Virus record (IMG/VR): IMGVR_UViG_3300035182_000788
Span: 1 to 45,490 of that record
DNA: 45,490 bases
DNA from: a virus
Reading direction: 5' to 3' (one strand)
How positions within the stretch are numbered: the stretch's first letter is position 1; each line of letters opens with the position of its first letter. The position numbers and the translations under genes were made by a program. Shown here piece by piece: positions 1 through 45,490 of the stretch. The notes beneath the pieces are model-generated. The model worked only from the letters and a program-made list of their open reading frames with translations. It was not told the origin of the DNA and searched no databases.

Positions 1-279
1 CGGGAGCGATGTTGGCTGCATTATGCTACGGGCGGTGGGGCTGGTGCAGCCCATGCGCCTATGCTCGGACGGGAAGCTGCTGACTGGCTTTTCTGCCGGG
101 ATGGAAAGTGGAGGCCAGTTGAACCCAGCTCATTCCCGTTGGCTCATGCGGCTCCCGCCCGAGTGGGACGCCTGCGCGCCTACGGTAACGCGCTCGACGC
201 GGAAACCGCGAGCAATTTCCTTGCCGCCGTCGCAGACATTGCTGGAATACGATCTCTGATTTTGGAGTATGACCTGTGA
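1..279 (+). CDS. Cytosine-5 DNA methyltransferase, C-terminal part (frame A), continues from the right end
   Basis: This is the 3' end of the methyltransferase gene that starts at 44694. The frame is open from the window edge and carries the family motif X region ([12 protein letters not shown], bases ~167-202), which closes the SAM-binding fold of C5 methyltransferases. Joining 44694-45490 to 165-279 gives about 303 residues, normal for a phage enzyme. It ends LILEYDL, and its stop overlaps the GTG start of the next gene (GTGA at 276-279), with TTGGAG as ribosome binding site. Bases 1-38 do not match the right-end sequence, so the join is certain only from base 39 on. A second, overlapping frame ends at 259. 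Confidence 0.8.
2..259 (+). CDS. Overlapping alternative frame (frame B) of the methyltransferase 3' end
   Basis: This frame is +1 relative to frame A. It reads [19 protein letters not shown], then a region with [13 protein letters not shown] and [10 protein letters not shown], ending SQTLLEYDL. From knowledge of phage C5 methyltransferases, this resembles the C-terminus of a large subset of annotated family members (LNPEHSRWLMGxPxxW), so it is unlikely to be a random shadow. It continues upstream in the right-end copy, where the same frame is open from an ATG at 45202. Expression would need a +1 shift from frame A or internal initiation. Its stop has no overlapping start codon, although it too ends in LEYDL. 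Whether it is made is unknown. Confidence 0.45.
39..164. repeat. Terminal direct repeat of the window, left copy
   Basis: These 126 bases are identical to 45365-45490. One mismatch (base 38 against 45364) precedes them; eight more bases to its left (30-37) match, and then similarity is lost. The repeat lies inside the methyltransferase gene and keeps its frame. It indicates a circular or circularly permuted genome whose assembly overlaps itself, or a short true terminal redundancy. The length is close to a common assembly k-mer size, so an assembly overlap is the simplest reading. Confidence 0.9.
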
Positions 280-731
280 GCATCGAGATCACAAAAAAGA
301 TCGTGGACCAGATGCGCGTCCAAGGAAACAGGCCGGGCTTGGTCGAGATCTATCGCCGGGAAATGCGAGCGTGGGCGCTCGGACATTCAGGAACGGCGGA
401 CGCCAAGGCGCTCGACGTCTGGCTTCCCAAATTCCCCAGCCGCCCGTTCTACACGGCCAGGGAACTTGTGCCGCTGTTTCCCGCTTTGGGACTAGCGCTT
501 GGATATACGAAGGTTTTGCAGGGGCAAAAATCGTCTGCGCGCTTGGCAAACGAACTGCATTTCTGTAAATTGCCGGTTCTGATGAATGCCAACGGCACGT
601 CGCGCTTCCGGCATCCGGTTTACGTCAAAGCGGACAACGAGCCACAAGAATTTTTTATCGTGGAACACATTCACAAGTGGCGCACTCTGCAAGTGACGCA
701 GGCGGATTTTGAGAAGGAATTTGCGCGATGA
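276..731 (+). CDS. Hypothetical protein, 151 aa
   Basis: The GTG start overlaps the methyltransferase stop (GTGA), with TTGGAG 8-9 bases upstream. The protein begins [17 protein letters not shown] and is moderately basic, with no membrane segment or signal peptide. No family was recognised. It ends EKEFAR, and its last codons (AAGGAATTTGCGCGATGA) form the ribosome binding site and start of the next gene. The position between the methyltransferase and the HTH gene suggests an early cytoplasmic role; function is unknown. Confidence 0.75.
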   Translation: MSIEITKKIVDQMRVQGNRPGLVEIYRREMRAWALGHSGTADAKALDVWLPKFPSRPFYTARELVPLFPALGLALGYTKVLQGQKSSARLANELHFCKLPVLMNANGTSRFRHPVYVKADNEPQEFFIVEHIHKWRTLQVTQADFEKEFAR

Positions 732-1084
732 CCGAAGATTTGCACACCCAAGCGGATTTTTGCCGGGCAGGCTGCACGTCCAGCCGCGGCGCCAGGTTCT
801 GGGAAGATCAAGGGCTGCTGGGCGTTGTCGCCCGGTCTGACGCAGGCGTGCGCCGCTACACGGACGAACAGATGCGCTACGCGGCAATCATCGCTGCTGC
901 ACAGTTTGGCGGCTGGTCGATCGAGCGGATCAAGGAAATGATCGAGGGTTACGACGTCGATCCCGAGATCCACGACGCGCTGGTCACGCGGCTGGCCGAC
1001 CAGGTTCGCGCCGCTGCCCGGCTGGCCGATGGGTTGCCCAAGCCCCGGCACTTGGAAACCCCATCGCTGGAATATGACCTGTGA
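728..1084 (+). CDS. MerR-like HTH DNA-binding protein, 118 aa
   Basis: The N-terminus (residues ~8-70) carries a MerR-type winged helix-turn-helix. The signature segments are FCRAGCTSSRGARFWEDQGL, the wing RSDAGVRRYTDEQM and the following helix IIAAAQFGGWSIERIKEMI. MerR-like phage proteins act as regulators or excisionase-like DNA benders. There is no long dimerisation coiled coil or metal-binding tail, so it is a short member. The start overlaps the preceding stop (ATGA), and the end LEYDL overlaps the GTG start of the next gene. It is the only recognised classical regulator in the left arm. Confidence 0.8.
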   Translation: MTEDLHTQADFCRAGCTSSRGARFWEDQGLLGVVARSDAGVRRYTDEQMRYAAIIAAAQFGGWSIERIKEMIEGYDVDPEIHDALVTRLADQVRAAARLADGLPKPRHLETPSLEYDL

Positions 1085-2040
1085 GCGACTTTCAATATCA
1101 AAACTTGGATCATTATGAGCGCTACCTGTCGATTAAACGGCTTGTTGTCGGTGTGTCTGGTGGTCGGTCAAGCGCTTTCCAAATGGCTCATTTGGTTGCG
1201 GCCGCAAAAAAATTTCTAGGGTATATTCCGGCCGGATGGGTGTTTGTGTTTGAGAACACTTCGCTTGAACGGGGAGAGACCTACGATTTTCTTGCTCGGC
1301 TGGATCAATATTTTCTCGGCGGAAAAATGATTTTGTTGGAGCATGACGTTCACGCACCCTATAAATTCCGGCAAGTTACGCACGCAACTGTGAAGCGTGA
1401 CGGGGAAATCATGGATGAATTTTTATCGACACCCTTGAAGCGCCAGGATGGTACGATTGGTGTGCGTCCACTTCCAAACCCGACACAGCGAACTTGCACA
1501 GCGAACCTGAAAATCAAAACGTCGCATCGATATGTGCGCAAAGTTTTAGGCTGGCCTACAGCTTACCATGCTGCGATCGGCTACCGGGCTGATGAAAAAT
1601 CCCGCTGCGACAAGGCGTGGTTGAAAGACGAAGTTCGTGGATTCGACGAAGGTGGCGAAGGTGTTTTTCCCATGTTCGACGCTGGCGCAGTCGTCGACGA
1701 TGTTGATAAGTTTTTCCTTACAGGTCCGTTTGATCTCGAACTGGATAGCGATTTCGGAAACTGTGATTTTTGTTTCATGGCGTCGACGTGGAAAATTAAA
1801 CAGCGAATGGTGCTGGTCGCGCTCGAAACACAAACTCGGTTTGGGCCTGGAAAAGCCAACATTCCGCCCGCTCGGGTTGCACGTTGGATCGCTTGGGAGG
1901 AACGGGTTTCAGACCGGCCGGGAACCTTCCGCAAGGATCGTCCGACAATGCGGCAGCTATGGGACCAGGTGTGTCAAGGCAACCTTGATAGCGCGGTGCC
2001 GGAAGGCAAGGAAGATCGTTGCGGCTCTTGCACGGATTGA
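1081..2040 (+). CDS. PAPS reductase / adenine nucleotide alpha-hydrolase family protein, 319 aa
   Basis: The N-terminus has the PP-loop (VVGVSGGRSSAF, residues ~22-33) of ATP pyrophosphatases and PAPS-reductase-like enzymes, which bind ATP to activate a substrate. Conserved cysteines follow: RTCTANLKIK, NCDFCFMAS and the C-terminal RCGSC. They could bind an Fe-S cluster or zinc. Such proteins are frequent in phages, and some relatives work in DNA phosphorothioation or base modification; the role here is not proven. The GTG start at 1081 overlaps the previous stop. Base use is slightly more AT-rich than in the neighbours (for example 1100-1800), which could hint at a separate origin. Confidence 0.75.
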   Translation: MSDFQYQNLDHYERYLSIKRLVVGVSGGRSSAFQMAHLVAAAKKFLGYIPAGWVFVFENTSLERGETYDFLARLDQYFLGGKMILLEHDVHAPYKFRQVTHATVKRDGEIMDEFLSTPLKRQDGTIGVRPLPNPTQRTCTANLKIKTSHRYVRKVLGWPTAYHAAIGYRADEKSRCDKAWLKDEVRGFDEGGEGVFPMFDAGAVVDDVDKFFLTGPFDLELDSDFGNCDFCFMASTWKIKQRMVLVALETQTRFGPGKANIPPARVARWIAWEERVSDRPGTFRKDRPTMRQLWDQVCQGNLDSAVPEGKEDRCGSCTD

Positions 2041-2045
2041 ATGAC

Positions 2046-3674
2046 ATGAAAGCCTACCGCGCGCCCGAAACTGGCTTTTTTGTGCTGGAAGCCCCGACGT
2101 CGAACCGCAAGGAAATTGCGCGGGCGATGGTTTACCGCGGGCTGACCTTCTCGACGTCGGCAAGTTCGAAAGAGCGGAGCGTGCTGTTCTCGGCCAACCC
2201 TTATTCGGTCTGTGATCTGGGCGAGATCGATGACAAGGATCTCGGGCCCTATCGTCGGGCAATCGAACTGTCCAGGGCGCTCGATGGCGTCGGCACGCAT
2301 CGCCTGCCGCCCGGCAAGGAACTGTGGGCCTACCAGAAGGGAACGCTCGACTATCTGATTGCCCGCAACGGCGGGATCGATGCCGACGAACCGGGGCTGG
2401 GCAAAACCCCGACGTCGATCGCGTTCTGCAACCACGTCGAAGCGACGCGCGTTCTGGTCATCTGCCCGGCGTCGGTGCGGATCCAATGGGGCAAGAGGAT
2501 CGCGGAATGGTCGACGATCCCGAATGTGCTGGTTTCGGTCATGCTCAAGGTTAAAGACGGAATTCACCCGTTTGCGAATTTTCAGATCATTTCCTACGAA
2601 GCGGCGCGCAACCCGTCGATTATGAAGGCCATCGCACACAAGCGCTGGGACGTCCTGATTTGCGACGAAGCGCACAAGATGAAAACGGCCGATGCGCTGG
2701 TCACGCGCGCGGTGCTGGGCAACCGGGACAAGATCTTCGATCATGGCGGCGTCAAGGTGCCCTGCATCGCGTCGTACTGCGATCGATCTGTGGCCTTGAC
2801 CGGAACCCCGCTGCTGAACCGGCCGAGCGAATGCTACGTGCTGTTCCGTCATTTCGATTGGGAAAGCATCGATTTTTGCACCGAAGATCAATTCAAGGAA
2901 AAATACAACAAACAGGCCGACATGAAAACGGTCGAAGGGAAGCGGTGGAAGCTGGAAAGCACGTCGCTTGAACTGGAATTGCAGAACCGGCTGCGCGTCA
3001 ACGTGATGGCCAGACATGAGAAAAAAGACGTGTTCAAGCAAATGAAAGTGCCGCGGTACTCGATCGTTTCGTGCCAGGTCGACGGCTCGGTCAAGACAGC
3101 GCTGGGCGTCGAAGGTATGCTCGGGCTGTCGATCGAGGAAATCCAGACCACGAAGGATTTCACGATCCTTGGGCATATTTCGGAAGCCAGGCGCCTGATG
3201 GGTGAAGCGCTGGCGCCGCAGGTTTGCGACTATGTGGCGGATCTTCTCGACGGCGGCGAAGAAAAATACGTGCTGTTCGGTTGGCATCTGTCGGTGCTGG
3301 AAATTTACGAGCGCGAACTGGCCAAATATGAGACGGTTGTGCTGCACGGCGGGAAAAGCCCGAAAGCACGGCAAAAAGCGATTGACGATTTTATTTCAGA
3401 CCCTACGGTGCGGGTGTTCATTGCTAATATCCAAGCGGGCGGAGAAGGCGTTGACGGGCTGCAACACGTAGCTGCCCGTTGTGGCCTTGGAGAACCGGAT
3501 TGGGTGCCTAGCCGGAACGAACAAGCGGTTGCTCGGTTGGATCGCATAGGACAACAATTCCAGGTTACGGCCGACGTCTTTGTTGCCCCAGGATCCATCG
3601 CTGAAAAGATCCTTGTGAAGTCGCTCGAAAAAATGTCGGTCATCCACCGTGTTTTGGATGAAAAGGAGAAATAA
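2046..3674 (+). CDS. SNF2-type DEAD/DEAH-box helicase, 542 aa
   Basis: This is a superfamily 2 ATPase. Walker A is DEPGLGKT (residues ~117-124) and the Walker B box is DEAH (CDEAHKMK, ~206-213). Motif III-like ALTGTPLLNRP is at ~254-264, and in the second RecA domain motifs V and VI appear as NIQAGGEGVDGL and QAVARLDRIGQQ (~465-505). The arrangement matches SNF2-like phage helicases that remodel or unwind DNA during replication or recombination. ATG 2046 follows the upstream stop by five bases; alternative starts upstream overlap the previous gene. It ends at an AAGGAG that serves the next gene. Confidence 0.9.
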   Translation: MKAYRAPETGFFVLEAPTSNRKEIARAMVYRGLTFSTSASSKERSVLFSANPYSVCDLGEIDDKDLGPYRRAIELSRALDGVGTHRLPPGKELWAYQKGTLDYLIARNGGIDADEPGLGKTPTSIAFCNHVEATRVLVICPASVRIQWGKRIAEWSTIPNVLVSVMLKVKDGIHPFANFQIISYEAARNPSIMKAIAHKRWDVLICDEAHKMKTADALVTRAVLGNRDKIFDHGGVKVPCIASYCDRSVALTGTPLLNRPSECYVLFRHFDWESIDFCTEDQFKEKYNKQADMKTVEGKRWKLESTSLELELQNRLRVNVMARHEKKDVFKQMKVPRYSIVSCQVDGSVKTALGVEGMLGLSIEEIQTTKDFTILGHISEARRLMGEALAPQVCDYVADLLDGGEEKYVLFGWHLSVLEIYERELAKYETVVLHGGKSPKARQKAIDDFISDPTVRVFIANIQAGGEGVDGLQHVAARCGLGEPDWVPSRNEQAVARLDRIGQQFQVTADVFVAPGSIAEKILVKSLEKMSVIHRVLDEKEK

Positions 3675-3675
3675 G

Positions 3676-4380
3676 ATGCGCAGTCCCGAAGAATTCATTC
3701 ACGTCAATCTGACCATGCTCCCGGCCCAGCTTCCGCTGGTCTATGCCCTACTGGGCGGCGCGAGCCTTGCCGCTGCAACTGTCGCCCGTGGTTCGACCGC
3801 GGCCGAAGCGTCCAACGTCAAGGGTGATCCCGCGCTGCCGATCAAACCTTCGACCGCAACCGAACCCGCTGCCGAGCCGGCTGCTGCCGCGACCACGGGT
3901 GAACGCGATGCCGCCGGCACCTTGTTCGATTCCGCGCGCCACACCGGCACGAAGGTCAAGTCGGGCCTGTGGCGCATGAAAACCGGGCTGTCGCGTGGTG
4001 CGGGGGAAGGCGAGGATGCAATCCCTGCCACGGGTGCGGCTGCGCAGGCGTCGACCGACGCCGCGGCAAGTGGCTCTGCGGCTGGTGCTGCCGCTACTTC
4101 GACCGCTGCAGTTGACGACGACGAATTCGCCGCCTTCACGGCTGCTGCCAGCGCAGGGGCTCCGGTCGCTGCCAAGGCTCGCACCTGGTCGGACGCGGAT
4201 CTGTCGAAGCTGACCAACCAGGCGGCGCAGAAGCTGGGCTCGCCCGACAAGGTGCGCGAGACGATTGCGCGGTTCGTTCCCGAAGGCCAGACGCCCCACA
4301 GCCGGAATATCCCGGCCGACCAGCGCGAGCCCTTCGCAGTCGCTCTTGAAGCCGCTGCAGGGATCCAGTACGAAGGCTGA
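3676..4380 (+). CDS. Hypothetical Ala-rich protein, 234 aa
   Basis: The start has a strong AAGGAG site overlapping the helicase end. The N-terminus has a hydrophobic stretch (residues ~13-38, LPAQLPLVYALLGGASLAAA) that could be one membrane segment or a packed helix. A long low-complexity Ala/Thr/Glu linker follows (~40-165). A compact C-terminal domain begins around TWSDADLSKLTNQAAQKLGS. No family was recognised. The helicase-nuclease-SSB context suggests an accessory replication or recombination role, by inference only. Confidence 0.75.
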   Translation: MRSPEEFIHVNLTMLPAQLPLVYALLGGASLAAATVARGSTAAEASNVKGDPALPIKPSTATEPAAEPAAAATTGERDAAGTLFDSARHTGTKVKSGLWRMKTGLSRGAGEGEDAIPATGAAAQASTDAAASGSAAGAAATSTAAVDDDEFAAFTAAASAGAPVAAKARTWSDADLSKLTNQAAQKLGSPDKVRETIARFVPEGQTPHSRNIPADQREPFAVALEAAAGIQYEG

Positions 4381-4406
4381 TTTCCGGGGCCGTCCCTGAA
4401 CCCGCT

Positions 4407-4428
4407 GGCAGACCGGGAATAGTCTGCC
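4407..4428 (+). terminator. Hairpin between two early genes
   Basis: A perfect 7-bp stem (GGCAGAC / GTCTGCC) with an 8-base loop lies in the 95-base gap after the gene ending at 4380. There is no clear T-tract, so it may be a processing or attenuation hairpin rather than a full intrinsic terminator. Confidence 0.4.
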
Positions 4429-4475
4429 AACCATGCCTTCATGTCTTTATGCCTTCTGTGTCTTGGAGAAAAATC

Positions 4476-4769
4476 GTGAACGATCACACACGCCGCTATG
4501 CGGACGCATCCGAGAATGTGCGTAACAAATTTCTCGATCCCATTACCGGACTACTCAAAGCCACGGCGGCTTTTTGCGAGGATGCGAACCAGCGCGCGTC
4601 CAGGGCGGAAACAACGCTGGAAGTGTTGCGGCCGGTTTGGGCGCAGGGCTACACGTCGGACAGCCAAGCGGCACAAGCGACGGCGAACGCTCTGGCCGAG
4701 ATCTGGCAAATTCTCGGTGTCGACAACCAGACAGCCGCGATGCAGCGGCTTCGGGACATTCTCCCATGA
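4476..4769 (+). CDS. Hypothetical protein, 97 aa
   Basis: The GTG start is chosen because TTGGAG lies 8 bases upstream; an in-frame ATG at 4449 lacks such a site. The product is helical (for example SRAETTLEVLRPVWAQGYTS) with no recognised family. Its stop overlaps the ATG of the nuclease gene (ATGA at 4766-4769), implying translational coupling and possibly partnership with that nuclease. Confidence 0.7.
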   Translation: MNDHTRRYADASENVRNKFLDPITGLLKATAAFCEDANQRASRAETTLEVLRPVWAQGYTSDSQAAQATANALAEIWQILGVDNQTAAMQRLRDILP

Positions 4770-5989
4770 TTGAACTGGAACACAGTCCGCTCGGCGGATC
4801 GTCGGCGTATCGCTTCCTTGCGTGCGCCTTTTCATTCCTCGAACATCGCCGGCAATTGCAGTCGGGCACCTTCGTCGAGATCCCCACGGAATATTCCATG
4901 CTGGGCGTCGCTGCGCACGAATTGGGCGCGCTGTGTCTGACGAAGGGAACGGAGCCCTACGAGCATTTCGGCCAGGAATTCGTCGGTCTGCGTGCTGGCT
5001 TCCCAGAAGAGATCGAACTGGATGCCGTCAGCGTTTACGTGAACCATTGCCGGGCGATCATGTCGAGCGCCGGATTGGTTGACGGCTCGAAATTCTTCAT
5101 CGAGCGCACCTTCCATCTGCCCGAGATCCATCCCCTGCTGAAAGGGACGGTCGACTTCGGGCTTATCAACACGATGGGCCTTTGGCTGCGCGACTACAAA
5201 AACGGTGAAGGCGTCGGGGTTGCGACCGTCGGCTCGGAACAGCTTCTGTATTACGCGTTCCTGCTGATCCTTGCGAATTGGGATTGGTTGCAGCGCCAAC
5301 CGAAGCATTTTCCTGTCAGCTTGGGGATCGTCCAGCCGAATTTTTACGGTGTGTTCGAGGAACCGGAAATCTGGAAAACGACGCTGGGTGAAGTGCTGGA
5401 TTGGGGCTACAACGTCCTGCTGCCGCGCATGAACCAACTTATGTCGCACGCGGACCAGCCGACGGCCGAGGATGCCACGCCAGGCGACCATTGCCAGTTT
5501 TGCCCCGTCATGCTGCATTGCCCCAAACTTAGAGAAGCATACGAGACGTATGCCGAAGCCGAAGAGGATTTCGTCACCATGTTGACCGATCAAGAACTGG
5601 ATGATCTTTACGCCAAGCGCACCTATGCGCGCCGGTTCATGACTTCGCTCGAACGTGCGGTCTATGCCCGCAAGGTGACAGGTGGCGAGATCCCGAGCGC
5701 CAAGCTGGTTGAGAAAAAGGTCGCCCGCGTCTGGAAGCCTGGCGCCCTGCCCGTGCTGCTGGCAAACTTCGGTGACAAGGCTTACGCCCCGAAAAAGGAA
5801 CTGTCGCCGGCCGGGATCGAGAAACTGTCCACGCGCGGCAAGGAACTGGCGAAGGAATGGGGTTACAAGCCCGAGACGCATGCGCTGACGATCGCGCCGC
5901 TCGATGATCCCCGGCCGGAAGCCAAGCGCCGCACGAACGACGCTGTGTTCGCTACGTTTGCCCAATCCTACGAAGATGCAGGATTTTAA
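4766..5989 (+). CDS. DUF2800-like RecB/Cas4-type PD-(D/E)XK nuclease, 407 aa
   Basis: The nuclease motifs appear in order. GVAAHELGALCL gives the conserved His. GTVDFGLI and then WLRDYKNGEGV give the Asp and the D-x-K pair. SEQLLYYAFLL gives the QxxxY motif. A cysteine cluster near residues 245-258 (HCQFCPVMLHC) resembles the Fe-S-binding cysteines of Cas4/AddB-type nucleases. The family (DUF2800) is a standard partner of the DUF2815 SSB-like protein in phages and is thought to act in recombination-dependent replication. The ATG start overlaps the upstream stop by four bases. Confidence 0.85.
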   Translation: MIELEHSPLGGSSAYRFLACAFSFLEHRRQLQSGTFVEIPTEYSMLGVAAHELGALCLTKGTEPYEHFGQEFVGLRAGFPEEIELDAVSVYVNHCRAIMSSAGLVDGSKFFIERTFHLPEIHPLLKGTVDFGLINTMGLWLRDYKNGEGVGVATVGSEQLLYYAFLLILANWDWLQRQPKHFPVSLGIVQPNFYGVFEEPEIWKTTLGEVLDWGYNVLLPRMNQLMSHADQPTAEDATPGDHCQFCPVMLHCPKLREAYETYAEAEEDFVTMLTDQELDDLYAKRTYARRFMTSLERAVYARKVTGGEIPSAKLVEKKVARVWKPGALPVLLANFGDKAYAPKKELSPAGIEKLSTRGKELAKEWGYKPETHALTIAPLDDPRPEAKRRTNDAVFATFAQSYEDAGF

Positions 5990-5991
5990 TC

Positions 5992-6258
5992 ATGGGCGAA
6001 TACGCTGACGAAATCGTGGACAGCATGATCGACGGCTGGTCGGGCAGGGCATTTCGCCGCCACCCGTTCATCCCGCAGCCGGCACCCAAGCCGAAGAATT
6101 CCCAAGTGTTCGCAAAATTTGCGCGTGACGGCGTGAATTTCAAAACCGGCGACGTCCTGTTTCACATGCCCAGCGGCACGTCGGGAAAAATGCTCGGCTC
6201 CCGCGGCGACAAGATTTTGTTCAAGCCCGATTCGAGACAGAAGAACGGAGCAATCTAG
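5992..6258 (+). CDS. Hypothetical protein, 88 aa
   Basis: It begins two bases after the nuclease stop (MGEYADEIVDSMIDGWSGRA). It is basic in the middle and has a short C-terminal stretch GKMLGSRGDKILFKPDS that could form a beta-hairpin. No family was recognised. Its place between nuclease and SSB suggests a small recombination accessory protein, by inference. Confidence 0.65.
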   Translation: MGEYADEIVDSMIDGWSGRAFRRHPFIPQPAPKPKNSQVFAKFARDGVNFKTGDVLFHMPSGTSGKMLGSRGDKILFKPDSRQKNGAI

Positions 6259-6259
6259 G

Positions 6260-6288
6260 TTGACAAAGGCTCACTCCGGTTCGATGTT
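6260..6288 (+). promoter_or_regulatory. Candidate sigma70-type promoter before the SSB gene
   Basis: TTGACA at 6260-6265 is a perfect -35 box. At 17 bases lies GATGTT (6283-6288), a weak -10 box. The 87-base gap is large for this genome and precedes a gene whose product is needed in quantity, which fits a separate promoter. The weak -10 keeps confidence low. Confidence 0.35.
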
Positions 6289-6345
6289 TAATCCGCCGAT
6301 CTGATCGGTATTTGTGTCAACTGTGTCTTAACGAAGGAAGAAATC

Positions 6346-7077
6346 ATGGCCGACCTTTATCCCTACACGCTCGCCAAGCCCGCCCGTTCGCTCTATATGA
6401 GCGTCCACGAAATGTCCGCCGCTACGCTCGAAAACGGTCAGAAGGCCGAAGCGAAGTATTCGGGCACCTGGGGCATCGAGCAAGTCGATCTCGACGCAAT
6501 CATTCCGATCATGGTCAACGCGATCAAGGGCGAAACTGGCAGCTTCACGTCGCCGCCCGACTATTTTCTCGCGGCTATGAGTGGTAAGACTGCTGCCAAG
6601 CGCGTTCGCGAAGCTGCGGAATTCAAGGCAACCAAGCCGGGGATCTCGCAGGACGAAGCGTTCAAGATCCGTGAGAAGGCCGAGAAGCGTGCCGTCCTGT
6701 ACGAAAGCTTCCCCGGCATCCTGTCGGCATCGTCGAAGTTCGAAGTCTCGCTCGCCCGGCTGGAAGGTGGCAAGATCATCGATATTCAGGACAGCGATCA
6801 TGCTCGCGCCCAAGCCGGGAAAGATTATTTCTATCCCGGTTCGTTCACCGTGCCGTCGCTCAAGTTCAAGGCTTTCCGTCGCAAGAATATGGAAGCCAAG
6901 GATGGCTGCACCGCCTATCTGCAGAACTGCCTGTTTATCAGCAAGGGCGAGCGCATTGCCGGCGCTGGCGGTCCGAGCAACAACGACGTGTTCGGCAGCT
7001 ACGCAGGCTATTCGCCGGTCGATCCGCTGGCGGGCGCACCGACCAACAACGACATGGCTGGCGACGTAGAATTCTGA
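6346..7077 (+). CDS. DUF2815-like single-stranded DNA-binding protein, 243 aa
   Basis: The length and overall pattern fit the DUF2815 family of phage SSB-like proteins: a beta-rich body ending in an acidic hydrophobic tail. The C-terminus (NNDMAGDVEF) resembles SSB tails that recruit partner proteins. The start has AAGGAAG at good spacing. It follows the DUF2800 nuclease, the usual pairing. Two hairpins follow the stop, the second with a T-tract, so transcription may end or drop here. Confidence 0.8.
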   Translation: MADLYPYTLAKPARSLYMSVHEMSAATLENGQKAEAKYSGTWGIEQVDLDAIIPIMVNAIKGETGSFTSPPDYFLAAMSGKTAAKRVREAAEFKATKPGISQDEAFKIREKAEKRAVLYESFPGILSASSKFEVSLARLEGGKIIDIQDSDHARAQAGKDYFYPGSFTVPSLKFKAFRRKNMEAKDGCTAYLQNCLFISKGERIAGAGGPSNNDVFGSYAGYSPVDPLAGAPTNNDMAGDVEF

Positions 7078-7084
7078 TTTGCTA

Positions 7085-7101
7085 AGAGATCGGGGATCTC
7101 T
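7085..7101 (+). terminator. Short hairpin right after the SSB gene
   Basis: A perfect 7-bp stem (AGAGATC / GATCTCT) with a GGG loop begins 8 bases after the SSB stop. It is followed by a mixed TTGTTCC. It may protect the mRNA 3' end or act together with the stronger terminator at 7115. Confidence 0.45.
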
Positions 7102-7114
7102 TGTTCCTACCGGC

Positions 7115-7149
7115 TGACAGGCCCGGTGCAAAACGCCTGTCACCTTTTT
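7115..7149 (+). terminator. Rho-independent terminator after the SSB gene
   Basis: An 8-bp perfect stem (TGACAGGC / GCCTGTCA) with a 12-base loop is followed by CCTTTTTG. It probably ends or attenuates the SSB transcript before the 7169 gene. Confidence 0.7.
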
Positions 7150-7168
7150 GCAAACCTTGGAGGGTGCA

Positions 7169-7405
7169 ATGGTTGAAATTCACAGAACCAATCCCGTTGC
7201 AGAAGGGCGCTACTTGGCCTTCACGCACGCCGAAGGGGCTAAGGAATGGATCCTGCCCGTCGTCCTGCTGTGGCACGGCGGCAAATGGTGCTTTGAGTAT
7301 CAGCAACAGCCTTTTCCGCGCAAGGTGTACGGACGCACCGACCTGTTGCCGGTCGGCCGGATCGAGGAATTCTTTCCGGTCGAACCGCTGGAATATGACC
7401 TATGA
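7169..7405 (+). CDS. Hypothetical protein ending LEYDL, 78 aa
   Basis: The start at 7169 is preceded by TTGGAGG at ideal spacing. The protein is small and beta-rich (EGRYLAFTHAEGAKEWILPV, then VVLLWHGGKWCFEY). No family was recognised. It ends PLEYDL; GGAATATGACCTATGA at its end holds both its stop and the start of the next gene. It opens a string of coupled small genes ahead of the polymerase. Confidence 0.7.
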   Translation: MVEIHRTNPVAEGRYLAFTHAEGAKEWILPVVLLWHGGKWCFEYQQQPFPRKVYGRTDLLPVGRIEEFFPVEPLEYDL

Positions 7406-7575
7406 AAAAGCCACTCGCACTTTACCAAGGGCAGCTTCGGGCAATCGCCGCAGAGCGCGCCAAGCTGGATTTCGACTTCGCGCAGGTTCTGGCAGAAGCG
7501 TTCAACGACGGGCACAAGCCGGTCGATCTGCTGGAATTCCACTTCACCGCGCCGACAATGGAGTTTGACCTATGA
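7402..7575 (+). CDS. Hypothetical small protein ending MEFDL, 57 aa
   Basis: Its ATG overlaps the previous stop (ATGA) and its own stop overlaps the HNH gene start in the same way. It starts MKKPLALYQGQLRAIAAERA, is mostly helical and ends APTMEFDL. No family was recognised. Both ends lie in copies of the recurring coupling box, which supports it as a real gene despite its size. Confidence 0.65.
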   Translation: MKKPLALYQGQLRAIAAERAKLDFDFAQVLAEAFNDGHKPVDLLEFHFTAPTMEFDL

Positions 7576-7991
7576 CGGAAGAGTGGCGCTCTGTGGTTGG
7601 TTTCGAGGGGCTTTATGAAGTCTCGGATCTCGGCAACGTGCGCAGTCTTTCACAATTGCGCTGGAACGGTTACGGCTACTATATGACACAGCCACAGTTT
7701 CTGCGTCCAGGTATTGCAAGCCACGGCTACCCGACCGTCACGTTGGGGAGAGGCAATACCCGAACGGTGCATTCCTTGGTTTATGATGCTTTTCATGGAA
7801 AATTACCAATCGGGTGCGAAATCCGTCACCGTGATGGAAATCGGAAAAACCCCAAGAAAACGAATTTGACGTGCGGAACACGTTTGCAGAATATCGAAGA
7901 TGCTTTCCGTCACGGGACGCGAATTCGGTCCTTGAAACCACGCGGCAAATCTATGCCTGCGCCAGAATATGAAAGGAGGCCTTCGACATGA
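7572..7991 (+). CDS. NUMOD4/HNH homing endonuclease, 139 aa
   Basis: The N-terminus matches the NUMOD4 motif (EEWRSVVGFEGLYEVSDLGN VRS, residues 3-25). An HNH core follows (VHSLVYDAFHGKLP, then EIRHRDGNRKNPKKTNL, ~56-96). Such free-standing endonucleases nick or cut near their own insertion site and spread between phages. It sits directly before the DNA polymerase, and its stop overlaps an ATG at 7988 that is in frame with the missing polymerase N-terminus. It could be a recent insertion connected with the polymerase frameshift. Confidence 0.85.
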   Translation: MTEEWRSVVGFEGLYEVSDLGNVRSLSQLRWNGYGYYMTQPQFLRPGIASHGYPTVTLGRGNTRTVHSLVYDAFHGKLPIGCEIRHRDGNRKNPKKTNLTCGTRLQNIEDAFRHGTRIRSLKPRGKSMPAPEYERRPST

Positions 7992-9986
7992 AATATGTTG
8001 AAGTGGACTTTCGAAACAGCTTCTAGGGCCAACCTGCAGAAGATTGGCGCGTGGAAATACGCGGGAGATCTCTCGACGTTTATCACGCATCTGTCGATCC
8101 AGGTTTTTATTGATCGCAAGTCGCAGGCGCCGGCCCGCTGCATGTACGAAGGTGATATTCACCGTATCGACCAGGAACTGTTGGCGCTCGCCAAGGATCC
8201 CGCGGTAATGTTCATCGCGCACAACGCTGGCTTTGAGCAAGCAATGTGGCACTTCCACATGGTTCCAGCCGGCTACCCGCCGCTGCCACCCGAGCGCTGG
8301 CACGATTCGATGGCCGTTTGCGCCATGAAGGGTCTGCCGCTCGGGCTCGATGCCGTGATTACCGCGCTCGAACTGCCTGTCAAAAAAGACATGGAAGGCC
8401 ACGCGCTGATGCTCAAAATGTGCCAGCCCGATCGAGACGGTGGCTGGTCGCAGCACACACCTGAAAACCTGCATCGAGAGGCAATCTACTGCAACCGGGA
8501 CGTCGAGAGCCAAGTCGCCCTGTTTCACGCTACGGGCGGGCTCGGGACGTCCGAGCGCGAGATCTGGATCCTTGACCAGAAGATCCAGCAGCGCGGTCTG
8601 CTGATCGACACGGAATTTGTCCACGCCTGCATTGACGTGCTGGACCAGGTTCGCATTCCGATGACGCAGCGCTTCCGCGAACTGACGGGGCTCAATCCAA
8701 CACAGCGCGAGAAGGTGCTGAATTGGGTGAATGACCAAGGCGTCGCGCTGGGTGACATGAAAAAAGCAACGCTCAATGCGATGCTCGATCCAGACGACGA
8801 ATTCGGGATCGACGCGCTCGACGAACCGCTGCCTTGGCACGTTTACGAAGTGCTGGATCTGCGGCGCAAGCTTGCGTCGTCGAGCGTGGCGAAGCTGGAA
8901 CGCATGCTTATGTGTGCCGGCATTGACGGTCGCGTGCGCTACACGACGCAGTACCACGGCGCCCGCACAGGTCGAGACGCCGGCCGGCTTATCCAAATCC
9001 AGAACTATCCCCGGGGCGAGATCTCCGATCGGCAAGGGTTGACGGCCGAGATCCTGGCCGATGCGATTATGACGCGCAACGTTGCCTATATCCGCGAACT
9101 TTGGGGTGAGGATATTTTCTCGGCCGTCATTTCGTCGCTGCGGTCCTGCATTGTCGCGAGCAAGGGCAAAATCCTTTGCTCGGGTGACTTCGCAGCCGTG
9201 GAAGCGCGCAACCTGCTGTCGATGGCTGGGCAGCATGATCGCGTCGAACAGATGCACCACGGGCTCGACGTCTATTCCGAAGTCGCCAGCCTGATCTACA
9301 AACGGCCGATCAACCGCAAGGTCCAGGTTAAGGAAGGGCAAATCGGAAAGAACACGTTTCTCGGCTCGGGCTACGGGCTCGGGGCGCTTGGCTTTCAGGC
9401 GCGTTTTGCCCCGAAGGAATCGATCGAACTGGCCCAATTGGCAATCGACACTTACCGCAAGGAAGTGGCGCCGATGGTCCCGAAATTCTGGTACGGGCTG
9501 TTTCAGGCAAGTTGCGACGCGGTGTGGTGCAACCTGTCGAAAACCTATTCCTACGAAGGGATCGAATTCCGCAAGGAAGGGGATTTCCTCTCGATGCGTC
9601 TGCCGTCGGGCCGGAAGATCTGGTACCATCGGCCGCGGCAAGCCGTCACCTACACGCCAGCAGGTGACGAACGCCCGTCGTGGACCTTTATGTCCTATCA
9701 GGGCAAAAAGTTTCGGCGTCATCTGGCGTGGCACGGACAGATGACGGCTGACTGCATTCAGGGATCCGCACGAGATCTGATGACCAGCGCAGCGAACCGG
9801 GCCGAAAAGGCCGGGCTGTTTACGATCTTCAAGGTCCACGACGAACTTGTTTTCGAGGAAGATGAAAATCGACCTGACCTGAAAGAAATGGTCACTCAAA
9901 TCATGGAAGATAACGACCAATGGGCACGGGAACGCAAATTCCGGGTAAAAGCCAACGTCGAAACAATGTACCGATACAAAAAATAG
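7988..9986 (+). CDS. Family A DNA polymerase with 3'-5' exonuclease, +1 frameshift near its start
   Basis: The polymerase motifs are A (GDFAAVEARNLLSMAG), B (KNTFLGSGYGLGALGF) and C (KVHDELVFEE). The exonuclease motifs are Exo II (AHNAGFEQAMW) and Exo III (YCNRDVES). The long frame first meets ATG at 7995 and reads WTFETAS, which lacks the catalytic Asp of Exo I. The ATG at 7988, coupled to the HNH stop, reads MKYVEVDF and stops at 8024. Joining the two at TTT_CGA (8009-8014) gives VEVDFETAS, a perfect Exo I motif, and a 665-residue protein. The shift may be programmed, a natural mutation or a single-base sequencing error. The polymerase identity is firm; the exact N-terminus is not. Confidence 0.9.
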
Positions 9987-10483
9987 GGCGTCGCCGGTTT
10001 CATCCGATCAAGGGCAAGACTGCGCTCGAACGCTTTGCCGAGAAGTGCGCGTTCGATCCAGTGACAGGCTGCGTCATGTGGATAGGCGGGCAGACGTCGG
10101 GACACGGACACAATGAGCCCTACGGCCGATTTTGGGATGGGGAACGCATGGTCCTGGCGCACCGCTGGTCGGCGCAGCACGTCCACGGCTTTACGATCGA
10201 GGATTTGCAGGTCGACCATTGCTGCCCGGCCGGCCCGTCGACGCTGTGCGTGCAGCACGTCAAGCCCGAGACGGCCGACGTGAACCGTGCGCTGCAAGCG
10301 GAGCGTGCCGGGCTCGGCCGAGCCTACCAATCATTGCAGACGCGGCAATATTGGCTGTATGTCTGGAGGGGGATCGAGGAAGCGCCTGTGAAGATTGTTC
10401 GCGATGAAGTCGGCGTTCCTTGGTTCGAGCCGCCGTCTTGGCTGCGGCCTTTCATGCCAAGATCGAGGGAGATCGAGTTTTGA
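9920..10483 (+). CDS. HNH endonuclease, 187 aa
   Basis: A zinc-type HNH (HNH_3-like) core is visible: the first histidine in AHRWSAQHVHG, then VDHCCPAGPSTLCVQHVKPE, where Cys pairs and VDH/QH form the metal site (residues ~75-115). The first ATG, 9920, lies inside the last 67 bases of the polymerase gene with GGAAG upstream; no closer ordinary start codon exists in frame, so the exact start is uncertain. The stop overlaps the TTG start of the resolvase. It is the second HNH gene flanking the polymerase. Confidence 0.75.
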   Translation: MGTGTQIPGKSQRRNNVPIQKIGRRRFHPIKGKTALERFAEKCAFDPVTGCVMWIGGQTSGHGHNEPYGRFWDGERMVLAHRWSAQHVHGFTIEDLQVDHCCPAGPSTLCVQHVKPETADVNRALQAERAGLGRAYQSLQTRQYWLYVWRGIEEAPVKIVRDEVGVPWFEPPSWLRPFMPRSREIEF

Positions 10484-10947
10484 TTATCGCCGGCATAGAT
10501 CCAGGCAAAAGCGGGGCGCTCGCGATTGATTACCTTGACGCCGTTCAATTCTTCGACGTGCCGACGGGCAAGGTCAACGGCAAAGACAAGCCGCTGTGGA
10601 CCGAATGGGGAGCATCGTGGGGATCCGCGCTGGAATTTGCTGCGCCGGATCTGATCGTGATCGAAAACATCGGCGCGATGCCCAAGCAAGGCGTCACGTC
10701 GATGTTCAATTTCGGCCGCGTCCTGGGGTTCATCCACGCTATCGCGGTGGCTTCCGGCGCCAGGATCGAGTTCGTTACGCCGGCCGTCTGGAAGCCGAAG
10801 ATGGGCCTTGCGAACAGCGGCAAGGATGCCAGTCGCGAGCGCTTCCGAACGCTGTGGCCCAAGCACGCGGACCAGGTTGCGCGGGTGAAAGATGACGGCC
10901 GGGCGGAAGCCGCCTTGCTTGCTCATTATGGAAGGAAATTTTTATGA
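10480..10947 (+). CDS. RuvC-like Holliday junction resolvase, 155 aa
   Basis: The RNase H fold acidic residues are seen in IAGIDPGKSGALAID (first Asp), LIVIENIG (Glu) and the C-terminal DDGRAEAALLA (Asp/Glu). It would cleave four-way junctions during recombination or trim concatemers before packaging. The start is TTG at 10480, overlapping the HNH stop (TTGA) with GGGAG upstream; the frame is open further up but would overlap the HNH gene. Its stop overlaps the ATG of the next gene. Confidence 0.85.
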   Translation: MIIAGIDPGKSGALAIDYLDAVQFFDVPTGKVNGKDKPLWTEWGASWGSALEFAAPDLIVIENIGAMPKQGVTSMFNFGRVLGFIHAIAVASGARIEFVTPAVWKPKMGLANSGKDASRERFRTLWPKHADQVARVKDDGRAEAALLAHYGRKFL

Positions 10948-11738
10948 TCTGGTGGATCATCATTGCGGCCGGCACCTGCATCCTTGTGTTGCTCGGGATC
11001 TGCGGAACCTGTTTCGATTGGGGCTGGCAGCGCGGCTATCGAGCCGGGGTCGAGCGCCGCGAGCAAATCGACCGGCATCCCGGCTTGACCAGCTATCCCG
11101 CCATCGCTCTGCGCGAGTGGAGCCCGCCCGCGAACTGCTGTCACGGGATCCCGGTCGACGTCAACTGCACCGCTTGCGCTGCCTTGACCGCCGGGCTCTG
11201 ATCGCGAGCCTTCCAGCATCACGGGATATTCCCGGTTCCACCAATCCTGCCAGCCCTGCGCTATGGTGTGGGCAACTGCGCAGGCGTCGACGTCTGCGGC
11301 AGAAAGGAAAGCGCCGGCAGGGGTTTCAACAGGTCGGCCGGGGGTGTCGGCGGCTTGGGGCAGATTCGAGCCTTTGCCACCGTTGTAATGGGCTTGGGCG
11401 TAGTCGCGCACGATGCGAGAAGCATCAGCGTGAGCCCGAGCAAGAGCGCCTTGCAGGTCATGGTCTTGTTCCTTCGTAATTTCGTCCTGTTTCACCTGGA
11501 CGTTCAGCGCGTGCTGTCGATCGCGGACCAGGGCCATGACGGCACCGGCCTTCCAGATTTCAATGTCGGCCAAGTGAACCCGCTTTTCGGTGGCGAGATC
11601 CTTCGTGCGCAGCGACAGCGTATGTCGGGTGATCCCAAGGCCAACGCCTGCAACCAAGTTTGTCAGCAGCAGCACGCCCAAGAGCGGAACCGCAATTTTC
11701 CCCGTCAGCCGTTCGGCCAGCCACGCAATGATCGGCAT
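10926..11738 (-). CDS. Rz-like inner membrane spanin, 270 aa
   Basis: An N-terminal membrane anchor (KIAVPLLGVLLLTNLVAGVG) is followed by a helical, coiled-coil-prone periplasmic part (for example KDLATEKRVHLADIEIWKAG). It lies directly downstream of endolysin and encloses the Rz1 frame, the classic Rz/Rz1 layout. Typical Rz proteins have about 150 residues. Here the final ~95 residues are low-complexity and Gly/Pro-rich and lie antisense to the plus-strand gene at 10944-11201. The useful spanin region probably ends around WWNREYPV. With Rz1 it would fuse inner and outer membranes at the last lysis step. Confidence 0.75.
   Translation of the reverse strand: MPIIAWLAERLTGKIAVPLLGVLLLTNLVAGVGLGITRHTLSLRTKDLATEKRVHLADIEIWKAGAVMALVRDRQHALNVQVKQDEITKEQDHDLQGALARAHADASRIVRDYAQAHYNGGKGSNLPQAADTPGRPVETPAGAFLSAADVDACAVAHTIAQGWQDWWNREYPVMLEGSRSEPGGQGSASGAVDVDRDPVTAVRGRAPLAQSDGGIAGQAGMPVDLLAALDPGSIAALPAPIETGSADPEQHKDAGAGRNDDPPDHKNFLP
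10944..11201 (+). CDS. Small membrane protein, 85 aa
   Basis: The ATG overlaps the resolvase stop (ATGA). The N-terminus is one clear transmembrane helix (WWIIIAAGTCILVLLGICGT), followed by a cysteine-containing tail (CCHGIPVDVNCTACAAL) with GYRAGVERREQ just after the membrane. The tail might bind metal. The whole gene lies antisense to the 3' part of the spanin gene on the other strand. The coupled start argues that it is real. Function unknown. Confidence 0.6.
   Translation: MIWWIIIAAGTCILVLLGICGTCFDWGWQRGYRAGVERREQIDRHPGLTSYPAIALREWSPPANCCHGIPVDVNCTACAALTAGL
11261..11461 (-). CDS. Rz1-like outer membrane spanin lipoprotein, 66 aa
   Basis: It is fully nested in another frame of the Rz gene. 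A signal peptide ends in a lipobox (LLGLTLMLLASC), so Cys18 would be lipidated and sent to the outer membrane. The mature part is proline-rich (CPKPPTPPADLLKPLPAL), as in other Rz1 proteins. It pairs with the inner spanin to bridge the periplasm. Confidence 0.8.
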   Translation of the reverse strand: MTCKALLLGLTLMLLASCATTPKPITTVAKARICPKPPTPPADLLKPLPALSFLPQTSTPAQLPTP

Positions 11739-11739
11739 T

Positions 11740-12300
11740 TCAAATCTCCGTCAGACAGAGCGCCATTTCGCGCTGGCGGCGCGTCAGCAGTCCGCGCAGT
11801 TGGTTCAGATACCGACCGTTCGGCAGCTTGCGCACTTGCAAGGCACCCGCGATCGGTCGGCTGGAAGTCGTCCAGCTATACAGCAGAAAAGCGTTGCACC
11901 CGGCTTTGATGTTTCCGGCGTTGAAATTCCGTGCGATCGACGACTGGCAGTAATTTCCCGGCCCGATATTGAATGTGAGCCGAGTTGCCGCCGCCAGTTG
12001 GTTCACCTTGTCGCCCAGAACCGGAGTGCATTTTTCAACAATCCTTTCGAATTTGCCGACGTCATCTGACAGCAGCGCGTTGCATTGTGCGGGAGTGTGG
12101 AAGGTGCCGACCTTTTCGGAACGGTCGACGTGGCCGTAGCAATTCGTCGGGATCTTGGCGACGTCGAGATAGGTCACAGCGCTATAGCCTTCGTCGGGTT
12201 TGATCCCCTGCGTCGCCAGCGCGATTGCCGCGAGCGCTGTGGCTGTCAGACCGCCCGCGATTGCGGCCCCCCTGGCTTTCGGTGGATTATTGCTCGGCAT
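11740..12300 (-). CDS. GH24 endolysin (phage lysozyme) with N-terminal signal anchor, 186 aa
   Basis: The T4-lysozyme-type catalytic triad is spaced exactly as E-8-D-5-T (DEGYSAVTYLDVAKIPT, residues ~38-54), followed by CYGH. The N-terminus has an Ala-rich hydrophobic helix (AAIAGGLTATALAAIALA), suggesting a SAR-type anchor that is released on membrane depolarisation. ATG 12300 is chosen because GAGGAA lies 8 bases upstream; a GTG 15 bases earlier is possible. It overlaps the holin end by 14 bases. It degrades peptidoglycan. Confidence 0.85.
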   Translation of the reverse strand: MPSNNPPKARGAAIAGGLTATALAAIALATQGIKPDEGYSAVTYLDVAKIPTNCYGHVDRSEKVGTFHTPAQCNALLSDDVGKFERIVEKCTPVLGDKVNQLAAATRLTFNIGPGNYCQSSIARNFNAGNIKAGCNAFLLYSWTTSSRPIAGALQVRKLPNGRYLNQLRGLLTRRQREMALCLTEI

Positions 12301-12601
12301 CGGTCGGTTCCTCACCGTGTTGCGCCGGCTGCGGGATCCCGAGCCGCGTCAAGTGCGCCTGATCCCAAAAGCGGGCGATGAACAGCACGGCCAGCAGCAG
12401 CGGCCCAACCCAAACGGGAAGGCTGTCTTTGAGCCACGGCGGGAAGCTGTTGATCGCGCTCTGCAACGCCCCAGGAACGGCTGTCAGGTACGACATAAGG
12501 CCGGCTGCGATGACGCCGAGCCGCATGGACCACAGCTTCCACCAGACGCGCCAAGCCGGCACCAACTTTTTGTCGAGCCAATCACGAAATCGAATGAACA
12601 T
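12287..12601 (-). CDS. Putative holin, 104 aa
   Basis: It lies immediately upstream of endolysin. Hydrophobic segments are WSMRLGVIAAGLMSYLTAVP and VWVGPLLLAVLFIARFW, giving two probable membrane helices with charged N- and C-termini. The size, topology and position fit a holin that opens the inner membrane and sets lysis timing. There is no sequence match strong enough to name a class. AGGGG precedes the ATG. Confidence 0.7.
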   Translation of the reverse strand: MFIRFRDWLDKKLVPAWRVWWKLWSMRLGVIAAGLMSYLTAVPGALQSAINSFPPWLKDSLPVWVGPLLLAVLFIARFWDQAHLTRLGIPQPAQHGEEPTDAEQ

Positions 12602-12610
12602 AGTTTTCCC

Positions 12611-12919
12611 CTACAAGTGGACCCTACCTGTCAGAACGGTCCACACAAATGTTGCCCCGCCAACCATCCAGCCGATAGCCGGAGATTTGACGATAGCTTG
12701 AACAATTCCCGTTGCGCCATCGCGTCGATTTCGCTCGGTTTCAAGCGCAGTCACGCGAATTTTCAGTTCTGCCATATCTGCGGCGAGAGTGCTTAGGCCG
12801 ATGACTTCACGGGAAAGCCTGTCAAATTTTTCACTCATTGCATTCATTGAATGTACGACTTCACGCAATTGTCCGCGCATTTCACCCAATACCATATCTT
12901 GATTGCTTGCCTCGGTCAC
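12611..12919 (-). CDS. Small coiled-coil membrane protein, 102 aa
   Basis: The GTG start at 12919 overlaps the stop of the 956-residue gene (GTGA). The N-terminal two thirds are helical (VLGEMRGQLREVVHSMNAM, then LAADMAELKIRVTALETE), a likely coiled coil. A C-terminal membrane segment follows (PAIGWMVGGATFVWTVLTG). Position just before the holin suggests a lysis-cassette accessory protein or second holin; this is inference. Confidence 0.65.
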   Translation of the reverse strand: MTEASNQDMVLGEMRGQLREVVHSMNAMSEKFDRLSREVIGLSTLAADMAELKIRVTALETERNRRDGATGIVQAIVKSPAIGWMVGGATFVWTVLTGRVHL

Positions 12920-15786
12920 GGTTCGATTCCTTGAATGTATTTCGTCGTTTCGTCTGGCAAATGAACCTTCCAATCGTTCGGGTGTTCCGCAATTGTGCGA
13001 TCGAGCGCGTCGGGGTGCCAATTGTAGGCGGCTGCAGCCTTCACGCGATCCCCATTATAGTGCGTCAACAATTGGTCAAGCACATGCACGCCGACCAGCT
13101 TATTGTAAGCCGGATCCCAACGAAGCGCATGTTCATCATAAGGAATACCACGCTGGCTTGTAATACCACGCGCAGTGCCCGGCATGACTTGCATAAGGCC
13201 AGTTGCACCAGCCTTTGAGATCTTCGGCGTACCATCAGGGTTCAGGTGGCTGTGCTTACTTTCCTTGCCTTCCAGAATATTTGCAAGCCCGAGCAACTTG
13301 GGATCGCCCTTGCTGTAAATGTCCTGCAATTGGGCCATGTACGGGCTCTTGGTCGGATCGACGCCGGTCGGCTGATCTCCCGACGGCTGGGGCGCTTCGG
13401 CTGCGGCTGCGGGATCCGTCACGTTCCCGTACTGCGGAGCCTGCCCGCCGGCATTGTCATCGATCGTGCCAACAATCTGTTCCCCGGCCGGCGCCGGCAC
13501 AGGATCATCCCCGAAGGTCGCGCCGTGGCCCGTGTCATCCCGAGCCGTTGCTGCTGCACCGATTCCACCGCCGAGCGCAAACGACTGCTGCAACGCCGAC
13601 AGCGCCTTCTGCCCTTCCGAGCCGGCGTTGTTCAGGAATTTCAGCCCGGCGTCGATCTTGGCCGGGTTCTGTGAAAATAGCCCGTCGACAATCTGCGTCG
13701 CCTGCGCCTGTGGCAGCTTCGTGAATGAACGCAGGATATTGTTGACGGCGTGCGACTTCGCACCGACGGAAAAGCTTTCCAGCCGGATCAAGTTCGCCGC
13801 CAGCGACGGGAGATCTGCGCTCGGGCCAGGTTGCTCGGCATCGAGCGCGGCAAGGTTCCGGGCGCTGTTCGTCTGCGCCGCGGCTGCGTCACCGATCTGC
13901 GTGCCGGCGTTGGCTGCAACCGTGCCGTCGGGCTGCGCCACGGGCCCAATGTTGCGATCGATGGCTTCCTGCGTCGTCGGGTTCGTCGCAATGTCGTCAG
14001 CAGCGCCCAGCGACGCCCCGGGGCGGGTGTTCAACTGCTGGTCGAGCGCCGATGCCTGTCCGAGCGTGCGGCCGGCCTGTCCGCCAGGCGTATCGAACTG
14101 GTTGCGCACCATCTGGAAATCGCCGGTCGGGTTGACGTTTTCACGCAAATCGGAAGCCAAGCCGGCCTTCCAGCCTTCGGCCTTGTTTTTGTAGTGGATA
14201 TTGTTTGCCGTCATCCGGGCGTGCGCTTCTGCAGCGTCGGCCGGAAGCTGATCTTCCAGGTGCTGCGCGGCCCGAGACGCTGCGCTCGCCTGATTGAAGT
14301 CGTTCGACGTGTTGGCAACGCGGCGCAGCTTGGAAATCATCCCGGTTGTGTCGCTGACCGTCAACGGATCCGGCGACGCTGCACGCGTCCCTGCGGCCGA
14401 GCGGATAACGCGCGTCATTTCGGAATCGAGATCCACCATTTTCACCGAGCCGTCCGCCTGCAACTGTGGCTCTTGCGGGGTGATTTCCGACAGCGTGGCG
14501 ACGGGCTTGGGATCGTGCGGCGCCATGATATTCGAATTGATCGTCTTGCGTGCTTCGTCGAGCGCGGCAGGATCCCGGCCGGCGCGATTGGCAAGTTCCA
14601 TGTCGGCCGGTGTGGACGTCGTTTCGCCGCGCGACGCAGCAATGTCGTTGCCCATCTTGTCGATAATTTCTTGCCGTGCCGGGTGAATGACTTTCTTGGC
14701 CTTGTCCGAGATCTCGGGCCCGATGTTGGCACCGCGTTGCTTGATAAGCGCCGCAGCCCGTTCCTTGGTTTCCCCAGGGACGATGCCGAGCATTTTCTGG
14801 ACCGACTGCCGATCGGACAGCGGCAGGATCTCGAACAGCGTCGGATCGGCGCCCGTGCGGGCTCTCCACGCTGCTGCGCGGGCCATAAGATCTTCGGCCG
14901 ACGTCTTGACGTAGCGACGCATGATCCCGGTCGCGCTCGAAAGGCCAAAGGCGTCAACCACGGGCCGAGCCAAGACAGCCGCCATCTTGACGCCCGTGCT
15001 GATGACCGGAGCCGCCACAGCGCCCACGGCGGCACCTTCGGCTGCGTTGGTTGGTACGTCCTTCCACGACGTCGAATTGGCTGCGCTGTTCGTCGCGCCC
15101 CCAGCCGCGCCGGCTGCGGTCATTTTGCTGAAATTCGATGTTGCGACCTTGACTGCCTTGGGCGCGACACGCTGCAATGCGTTCGTGACGGGCGCGACCT
15201 TCGGTGCGATTTTTCCGACTGCACCCATTGCAAGCCGGCCTTCACCCATGCCGGTCCCGAGCGCGCCTGCGATCTCCCCGACGTAGTGCCCGACAGCAGC
15301 GCCGGTCGACGGACCATGCACGTCCTGCTGCATAGCATTCTCGCGCGCTGCCTTGATCGCTTTCACGCGATCGGCGTAGGACAGATTGCTTTTGTTCAGC
15401 CCGACCAACGTGCCGAATTCGTTCGACGCAGCCGCAAGGTGATCGATTCCGGGAATTTCATCCTGGATGCCACGGAATGTCGCTCCGTCTGCGCCAGAAC
15501 TTTTGCTTGCTTGAACGGCTGAAGCAATTGCGCCAGCGCCGGGGATCATTTGCAACGCAAGGTTTCCCGCACGCTGAAACCAATTCCCAGGCTTCGTTTC
15601 GACCGTCGGTGCATTCGGCTTGGGCGCAGCAGGGCGTGCGGACAGGACCGGCCGCGGCTGGGGTGTATCGGCCAAATGAGGGTTCTGCGCAATGATCGCA
15701 GCCCGCACCTGATCGTCCGTAGCGCCGGCTGGACCGTCGATAACGTAGGTTTTGCCGTCGGGCGCTTGCATCCGGTACTTGGGCAT
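12916..15786 (-). CDS. Ejection/internal virion protein with lytic transglycosylase domain (P22 gp16 position), 956 aa
   Basis: The N-terminus has the common phage segment PDGKTYVIDGPAGATDDQVR. The middle is long, helical and Ala-rich with no clear domain. The C-terminal ~140 residues are a soluble lytic transglycosylase (SLT) domain with catalytic Glu in LEGKESKHSHLNPDG and the signature GATGLMQVMPGTARGI, then AAAAYNWHP. It is last of four P22-like ejection genes, where P22 has gp16. It probably enters the cell envelope with the DNA and locally cuts peptidoglycan. The start overlaps the upstream stop (TAATG). Confidence 0.85.
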   Translation of the reverse strand: MPKYRMQAPDGKTYVIDGPAGATDDQVRAAIIAQNPHLADTPQPRPVLSARPAAPKPNAPTVETKPGNWFQRAGNLALQMIPGAGAIASAVQASKSSGADGATFRGIQDEIPGIDHLAAASNEFGTLVGLNKSNLSYADRVKAIKAARENAMQQDVHGPSTGAAVGHYVGEIAGALGTGMGEGRLAMGAVGKIAPKVAPVTNALQRVAPKAVKVATSNFSKMTAAGAAGGATNSAANSTSWKDVPTNAAEGAAVGAVAAPVISTGVKMAAVLARPVVDAFGLSSATGIMRRYVKTSAEDLMARAAAWRARTGADPTLFEILPLSDRQSVQKMLGIVPGETKERAAALIKQRGANIGPEISDKAKKVIHPARQEIIDKMGNDIAASRGETTSTPADMELANRAGRDPAALDEARKTINSNIMAPHDPKPVATLSEITPQEPQLQADGSVKMVDLDSEMTRVIRSAAGTRAASPDPLTVSDTTGMISKLRRVANTSNDFNQASAASRAAQHLEDQLPADAAEAHARMTANNIHYKNKAEGWKAGLASDLRENVNPTGDFQMVRNQFDTPGGQAGRTLGQASALDQQLNTRPGASLGAADDIATNPTTQEAIDRNIGPVAQPDGTVAANAGTQIGDAAAAQTNSARNLAALDAEQPGPSADLPSLAANLIRLESFSVGAKSHAVNNILRSFTKLPQAQATQIVDGLFSQNPAKIDAGLKFLNNAGSEGQKALSALQQSFALGGGIGAAATARDDTGHGATFGDDPVPAPAGEQIVGTIDDNAGGQAPQYGNVTDPAAAAEAPQPSGDQPTGVDPTKSPYMAQLQDIYSKGDPKLLGLANILEGKESKHSHLNPDGTPKISKAGATGLMQVMPGTARGITSQRGIPYDEHALRWDPAYNKLVGVHVLDQLLTHYNGDRVKAAAAYNWHPDALDRTIAEHPNDWKVHLPDETTKYIQGIEP

Positions 15787-17372
15787 TACTGGACAACCTG
15801 TGCTTTGCCCCAGCCACTGGCGGCGCGGGAAGGTGCGGGCCCGGTCGGCGCTTTGAGATTGTCGCCTGCCATCTTTTTCAGCGTTTCGTAAGCCTGCAGC
15901 ATGACCGGGTACGTCGTGCGCGGATCGTTAATCATCTGGATTGCGCGCGTCTGTTCTTGGTTGGTGCGAAACATTTGGCTGCGCCCTTGCGACAAGGAAA
16001 GCATGAGCCCCTGTGCGGCTTGCTTAATCATGTCGCGTGCTTCCGCCACCTTCGGGTTCGTGACGCGGGAAATATTCTGCCCGGTCGCGGTTCCCTGCAG
16101 GACGTTCGTGAAATTTTCGACGGCGTTGCCATTGGCCGACGGGGTTCCACCCAACGTGCGCAGCTTCTCGATCCCGAGTTTCAGGTTCTGCAGGTTTGCC
16201 TGCGCGCCGGCATAAGCCTTCGCTTCGGTTCCCCGCTGGGCGCGCACGGCGTCGGCCTGTTTCGCAGCGTCAGCCTTGGCCTTGTCGATCTCGGCTTGGG
16301 TTTTCTGCTGGTTGGTGGATGCGCTCGATCCCGGGAGCGGGTGATAGCCCACAACCTTGCCGCTGGAATCGGTGATCGCACCTTCGCCCGTCGCCGGCCC
16401 GCCTTGCTTGGTGATCGTGCGGACGTCTTTGCCCGTGCGCTTGTCAATCACATGTACCGCGTCGCCGCTGTCTGTGGTCGACGTCTGGGTGATCGGCTTG
16501 TAGCCGTCGACTGTCTTGACCGTTCCGTCCGAGCCCGGCTGCAGGAAAACCTGATTGCCGGCTTTGTCGGTCGCAGCCGTCAAGGCCAGCGCATACTTGG
16601 CTTCCTTGTCCGCTTTGTCGGCAGCAGCCGCGAGCGTCCCGAGAAATCCGGGCTGACTTTTTTCTTGCTCGATGATCTGCTGCGCCTGACTTTCGGGAAT
16701 TCCCATCTGGCGCGCGAGCGGTCCTGCTGCAAGCGCGGGATCCCCGCCACGGGCCTGAATTGCCTGCAGTCCGCGAGCGAAGTTTGCGATCATCCCATTC
16801 GCGGTCGACTGATTTTCCAGCCCGGTCTGGGTAATGTTCTGATTTTTCGCCTGGTTGTCGAGTACGCCCGCTTGCAGCGAAGTTTCCCGCGCCCGCTGCT
16901 GCTGGTCAACAGTCGGGGCACCGAACGACATATTCACCTTGTCGCTCAAATGCTGCAGGACCGTCGCGAGCGACTTGCGTTCCCCGTGCGCAGGCATGGG
17001 CGTTGGCAAGGGCGCAGGCTGGCCCAGCATCCGATCGATCGGGCTTGCAGCCGGGGCTGCAGGCTGGCCGGGTGCCGAAGGGTCCACGGGTGCCGAAGGG
17101 TCCACGGGTGCCGAAGGGTCCACGGGTGGCTGGGGCGCCGCAGGATCCGTCGGATTGACTTCGGCAGCAGCCGGTGGTCCGTTCAATGCTTGAAAATGCG
17201 CAAAAGCTTCGGCCGAATCTGGAAGTCGGTTTTGCTGCAGCCATGCGGCATACTCGGCCGGTCCAGCTTGCGCAGGTGCCTGCATGGCATTCTGGGACTG
17301 CTGCGGGTTCGGTGCCGCGCCCGCGGTCGCCAAAAACCCAGGGCTGAAAAGCTGGTCAAACGAGGATGCCAT
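15786..17372 (-). CDS. Internal virion / DNA ejection protein (P22 gp20 position), 528 aa
   Basis: It is Gln/Ala-rich and largely helical (for example GLQAIQARGGDPALAAGPLA), with a proline-rich segment near residues 83-100 made of three PSAPVD repeats encoded by an exact 18-bp repeat. Position between the gp7-like and gp16-like genes matches P22 gp20. No enzymatic motif was seen. The start overlaps the previous stop (TAATG). The assignment rests mainly on order and composition. Confidence 0.65.
   Translation of the reverse strand: MASSFDQLFSPGFLATAGAAPNPQQSQNAMQAPAQAGPAEYAAWLQQNRLPDSAEAFAHFQALNGPPAAAEVNPTDPAAPQPPVDPSAPVDPSAPVDPSAPGQPAAPAASPIDRMLGQPAPLPTPMPAHGERKSLATVLQHLSDKVNMSFGAPTVDQQQRARETSLQAGVLDNQAKNQNITQTGLENQSTANGMIANFARGLQAIQARGGDPALAAGPLARQMGIPESQAQQIIEQEKSQPGFLGTLAAAADKADKEAKYALALTAATDKAGNQVFLQPGSDGTVKTVDGYKPITQTSTTDSGDAVHVIDKRTGKDVRTITKQGGPATGEGAITDSSGKVVGYHPLPGSSASTNQQKTQAEIDKAKADAAKQADAVRAQRGTEAKAYAGAQANLQNLKLGIEKLRTLGGTPSANGNAVENFTNVLQGTATGQNISRVTNPKVAEARDMIKQAAQGLMLSLSQGRSQMFRTNQEQTRAIQMINDPRTTYPVMLQAYETLKKMAGDNLKAPTGPAPSRAASGWGKAQVVQ
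17070..17123 (-). repeat. Three exact 18-bp tandem repeats
   Basis: GGGTGCCGAAGGGTCCAC (plus-strand reading) occurs three times head to tail. On the minus strand it encodes PSAPVD repeats of the internal virion protein. Such in-frame units can expand or contract without breaking the gene. Confidence 0.9.
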
Positions 17373-18103
17373 TAGAGCGCTCCGTAGTTGACGGTGCTGT
17401 AGCCCTGAATGACCGGGCCCAGCGCCCAGGGGCGCAGCCGCGCGACTTCATCGGCCATGACGCCAATGAACCGCTTGGTTGTGTCCGAAAGGTAACGGAA
17501 GCTGTAAATCCCCAGCCCGTCGGAAAGCGTATCGAGCCGATTGATCTCGGTTTTCAGGCGCCGATCCGAGAACATGGACGCAAGACTAAGGATGCCGCCG
17601 ATGCCGGTTCCGCCGCCCGACATTTGGCCGAACAGCCCCGAATTGTTGCTGTTGCTGCCCGTGCCTTGGCTGGTCGAATGCTGCCCCGCCCCGACTTCCA
17701 ACTGACCAGCGCCCAGCCCGAGCCCGGCCTGACCGGCAAGCTGCTGCAGATAGTTGTTCGCGAACTGGTTGTTCAGCGCGGCGCCCGACGATTGCAATGC
17801 CTTCGTGGTCGAGCCGGAATTCAGCAGACCAGCCGCGGCGCCTTGGCCCGTCACGTTTTCGGACAGCTGTTTCATCGCTGGCGCGTAGCCGGCCATCTGC
17901 AAATAACTCTGGTAGCCCTTGTTCGCCGCGCCCGTGTCGCCGGTTCCTGTCAGCAGCGACTGCAGGTAGTTGTTCGCCTGCCCGCCGTTCGAAGCAACGT
18001 CACCGAACTGCTGGTTGATAAGATCCTTGTTCGTGTTGTCGGACAGGCTCGACTGCTGTTGCTTGCTCTGTGAGCCGCCGAACAAGGTGCTAAGGAAACC
18101 CAT
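17372..18103 (-). CDS. Internal virion protein with S74-type intramolecular chaperone domain (P22 gp7 position), 243 aa
   Basis: The N-terminus is MGFLSTLFGGSQSKQQQ, and the middle is Gln/Gly/Asn-rich and helical. The C-terminal ~65 residues match the Peptidase_S74 / chaperone of endosialidase type: SDRRLKTEINRL, YSFRYL, then GVMADEVARLRP. In P22-like phages this place holds gp7, an ejected DNA-transfer protein. The S74 segment may help folding and be removed by self-cleavage; the conserved Ser in SDRRLK is present. Confidence 0.75.
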   Translation of the reverse strand: MGFLSTLFGGSQSKQQQSSLSDNTNKDLINQQFGDVASNGGQANNYLQSLLTGTGDTGAANKGYQSYLQMAGYAPAMKQLSENVTGQGAAAGLLNSGSTTKALQSSGAALNNQFANNYLQQLAGQAGLGLGAGQLEVGAGQHSTSQGTGSNSNNSGLFGQMSGGGTGIGGILSLASMFSDRRLKTEINRLDTLSDGLGIYSFRYLSDTTKRFIGVMADEVARLRPWALGPVIQGYSTVNYGAL

Positions 18104-18104
18104 T

Positions 18105-18506
18105 TTAGTTTGCCTTCCACATTTGGCGCGTCAGCAAGAATTTCTCGCACGGGCCGAACGGTGTTTCGATGATGCCGAGCGACTTGCCGCCCATCCACCT
18201 GTTGAAGATCCTGGCGGCTCGATTTTCGACGGGCGTAAGGCCGGTCAAGGCCAGCGCACCGTGGACGTCGAACGCCTGATTGAACGCGATGCGCGCCTGC
18301 GCGATGGCTTGCTTGCCGTGAGCATCCTCGAACAGCCAATGGACGTTGAACGTCTTGTCGCCGGCATCCTCGAACAGCACGGTATCGCCATTGCGGAATA
18401 CGACGGATTGGTTGCCGGGGCGGGAAACCCATTCTGCACCAGACACGCCCCGATTGTAGGGGCTTCCGTCGATCATTGATGCAGTATGAAGTTCGCGCGC
18501 GTCCAT
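18105..18506 (-). CDS. P22 gp14-like / DUF2824-like head assembly protein, 133 aa
   Basis: The compact mixed alpha/beta sequence (for example VSRPGNQSVVFRNGDTVLFE and ARIAFNQAFDVHG) resembles the GNAT-like small proteins found before ejection proteins in P22-type phages. The order here (this gene, then gp7-, gp20- and gp16-like) is the P22 order. The family label is tentative; no acetyltransferase motif was identified with confidence. Confidence 0.5.
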   Translation of the reverse strand: MDARELHTASMIDGSPYNRGVSGAEWVSRPGNQSVVFRNGDTVLFEDAGDKTFNVHWLFEDAHGKQAIAQARIAFNQAFDVHGALALTGLTPVENRAARIFNRWMGGKSLGIIETPFGPCEKFLLTRQMWKAN

Positions 18507-18606
18507 TGCCCTGTGGTCCGGTCTGCCCTATTTTCCCGTGGGGGCTGATCGAAAGGCGCGCGAAGCGGCGGGAACGGCAACGGGCTACCGACGTTGTTGC
18601 CGGCTG

Positions 18607-19287
18607 TCAAGCCAAGCCATAGAGCAAGAATTTGCTGCCCGTCGTGAATGCGGCGCCCGTCGACAGCGCGAAGCCAAGGCTCGCGACCACGGCAGCTTGA
18701 CTATAGTATTCAGCGCACTCGAACTGCACCGGATTAACGCCCGGCTGATATGCTGCGCCGTTGCAATGCATCATGCGTGGATCAGCAGTTGCATAGTCGG
18801 GAATTGAGATCTCGAACGAACCCTTTGGTGCGCCGGCACCAGTATTCGACAGAAACGCAATCCCCCGAGTGTCGCCAAAACCTGTACCGCTGGCGAAGCT
18901 ACCAAGCATTGTATAAAGATAGTGACCGCCTGTTGCATCCCCGTTGATCTCCATTGTCATCGGATCCACTGATCCAGCCGTGACCGAACCGGCTTGGCCG
19001 ATGATTTTCAGGCACGAAAAGGTGTTGGGGATCGAGCCGAACGACACGGTTGTTTCAGCAGCGCCGCAGGTATGTGAAGCGATCTTGGTAAAGTCGCCGC
19101 CACCGCCACCGGCCGCAACCTGCCAAGCTGTGTCACCGCCGGCCAGCCGGTAAAGCACATTGCTATCGGTGGCGAAATAGAATGCGCAAGATCCTGGCGG
19201 GATCGTCGGGCCGAGCGTTGCCGCAGCGGGAAGTGCAGCCGCGAGCCCGCCGCCGAGATAGTCTTGCTGCAAGCTGGTGAACGTCAT
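18607..19287 (-). CDS. Putative tail fibre/receptor-binding structural protein, 226 aa
   Basis: The sequence is rich in Gly, Thr, Ser and Ala with beta-strand patterns (TVSFGSIPNTFSCLKIIGQA), a glycine hinge (AAGGGGGDF) and no charged helical core, as in fibre tips. The N-terminus MTFTSLQQDYLGGGLAAA is a short attachment-like segment. It overlaps the upstream fibre gene by four bases (ATGA). The ~100 bases between it and the next gene hold nothing convincing. Confidence 0.6.
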   Translation of the reverse strand: MTFTSLQQDYLGGGLAAALPAAATLGPTIPPGSCAFYFATDSNVLYRLAGGDTAWQVAAGGGGGDFTKIASHTCGAAETTVSFGSIPNTFSCLKIIGQAGSVTAGSVDPMTMEINGDATGGHYLYTMLGSFASGTGFGDTRGIAFLSNTGAGAPKGSFEISIPDYATADPRMMHCNGAAYQPGVNPVQFECAEYYSQAAVVASLGFALSTGAAFTTGSKFLLYGLA

Positions 19288-19958
19288 GCTACCCTCGCCA
19301 TGATGAAATTGCCGGCACCGCCCGCGACCGGATCTGGACCAGGCAAGGCGCCCGTGACCACAGGGGCATAGATCCCACCTGCGCCAGCCGCAATGGTAAT
19401 CAATGCTTCGCCGGTCGCCGGGTTCGTCACCGTGGCACCGATGAACGTCAGCTTCGTCACGTCGGTTTCGACAGGCCCACCACCGTCGTCGACTTCCAAT
19501 GCCGGGATCGTCACGTCGGCTTCACCAAGCACGGGCTCGGTCACGGTGGCACCAATAAAATTGATCTTGGTCGCCGCTGCAACGACGGGCGTTCCGTTTT
19601 CGTCGATCTCAATCGCGCCGCCGACCGTGCCGCTTGCTGCGTGCGTCAAGCGCCCTTGCTGGTCGACGGTAATATCTGCGTTCGTGTAGGATCCCGGCGC
19701 GACCGCAGTATCTTCCAGGTCGATCGTCACATTGTCGTCGATTGGTCCACCGCCAGAGAGGCCAACGCCGGCAATGATCGAGATCTCGGCCAACACTTGC
19801 AGCAGTTGCTCGTAGGTGATCCCGCCCGAAATATCGAGCGAGCGCTCCTGCGCCCAGCGGATAAAATATTCCGTCGGCGTACCATCGGGCTTGACGATTT
19901 TATTCGTACTGAAAAGCGGTGCAATCGTGCTGTCGGCTGTGGGGTTGCTAGGCGGCAT
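19284..19958 (-). CDS. Putative tail fibre protein, 224 aa
   Basis: The N-terminus (PTEYFIRWAQERSLDISGGI) resembles phage proteins that join a fibre to the tail. It is followed by two similar beta modules, TKINFIGATVTEPVLGEADV and TKLTFIGATVTNPATGEALI, an internal duplication. The C-terminus is Gly/Pro/Ala-rich. It is coupled to the following fibre gene and overlaps the upstream gp10C-like gene by 11 bases. Confidence 0.6.
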   Translation of the reverse strand: MPPSNPTADSTIAPLFSTNKIVKPDGTPTEYFIRWAQERSLDISGGITYEQLLQVLAEISIIAGVGLSGGGPIDDNVTIDLEDTAVAPGSYTNADITVDQQGRLTHAASGTVGGAIEIDENGTPVVAAATKINFIGATVTEPVLGEADVTIPALEVDDGGGPVETDVTKLTFIGATVTNPATGEALITIAAGAGGIYAPVVTGALPGPDPVAGGAGNFIMARVA

Positions 19959-20808
19959 CGTCGTTCATTTCGAGATTGTCGAGCCTCGTGAGGATCCCAT
20001 TGTCCGTCAGCCTGAACAGTCGGCCAGGCGACTGCATCTGCCCGAGCGACGTCCAGCGATAATCCTGGTCCAGAATATCGGGCTGCGCCGTGATAACGCC
20101 GTGGTTGATCCACGAACGTCCCTGATCGTCGGACGTTTCAAGCTGGATATAGGGCACGAAATCGGACGTGATCCCGTAATTATCCCCGCTAAGGAAAACG
20201 GCGTAGCACGGCTGGAAATCCCGACCGTTGATGACTGTCTGCGCCATTGCGACGCGCACGAACGGAACCTGCTGCAATTGCGGTGGGTTCAATTCGTCTG
20301 TCGAATCGTCGAACTGCTGTTTCGGTGCAAGAAACCACAGAAGGCCCCAAACGTCGTCACCAATGACGATATTCGTGTTGCCGTTTTCGAAACCAATTTT
20401 GTTGGCGCCAACCCAATTGATCCCGCAATTTGCGCGCCAGAAGGGCAAGCCGTAGGAATCCCAATCAACCCATTGCTTCGTCGACGTGTCATAGACGATC
20501 GTTTCAATGTCCCCCAAGCGCAACACGTAAAGATTGTGCCCGTCGAGCGTGATCGTGAATGACCGGATCTGCGGGGATGCTGTACGCCCGTCGCACACAA
20601 CCATGATCGCGGCTTGAGGCACGCGGACGAACGCCGGAATGCGCGTTTCGACGACTTGCGCTGCTGCCTGCGCCGCTTCCATGTTTGGCGTCGGCACATT
20701 GTACGGGATCATTACGGCAGCTTGCGGCGTGCGCACGTAGGTTGACGCAACGTGAAGCGTAACCATCGCCGCCGCTTGCGGGGCGTCAATTCCTACCGCG
20801 CTAACCAT
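19948..20808 (-). CDS. gp10-like tail protein, C-terminal half, fused to a repeat N-terminus, 286 aa
   Basis: Residues ~1-75 contain repeats of the type APQAAAMV / TPQAAVMI / VPQAAIMV. From about residue 85 the sequence (FTITLDGHNLYVLRLGDIET, VYDTSTKQWVDW, then IQLETSDDQGRSW and PGRLFRLTDNGILTRLDNLE) follows the pattern I remember for the C-terminal half of P22 gp10, the packaged-DNA stabilisation protein of the tail hub. The N-terminal half is on a separate gene at 21887-23179, with a LamG-like gene between them. Confidence 0.6.
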   Translation of the reverse strand: MVSAVGIDAPQAAAMVTLHVASTYVRTPQAAVMIPYNVPTPNMEAAQAAAQVVETRIPAFVRVPQAAIMVVCDGRTASPQIRSFTITLDGHNLYVLRLGDIETIVYDTSTKQWVDWDSYGLPFWRANCGINWVGANKIGFENGNTNIVIGDDVWGLLWFLAPKQQFDDSTDELNPPQLQQVPFVRVAMAQTVINGRDFQPCYAVFLSGDNYGITSDFVPYIQLETSDDQGRSWINHGVITAQPDILDQDYRWTSLGQMQSPGRLFRLTDNGILTRLDNLEMNDDAA

Positions 20809-21876
20809 TTACGTCGTCCGATTGATTTGCAGATGGGCTTGGTTGACCGAACTTGGAAGCCACGGGGCAGCGGTTTTCGGATCGAGTTCGAACACGTCGC
20901 GCCAGTAGGTTTGCGCCGTGGTGATCGGCCGGTCCTGCCCGAGCCCTGTCACAGGTCCAGCCGACGGGTGCGAAATCAGCCCGTTCTGCAAGCTGCCGTC
21001 GCCACCGTCCGTCTTGGCGGCTCGAACCATCGTCATCACGCATTTGATGCTGGTAATGTCGCCCGTCAGGCTGGTCATCGCGCAGACGTAAGGATCCGGC
21101 GCAGGATGGGGAGCGTCGAGATAATGGCCGGCGTCGTCGGGCGGCGTGGTGGCAAGGATTGAGTAGCCGGGATCAAGCGCAGGCGTTGGCGTCCAGGTGA
21201 AATCAATGTCCGCGTTGGGGATGATGCTCTCGACCAGGACCGATCCCAGGAAGTCGATATTCTGCGTGCCCGAGCCATCCCAATAAACGAGATCCTTGGC
21301 ATAGGCTGCGCCGCCCCAGGTCCGGTCATTGTTCTGCGTCGCGAAGGCTTCCTGCGCGATCGGGTTGACGCCGAAATTCTTGCCGGTGGCGGTAAACACG
21401 GTGCGCCCTTCAACGCGGATCTCGATCGATCCGGTCGAGATCTGGACCTTGATCTCGATATGCCACCACGCGTTTGCGGTGATCGCCGGGCCGACGGTCG
21501 TGTAAGTCTCGCCAGCGACGACATTGACAATCCGAAAGCCGCCGACGGGGTTCGTCGACACTTCAACGATTCGCGCATTGGTAAGATCCCGAAATGAAGC
21601 AAGGATCGGATAGACGTCGTTGGCGCCGGGAATGCCGGTCAACCACTGGCGCAAACACTTGCCGGCGATATTCTGCGCTTCGCTGAAAATGTACCGCAGA
21701 TTGTTGTTGTAGCTGTTGCGCACGCCACCGTCGTAATGCAGCACGGTTCCAAGCGAGATCCCGTCGGGATCCGCGACAAGCTGCGTGCTTTCCCCGAGAT
21801 CCGCATAGACGCCGTTCGTCATGTAGCCGGGGTTCCGGCCGTAGATCGAGAAGTTGTCGCAATGGTCGATCGACAT
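20809..21876 (-). CDS. LamG/concanavalin-fold-like structural protein, 355 aa
   Basis: ATG 21876 (MSIDHCDNFS) has AAGGAA upstream; earlier in-frame starts run into the previous gene and lack a site. The core has a jelly-roll lectin pattern: WWHIEIKVQISTGSIEIRVE and TVFTATGKNFGVN, then AYAKDLVYWDGSGTQNIDFLG. Such proteins occur near tail or capsid decoration genes and may bind carbohydrate. It lies between two halves of a gp10-like gene, which is unusual. Confidence 0.65.
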   Translation of the reverse strand: MSIDHCDNFSIYGRNPGYMTNGVYADLGESTQLVADPDGISLGTVLHYDGGVRNSYNNNLRYIFSEAQNIAGKCLRQWLTGIPGANDVYPILASFRDLTNARIVEVSTNPVGGFRIVNVVAGETYTTVGPAITANAWWHIEIKVQISTGSIEIRVEGRTVFTATGKNFGVNPIAQEAFATQNNDRTWGGAAYAKDLVYWDGSGTQNIDFLGSVLVESIIPNADIDFTWTPTPALDPGYSILATTPPDDAGHYLDAPHPAPDPYVCAMTSLTGDITSIKCVMTMVRAAKTDGGDGSLQNGLISHPSAGPVTGLGQDRPITTAQTYWRDVFELDPKTAAPWLPSSVNQAHLQINRTT

Positions 21877-21886
21877 AAAGAATTCC

Positions 21887-23179
21887 TTATACGTCCAGAT
21901 AGGCTTGCAGCAGCATGGCGGTGCGGATCCGCTCGGCAATATCCGGCCGACTGATTTCGTCAAGCCCGCCCGAGATCTGGAACACGTTGCCGTCGCTGTC
22001 GACGATAATCATGCTTTCCTTGACTTGCAGCGCCGTGCCTGACCACGTTCCTCGATCAAAGGTGACGCCCTGCAGCCGCTGGACCGGCGCGTTTATGTTT
22101 CCGGTGAAATACCAGACTTCCGTAGTGGTCGCCCCGGGGAGCCAAAATTGATCTCCAAAAACAACGACGCCGAAAACAGGATCCGGCGCACGCTCCGCTG
22201 TCGCGAAGTCGAGAGGGTCGATCGTGGTTTCGCCAGGTTTGATCCAGTAGAAGCGTCCATTGAGTTGATCCCCTGGCTGGCCTTGTGTGGGAATGACGAC
22301 GACGTAGCCGGCGATGTAGCCCACACTGATTGCACCCGCGTCACCAGGCACTGGCACGCCGAACACGCTTGGCATCCCGCCGCCCTGCAGCGTCATGGCA
22401 CCCCAAGAAATGTGCCCGCCGCCGACAAGCACAGTCGACGGAATATCACCAATCGCCCCTGCGCTGTTGGCGCGGACGAAGGCGGAATTGGCTTCCACGG
22501 AAACTTGCTGCGCCAGCGGGTTCGCGACCAGCGACGTCGAGTAGTCCGTGCCCGGGTTGCCGAGCGCGCTGACTGCATTCCCGAAATTGATCCACGACTG
22601 CGCGTCGTTGGCGCCAACCGCAATCAGCCACGGATCCGCGAGCGTACCAGCCGGCGTGCCTGCGTCGACACTGCCCGTGGTGAATTGGTAATAGACCAGG
22701 CCAAGCAAGATCTTGTCGTTGTTCGCCGGTGATCCCGTAATGCGGCCGAGCGCATAACCGTTTTCAACATAGCAGAACAGCGTGCGCCCATCGCACATGA
22801 AAAGGTAGGGCGGCACGGCGCCGGTCCCGTCACCGATCGGACCTGTCGCTGCCATCTGGGGCGACGAACCCTTGAAAATGTCGCTCTCGATCAACGTCAC
22901 CGTCTTGTCGAGATCCACGCGATACCATTCGGTGCCCGAGACGGTGAACAGCGCGTCGTCGAAATCACCCTTCTGGGAAAAGACTGCACGGATCGGACCT
23001 TCACCCACATAAAGGAAGCGCTTCAAGGCCGGGCGCGACAGCAGTGCCGAGCCCGTCGTCAGGACCGGATTTGCTTCGAAATACCGATTGCGCGTCTGGA
23101 TCCGCGCTTCCCGAGCGACAGAGCGGCTATAGTCGCTGCGGCCGAGCGGGAGATCAACCATAAATTCGACCTTGCGCAA
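21887..23179 (-). CDS. gp10-like packaged DNA stabilisation / tail hub protein, N-terminal half, 430 aa
   Basis: The sequence is beta-propeller-like with repeated Trp/Tyr-rich strands. It shows the gp10-type segment VFGDQFWLPGATTTEVWYFTG followed by PVQRLQGV, and closes with ISRPDIAERIRTAMLL. P22 gp10 (~470 residues) continues after the equivalent helix into a second half; here that half appears in the gene at 19948. The start at 23179 overlaps the gp4-like gene by 26 bases; ATG 23161 (MVDLPLGRSD) is an alternative. It probably plugs the portal channel together with the gp4-like protein. Confidence 0.65.
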   Translation of the reverse strand: MRKVEFMVDLPLGRSDYSRSVAREARIQTRNRYFEANPVLTTGSALLSRPALKRFLYVGEGPIRAVFSQKGDFDDALFTVSGTEWYRVDLDKTVTLIESDIFKGSSPQMAATGPIGDGTGAVPPYLFMCDGRTLFCYVENGYALGRITGSPANNDKILLGLVYYQFTTGSVDAGTPAGTLADPWLIAVGANDAQSWINFGNAVSALGNPGTDYSTSLVANPLAQQVSVEANSAFVRANSAGAIGDIPSTVLVGGGHISWGAMTLQGGGMPSVFGVPVPGDAGAISVGYIAGYVVVIPTQGQPGDQLNGRFYWIKPGETTIDPLDFATAERAPDPVFGVVVFGDQFWLPGATTTEVWYFTGNINAPVQRLQGVTFDRGTWSGTALQVKESMIIVDSDGNVFQISGGLDEISRPDIAERIRTAMLLQAYLDV

Positions 23180-23924
23180 AGCCGTTGGTTGAAGAGAAGC
23201 TGCGCCCGTTCCACCAGCCCATTTGGCTCATATAGGGCCACGAAATGTCGTCGCGTGCTTCCAGCGGCTGGGAATTGATGTAGCGCGCCAGGAACTTCGC
23301 CCGAGCGGCGCGGAAGATGGATTGGCTCAAATCCGACAAGGATCGGCCGTACCGCGGATCGAGCCGGATCGCCAACAGGATGACGAACATGTCGTCGAAA
23401 TCCTTGGGGAACGGATTTTCGTCGGTGGCAAGCTTGTCGGTCAACTGCATCCACATGCCCAGGTCAGCCCGATAGACCCACTCGCGCGAGAGCCCATTCG
23501 TGCCCGCCACAAAGGTCGGATTGCCGTCGATCGTGCGACCGTTGCCATTGAGGGTGACAGGCACAGATGCCAAGCGCCCGTAGGGATCGAGAATGCCGTA
23601 GCGCGAGCCGTCCTGCGGCCGAACGCTAAGATCCATCGTGATCGGCTGGTCGTTCACCGCAATGAAGCGGACGTTGATCGGTGGCTGCTTGAAGCCTCGA
23701 TCCGTCGTGACGATCGGGCAATATTCTGCGGACGTGTCGCGGCCGAAATTGCCGAGCGGATAGTCCTGCAGGTTTTCGCCTACGTCGGAGCCAAAAAGGC
23801 TCCCGAGAATGGCATTGTAAAGACGAAGGGCTTCCGTGGCCTGATTTGTCGACGGTGCGACTGCAAGCGGGATGATGTTACTCTCCCGAAATGCATCCTG
23901 AATAATCGAGGAAATCAAGGTCAC
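23154..23924 (-). CDS. gp4-like head completion / tail accessory protein, 256 aa
   Basis: The N-terminus (TLISSIIQDAFRESNIIPLA, then ATEALRLYNAILGSLFG) matches the helical start of P22 gp4-like head-to-tail connector proteins. The C-terminal part has DPRYGRSLSDLSQSIFRAAR and a Ser/Gly-rich tail. It lies just upstream of the gp10-like gene, the P22 order. gp4 seals the portal and serves as platform for gp10. Confidence 0.65.
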   Translation of the reverse strand: MTLISSIIQDAFRESNIIPLAVAPSTNQATEALRLYNAILGSLFGSDVGENLQDYPLGNFGRDTSAEYCPIVTTDRGFKQPPINVRFIAVNDQPITMDLSVRPQDGSRYGILDPYGRLASVPVTLNGNGRTIDGNPTFVAGTNGLSREWVYRADLGMWMQLTDKLATDENPFPKDFDDMFVILLAIRLDPRYGRSLSDLSQSIFRAARAKFLARYINSQPLEARDDISWPYMSQMGWWNGRSFSSTNGFAQGRIYG

Positions 23925-23948
23925 GGAAGTTCTCCATATTTCGATCGA

Positions 23949-24257
23949 TCAAAGATCGAGCGTAACGGGCGCCGGGCGCTTTTTGCCGGGCAGAAGCTGC
24001 CACAGGCCCGTTGCCGTCTTGGCCTTCGTCGCGGTGTTGATCTCGGGATCCCACGCGTTGCCCTGGCTGTCAACGTCGGTCAGATCGGTCAGATCGGTCG
24101 AGCCGCCGGGAACCTTGGGCAGTTCGGGCTCGACCTTGCCGCCGACCTTCGACGGGTGATCGTGCCAGCCGGCCGGAACTTCGTCAGCGCTCTCGAACAC
24201 GTCCGATGCACCGTTGGGGCCATAATGCCACGCGGGCCAGTTTTCTGTTTCACGCAT
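23949..24257 (-). CDS. Hypothetical virion-region protein, 102 aa
   Basis: It starts MRETENWPAWHYGPNGASDV with DEVPAGWHDHPSKVGG soon after. This Trp/His-rich N-terminus is common in small phage proteins located near head-completion genes. It holds a short repeat TDLTDLTD. It ends VTLDL. Function unknown; it may be a minor structural or decoration protein. Confidence 0.65.
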   Translation of the reverse strand: MRETENWPAWHYGPNGASDVFESADEVPAGWHDHPSKVGGKVEPELPKVPGGSTDLTDLTDVDSQGNAWDPEINTATKAKTATGLWQLLPGKKRPAPVTLDL

Positions 24258-24279
24258 TTTCGTTCTCCGTTCAATATCC

Positions 24280-26532
24280 TTAGAAGGCTTTTAGCCCAAC
24301 ATAGTTCAGGGCCGCAGCAACACCTGCTGTCGTGACGATAGCACGAACTTGCTCGGCGTAAACATTGTTGACCGTAAGCTGCACGGTCGAAGCGGTTACA
24401 GCCACCAGCGGCGCCCCAATATTGTACCAGGACACGCCGTTGTCGTCCGAGCCTTGAAGCTGCAGAGCCGGGGCCGTCGTAGTGATCGTCCCGGCCGAGA
24501 TCACAAGCTGCATGTTGCGGCAGGCCGAAAGCACAACCATGAACGCCGTGACCGCGTTCAACGCCTGTGCCGCAGTCAAGGTGCGGTCGAAGATCTTGCG
24601 AAGCGGCTGCGCGCTGTCGCTCGATTGCAGTCGGTTGATCGCGCGCGTGAAACTTGGCGTCGTACCCGAAACCGTCTGGACGTACCGCACGCGGTTGCCG
24701 GTCAACGGAAGCTTGGGTGAACGAAGGAAACCAACGGCTGTGATCCGCGGGAAGTGGTAAACGTCGAACCAGTTCGTGCCGCCGTCGTCCGATTCTTGGA
24801 TCACAACGTCAAGTGTCGGCGTCGTACCCGAAACCACCGTCACCGGAATATTCACTTCATACGAGCAACCGAACGTCGGTGTGATCGCTGCCGTCGTCGT
24901 GGTTGTCGTAAGGGCAGCGGATGCAACGTCAGCGATCGTGCCTGGAATATTCAGATTGGCCGCGGTCACCGATCCAACCGTTGTGACCGCCGTAACGGTC
25001 GAAACCGTCGTTACTGTCGTGACCGCCGTAACGGTGCCAACGGTTGTGAGCGTGCCGGCGCCGACGACGACTTGACTATTCGTGGGCGCTCCCAAGCGCG
25101 CCATGACGCCCTGAACGCTCAATACGGTGCCCGTCGTGGTGACTTGGACACGGACGTACTTGTAGCCGGCGGTGCTGGCGCGATACGAGCCGACAGCCGA
25201 GATCGTCAGCGCTGGCGCGGTCGTGCCGCCGGCAACATTGACGCCGATTGTGTCCCAGGTCGTCAACGACGGATCGTTGGTGCCTTGAACGGTCAAAACC
25301 GTCGTGGTCACGGCCGAAATCTGGATCCCGATTTCTTGGATGCCGGTGGTATCGAGCGGGCCGACCAGCGTTTGACCAGCCGTCACGGTGTAGAACCAGG
25401 GCAGCAGCATCGTGGCGCCGACCTGCCCATAAGCCACCATATCGACCGCAACAGTGCCCGACGTGTATGCAGTCATCGTCGCACGCAACTGGACGGACAC
25501 GGAGTTCGGTGCACCGACGACCCAAAGGCCCGTAGTCGTCGAAGTCTGCACGGTTTGCGCCGTTGCAGTCGTCGCCGGCATGGCGTTGATGTTCTGCCAG
25601 GATGCACCACCGTCGATCGACGATTGGAACGTCAGCGTACCGACAAACTGCGTAGTTACCGCTGCCGGGTTCGTCACCGACAGATAATAGCTGCAACCCC
25701 CTACGACGGTGAAAGCCACCGAGCCGTTCAGTGCTGCGATCGTGTTCGCGGCTGGCTTCGCAAAAAGCTGTGGCGGATTGGATTTGACCGGAATTGCCGG
25801 CTGGTCGGACGCCAAGACTTGCGACATTGAATTTGCCGACGTCTTTTGCCCGAGCGTTGCCGGAAGCTTCGCGCTCATTGCCGCAAGCGTTGCTTCGGTC
25901 GCCGCGCCGTTCAGCGTACCGAGATTTACCGTCGGCGTCGCTGCAAACGCGGGCAGGGTGCCAACGATCGTCGCGTTCACATTGTCGTCGATTGCGTTGA
26001 TGTTGCCCGACAGTGGCGCAGCGATGACTGCGCCTGTGTTGATGTTGACCCACACCGATGCCGAAACCGTCGGCGGAACTGCGACCATGTTGAGCGTGAT
26101 AATATGCTCGATCACGTCACCGACCGAATATCCCGTGCCGCCAGCCGTCGCGGTGTAGGATTGGGCGACAAGCTGGAGCCCTGAATTTTTCGACGCAGGT
26201 GTGACAGGTGCCGTCGGTGTTCCCGCAACGCCTGTCGAGACGTTGTAATACAGGAAAATACCGCCGCCCTGGTCCTGCATGATCCAGTAAACGCCATTGC
26301 TGTCGATCACAAGATTGTCGGCAAGGCTGGATCCGCCACCGCCACCGCCACCAGTCAACGGGACAACGGTCCCAATCGCATTCACGGTGCCCGCGATCAC
26401 GACGGCCACGGCCTTCGCACTCACCATTTCCGGCTGGTTGACGTTTGCCTGATTTATGTCGACGTCGCGAACCGCTGCGAACTTGTCGGGCGCGTTCGTG
26501 CCGTAAAATGGGGCGGACGGATTGATGGACAT
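24280..26532 (-). CDS. Large beta-rich structural protein, 750 aa
   Basis: The sequence is dominated by Val, Thr, Ala and Gly with predicted beta strands and little charge. It has a glycine run (PLTGGGGGGGSSL, residues ~59-70) and a Val-Thr block with TVTAVTTV units near residue 505. Repeated motifs of the kind PTLDVVIQESDDGGTNWFDV and ALQLQGSDDNGVSWYNIGAP indicate several similar discoidin- or Ig-like modules. It follows the coat terminator, so it is probably expressed separately from coat. Likely a head or tail decoration or fibre protein. Confidence 0.65.
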   Translation of the reverse strand: MSINPSAPFYGTNAPDKFAAVRDVDINQANVNQPEMVSAKAVAVVIAGTVNAIGTVVPLTGGGGGGGSSLADNLVIDSNGVYWIMQDQGGGIFLYYNVSTGVAGTPTAPVTPASKNSGLQLVAQSYTATAGGTGYSVGDVIEHIITLNMVAVPPTVSASVWVNINTGAVIAAPLSGNINAIDDNVNATIVGTLPAFAATPTVNLGTLNGAATEATLAAMSAKLPATLGQKTSANSMSQVLASDQPAIPVKSNPPQLFAKPAANTIAALNGSVAFTVVGGCSYYLSVTNPAAVTTQFVGTLTFQSSIDGGASWQNINAMPATTATAQTVQTSTTTGLWVVGAPNSVSVQLRATMTAYTSGTVAVDMVAYGQVGATMLLPWFYTVTAGQTLVGPLDTTGIQEIGIQISAVTTTVLTVQGTNDPSLTTWDTIGVNVAGGTTAPALTISAVGSYRASTAGYKYVRVQVTTTGTVLSVQGVMARLGAPTNSQVVVGAGTLTTVGTVTAVTTVTTVSTVTAVTTVGSVTAANLNIPGTIADVASAALTTTTTTAAITPTFGCSYEVNIPVTVVSGTTPTLDVVIQESDDGGTNWFDVYHFPRITAVGFLRSPKLPLTGNRVRYVQTVSGTTPSFTRAINRLQSSDSAQPLRKIFDRTLTAAQALNAVTAFMVVLSACRNMQLVISAGTITTTAPALQLQGSDDNGVSWYNIGAPLVAVTASTVQLTVNNVYAEQVRAIVTTAGVAAALNYVGLKAF

Positions 26533-26543
26533 GAAACAACTCC

Positions 26544-26587
26544 AAAAATAAGGCCCCTGCTCTGTCGCGGGCTACAGAACAGGGGCC
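26544..26587 (-). terminator. Rho-independent terminator after the coat gene
   Basis: On the minus strand GGCCCCTGTTCTGT pairs with ACAGAGCAGGGGCC (one G-T mismatch) around an 8-base loop and is followed by TTATTTTT. It lies 39 bases after the coat stop, a usual place to limit read-through from the most strongly expressed virion gene. Confidence 0.85.
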
Positions 26588-26625
26588 ACCAACCTTCGCC
26601 CGGAGAACTAGACGAAGTGCATCGC

Positions 26626-27942
26626 TTACGCGGTGCCGTTGATCCGCACCAGGCGGCGACGCTCGCGAATGTTGTAGTTCAGTGCGACGTCGAACCGGAC
26701 CCCGTGCTGCCCGGTGTAGAAGTCGCTGTGCTGCCACATGCGGACAGTCAGCGGGATCTTCGACAGCTTGCGGCGCATGGACGTGTCGGAAGCGGGCAGG
26801 ATCAACGGAACGGTGTTGACCACGATTGCTTCCTTCTGGATCGCGAGACGCGGCCCGTACTGCGTCGACGCGGTGCCCATGAACGTCAGCACGGCGTTGT
26901 CGGCCGGTGCAGCGTTCACGGTGGCATGCGCGGTGTTGATCGCCACGTTGTCGCCCACGTCCGAGCCGGGAACGATCATCGCCGGGAAGATGACCAGCGT
27001 TACCGCGCCGCCGCCCGAAGCCGTTGCTGCCGTAACGACGGTGAACTGCTGCAGACGTGCCGGATTGACCAGCGCTTGCTTCCGGTTGTCGTAGGCATAG
27101 ACGCCGGGGATGGTGAACACGTCACCAACCGCGTAAGTCGCTGCCGCACCGGCAGCGTCGCAAATCAGGGTCTGCGTCATGCGCAAGCCATTGCGCGTGC
27201 CGGCCTTGGCGACGTCGGCATAGTTGACGTCCTGCGCCGCGCCATTGATTGCCGTTGCGGCAGTCGCAGCGCGCGATCCGGTCTGTATCACGGGAAGCTG
27301 CTGGGTGAACATCGTCTTGATGCCGTTCACTTCGCCCGAGAAGCCCTTGCGATAGGCATTCATAACCGTGGCGTCGCCCGACAGGCCGATGACCTGATCG
27401 CCAAGCTGTTGCTTGTCGTAATAGTTCAGCACATAGGCGAGATCGTTATCCTCGACGCCCTCTTCCTTGAGCCGGGTGTAGCCGGCTGCGGCATCGGTCC
27501 ATGTGTTGATCGCGTCGCCGGACGTGCCGGTCCAGTTGTTGGAAGCCAGCGTCGCGCCACCGAGAATGTAGGCGTCGATCGATTCCGCCAGCGACGTCGC
27601 GGCGCCGAGCAAAGCCTTGCTCTCGCGCGCCTGGCCGATCGTGGTGATCTTGACGAAATCGCCCCAGCCCATGTTGGCGTTGAACGTGCCGGTGATCTCG
27701 AACAGTTCCGAGCCGAACACGGTGCCGTCGGTGCCGCCCGAGAGATCCTTCACACCGTTTTCGGTGCGGGTGATCCGATAGCGCGGCGTGACCTGTTCGA
27801 GAACCTGCAGACCGTTGCGGTCGTCCATTTCCCCGTCGTATTCGTTCCAAGTCACAATGTCGGACGTGACCAGGTTGTTCTGCAAGGTCATTGCGAACAT
27901 GTTCAGAACCAGCTTTTGCTGTTCGGCAGTAACGGCACCCAT
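26626..27942 (-). CDS. Major capsid (coat) protein, P22 coat-like, 438 aa
   Basis: ATG 27942 (MGAVTAEQQKLVLNMFAM) has AAGGAAGGG upstream; an in-frame start 75 bases earlier lacks it. The pattern follows the P22 coat family: N-terminal helix, TFNANMGWGDFVKITTIGQA region, and the C-terminal signature TGQHGVRFDVALNYNIRERR. The HK97-like fold builds the T=7 shell. It follows scaffold directly and is followed by a strong terminator. Confidence 0.85.
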   Translation of the reverse strand: MGAVTAEQQKLVLNMFAMTLQNNLVTSDIVTWNEYDGEMDDRNGLQVLEQVTPRYRITRTENGVKDLSGGTDGTVFGSELFEITGTFNANMGWGDFVKITTIGQARESKALLGAATSLAESIDAYILGGATLASNNWTGTSGDAINTWTDAAAGYTRLKEEGVEDNDLAYVLNYYDKQQLGDQVIGLSGDATVMNAYRKGFSGEVNGIKTMFTQQLPVIQTGSRAATAATAINGAAQDVNYADVAKAGTRNGLRMTQTLICDAAGAAATYAVGDVFTIPGVYAYDNRKQALVNPARLQQFTVVTAATASGGGAVTLVIFPAMIVPGSDVGDNVAINTAHATVNAAPADNAVLTFMGTASTQYGPRLAIQKEAIVVNTVPLILPASDTSMRRKLSKIPLTVRMWQHSDFYTGQHGVRFDVALNYNIRERRRLVRINGTA

Positions 27943-27991
27943 GAGAGATCCCTTCCTTGAAAAGCCGGTCGGGATCTCCCTTACGGCGAAA

Positions 27992-29134
27992 CTATCTACG
28001 TCCGTTGCGTTGTTCATCCTGACGGACCAGCTTCTCGAAATCGTCGAGATTGTCGGTCGCCGGGCTGATACTCACCCTCGAATTTCCACCGCGGGTCCGT
28101 GTCGTCGGGGGCGTGGGTGCCCCGGGAAGTCTGCGCCGCGTGATCCGATCTTGGATTTCGGTGTTCTTCCGGTCGATGTAGCGAACCTGCTGAATATCGC
28201 TCATATTGAACAGCTTTTCGGCTTCGGCAGGGTTTTTCGCGAGATTGTAGAGGATCCGTGCCCCATGCTCGATCTCGGGATCTGACGCAGCTTCGAAAGC
28301 TGTTTTCGACAGTTGCCACTTGGTTTTCATGGTGACTTCCTCGAAGTCATCATAAATTGCCGAGCCCTTTTCCAGCGTCGACTTTACCGTCGCCGCAAGC
28401 TTTTCTTGCTCGGCCTTCTGGCCTTCTGTCTGCTGGTTTTCCTGCTGACGTTGCAGGTCCGCGTCGGCTCGTTCGGCCAGCTTTTTTTCAGCTGTCCAAT
28501 TGATCCGGTCCTCGACATATTGGGCGTCCAGGTGCCCCAGCGGGTATTTGGTCTGATCCAACGGATCCGGCCCCGGCCCCAGCTTGTCGACGTTATTACT
28601 TGGTGCCTGGCCGGCTGGCAAGCCCGTTTTTTCCAGCGCTGCAAGGCGGGCGTCGATCGCCGCCGTATCGAGCCGTGCAAGGCGCGCTTCGGCTTCCCGG
28701 GCACGCTGCAAATACTCGGAACGCTCGCGCTTGAGCCGCTTCATTCGGCCTTCGGCGGTTTCCCTTTTTCCGCTGGTTTCGTCATCCCCATCGTCTTGAT
28801 CGCCGCCCTGATCTTCTCCCTGATCGTCGCCCGCGTCGCCATCATCTTCGCCAGATACGCGGCCGAGATCGAGATCGAGATCATCATCGTCAGCACCAGC
28901 CCAGCCACCAGCATTTCCGCCATCCCCTGCGCCCTGATCGCCTGCATCGGCACCAGCCGCAGCGGCAGGTGCAGCAGACGCAGCAGCAGCAGGTGCCGCG
29001 GCTGGCTTCGGTGGCGCACGGCGCGCAGTTTTTGCCGGCTTGGCGGCTTCGGCCGCTACCAGGTTGGCGTCGCCTACCTGAACTTCTCCCGCGTTGGCAA
29101 AAGCCGTGAATTCGCTGTCATCTGTCCCGCTCAT
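27992..29134 (-). CDS. Scaffolding protein, 380 aa
   Basis: It lies between portal and coat. It is highly acidic and low in complexity in the first half (ADDDDLDLDLGRVSGEDDGD, residues ~80-100), then a long helical, coiled-coil region rich in Lys/Arg/Glu/Gln (RMKRLKRERSEYLQRAREAE). The C-terminus is basic, as needed to bind coat. It would guide procapsid assembly and leave before DNA entry. The start overlaps the portal stop (ATGA). Confidence 0.8.
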   Translation of the reverse strand: MSGTDDSEFTAFANAGEVQVGDANLVAAEAAKPAKTARRAPPKPAAAPAAAASAAPAAAAGADAGDQGAGDGGNAGGWAGADDDDLDLDLGRVSGEDDGDAGDDQGEDQGGDQDDGDDETSGKRETAEGRMKRLKRERSEYLQRAREAEARLARLDTAAIDARLAALEKTGLPAGQAPSNNVDKLGPGPDPLDQTKYPLGHLDAQYVEDRINWTAEKKLAERADADLQRQQENQQTEGQKAEQEKLAATVKSTLEKGSAIYDDFEEVTMKTKWQLSKTAFEAASDPEIEHGARILYNLAKNPAEAEKLFNMSDIQQVRYIDRKNTEIQDRITRRRLPGAPTPPTTRTRGGNSRVSISPATDNLDDFEKLVRQDEQRNGRR

Positions 29135-31365
29135 TGTGTTACTCCATTCGTGCTGTCTTGCGACTGATCGGCTGATCCTTCGCTATCCTGGCCGTCTCCG
29201 TCGGCCGGCGGATTTGCTGCAATTGCCGTAGTGGCGCTCGCATTGGCGTTCGCTGCGTTTCCGGCCGCGACCGTCTGGTGGGTTTTTGCCAAGGCCATAA
29301 TCACGTCGAGCGCGTGCTGACGATCTTCGGCCGAGAGCGTGTTGTGCTGATCGAGCGCATCGAGCGCGACCTTCAATTGGGCCGTCTCGTTTTGCTGGGC
29401 GACGTGATCCTGACGCGAATGTGCGTCGAGAACCGCCTTGTACGCCTGTGCGACCGACAGATGCCCGCGCGCTTCCGCTTCCGACGTTTTCGCGTTCATG
29501 TTCGCGAGTTTCGTCTGCAGTTCGAGCAATTGAACCTTCTGCTGCATTTCCTGGCTCTGCTGGTTTTGCGCCTGCATGGCCTTCATTTCTTCGGTCATTT
29601 CGTCTGGCGGGATCATGCCCGGGGGCAGCAGCATCTTCGCACGGCGCGCGAATTCGATCGACATGGGCCAATCTTGCGCTTCTGCGACCAGATCGATGAA
29701 ATTGCCTGCAACCTGCGGCAGCGCGTTGACGAAGCCCATCATTTGCTCGGCCGCAAGCTGGCGCTTGGTTTCGCTGGCCGGGCCCACGGTCACGGTCACG
29801 TTGTATTTGCCCATCGTGACGTCCGAATTCGGATCCGACGGATCATTGATCGTGATCGTATCGATCTTGCTGTCTGCGCCCATGATCGTCTCGACACGCA
29901 TCGTGTCGTAGTAATCGGGGATCAATTCGTTGATGTTGACTGCGCAGCGTTCGTCGGCAATTCGCGCGCGATCGGTGTAAATGTACGTGCCGACGTCCGA
30001 AACCGCCGACCGCTTCTGGATCGCCACGCCGGAAACTTCGTTCGACGGCATGCCAAGCGACGCTTCGTGTAGGTTCGAAATATCCTTGAGATCCTGCGTG
30101 GACGCGCCGGCTTCGTTGACCAAGGCAGCGTCGATCGCCGGGGGCGGAATGTGGATCGGCGCGGTTTCCCCGTCGTTGTAATAGAGGAACGGATCGGCCG
30201 AGACAGGCGAGCGGCGCCATTTGGCTTCGTGACCCTTCACCGCGTCGGGTGTCGTCAGCCACTTGTTCCGCGGCGCCGCGACAAGCTGTTCCGCGATCGT
30301 CGAGCGCCAATAGTTGTGCAACCGCTGCGGATCTTTGAGATTGCGGATCAAGCCCCAGCGATAGACGCGCTCGCCATCGTTCACTTCCCAGCCGGAAACA
30401 CGGTAAACCGGGATCGAGGAACAGTTCAGATTGTACGGGCCTTCAAGAATTTCGTTGCCCGAGCAAACGTAAAGCTGCGCAAAGCGCTTGGGCACTTCAC
30501 GAATATAAGGTTTGCCATCGGGACGTACCGCGACGTAGGTGGAATACTCGTATTCTTCCATTTCGGTGACGTCATGGACCGTGCCGTCTTTATACAGCGC
30601 GAGAACCTTGAAACCGTCCGTGACCATGCGCCAATAACTGACGATCCGAACGGTATCTTCCTGCATCCAGAAGCCGGATTGGTTCCAAGTGCTGTCACCA
30701 TAGAAGGACGTTTCGCTCGCCCAAGGCCAGCGCTGGGTGTATTCCTGCTGTGGAATATCCTCACCCACGAACGCGAACTGGCAATCCTTGCCCGACGGCT
30801 CGATCCCCAGCGGATCGAACACCGCAGCATAGGGATCGTAGATCGCGTTCAGGTTGATTTGCTGTTCGAAAACGTCGTCGTTGCAGTAGTCGACCGACAG
30901 GTAAAACGCACCCTGTCCGCCGATAATTTGATACTTGGCGGCTTCCGAGCGTGCGAATTCGGCGTTCGAATTCTTGAAAATGTTGCGGATCAAGCCTTCG
31001 CGAATGTTGGCAATCCCCTTGTCGCTGCCCTTGTCGGGCAGGACGCGGATCTCCGTTTCGTTCATCAGCCTGTCACCAATGACTTGTGCCAGGAAGGCCA
31101 CCAGCCGGTTGAACGTCAGTGTCGGCTTTTTCTCGTTGATCCGGCGCTGGCGGACGATCGGATCCCATTGCTTGTCGCCCACGACGAAACCAGCATCATC
31201 CTTGCCGGCGATGATGTTGTGTTCGTTGTACGAATAACCCCACTCGTACTTTTTGCGCATGTCGTTCAGGAAATCCGACGTCGTGTCGAACCCCTTCGGG
31301 ATCTTGACGGGCTTTTTCTGTGGCGCCAGATCTTCGGCGTTGATGCTATCGCGCAGACCAGCCAT
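29131..31365 (-). CDS. Portal protein, P22 gp1-like, 744 aa
   Basis: The length and pattern match P22-type portals (P22: 725 residues). The core includes YRVSGWEVNDGERVYRWGLI and RNLKDPQRLHNYWRSTIAEQ, a conserved stretch of this family. The C-terminal part is a helical barrel-like region rich in Gln/Ala/Lys (MQAQNQQSQEMQQKVQLLEL). Twelve copies form the DNA channel at one capsid vertex. It is preceded by an HNH gene inserted after terminase. Confidence 0.9.
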   Translation of the reverse strand: MAGLRDSINAEDLAPQKKPVKIPKGFDTTSDFLNDMRKKYEWGYSYNEHNIIAGKDDAGFVVGDKQWDPIVRQRRINEKKPTLTFNRLVAFLAQVIGDRLMNETEIRVLPDKGSDKGIANIREGLIRNIFKNSNAEFARSEAAKYQIIGGQGAFYLSVDYCNDDVFEQQINLNAIYDPYAAVFDPLGIEPSGKDCQFAFVGEDIPQQEYTQRWPWASETSFYGDSTWNQSGFWMQEDTVRIVSYWRMVTDGFKVLALYKDGTVHDVTEMEEYEYSTYVAVRPDGKPYIREVPKRFAQLYVCSGNEILEGPYNLNCSSIPVYRVSGWEVNDGERVYRWGLIRNLKDPQRLHNYWRSTIAEQLVAAPRNKWLTTPDAVKGHEAKWRRSPVSADPFLYYNDGETAPIHIPPPAIDAALVNEAGASTQDLKDISNLHEASLGMPSNEVSGVAIQKRSAVSDVGTYIYTDRARIADERCAVNINELIPDYYDTMRVETIMGADSKIDTITINDPSDPNSDVTMGKYNVTVTVGPASETKRQLAAEQMMGFVNALPQVAGNFIDLVAEAQDWPMSIEFARRAKMLLPPGMIPPDEMTEEMKAMQAQNQQSQEMQQKVQLLELQTKLANMNAKTSEAEARGHLSVAQAYKAVLDAHSRQDHVAQQNETAQLKVALDALDQHNTLSAEDRQHALDVIMALAKTHQTVAAGNAANANASATTAIAANPPADGDGQDSEGSADQSQDSTNGVTQ

Positions 31366-31368
31366 TTG

Positions 31369-31695
31369 TCATCCCCGTTTTCTGTAGCCGGTACGGCCGC
31401 GCATTGTGCCGTGAACCTTGGCGTCGTCCATGTTTTGTTGATGGGTGGCCCATCGAAGGTGTCGCTTGTTGATGCACGGGGCGTTACCACACCTATGCGC
31501 CGCCTCAAAGCCATCCGGCGCAGGGCCGTAAACCTTCTCGCAAACGTACCTGTGAGTATAGAAATTATGCTGTTTGCCGTGATGCCACAAGGAAAAATGC
31601 CCGTAGGGTGTTCCTGCGCGCAGAGCAAAGGGCCACAGAATACAATCGTCGGTTTCTGCTGCAATTGCTGCGTTTATGAAATGGATGCGTCGCAC
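31369..31695 (-). CDS. HNH endonuclease between terminase and portal, 108 aa
   Basis: The HNH_3-like core has YTHRYVCEKVYGP, then AAHRCGNAPCINKRHLRWAT (His, Cys pair, Asn and HL). The GTG start at 31695 shares one base with the terminase stop (TAGTG). It stops four bases before the portal start. It is the third free-standing HNH gene here and interrupts the terminase-portal pair, a recurrent site for such genes; HNH proteins near terminase can also aid packaging in some phages. Confidence 0.8.
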   Translation of the reverse strand: MRRIHFINAAIAAETDDCILWPFALRAGTPYGHFSLWHHGKQHNFYTHRYVCEKVYGPAPDGFEAAHRCGNAPCINKRHLRWATHQQNMDDAKVHGTMRGRTGYRKRG

Positions 31696-33728
31696 TAGCC
31701 CATCCAGGAAGTTGCATCGGAGGGGGCGTCGTAATAATCGTCGTCGAGCGCCGGCCCGCCGTTGTGTCCGAGGCCGTCGGGGTTGCCCATTCCCCAACCC
31801 TTTACCACTTTCGGCTTGCTCCAACTGTCAAAGAATTCCTGAACTGCAAAGGTCAGCGCACAGGCATCCGATAGGTCGCTCGATCGCAGCCCGCGAGCCT
31901 TCATGTCGGTTTTGCTTTCCAGCAGCCAATCGTTGTTGGCGCGGTACTTGATCTTGGGCCCTACAATGTCGGTTGCGAGATCGTCGTCGTCTGGGATCGA
32001 ACCACCTTCGACCAGCCAGACGCGGAAACGCTCGTAGATCTCGGCGCGGACGTTCCACGGGCCGGCGCGCTTCGGCGTGGCCTTCTTGAACTTCGACGTG
32101 CCGCCGAAATCGATACCCTTGATAAGTTCGAAATATTTCCGATTCTGGTTGCGCAGCGCCGACACAATGGCTGCACCCATCGAGCCGCGATCGATACAAA
32201 CACGGTTCGGATGGTATTCCTCGATCAACTGCGCGATCCAGGCCACCGCTTCGTCGTGTTCCAGCTTGTTGCGCACCAAGATCTTGACGATCTTGTCGCC
32301 GCGCCGGAAAGCTGCTGCGAAGCGGTCGCCACCGCCGCCGGCCGGATCAATGCCGAGGATCAACGGTGCGTCGGGATCTTCGAAGTGCCGTTTGCGAGCG
32401 CGCAGGACGATCGCGGGCTTGATAAAGCTGTCAATGTCGGCGCTCGAAAATGCTTCTACGACGTCGATCGGGTATTCCTGCCGGAATTTTCCTTCCGAAC
32501 CTAGTTCGTGGATCTTCGATCGGCGCCACAGCATTTGCTCATTCGAGAGCCCATGCAGTTCCTGATATTCGGCTTCGGAAAGCCCGCCTTCCTCTTCCGC
32601 TTCCTGTATCGGGACGAATTCACCATGCTCGACGTATTCTTTTTGCACGGTCCACGGCACGAAGGCAGCGCGGTACCGGCCGATTTTCTTCATCGCGTCC
32701 ATGTAGCGCTTGTGGAATTCGCCAAGCGGGCCAGCCGACGTCGTTTCCAGCCAAATTTCAGATGGGGCCTTTACCCATCCTTCAATCGTTCCAATTCCCC
32801 GCTCAAACGGCAGAGGATCACGCGGTTCGGTCCACAGGACGCCCCACACACCGCGCACTTCATCCACGGCTTGAACAGATGCAGAGAAATGATCGGGTGC
32901 GTTTGTCCACCAGGCGACTTCGGATCCGTGGAAAAACGACACGCCGCCACCACGTCCGCCAGCTTTTTGCCCTGCGGTGGCGACGGTGTAAGTGGATCCG
33001 CGCTTGGGGAATTCCAGTTCTTTAGCATTGTCCGTACCCACCTTTGGCGGGAAGGGATGCTTTTCCTGCATCAGCGCCGTCATGTCGAACAGCTTGCTTG
33101 ATGCCGTCATTTCGTGGGACAGAATGTAGATATTTTGCCGGTCCCACAGCGTTGCACGCCAATAGCCGCGGGCTGCAACCATCGTCGAAAAGCCCTGCCG
33201 CCGGCCCTTCAAGCCCGCCAGACGAACCCAGCCTTCGGCTTCAAGCTGCGCGTCGGCTGCAGCCAGCAGAATTTCCTGCGCTTCGTTCAGGATCAAGGGC
33301 TCAAGGTCGCCGGCCTTGGTGCGGATCTTGAGCGCTTGCCGGGCAAACAGCCGAAAATTTGCTTTCCAGCGTACCACCGTCAGGACCATGTACCGCGCGC
33401 GAACTTCGTCGACGGACATGCCTGCATCGGCGGCGATCTGTGGGATATTCAAGGCCACGCGTAAGCGATCTTGGCAGGGCATCAGAAAATCCTTGGGTGT
33501 GGTGGGCAGGCGCGTCGCGGCTGGATTGACATGGGCCTGAAATGGCTTTTGTTCGACGCCGCCATACTCTTTCAGCGTCCAGATGATGAATTCGATATTC
33601 TCGTTGAAACACGCCCCGAGCATCACCGCGGCCTTTGCCACGTCGTCGCCGGTTGCGTTCACAAGATCTTCGTAGTGGATTTGGAGCGTGGTTCCCAGGC
33701 GCTTGCTGGCTTCACGACGGGCGCTCAT
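31695..33728 (-). CDS. Terminase large subunit, 677 aa
   Basis: The ATPase domain has a Walker-A-like GLKGRRQGFST (residues ~166-176) and a long Trp-rich region. The nuclease domain begins LILGIDPAGGGGDRFAAAFR (~453), with RVCIDRGSMGAAIV following; the acidic residues fit the RNase H-like terminase nuclease. It drives DNA into the procapsid and cuts it. Its ATG overlaps the stop of the preceding LEYDL gene (ATGA). The size is above the usual 450-600 residues because of a long N-terminal region. Confidence 0.9.
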   Translation of the reverse strand: MSARREASKRLGTTLQIHYEDLVNATGDDVAKAAVMLGACFNENIEFIIWTLKEYGGVEQKPFQAHVNPAATRLPTTPKDFLMPCQDRLRVALNIPQIAADAGMSVDEVRARYMVLTVVRWKANFRLFARQALKIRTKAGDLEPLILNEAQEILLAAADAQLEAEGWVRLAGLKGRRQGFSTMVAARGYWRATLWDRQNIYILSHEMTASSKLFDMTALMQEKHPFPPKVGTDNAKELEFPKRGSTYTVATAGQKAGGRGGGVSFFHGSEVAWWTNAPDHFSASVQAVDEVRGVWGVLWTEPRDPLPFERGIGTIEGWVKAPSEIWLETTSAGPLGEFHKRYMDAMKKIGRYRAAFVPWTVQKEYVEHGEFVPIQEAEEEGGLSEAEYQELHGLSNEQMLWRRSKIHELGSEGKFRQEYPIDVVEAFSSADIDSFIKPAIVLRARKRHFEDPDAPLILGIDPAGGGGDRFAAAFRRGDKIVKILVRNKLEHDEAVAWIAQLIEEYHPNRVCIDRGSMGAAIVSALRNQNRKYFELIKGIDFGGTSKFKKATPKRAGPWNVRAEIYERFRVWLVEGGSIPDDDDLATDIVGPKIKYRANNDWLLESKTDMKARGLRSSDLSDACALTFAVQEFFDSWSKPKVVKGWGMGNPDGLGHNGGPALDDDYYDAPSDATSWMG

Positions 33729-33931
33729 AGGTCATACTCCAACGCAGCCGCTTCAACTTCGTCCAAGGTTTTCGGAAGTGGCTGGCCGTCGATCGTGGCG
33801 GCAGCGGCTCGCAGATCGTCGACAATGCCGGTACCCATCCAAGGATATTTGCGGTCGGTGCAGAGCGCGTCGGCAAATCGGTGTAGTCGGCCGGAAAGCC
33901 CCGCAGCTTTCCCATGTGGATTTTCATACAT
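33725..33931 (-). CDS. Small protein ending LEYDL, upstream of terminase, 68 aa
   Basis: It begins MYENPHGKAAGLSGRLHRFA and ends DEVEAAALEYDL. GGAGTATGACCTATGA at its end is the terminase start region. It is short and helical with no known family. The place between a putative small terminase and the large one suggests a packaging accessory role. The coupling sequence is almost the same as that on the opposite arm at 262-279. Confidence 0.7.
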   Translation of the reverse strand: MYENPHGKAAGLSGRLHRFADALCTDRKYPWMGTGIVDDLRAAAATIDGQPLPKTLDEVEAAALEYDL

Positions 33932-33951
33932 CGCAGGTTCTCCGTCTGCGG

Positions 33952-34290
33952 TTAAAGGTCGTAGAATTCCCCGTCGCTGACTTCGGTGTAGTCGGCAAGT
34001 GCCAACTGCGAATTCTGCCGTTCGAGCCGGTCAATGGCATCATCGATCGTCAGCGTGCCGGAAACGTCGACTTGCTGCGAGCGCGAGATCATCTTGGGGA
34101 AAAGCTTGGTGTAGAAGTCGGTCGGATTCTGGTCCGCCCAAGTTTTCATGCGGTCGGCTCCGCCAATTGCCTCAAAGCAATGCATGACTGCGGCACCCGC
34201 GTACCGACCGACATGCTGGTATTGCTCTGCCGAGATCGCGGGGAGCCCCGAGATTGCTCGAACAACAGGAAGGCGGCTATCTTCACTCAT
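33952..34290 (-). CDS. Putative terminase small subunit, 112 aa
   Basis: The segments FEAIGGADRMKTWADQNPTD, FYTKLFPKMISRSQQVDVSG and TIDDAIDRLER resemble proteins commonly found just before large terminases, which recognise DNA and stimulate the motor. There is no obvious helix-turn-helix. It ends GEFYDL, a variant of the recurrent C-terminus, but its stop does not overlap the next start. Confidence 0.6.
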   Translation of the reverse strand: MSEDSRLPVVRAISGLPAISAEQYQHVGRYAGAAVMHCFEAIGGADRMKTWADQNPTDFYTKLFPKMISRSQQVDVSGTLTIDDAIDRLERQNSQLALADYTEVSDGEFYDL

Positions 34291-34349
34291 TCCGGCACTC
34301 TGCCAGATCCCCGCGCGCGAGTAAAGACAACCGCCCCTGGGCGATAGGT

Positions 34350-34475
34350 TCAGCAGGCTTTGCCGTTACCCATTTTCTTGCCGCCGGCCATCTTGCCGCC
34401 GGGCTTGGCTGCAAACGGGTTCGGCTTGCCGCCTTTGCCCTTGGGCATCGCCTTTTTCTTGGTTGGGGCTTTCAT
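34350..34475 (-). CDS. Lys/Gly-rich basic peptide, 41 aa
   Basis: The ATG overlaps the preceding stop (ATGA at 34472-34475). The sequence is MKAPTKKKAMPKGKGGKPNP followed by FAAKPGGKMAGGKKMGNGKA and a final Cys. About a third of residues are Lys and there is almost no acidic residue, so it probably binds nucleic acid or a negatively charged partner. Coupling and skewed composition support coding, but function is unknown. Confidence 0.6.
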   Translation of the reverse strand: MKAPTKKKAMPKGKGGKPNPFAAKPGGKMAGGKKMGNGKAC

Positions 34476-34732
34476 AGCATTCCACCTTTCGTCGTTGTGC
34501 GCGTCGTCTTGGCGCCTGGATGGTCCACAGGCATCACCATGTTGCCGCTCGACGATGCAGGTGCCGGAGCGTTGGGCAGAGCCTTGGACGATGCCACCGC
34601 GGCAGTTGTGACCTTCTGGCCGGCCGCTTCGTTGATGCGCGCTTTGGCGCTGCTACCCGGGACACTGGAAACGTGCGGCGACACACTCGCGGCCTTTCCG
34701 GTGAACCCACGGGCTGAAAAATTCCTTGCCAT
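34472..34732 (-). CDS. Hypothetical Ala/Ser/Lys-rich protein, 86 aa
   Basis: ATG 34732 (MARNFSARGFTGKAASVSPH) begins just after the stop of the GP88-like gene. It is basic and largely disordered (ALPNAPAPASSSGNMVMPVD), with no family recognised. It is coupled downstream to the Lys-rich peptide gene, so the two may work together. Confidence 0.65.
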   Translation of the reverse strand: MARNFSARGFTGKAASVSPHVSSVPGSSAKARINEAAGQKVTTAAVASSKALPNAPAPASSSGNMVMPVDHPGAKTTRTTTKGGML

Positions 34733-34733
34733 G

Positions 34734-35540
34734 TCAATGCTCCATGAAGGCGACGTTTTTCGTGGTCGACCAGCACGCGCCACAGGTGGCACAGCAACGC
34801 GTCTTACCTGTTTGCTCGGGGCATATAAAGGCGTTTTGTGGCTTGCCTTCCTCGCTGCCGATCGAGACGGTTGCCATCGTCGGATAGGGTCCGTCGGACG
34901 TGCGGATCATGGCCCGCTTGCCCCATTCCATGCGCAGATGGTGCAGTGTCCAGCCGATCGTCGACTTGTTGGGGTGTGCGCTGTATCCGAACAGCGACAA
35001 ATTCTTGTGAGCGCGCAGCATACGGTCCCAAAAAGCCACATACTCGCTCGAATAGAAATCGCCAAGGGCGTGCAGCCGGATCAAGACGCCGTATTTCCTC
35101 TTGCACAGGACGGCAATCTCGGCTTCCAGCCGCGGCAGGAATTCGGGATCGGTATGGTCGATCCGTTTGGCAAATGGCATGTTGTTGCCGTAGCAGGTTT
35201 GCCAATGCTTGCATGTCGCGGGGCAAGTTTTGCGTTCTTCCAACGACAGGGTGTAGATCCAATACCCTTTCAGCAGACCCTTACGCACGTCGCGCCCGAT
35301 TTTGACGTTCGAGTGCCCCGAAACCAGCAGGTTCGTCATTTCGTCGGGGCGCAGCACCCGGCTGGTGAATTTGGTCCGTCCCTGCTGCACGAATGCCAGG
35401 GGACCGATCATGCCAAGGCGCGGCTGGTGCTTGCGGCGCTTCCGGTTGTGGTCGGTTTCGATGATCTTGACGAACCTGGACAGGGTGACATCATCGCCGG
35501 CCGCGACGGACGCCTTGCGGACCGAGACTAGCGGGATCAT
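34734..35540 (-). CDS. GP88-like cysteine-rich protein, 268 aa
   Basis: The sequence shows CPATCKHWQTCYGNNM, then IRLHALGDFYSSEYVAFWDR, then a C-terminal cluster CPEQTGKTRCCATCGACW. These three blocks fit the GP88 family known from mycobacteriophages and other phages (cysteine set, R-x-H-x-x-GD-F-x-S-x-EY, C-terminal Cys cluster). An Fe-S or zinc site is likely; the reaction is not established. The start at 35540 is fixed by overlap with the stop of the zinc-ribbon gene (ATGA). Confidence 0.65.
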   Translation of the reverse strand: MIPLVSVRKASVAAGDDVTLSRFVKIIETDHNRKRRKHQPRLGMIGPLAFVQQGRTKFTSRVLRPDEMTNLLVSGHSNVKIGRDVRKGLLKGYWIYTLSLEERKTCPATCKHWQTCYGNNMPFAKRIDHTDPEFLPRLEAEIAVLCKRKYGVLIRLHALGDFYSSEYVAFWDRMLRAHKNLSLFGYSAHPNKSTIGWTLHHLRMEWGKRAMIRTSDGPYPTMATVSIGSEEGKPQNAFICPEQTGKTRCCATCGACWSTTKNVAFMEH

Positions 35541-35662
35541 TCTGGCTTGGCCGTTGCGTTGGGGCATACGTGATTGTGGTTGTTGCTGCCGCAATTCGGG
35601 CATTCATAGACCGAAGATTTTTCGGGCCCCTTGAGGCGTGAGGGTGTGAAATTGTCGGCCAT
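35537..35662 (-). CDS. Zinc-ribbon micro-protein, 41 aa
   Basis: MADNFTPSRLKGPEKSSVYE is followed by CPNCGSNNHNHVC, a CxxC plus His/Cys set typical of a single zinc ribbon. Its stop overlaps the start of the GP88-like gene, so the two are translated together and may form a pair. It is preceded by the 94-residue gene, only two bases away. Confidence 0.65.
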   Translation of the reverse strand: MADNFTPSRLKGPEKSSVYECPNCGSNNHNHVCPNATAKPE

Positions 35663-35664
35663 AA

Positions 35665-35949
35665 TTAATCCCTATAGTCCTGGTTCATTATGTATTTTGC
35701 GGTGTCGAGAAGCCCAACTTGGGCAAGGTGTTCGAGATCTCCCGCTTGATACCAGCCAACACTGTCTTTTTCATCTTCACCGTTTTTATTGGCATAGACG
35801 ATAATCAGGTGGCGGGGCTCGCACTTGCCCTTTACTATGTCATCGAGAAACGCTTTTAATGCGTCGCCGGGATTGTGTTCGGACGCCCGGCCTTTTGCCC
35901 GTTCCCAACGTGCCCGCTCGAAGTCCGACATTACAGGGCCGTCAACCAT
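35665..35949 (-). CDS. Hypothetical protein, 94 aa
   Basis: ATG 35949 (MVDGPVMSDFERARWERAKG) is supported by TGGAGC about 8 bases upstream; ATG 35931 is an alternative. It has a mixed alpha/beta pattern with EPRHLIIVYANKNGEDEKDS and VGWYQAGDLEHLAQVGLLDT. From memory this is close to small phage proteins of unknown function that end in a strand-helix unit. The start overlaps the upstream zinc micro-gene by eight bases. Confidence 0.65.
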   Translation of the reverse strand: MVDGPVMSDFERARWERAKGRASEHNPGDALKAFLDDIVKGKCEPRHLIIVYANKNGEDEKDSVGWYQAGDLEHLAQVGLLDTAKYIMNQDYRD

Positions 35950-36046
35950 TGTGCTTGCTCCACAGGTTAATCTTGGTGATTTCCAGCACGCCCATGACGG
36001 ACGTGCAATGCGGGCAACGCCATTCTATTTCGAGCGACGTACTCAC
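35942..36046 (-). CDS. CxxC micro-protein, 34 aa
   Basis: The GTG start overlaps the previous stop (GTGA). The peptide STSLEIEWRCPHCTSVMGVL holds one CPHC pair and could form a half zinc site or a redox pair. Its 3' end overlaps the next ATG. It is the third very short zinc-type gene in the phage (with 35537 and 42635). Confidence 0.5.
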   Translation of the reverse strand: MSTSLEIEWRCPHCTSVMGVLEITKINLWSKHNG

Positions 36047-36228
36047 AAGTCACCGTAATGCTTTTGGGTGTTCATTACTTCGATCGCGGAAGCCAGCGCC
36101 ACGAGCCCGTCGACGATCGCAAGGGCAATGTCGAGCCCTTCCAGCATGACACCGCCGCGTACTTCGTCGGAACTTTCCACACCGTTAAAGGCGTCAGTCA
36201 CGGCTTGCTTGAAATATTTCGTTTGCAT
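36043..36228 (-). CDS. Hypothetical small protein, 61 aa
   Basis: It starts MQTKYFKQAVTDAFNGVESS and has a hydrophobic helix (GLDIALAIVDGLVALASAIE), more amphipathic than transmembrane. It ends KHYGDL, and its last bases GACTTGTGAG overlap the GTG start of the following gene. AGAG precedes the ATG. No family. Confidence 0.6.
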   Translation of the reverse strand: MQTKYFKQAVTDAFNGVESSDEVRGGVMLEGLDIALAIVDGLVALASAIEVMNTQKHYGDL

Positions 36229-36282
36229 CGCACGCTCTCCAAGTTGCCTATCAACCATATCAACGGCCGTGCGTTTGGCAAC

Positions 36283-36322
36283 AAAAAAGGCTGTCCCGGT
36301 TTGAAACAGAACAGCCTTTTTT
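36283..36322. terminator. Bidirectional Rho-independent terminator
   Basis: AAAAAAGGCTGT pairs perfectly with ACAGCCTTTTTT around a 16-base loop, giving a T-tract on either strand. On the minus strand it follows the gene ending at 36342 and precedes the 36228 gene. It divides the minus-strand small genes into two transcription blocks. Confidence 0.85.
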
Positions 36323-36341
36323 GGGGCCGGGGATTATTGGT

Positions 36342-36614
36342 TTACACCGAAGTGGGCGCAGGCGCGAGTGGCGCGAGAATGGCAAGCGCGTCTGCGATGA
36401 CCACAGCGGTCGCGTTGACGTCGGACGTGGTGGCCGCAGAATCCTCGTTTGGGAGATTGTCGGCCAGAGCTTGAGCGACGGTTTTCAGTTGCGTGGCGGA
36501 AGCCAGCAGCGCGGCAGAGGCAACGGACATGTCGTGGATCCTTGTATCAATTGATACCAACACAAAGACGTTGGCGATCAAAAGTAGCATCAATCCTGCG
36601 CCTGCGAAAACCAT
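36342..36614 (-). CDS. Small membrane protein, 90 aa
   Basis: One N-terminal transmembrane helix (FAGAGLMLLLIANVFVLVSI) is followed by an Ala/Thr-rich helical soluble part (MSVASAALLASATQLKTVAQ). There is no signal cleavage site. It is followed by a strong terminator. Function unknown; a role at the inner membrane is inferred. Confidence 0.65.
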   Translation of the reverse strand: MVFAGAGLMLLLIANVFVLVSIDTRIHDMSVASAALLASATQLKTVAQALADNLPNEDSAATTSDVNATAVVIADALAILAPLAPAPTSV

Positions 36615-36620
36615 TTTAGC

Positions 36621-37004
36621 TTACCCGTTGAAAGGCAATGGCTCCGTCGGATCCGGCTTTGCCAAGCGAATACCGTCGTCAAGGATTTCTCCCACGGTGT
36701 CAACGGGCTTGACTTCGGGAACGCTTGCCCGTGCCAGACGGATAGCAAGGATCCGGCGGTAGGCGCACATCGCGTCGTGCTGGGCATAGAGCAAGTCCTG
36801 GTCGATCGGCGGCAGGTTGATCCAGGGCGTGCTGCCGAGGAAATCGGATAGTTTGCCGATCCTCGTCGAGAGTTCTCGCAGTTCGACGTTCATGCGCCAC
36901 TCGTACCCGCCCAAGGGTTTCCCATCGGCTTGCTGGGCGACAGCTTCGTTAATATCCAGCTTTGATTTCTGTGCGATCATTGCGTCGCGTGAAATATTAC
37001 CCAT
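36621..37004 (-). CDS. crAss001_48-related small phage protein, 127 aa
   Basis: ATG 37004 shares a base with the upstream stop (TAATG). The central part (MNVELRELSTRIGKLSDFLG, then DLLYAQHDAMCAYRRILAIR) matches the helical pattern of the small crAss001_48-related family, common in many phages and of unknown role. A short acidic C-terminus follows. Confidence 0.6.
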   Translation of the reverse strand: MGNISRDAMIAQKSKLDINEAVAQQADGKPLGGYEWRMNVELRELSTRIGKLSDFLGSTPWINLPPIDQDLLYAQHDAMCAYRRILAIRLARASVPEVKPVDTVGEILDDGIRLAKPDPTEPLPFNG

Positions 37005-37249
37005 TATTCTTCTCCCGCTGCGGCTACAGTTACAGCTTGCAGTTCCTGGATTTTCTTTTTGAGTTCCCAAGTCAGGCTCGGGGAATGTCCTACGCCGTCT
37101 CTCGGCCCCATGCTGCGCACAACGGCGGACAGGGTGTCATAGGCGTGCGCCTTGGGTTGAAGGTGTTGGATCGTCGTGTGCAGGATTTCGATTTCTTCGA
37201 CGCAGCGCTGCATCATCTGCGCCGCCTCTTTGTCGTGCATTTGGCTCAT
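37004..37249 (-). CDS. Hypothetical helical protein, 81 aa
   Basis: ATG 37249 is preceded by AGAGA. The sequence MSQMHDKEAAQMMQRCVEEI then LHTTIQHLQPKAHAYDTLSA is coiled-coil-like. Related small phage proteins share the HLQPKAHAYDT-type segment (from memory). Function unknown. Its stop is joined to the next start. The 143 bases upstream (37250-37392) contain two imperfect copies of a GGCTCAC-N5-ATGC element, on the minus strand, and no clear gene. Confidence 0.6.
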   Translation of the reverse strand: MSQMHDKEAAQMMQRCVEEIEILHTTIQHLQPKAHAYDTLSAVVRSMGPRDGVGHSPSLTWELKKKIQELQAVTVAAAGEE

Positions 37250-37392
37250 GATTTTCTCTCCAAGGTTGATGAACCGGGGCTTTTCCTTGATTGCCGCGCA
37301 GCATAGCAAGTCCAGAAGGCCACCGCTACCGTCTTTTCAATGGCAGCATAGCAGTGAGCCTTACTGGAACGCCAAAGGCATAGTGGTGAGCC

Positions 37393-37632
37393 CTACTTGA
37401 GCCGACTGAATGTGTGGTGCGGGATGACGTGTTCGTTGAGGAAGCTGCTCTTGCTTTCGGCTTTCATCAGGTCGGCGTGCTTGTCCGCGGTCACGTTGTC
37501 GTAGCGGTAGATCCGCCCGCCGTGGAAGGTGACGGTCAACTTTTTCGTGTCGGGATCGTGAAGGATCGCAACGACGTTGGAGGATTGTGCCTTGGGCTTG
37601 GCGGGAGGTTTTTTTAGGAATTTGGGGAGCAT
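37393..37632 (-). CDS. KTSC domain protein, 79 aa
   Basis: The KTSC pattern is evident: SSNVVAILHDPDTKKLTVTF, then GGRIYRYDNV and SKSSFLNEHVIP. This short beta-rich domain is widespread in phages and bacteria and may bind RNA or DNA; its role is not known. It is the first gene of the minus-strand block, starting at the edge of the control region. Confidence 0.8.
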   Translation of the reverse strand: MLPKFLKKPPAKPKAQSSNVVAILHDPDTKKLTVTFHGGRIYRYDNVTADKHADLMKAESKSSFLNEHVIPHHTFSRLK

Positions 37633-38319
37633 TGGAAATCACCCAGATTGTTGAGGATGGTTCAGAAGTACGGATCCGGGGCACAGAAGTCAATAGTTGA
37701 CGTAAGGGAAGGCTATAGGAAAAATAATCTGTATAGCGCAAGTCGGGCCGGCCCGGCATATCGCCAACTGAAAAGAACCATCCCCCGTGGTCGAAGCGGA
37801 AATCCTGAAAGGTACCGGACCATTGATAGTTAATATTAGCCATCAATGCTGACGAAACGTCAACTGGGGCGATCGATGCTGACCATACGTCAATGATCCC
37901 GATCAATTGAGATCCTGACCATCCATCACGGGGCGCATCTGGCACGATCGGAAGCCAGGATCCTGACCAGATTTGCAGACTGTCAAAATCGATTTGGAAA
38001 AATCAGAATTGATCGAGATTTTTTCCTGACCATCCATCGGGCGAATCGGATGCATCGAAGCGCAGTCGAGCAAGCCGCTAGGCGCAGCGCTGACGAAGCG
38101 AAGCTAGTAGCAAGCTAGATCCGCGCCCGCGCATAAAGAGACTGCGATATGTTGACAGCCTAGCTGCCTAGTTGCTGCAATCACCTGACAGCCACTAGCA
38201 AGAGCACGGTCTAGCGTGCTTGGCACAACCTTTGCGCAAACGTATTTTTTCCGGTTGACACTAGCGTCGCTGCGTGCAAAATGCAGCCACCAACCAGCCA
38301 CCAACGAAAGGTGCTTTCA
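37633..38319. promoter_or_regulatory. Divergent control region with repeats, candidate origin
   Basis: This is the only stretch over 300 bases with no gene. It separates the minus-strand block from the plus-strand block. It contains a palindrome CATTGAT-N14-ATCAATG (37821-37848) centred on TAATATTA, a GC palindrome GGGCCGGCCC (~37744), and at least four copies of CTGACCA (37878, 37914, 37963, 38026), two continuing as TCCATC, plus CTGACGAA copies. It also holds eight CTAG tetranucleotides between 38078 and 38264. Iteron-like repeats plus an AT-rich centre suggest replication initiation or operators; neither is proven. Confidence 0.55.
38255..38283 (+). promoter_or_regulatory. Candidate promoter for the right operon
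   Basis: TTGACA at 38255-38260 with a 17-base spacer leads to AAAATG (38278-38283), a weak -10. It is 37 bases before the first small gene and directed into the plus-strand operon. Confidence 0.35.
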
Positions 38320-38437
38320 ATGACCGTCGATCGATCTGCAACCGCACAAGCGCTTGCCAAAGCTATCGCCTACAAACAATGCGGCATGGGCTCGCAAGCT
38401 TGTTGAATTGCTCGAATGCGCGGAGATCCTGAAATGA
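38320..38437 (+). pseudogene. First gene of the right operon, disrupted by a frameshift
   Basis: ATG 38320 with AAAGG upstream reads MTVDRSATAQALAKAIAYKQ, then stops at 38404-38406. The +1 frame from about 38383 reads AAWARKLVELLECAEILK and stops at 38435-38437, and that stop overlaps the ATG of the next gene (ATGA). The combined product would be a coherent 38-residue helical peptide of a type I recall from small phage genes. The coupled stop indicates that the second frame is the true end. A natural mutation, a read error or recoding are possible. Confidence 0.55.
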
Positions 38438-38634
38438 ACCGAGCGGAGCGTAGTCTATCGGATATGGTGGCCGTTCATGGGCTAGTTCATGCAAGGCGCA
38501 TGGCGATTGGTATGCAATCGCTTCGTCCTAGCGCGATCGGATTTGATCGCGTGGCAATTCTGATGAATGAAGAAAAGTTCGCAGAATTTTGGGCGAAACA
38601 CGAACTGAAAAGGTGTGACAATGACGACCTATAG
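38434..38634 (+). CDS. Hypothetical small protein, 66 aa
   Basis: MNRAERSLSDMVAVHGLVHA starts at the ATGA overlap. It is helical, has a C-terminal FAEFWAKHELKR and ends NDDL. No family. It overlaps the next gene by 14 bases. Confidence 0.6.
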   Translation: MNRAERSLSDMVAVHGLVHARRMAIGMQSLRPSAIGFDRVAILMNEEKFAEFWAKHELKRCDNDDL

Positions 38635-38794
38635 GACGCACACAATCCCGTTTGCTATAGTAGGGCAGACAATCCAATTTCGGCGCGGCAAAGGTACGCA
38701 GAGCGGAATTGTCAAAAAGGTTGCAAAGGGCCACGGCTGGCCTTGCTATCTGATTGATAAAAATGTCTGGGTAGGACACGAGGAAATTTTGTAA
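38621..38794 (+). CDS. Hypothetical small beta-rich protein, 57 aa
   Basis: MTTYRTHTIPFAIVGQTIQF is followed by RRGKGTQSGIVKKVAKGHGW and YLIDKNVWVGHEEIL, a strand-rich, SH3/KOW-like pattern of a small nucleic-acid or protein binding barrel (inference). AAGGTG lies upstream of the ATG. The stop shares a base with the next start (TAATG). Confidence 0.6.
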   Translation: MTTYRTHTIPFAIVGQTIQFRRGKGTQSGIVKKVAKGHGWPCYLIDKNVWVGHEEIL

Positions 38795-38931
38795 TGAATA
38801 TTCACGAAATCGCGGAAAAATACAAGCTAGGGCTTGTCAAGGTTCGTAGGATGCAACGTGATGGTATCCTAGTTTGCGATGCAGGCGATGGGCACCCTAT
38901 GGCGCCCCACCAAGGAACAAACCAATGCTGA
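38794..38931 (+). CDS. Short HTH protein, paralogue of the 40045 gene, 45 aa
   Basis: MNIHEIAEKYKLGLVKVRRM then GHPMAP align closely with the first ~38 residues of the 191-residue protein at 40045 (MNIFEIAEKFNLSIAKVKRM, GHPLAP). The pattern is a MerR/AlpA-like helix-turn-helix. It ends shortly after the shared part. It may be a free-standing DNA-binding domain competing for the same sites, or a truncated duplicate. It is coupled on both sides. Confidence 0.65.
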   Translation: MNIHEIAEKYKLGLVKVRRMQRDGILVCDAGDGHPMAPHQGTNQC

Positions 38932-39353
38932 CTGAATTTGTGCCCGCGAGGACCGACCTGCCAGTGAGCGAAATGGTCGAAGTGATGTTTCGCCTAGACA
39001 CTCTCGAAGCCACAATGGTCGAAGTGACCAAAGCCCTTGTGGCGCTGGATCAGCCCACCCCCACCCCCACGCCAGCCCAAGCCGGGCAAGGCGAGCGGGA
39101 GATGTTAGTGTTCGACGCCGGGATCGTCAAAGAGTGGCTTGCCTGCTCACTGGTTATGGCCGAGCGCGGCCCCGTCGCATGGCATCAGGATATTCGGGAC
39201 GCGATCGCGCGCTTGGCAGAATCCGCCCTCCGCACGCAGCGTTTCGAGCCTGTGGAGGATGAGAGCGCGCCTGACTACGGCGAGACGGATGGTCAGTGGA
39301 TTGCCCAGCATTTGCGCGACTGCGGCCTCACCATCTGCAAGGAAGTGAAGTGA
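38925..39353 (+). CDS. Hypothetical protein, 142 aa
   Basis: ATG 38925 (MLTEFVPARTDLPVSEMVEV) overlaps the preceding stop by seven bases. The N-terminus has a coiled-coil-like helix, then a Thr-Pro linker (QPTPTPTPAQAGQG) and a helical C-terminal domain (WLACSLVMAERGPVAWHQDI). No family. A 9-base stretch of CCCAC repeats encodes the linker. Confidence 0.65.
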   Translation: MLTEFVPARTDLPVSEMVEVMFRLDTLEATMVEVTKALVALDQPTPTPTPAQAGQGEREMLVFDAGIVKEWLACSLVMAERGPVAWHQDIRDAIARLAESALRTQRFEPVEDESAPDYGETDGQWIAQHLRDCGLTICKEVK

Positions 39354-39409
39354 TGCCGAATGACCTGAAAGCGACGAAATTACGCCTAAAGGTCAACCCG
39401 ATTGTCTGA
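39353..39409 (+). CDS. Possible 18-residue peptide
   Basis: ATG shares a base with the preceding stop (TGATG). It reads MPNDLKATKLRLKVNPIV. Only the coupled start supports it; it may serve as a bridge for ribosomes to the next gene or be chance. Confidence 0.3.
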   Translation: MPNDLKATKLRLKVNPIV

Positions 39410-39432
39410 ACTGTGGAAGGGATAACTAAGCC

Positions 39433-39708
39433 ATGATCTACTATGTGATTTCGAGTTTTCCCGTTGGTGAATCGACCAGCCGCATTTTCAAGCGGCGCGA
39501 CTATGCGGCCGATTACGCCTATCGCGAGATTCGCGCGCAATTTGAAAGCCAGGCATTGCTTGACCGGCCTTGCTGCCCGATTGCGATTGCCAAGCTGCCT
39601 GACGATCTGCGCACCATTCCAATTGCGGATTGCGGGCGTCGCGTGCTGACCATCCCTTGTGGAGATCAACGAACTGTTACCATTCACACTAGCGAAGGGA
39701 AAATCTGA
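39433..39708 (+). CDS. Hypothetical protein, 91 aa
   Basis: MIYYVISSFPVGESTSRIFK opens a mixed alpha/beta protein with ADYAYREIRAQFESQALLDR and a C-terminal strand pair. GGAAGG lies upstream within ACTGTGGAAGG, an 11-base string found again before the 40045 gene. Function unknown. Confidence 0.65.
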   Translation: MIYYVISSFPVGESTSRIFKRRDYAADYAYREIRAQFESQALLDRPCCPIAIAKLPDDLRTIPIADCGRRVLTIPCGDQRTVTIHTSEGKI

Positions 39709-39710
39709 CC

Positions 39711-40034
39711 ATGACCATGACTATGCAATATGCCAAAGGATCCAGTCTAAAGCCCAGCGCGCAACGTGAAGCGCTTTCCCGCTTCGTTCATCGGTTCACG
39801 ATGGAACACGTCCCTAGCTGGGCATTGCGCCCGCTTGACGACGGGCGCCACTATGCGCCCGCTTATGCGAGCGATAGGGAATGGCTCGCTTGCACAACCT
39901 TTGCGATAACGAAAAGCGGAGATATGGACCAGCGAGCCAGGTTTTGCCAATCTGGCGGACAATCTTTCCCGCTCGGTAAATTTCTTGCGGCACCCTATCG
40001 TCGGGATCAAATTTATTCGACTGTGGAAGGCTAG
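39711..40034 (+). CDS. Hypothetical protein, 107 aa
   Basis: It starts MTMTMQYAKGSSLKPSAQRE, 2 bases after the previous stop; alternative starts at the second and third Met exist. It is basic and aromatic-rich (REALSRFVHRFTMEHVPSWA) with no recognised family. Its own end contains ACTGTGGAAGG, the site used by the next gene. Confidence 0.65.
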   Translation: MTMTMQYAKGSSLKPSAQREALSRFVHRFTMEHVPSWALRPLDDGRHYAPAYASDREWLACTTFAITKSGDMDQRARFCQSGGQSFPLGKFLAAPYRRDQIYSTVEG

Positions 40035-40044
40035 GATTTGTAAC

Positions 40045-40620
40045 ATGAACATTTTCGAGATTGCAGAAAAATTCAACCTGTCGATTGCCAAGGTCAAGCG
40101 AATGGAAAAAGCGGGCTTGCTTGTCGCGACAGGGAACGAAGGGCACCCATTGGCACCGACCATGCGGCAAACGCTAATCAATCGGCGCCCGCTATCGGCC
40201 GAGCAATTGCTTGTGCTGGTCCAGGAGCCGACGGTCATAGCAGAATTGCGGCAACGTCAGGGCGACGCCCGAGCCCAGATTGCAGCGCTCGGGGATTTTA
40301 AGGCGGACAAGCCCGAGCCGTCGTTTTTCCCGGTTATCGTGGATGCGGCCGGGTTCGATGATGCGGCGCAACGCAAGCTGATTGCGTGGCTGCAAGGGAT
40401 CCTGCCCGGCGAGCCCGTGGCGCACGCGTGGATTGCTGTGCGGGTTGCCCAGGGCGTCAGGGCGGGAAGCGGGCGCGACGAACTGCTAAACACGCTGACA
40501 AAGGCCCTAGCGAATTGCAGGAAGCACGAAGCTTTCAAGGGTTGGTATGGTTCGACGTCGCTGGCAGGAAAGAGCCGCGCCTTTTATTTCAACCCGAACA
40601 AAAAAGAATTTGACCTTTAG
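40045..40620 (+). CDS. HTH-domain protein ending KKEFDL, 191 aa
   Basis: The N-terminus (MNIFEIAEKFNLSIAKVKRM) is a MerR/AlpA-like helix-turn-helix, shared with the 45-residue protein at 38794. The rest is mostly helical (ELRQRQGDARAQIAALGDFK and LNTLTKALANCRKHEAFKGW). It ends FNPNKKEFDL, the same last six residues as the primase-polymerase. Its stop does not overlap a start. It might be a regulator or origin-binding protein; the proximity to the control region and primase fits, by inference. Confidence 0.65.
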   Translation: MNIFEIAEKFNLSIAKVKRMEKAGLLVATGNEGHPLAPTMRQTLINRRPLSAEQLLVLVQEPTVIAELRQRQGDARAQIAALGDFKADKPEPSFFPVIVDAAGFDDAAQRKLIAWLQGILPGEPVAHAWIAVRVAQGVRAGSGRDELLNTLTKALANCRKHEAFKGWYGSTSLAGKSRAFYFNPNKKEFDL

Positions 40621-40645
40621 ACTGACCTGACTTAACGTCAACGCA

Positions 40646-40745
40646 TCGAACGGGAACGGGCAGAAAAAGCCGCTAGGCAGTCGGGCAGGGAAATCCTGCT
40701 AATCGCTGCTAATGGTGCGAGCCAAACGCGCCCGGTCCCGTTCGA
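40646..40745. repeat. Long-range inverted repeat in a 156-base gap
   Basis: TCGAACGGGA (40646-40655) and TCCCGTTCGA (40736-40745) are perfectly complementary across 80 bases. Inside lies the direct repeat CTGCTAAT (twice). No gene fits here. It could be an operator pair or a structured leader for the gene at 40777. Confidence 0.5.
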
Positions 40746-40776
40746 ACCAACCCCGCTTTTAATGGAGCGAAAAACA

Positions 40777-41721
40777 ATGGCACAAAATCACCAACAAATT
40801 GCGCACCGCTGGGCCCAGCGTAACCCCGATCTGAAAGCCAAAGGCTTTAACGTGATCGCGGAAGGCTTGACCATTTTTTCCTATGGGCACCATTTCCCGA
40901 TTGCGCGCTGGTTTCAGCCGATCGGCAAGGGCTCGCCCGATTGGGCAATCTGGTTCAACGCGCGCGGCTATTCAACCAGTACCGCAAAGCACAAGAATTT
41001 CGCGAGCCACGCCATTCCATCGGGCGTCCAGGTTTTCACCCTGCCCGATGATTTGTGGATCCCCGATCTTGACGGCTGCGGGTTCAACGCAAAGCAAATG
41101 CGCGACGCAATCAAGCACTACCTTGCAAAAGCTGTCGCATGGTATGAAGCGCAAGCGCTGGAATCTTTCCAGAATGCCGCCCGCGCCCGGTCAAATGCGC
41201 CTTGGCTTACTCGACAGGCGGAATCGTACCTTGCCGGGGCCGAGCGGCTGTCACGCCTTTACGGGCAGACTTACAAGCCCGCCGATATGTCCGATCTCAA
41301 AGCCCGTGCGGACAAGCGCGCGGCCGATATGAAGCGCGAAGCGGCAAAGGCTGCAAAGACTCGGGAGATTGCCCAGCGCGCCGCCTACGCCGAAGCACGT
41401 GCAAAATTCCTTGCCGGTGAACCGGCACGCTATTTTTTGGATCTCGACGGAACGGCGCTTGTCCGCCGGTCGCCGGTTACGGGCGAATTCTTGGAGACGT
41501 CGCAAGGCGCAAGCGTTCCGTGGGAACATGCGGTCAAGGCGTTTCGGGCAATCCGGGCCTGTCGCGAGCGCGGCACGTCCTGGAAGCGCAACGGGGAAAC
41601 CATCCGTGTCGGTCATTTCCAAATCGACGAAATCGACGCCAGCGGCAACATGAAGGCGGGCTGTCACCTGTTTAGCTGGGCGAATATGTCGGCGCTCGCG
41701 ATTGCGGAAGGGGTGTTCTGA
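40777..41721 (+). CDS. Conserved phage/plasmid hypothetical protein, 314 aa
   Basis: ATG 40777 has TGGAG at good spacing; ATG 40762 lies within that site. The N-terminus has GLTIFSYGHHFPIARWF, a pattern of proteins that occur in phages and plasmids near replication genes. The middle is a Lys/Arg/Ala-rich helix (DLKARADKRAADMKREAAKA), probably a coiled coil. The C-terminus has IRVGHFQIDEIDASGNMKAG followed by CHLFSW. Function unknown. Its stop is coupled to a 16-residue reading frame. Confidence 0.7.
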   Translation: MAQNHQQIAHRWAQRNPDLKAKGFNVIAEGLTIFSYGHHFPIARWFQPIGKGSPDWAIWFNARGYSTSTAKHKNFASHAIPSGVQVFTLPDDLWIPDLDGCGFNAKQMRDAIKHYLAKAVAWYEAQALESFQNAARARSNAPWLTRQAESYLAGAERLSRLYGQTYKPADMSDLKARADKRAADMKREAAKAAKTREIAQRAAYAEARAKFLAGEPARYFLDLDGTALVRRSPVTGEFLETSQGASVPWEHAVKAFRAIRACRERGTSWKRNGETIRVGHFQIDEIDASGNMKAGCHLFSWANMSALAIAEGVF

Positions 41722-41771
41722 TGGTCGGCAAGGTGTGGCAAATGCCAACGAACGAAGGGGCGGGCGAATGA
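41721..41771 (+). CDS. Possible 16-residue coupling peptide
   Basis: It shares a base with the preceding stop (TGATG), and its own stop overlaps the next ATG (ATGA). It reads MVGKVWQMPTNEGAGE. It may exist only to carry ribosomes from the 314-residue gene to the next one. Confidence 0.35.
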   Translation: MVGKVWQMPTNEGAGE

Positions 41772-42097
41772 TCCACATTTGCAACCGGGGCGGCGCGGTC
41801 ATTCGGACCAGCCGCAACCTGGCCGGGATCCTGACTTATGCGCGCAAGGTGGCGGCCGTCGAGCGGGTGACAATCCATCCGGCGGACCATGACCGGCAAT
41901 TCCCGGTCAAGTTCGATTTTTTCGACGGCTCTTACGCGTGGGTATTTTTCGCAGATTGGCGCGTGGCTTCCGATTGGATCCTGTCGCGCCGGTCATGGCG
42001 TTGGGGTGATTGGCGGCGCCAGTACGCCCACAATAGCGGCCCGGCCGTGGCGGGTTATTCGCCCGCTGTCATGCGCTACTATGGGAGCGGGAACTAA
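41768..42097 (+). CDS. Hypothetical protein, 109 aa
   Basis: MIHICNRGGAVIRTSRNLAG is followed by FDFFDGSYAWVFFADWRVAS and a Trp/Arg-rich segment (WILSRRSWRWGDWRRQYAHN). The composition suggests a small aromatic, basic domain. GGGGCGGGCGA precedes the start. No family. Coupled at both ends (ATGA, TAATG). Confidence 0.65.
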   Translation: MIHICNRGGAVIRTSRNLAGILTYARKVAAVERVTIHPADHDRQFPVKFDFFDGSYAWVFFADWRVASDWILSRRSWRWGDWRRQYAHNSGPAVAGYSPAVMRYYGSGN

Positions 42098-42243
42098 TGG
42101 CAAGGCAACAGACGAAAAAAGAGCGGATCACCAAAGAGGAATTCCGCGCCCTGGGCGGCTTGTCAAATCCCAAGCTATTCAGGTTGCAATCTCGCGGCGG
42201 TGCTTGGCGCTACTATATCAACCATTCTTTTGGGGTTGTGTGA
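42097..42243 (+). CDS. Basic small protein, 48 aa
   Basis: MARQQTKKERITKEEFRALG then GLSNPKLFRLQSRGGAWRYY is highly basic, with KEEFRALGGLSNPKLFR as a possible DNA-binding helix pair. It is coupled on both sides (TAATG, TGATG). Confidence 0.6.
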   Translation: MARQQTKKERITKEEFRALGGLSNPKLFRLQSRGGAWRYYINHSFGVV

Positions 42244-42431
42244 TGAATATTGAAAGCAAAGCCTACAAGGTCAGCACTGTGGCAATCCTGCCCGGTCAAG
42301 TCGAGATCAAACACCGCAAATCGGGGCGCTGCTACTATATACCAGCCGTTCCGGCCTTGTCGGTCAATGCCCTGGCGGCTATGCATGAACGTGATTTTGA
42401 CGCGCTTTGCGCCGATCTGACAGGGGCTTAG
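42243..42431 (+). CDS. Hypothetical small protein, 62 aa
   Basis: MNIESKAYKVSTVAILPGQV is followed by EIKHRKSGRCYYIPAVPALS, a beta-hairpin-like part, and a helix ALAAMHERDFDALCADL. No family. Its start is coupled to the preceding stop. Confidence 0.6.
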   Translation: MNIESKAYKVSTVAILPGQVEIKHRKSGRCYYIPAVPALSVNALAAMHERDFDALCADLTGA

Positions 42432-42435
42432 GGCC

Positions 42436-42507
42436 ATGCTGCTATTTCTCGGGATTGTGCTTATCGCTTGGCTGGTCGCGTGCGCTGTCGCTGGCGCGCT
42501 GCCCTGA
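42436..42507 (+). CDS. Single-helix membrane micro-protein, 23 aa
   Basis: MLLFLGIVLIAWLVACAVAG followed by ALP is one transmembrane helix. It starts four bases after the preceding stop with AGGGG upstream. Such peptides can regulate membrane enzymes or be small holin-like factors; no role is evident. Confidence 0.45.
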   Translation: MLLFLGIVLIAWLVACAVAGALP

Positions 42508-42583
42508 TCTGGGATTGTCAAGCGCAAAGAGGCTATTGCCTCTAAGAAACATTTCACTAAGCGTTGACGCTTCGGAATGGAAA

Positions 42584-42614
42584 AGCCCGCCACGCGGCTG
42601 AAACGTGGCGGGCT
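42584..42614 (+). terminator. Strong hairpin ahead of the primase operon
   Basis: AGCCCGCCACG pairs perfectly with CGTGGCGGGCT around a 9-base loop. There is no T-tract downstream (CCCAATGCC), and only 20 bases separate it from the next start codon, so it may be a partial terminator or a leader structure controlling the zinc protein and primase. Confidence 0.55.
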
Positions 42615-42634
42615 CCCAATGCCTTGGAGGGGCA

Positions 42635-42775
42635 ATGTCGCTTCTACTGCACCCAAACGGCCGACGCAAGGCCGAAACATTCGTGGGGCCCCCTTGTGCC
42701 AAGTGCGGGGAAGTCTTGCGCTATGTGGGCAGGGGAAAGCGTTGCGTTGCCTGTCAGCGCAAAGGCAATCGCTAG
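42635..42775 (+). CDS. Zinc-ribbon micro-protein coupled to primase, 46 aa
   Basis: CAKCGEVLRYVGRGKRCVAC gives a complete four-cysteine zinc ribbon (CxxC-N13-CxxC), followed by QRKGNR. TTGGAGGGG is a near-perfect ribosome binding site. Its stop shares one base with the GTG start of the primase-polymerase (TAGTG). Many primases need a zinc module for template binding, so this could supply it in trans (inference). Confidence 0.7.
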   Translation: MSLLLHPNGRRKAETFVGPPCAKCGEVLRYVGRGKRCVACQRKGNR

Positions 42776-44697
42776 TGCAGCCGCTTCCCCCGCAGTTGGA
42801 AGGCTGCAAAATTTTCCCATGCGCTCCAGGGACAAAGGATCCCGCGACCACGCATGGCTGGAAAGAGGCAAGCAACGATCCCGAGCAAATCGCGCGATGG
42901 ATGCGCGTCAACCCAGAATTCAATTGGGCCGTTGCGACTGGCCTTAGCGGGCTGTTTGTTTTCGACATTGACCCGGCCGGGCTCGATTGGTGGGCAAAGC
43001 TGCTAGAGCGCGACGCCCAGATACGGGAAGCGGTTTCCCGTGCATTCCAGGTCAGGACGCCCAAGGGCGGCTTGCACGTCTATTTCAGGGGTGAGGGGCC
43101 CAGCACGGCCAGCCGCATCGCGGAAGGGATCGACACCCGGGGCGGGATCAACAAGGCCGGGAAGATCATTTCTGGCGGCTATGTGATCCTGCCCGGATCC
43201 AAGACGAAGGCCGGGCCAGGGCGCGTTACCGGGATCTACGAAGCTTTGCCGGGCGGGGTGATTGCACCGCTGCCGACGTTCATGGCGGCGATCGTTCCCG
43301 AGCGGAAGAAAACCGACACGCTCGGACTGACCAAAAACCCCGACAAGGATCTGCCCCGGAACGTCAAGACGGCCAACGATCTTATCGAAAATTACGTCAA
43401 GTCGGGACGTGTTTCGGTTGAGGGGAAGGGGGGCAACAATCTCGCTTTCCAGGTCTGCGCGTCGATACTCGACAAGGCGATTTCGCCCGGGCTCGCGTTC
43501 GATCTGCTATGGGAAAAGTGGAACCCCTACTGTCAGCCGCCTTGGGATGAATGGGAACTGGAAACGCTGGTCCGCAACGCAGCGAACCACGGAGAGGATG
43601 CGGAAAGCGGGGCCAAGGGGCACCAATCAAACGAGGATGCGTTTGCGGCCTTCGTCGGCTATCAGGCGCCCGACATTGCCAATATCAGCAGCGAACGCCA
43701 AGCGCGCACCAAGCTGCAATTCATCCACGACTATGCCGATAGCGTGGGAGATCCCGAGTGGTTGATCCCGGGCGTGCTGCCGCGCCAGGGCGTCGGGATG
43801 ATGTACGGGGAAAGCGGAAGCTACAAATCCTTCATCGCGCTCGACCTGTGCCTGACGCTGGCCTTCGGGATCCCAGGGCAATGGGAGAACCCGAATCCCG
43901 AAAAACAGGATGTCCTGTATTTTGCCGGTGAGGGGCCTGTGGGCATGGCAAAGATGCGTTTCCCGGCTTGGATGGAACATTTCGGACAGGAATTCCGCAG
44001 CGACCATCGGATGATGTTCAAGAACCGCGTGCCCTTCTATTCGGACACGGAAGAGTGGGAGCATATCAAACAGGATCTGGGCGAGATCAAGGCCAAGCCT
44101 GTGCTGATCGTGATCGACACGCTTTCCCGGCTGATGACTTCGATGGACGAAAACACGTCCAAGGATGCTGTCACCGTTATGAATTTTCTCGAACAGCTTG
44201 CGGCCTATTATGAGTGCTTTGTGCTGTTCATCCACCACACCGGCAAGGATGCGAGCAAGGGTGCACGGGGATCTGTGGTCTATTACGCGAACGCCGATAC
44301 GGTCATGTCCACGCGCAAGCTGGAAAACGGTTCGCAGTTCAAGATCCACAAGCACAAAGACGCCGACGTAGAGGATAGCACACGCTTTTTCGAAGTGAAG
44401 CCCCGGCTCGATTCGATCGTGCTAGTCGAGACGAAAGACGCGCCGATCGAGATCGACAAAAAGGGCAAGGCGACGATCGGCTGGGCATCACTCAAGGAAG
44501 TGCTTGCGCTGCTGTCCGAGGAATTCCCGACCGGGACCACAACGGTCCATCTGGCAATGTCGATAAGCCTGAAATACGGCGTCGAGCGTGCCCGCGTCGA
44601 GCGGACGCTGATGGGCTCGGAAGAATTGAAAATTCTACACTCGGGCAACCAATGGTCCGTGCCGGGAACCGGGGAAAAGAAGGAATTTGACCTGTGA
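42775..44697 (+). CDS. Primase-polymerase with RepA-like helicase domain, 640 aa
   Basis: The N-terminal bifunctional primase/polymerase domain has GCKIFPCAPGTKDPATTHGW, VATGLSGLFVFDIDP (catalytic D-x-D) and RTPKGGLHVYFRG (His). A linker follows, then a RecA/RepA-type ATPase with GESGSYKSFIALDLCLTLAF (Walker A) and AKPVLIVIDTLSRLM (Walker B), then FIHHTGKDASKGARGS. It would prime and unwind DNA. GTG 42775 is chosen by the TAGTG overlap; longer in-frame readings would overlap the zinc gene. It ends KKEFDL, and the stop overlaps the methyltransferase GTG. Confidence 0.85.
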   Translation: MQPLPPQLEGCKIFPCAPGTKDPATTHGWKEASNDPEQIARWMRVNPEFNWAVATGLSGLFVFDIDPAGLDWWAKLLERDAQIREAVSRAFQVRTPKGGLHVYFRGEGPSTASRIAEGIDTRGGINKAGKIISGGYVILPGSKTKAGPGRVTGIYEALPGGVIAPLPTFMAAIVPERKKTDTLGLTKNPDKDLPRNVKTANDLIENYVKSGRVSVEGKGGNNLAFQVCASILDKAISPGLAFDLLWEKWNPYCQPPWDEWELETLVRNAANHGEDAESGAKGHQSNEDAFAAFVGYQAPDIANISSERQARTKLQFIHDYADSVGDPEWLIPGVLPRQGVGMMYGESGSYKSFIALDLCLTLAFGIPGQWENPNPEKQDVLYFAGEGPVGMAKMRFPAWMEHFGQEFRSDHRMMFKNRVPFYSDTEEWEHIKQDLGEIKAKPVLIVIDTLSRLMTSMDENTSKDAVTVMNFLEQLAAYYECFVLFIHHTGKDASKGARGSVVYYANADTVMSTRKLENGSQFKIHKHKDADVEDSTRFFEVKPRLDSIVLVETKDAPIEIDKKGKATIGWASLKEVLALLSEEFPTGTTTVHLAMSISLKYGVERARVERTLMGSEELKILHSGNQWSVPGTGEKKEFDL

Positions 44698-45490
44698 CCG
44701 CGTGGTATAACGAACCAGACCCTTACGCTGCGCAATGGCTTCGCAACCTGATTGCGGCTGGTCACATTGCGCCGGGCGTGATCGACGAACGGCCAATTCA
44801 GGAAGTCGAGCCGTTCGAACTGTCGGGCTTCACACAATGTCATTTCTTCGCCGGGATCGGTGTCTGGTCGCACGCGCTGCGCCGGGCGGGCTGGCCCGAC
44901 GATCAACCGATCTGGACGGGCTCTTGCCCATGCCAGCCGTTCAGCGCCGCAGGCAAGCAAAAAGGATTTTCCGATGATCGACATTTGTGGCCCTACTGGA
45001 AAAACCTTATTGACGTCTGCAAACCTGCAATCGTCGTTGGAGAGCAAGTTGCGTCTGCGCTCGAATGGCTCGATCTTGTATCGTCTGAAATGGAAGCAGC
45101 GGGCTACGCCTTCGGGGCGTCTGATTTGTGCGCTGCGGGGTTCGGCGGCGCGCATATCCGCCAGCGACTTTATTTTGTCGGGCTGGTCAACACCGAACAC
45201 AATGACAGGTGGGCAGACGAGCCGGGGCGGGGATCGGATCGGGGAACCGCTAATGGCGGGGCAGGCGGTGCTTTGCGGTTGGCCGACCACGACGACGCGG
45301 GATTGGAAAGACGGCTCGGAATGCCTGAACGTGGGGATCAACGGGCTCTTGGGCCGGGCGGTGTGGCTGGTGCAGCCCATGCGCCTATGCTCGGACGGGA
45401 AGCTGCTGACTGGCTTTTCTGCCGGGATGGAAAGTGGAGGCCAGTTGAACCCAGCTCATTCCCGTTGGCTCATGCGGCTCCCGCCCGAGT
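44694..45490 (+). CDS. Cytosine-5 DNA methyltransferase, N-terminal part, runs off the right end
   Basis: The GTG start overlaps the primase stop (GTGA) with AAGGAA upstream. The C5 methyltransferase motifs are in order: motif I FFAGIGVWSHALRRAGW, motif IV TGSCPCQPFSAAGKQ (catalytic Cys in PCQ), motif VI-like GEQV, motif VIII HIRQRLYFVG. The variable region follows, and motif X is in the left-end part. It would methylate cytosine in phage DNA, probably to evade restriction. Beyond ~45180 a second frame (+1) is also open and family-like. Gene complete only by circular joining. Confidence 0.85.
   Translation, partial: MTAWYNEPDPYAAQWLRNLIAAGHIAPGVIDERPIQEVEPFELSGFTQCHFFAGIGVWSHALRRAGWPDDQPIWTGSCPCQPFSAAGKQKGFSDDRHLWPYWKNLIDVCKPAIVVGEQVASALEWLDLVSSEMEAAGYAFGASDLCAAGFGGAHIRQRLYFVGLVNTEHNDRWADEPGRGSDRGTANGGAGGALRLADHDDAGLERRLGMPERGDQRALGPGGVAGAAHAPMLGREAADWLFCRDGKWRPVEPSSFPLAHAAPAR
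45202..45490 (+). CDS. Overlapping frame B of the methyltransferase, right-end part
   Basis: In the +1 frame the DNA reads GWSTPNTMTGGQTSRGG, then CGWPTTTTRDWKDGSECL, then [18 protein letters not shown] and onwards. GWPTP- and RDWKDG-type segments are common in the variable region of annotated phage C5 methyltransferases. The same bases in frame A read LADHDDAG, also a common type (LADAD). An in-frame ATG is at 45202. Wrapped to 259, it would give about 127 residues. Whether it is translated is unknown. Confidence 0.4.
   Translation, partial: MTGGQTSRGGDRIGEPLMAGQAVLCGWPTTTTRDWKDGSECLNVGINGLLGRAVWLVQPMRLCSDGKLLTGFSAGMESGGQLNPAHSRWLMRLPPE
45365..45490. repeat. Terminal direct repeat of the window, right copy
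   Basis: These 126 bases are identical to 39-164. The sequence just left of it differs from bases 1-28, although the protein it encodes in frame B remains similar (GLLGRAVWLVQP against [11 protein letters not shown]), so the left end may be a variant read or part of an uncollapsed internal repeat. Confidence 0.9.

Follow-up and report, generated by a model that had tools for sequence, protein, structure and literature searches.

A phage C5-cytosine DNA methyltransferase locus that probably encodes two subunits in overlapping frames of the same DNA

Introduction

Multispecific C5 methyltransferases of SPbeta-type Bacillus phages carry several short recognition modules between motifs VIII and IX. 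M.EcoHK31I, which recognises YGGCCR, has a small subunit of approximately 23 kDa, the gene for which lies inside that of the large subunit but in a different frame. The large polypeptide of this two-chain enzyme contains motifs I to VIII, motif X and the predicted TRD, and the small polypeptide contains motif IX (PMC3404938). M.AquI is also a natural two-subunit C5 enzyme (PMC3404938). Streptococcus thermophilus 5093-group phages have C5 methylase products whose genes overlap totally, in different frames, according to the part of PMC5601072 considered here, which, citing earlier work, places the same overlap in a S. pneumoniae phage and in Tn5252; the overlapping arrangement is therefore already known. 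In the half of Streptococcus phage 5093 spanning 18000-37000, no methylase is annotated.

In this study we examined a methyltransferase locus in a viral contig (IMG/VR record IMGVR_UViG_3300035182_000788), all 45,490 nucleotides of which are termed the window. An earlier note on this DNA had proposed that the 3′ end of the gene is open and family-like in two frames, and that a frame switch might exchange its recognition and C-terminal regions. We conclude, with a probability of roughly 0.86, that this is the locus of a split C5-cytosine DNA methyltransferase, both subunits of which are read from the same DNA. The product of the long frame (frame A) is termed alpha and that of the +1 frame (frame B) is termed beta.

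Results

Layout of the locus

The contig is circular, with an exact repeat of 126 bp at its ends (Table 1), and because of this repeat the methyltransferase gene runs from 44694 to the last base of the window and then from 165 to 279. Frames A and B are both open across the join. The TGA of the upstream gene overlaps the GTG start of alpha (44694-44697), and the TGA of alpha overlaps the GTG (276-278) of the next gene. Both frames end in LEYDL, at 259 and 279, just as the earlier note had read them, and the full ending of frame B is LLEYDL. These endings derive from a repeated stop/start box, GGARTWTGACCTRTGA, which occurs seven times in the window (0.8 copies expected) and which at gene ends combines a ribosome-binding site with an overlapping stop and start.

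The contig break falls within the beta module array. Bases 1-28 of the window, before the left terminal repeat, differ from the bases that precede the right-hand copy, and have no exact match among viral contigs. This difference is possibly a module polymorphism in the phage population.

Table 1. Positions in the window of the features of the methyltransferase locus.
Feature	Position	Strand	Remarks
Terminal repeat, left copy	39-164	+	right copy 45365-45490; marks the circular join
GGARTWTGACCTRTGA copies	244, 264, 1069, 7390, 7560, 33725, 44682		33725 on the minus strand
alpha, N-terminal 265 of 303 codons	44694-45490	+	resumes at 165-279 beyond the join
alpha, C-terminal part after the join	165-279	+	stop TGA 277-279
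alpha motif I, FAGIG	44847-44861	+	
alpha motif IV, PCQPFS	44928-44945	+	
alpha motif VI, EQV	45042-45050	+	EQV replaces ENV
alpha motif VIII, RQRLYFVG	45159-45182	+	
alpha motif X	160-195	+	by sequence; aligned with QLRIIGNGVVPQ of single-chain ShiLan gp70
Candidate ribosome-binding site, AAGGA	44962-44966	+	7 nt before ATG 44974, inside the alpha gene
beta subunit (predicted)	44974-45490	+	internal ATG 44974; open frame and synonymous constraint; continues at 165-259
beta, C-terminal part after the join	165-259	+	stop TGA 257-259
beta module 1, GWSTPNTMTGGQTSRGGDRIGEPLMAGQAVLC	45181-45276	+	NTMxGGQxSR family, recurs in other loci; putative recognition role
beta module 2, GWPTTTTRDWKDGSECLNVGINGLLGRAVWLVQ	45277-45375	+	RDxKDGxxCxNVPxNxLLGR family; frame B coding pattern
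beta motif-IX-like segment	119-166	+	near-invariant in the beta alignment; matches single-chain RLAPAFSEWMMGWPAGW

Frame A encodes a catalytic chain

Frame A comprises 303 codons, from the GTG at 44694 to its TGA beyond the circular join. Its product matches Pfam PF00145 (E=6.5e-15, 55.8 bits against a cut-off of 22) and PHROG 363 (E=7.4e-74 over residues 2-292), and it carries C5-methyltransferase motifs I, IV, VI and VIII in the order that the PF00145 family requires. Motif X is present in this frame as the earlier note had claimed, at 160-195 and not at the proposed 167-202, and its GNA is invariant in the alpha alignment. The alignment of this motif with QLRIIGNGVVPQ of ShiLan gp70 was made by position and sequence, the profile match itself being weak. 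Between motifs VIII and X, alpha has neither a conserved recognition region nor motif IX, both of which PF00145 enzymes have there in the same chain.

A search of GenBank phages with the two tails gave matches to 183 phage records for frame A, confined to the last ~55 residues, and to 194 for frame B, along its whole length. Both frames are thus open and protein-like, as had been noticed from the letters alone.

Register and selection in the two frames

We collected 354 loci from viral contigs (found with alpha or beta queries), bacterial genomes (found with the beta profile) and annotated phages, some contigs being represented more than once. In 348 of them the N-domain and tail A share one frame and tail B lies at +1; four of the remaining six are cut before the N-domain and two have a displaced register. 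The +1 register is present in 80 of 80 viral loci obtained with the alpha profile, a set that was not selected for frame B, and in 80 of 80 bacterial loci obtained with the beta profile.

Synonymous shuffling of frame A predicts an open frame B core in 8.9 of the 83 non-redundant alpha-selected loci, and we observe it in all 83; for the bacterial loci the corresponding values are 6.9 expected and 68 of 69 observed. Frame C is open in none of these loci. In the tail, shuffling that preserves frame B predicts an open frame A in 3.8 of 79 loci, and all 79 are open. Additional genes in the other frames were also considered and rejected, as over the beta region frame C is open in 0 of 97 loci and the antisense frames in at most six of 97.

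Modules picked by regular expression favour frame B, and we therefore used a frame-blind count in which pairwise BLASTN segments were picked without regard to frame. Substitution rates in the variable region measured in this way are 0.43 at A1 (=B3), 0.23 at A2 (=B1) and 0.16 at A3 (=B2). Amino-acid identity between motifs VIII and X is 0.44 in frame A, 0.47 in frame C and 0.74 in frame B, which makes the conserved segment that of frame B. In the variable region it is frame B that selection maintains, frame A being merely kept open; the suggestion that the frame A tail forms an alternative recognition domain fails on this absence of amino-acid conservation. Over the last ~60 codons both frames are constrained, with identities of 0.75 and 0.72 (frame C, 0.64). 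Both frames are under selection, and the constrained stretch of beta starts within alpha. Neutral substitution in frame B had been named earlier as the sign of a mis-annotated frame; substitutions in frame B instead follow the pattern of a coding sequence, so the mis-annotation reading fails.

These measurements also bear on the possibility that frame B is untranslated and that its likeness between phages simply follows from the conservation of frame A and a high GC content. About one tail in three does keep frame B open after synonymous shuffling, such that single loci are not decisive. However, conservation in the variable region is far stronger in frame B than in frame A, the free codon position is B3, and synonymous sites of frame A are constrained solely within the span of beta. 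The nested +1 beta gene is also found in Paenibacillus phage Diva, Lactobacillus phage Lc-Nu and Bacteroides phage BS-TP4, where GC content over the gene is 47-49% and synonymous shuffling leaves the frame open with a probability of 1e-4, 6e-3 and 1e-3 respectively. On the strength of the shuffles and of these loci at 47-49% GC we rejected the by-product explanation, which retains almost no likelihood.

Frame B is most likely a nested gene

The product predicted for frame B from the internal ATG is 203 amino acids long (21.9 kDa) and lies wholly within frame A. Codon diversity in alpha, expressed as observed over expected, is ~0.85-1.0 up to codon -86 relative to the junction at the end of motif VIII, and 0.2-0.7 from codon -85 onwards. 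The drop is located at QPFSAAGK in viral and bacterial loci alike, and the candidate ribosome-binding site and ATG (44962-44976) lie just downstream of it. Among 57 relatives, 37 have an SD sequence and start at codons -78 to -68 (22.3 expected). The internal start codons, which lie at -70 to -77 before the junction, are TTG, ATG or GTG. No single beta start codon is conserved across relatives, and a few (e.g. Bas70 and W5_chr3) have no clear start at -70 to -77. From the drop in codon diversity ~85 codons before the junction together with the internal start, we consider that frame B is most likely a nested gene inside frame A.

The frame switch originally proposed would act differently: a ribosomal or DNA-level slip at the end of motif VIII would fuse the N-domain to tail B and so change specificity. 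Consistent with this, tail B starts at the end of motif VIII in many relatives, and in two loci (L013 and L014) the register is broken beside nine consecutive Gs. Such a switch does not, however, account for a frame B that is open and constrained ~75-85 codons further upstream than the start first assigned to it; programmed frameshifting would leave constraint only downstream of the shift site, and here it begins ~85 codons upstream. The enrichment of an internal ribosome-binding site and start in relatives, the lack of a conserved recognition domain in tail A to be exchanged, and the loss of motif X from a fusion of the N-domain to tail B also argue against it. Since the constraint begins upstream of the junction, we exclude a switch at that point as the principal origin of frame B, and regard such a mechanism as very unlikely. 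Rather than interchangeable tails, the two products look like complementary subunits.

L013 (2980-3110) and L014 (1100-1210) are the sole loci with a displaced register, and their nine Gs fall within the module that directly follows motif VIII. The displacement may be an assembly error, a shared defect or a phase-variable tract. The same G9 run occurs in L191 and L331, where the register is normal.

Contents and relatives of beta

The conserved parts of beta are GSTLYKLTWKxxxTPSGRxxxxLRAS, a series of W-x-T-P units and the motif-IX-like segment, the first 46 bases of which are repeated at 45445-45490 as part of the terminal repeat. In nearly all loci beta contains between one and six W-x-T-P units, and the module families recur at different loci and positions; the RDxKDGxxCxNVPxNxLLGR family, for example, is present in 39 of 216 beta sequences. 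As the earlier note had suspected, frame B resembles annotated phage methyltransferase tails: beta matches PHROG 31772 and PHROG 1008, both labelled DNA methyltransferase, as does every one of the 37 sequences in a beta alignment.

Single-chain mycobacteriophage enzymes provide a further comparison. After motif VIII these proteins have, in one frame, LLPTP modules, then RLAPAFSEWMMGWPAGW and then QLRIIGNGVVPQ. The beta profile matches the LLPTP modules and RLAPAFSEWMMGWPAGW in ShiLan at 17.8 bits. The motif-IX matches, all of them to these single-chain enzymes, are short (14-18 bits). The occurrence of the same pieces in one frame supports a split enzyme. In ShiLan and prophiGD91-2 (L357 and L359), a short +1 frame has a beta-like start and LLPTP modules, and more modules come after it in the main frame. 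This arrangement looks like an intermediate between the split and single-chain forms.

Beta might instead be a genuine nested protein with another function, for example a regulator, a decoy or a restriction inhibitor. It has no match in Pfam or NCBIfam; AlphaFold models built from 37 and 106 sequences have low confidence (pTM 0.30 and 0.32), a Foldseek search of the PDB with the first model gave no significant structural match, and the beta profile found only weak peptidase matches among PDB sequences. On the other hand, alpha has no conserved recognition region or motif IX and beta has both types of element, the single-chain relatives place the same modules and motif IX between VIII and X, and alpha and beta keep a constant register in 348 of 354 loci. 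We judge a function outside the methyltransferase to be unlikely, if a little less so than a frame switch.

Annotation of related loci

Most of the records that we opened have only one of the two genes annotated. Both are annotated in K1ind1, PhiXhv-5 and Diva, in the last as 'g49 internal gene'. At the methyltransferase locus of Pseudomonas phage Riah (801-1712) there is no annotated forward gene, just a short antisense one. In Pseudomonas phage PMG1 the core is open, but in-frame stops interrupt the N-terminus of alpha and its matches fall into two pieces, which suggests a frameshift or a damaged start.

Discussion

As judged from sequence, the C5-methyltransferase motif complement is divided between alpha and beta. 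According to the split-enzyme model that we favour, alpha would be the catalytic large domain, consisting of motifs I to VIII, a long linker without conserved sequence, and motif X. Beta, starting from its own ribosome-binding site inside alpha, would form the small domain, with an N-terminal helix and hairpin, a row of short putative recognition modules (GWxTP) and motif IX; this assignment is based on the order of the sequence elements and on short matches, as the predicted fold is too uncertain to guide it. Both chains would most likely be made from one message, beta through internal initiation, and would combine as a single active enzyme, which would methylate the phage's DNA at target sites set by the beta modules. 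Such methylation would most plausibly let the phage escape host restriction, a role suggested by the general role of phage methyltransferases. We also infer that beta is translated as a free protein, that it binds alpha and that its modules recognise DNA.

A broader proposal is that phages of several bacterial phyla carry the whole recognition half as a nested gene whose modules are shuffled to change or widen specificity, with the catalytic gene over this region merely kept open. We hold the chances of this to be about even. If it is true, one stretch of DNA would act as a catalytic linker when read in frame A and, when read in frame B, as a combinatorial recognition array.

The part that would decide specificity has most likely been overlooked in many phages, where the second half is usually unannotated. 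Many phage methyltransferase annotations would then be without the specificity-setting subunit, and attempts to express the annotated gene by itself, or to classify it, may fail or mislead. The hundreds of loci also form a large natural set for the study of long same-strand overlapping genes, and the family could make phage methylation specificity, and its change through module exchange, directly testable.

With the SPbeta-type enzymes the locus would share an array of short recognition modules; those multispecific methyltransferases are single chains, whereas at this locus two chains are predicted and the array would be on a separate, nested subunit. ShiLan gp70 and its prophiGD91-2 counterpart likewise share related LLPTP modules, a motif-IX-like segment and then motif X, but all of their motifs lie in one frame, with only a short beta-like remnant at +1.

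The closest parallel by description is M.EcoHK31I, in which the large chain has motifs I to VIII and X, motif IX is in the smaller chain, and the gene for the small subunit lies out of frame inside that for the large one. Beta differs in having one to six modules and in its phage and prophage setting. Furthermore, the recognition region would here belong to beta, whereas the predicted TRD of M.EcoHK31I is in its alpha chain (PMC3404938). Because a TRD in the large subunit is lacking, we class the locus as a variant that would work like M.EcoHK31I and not as a member of that group. M.AquI is more distant, being split inside the recognition region, so that its small subunit carries motif X as well as motif IX, while alpha here keeps motif X.

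The overlaps in the S. thermophilus phages, the S. pneumoniae phage and Tn5252 are similar by description in that two C5-methyltransferase-like products come from the same DNA. In the part considered, PMC5601072 notes the overlap alone; the division of motifs, the selection on each frame and the internal start are analysed here. The limited literature that we searched contained no description of such a division of labour between two chains, in which the nested gene would carry the recognition array, or of its extent.
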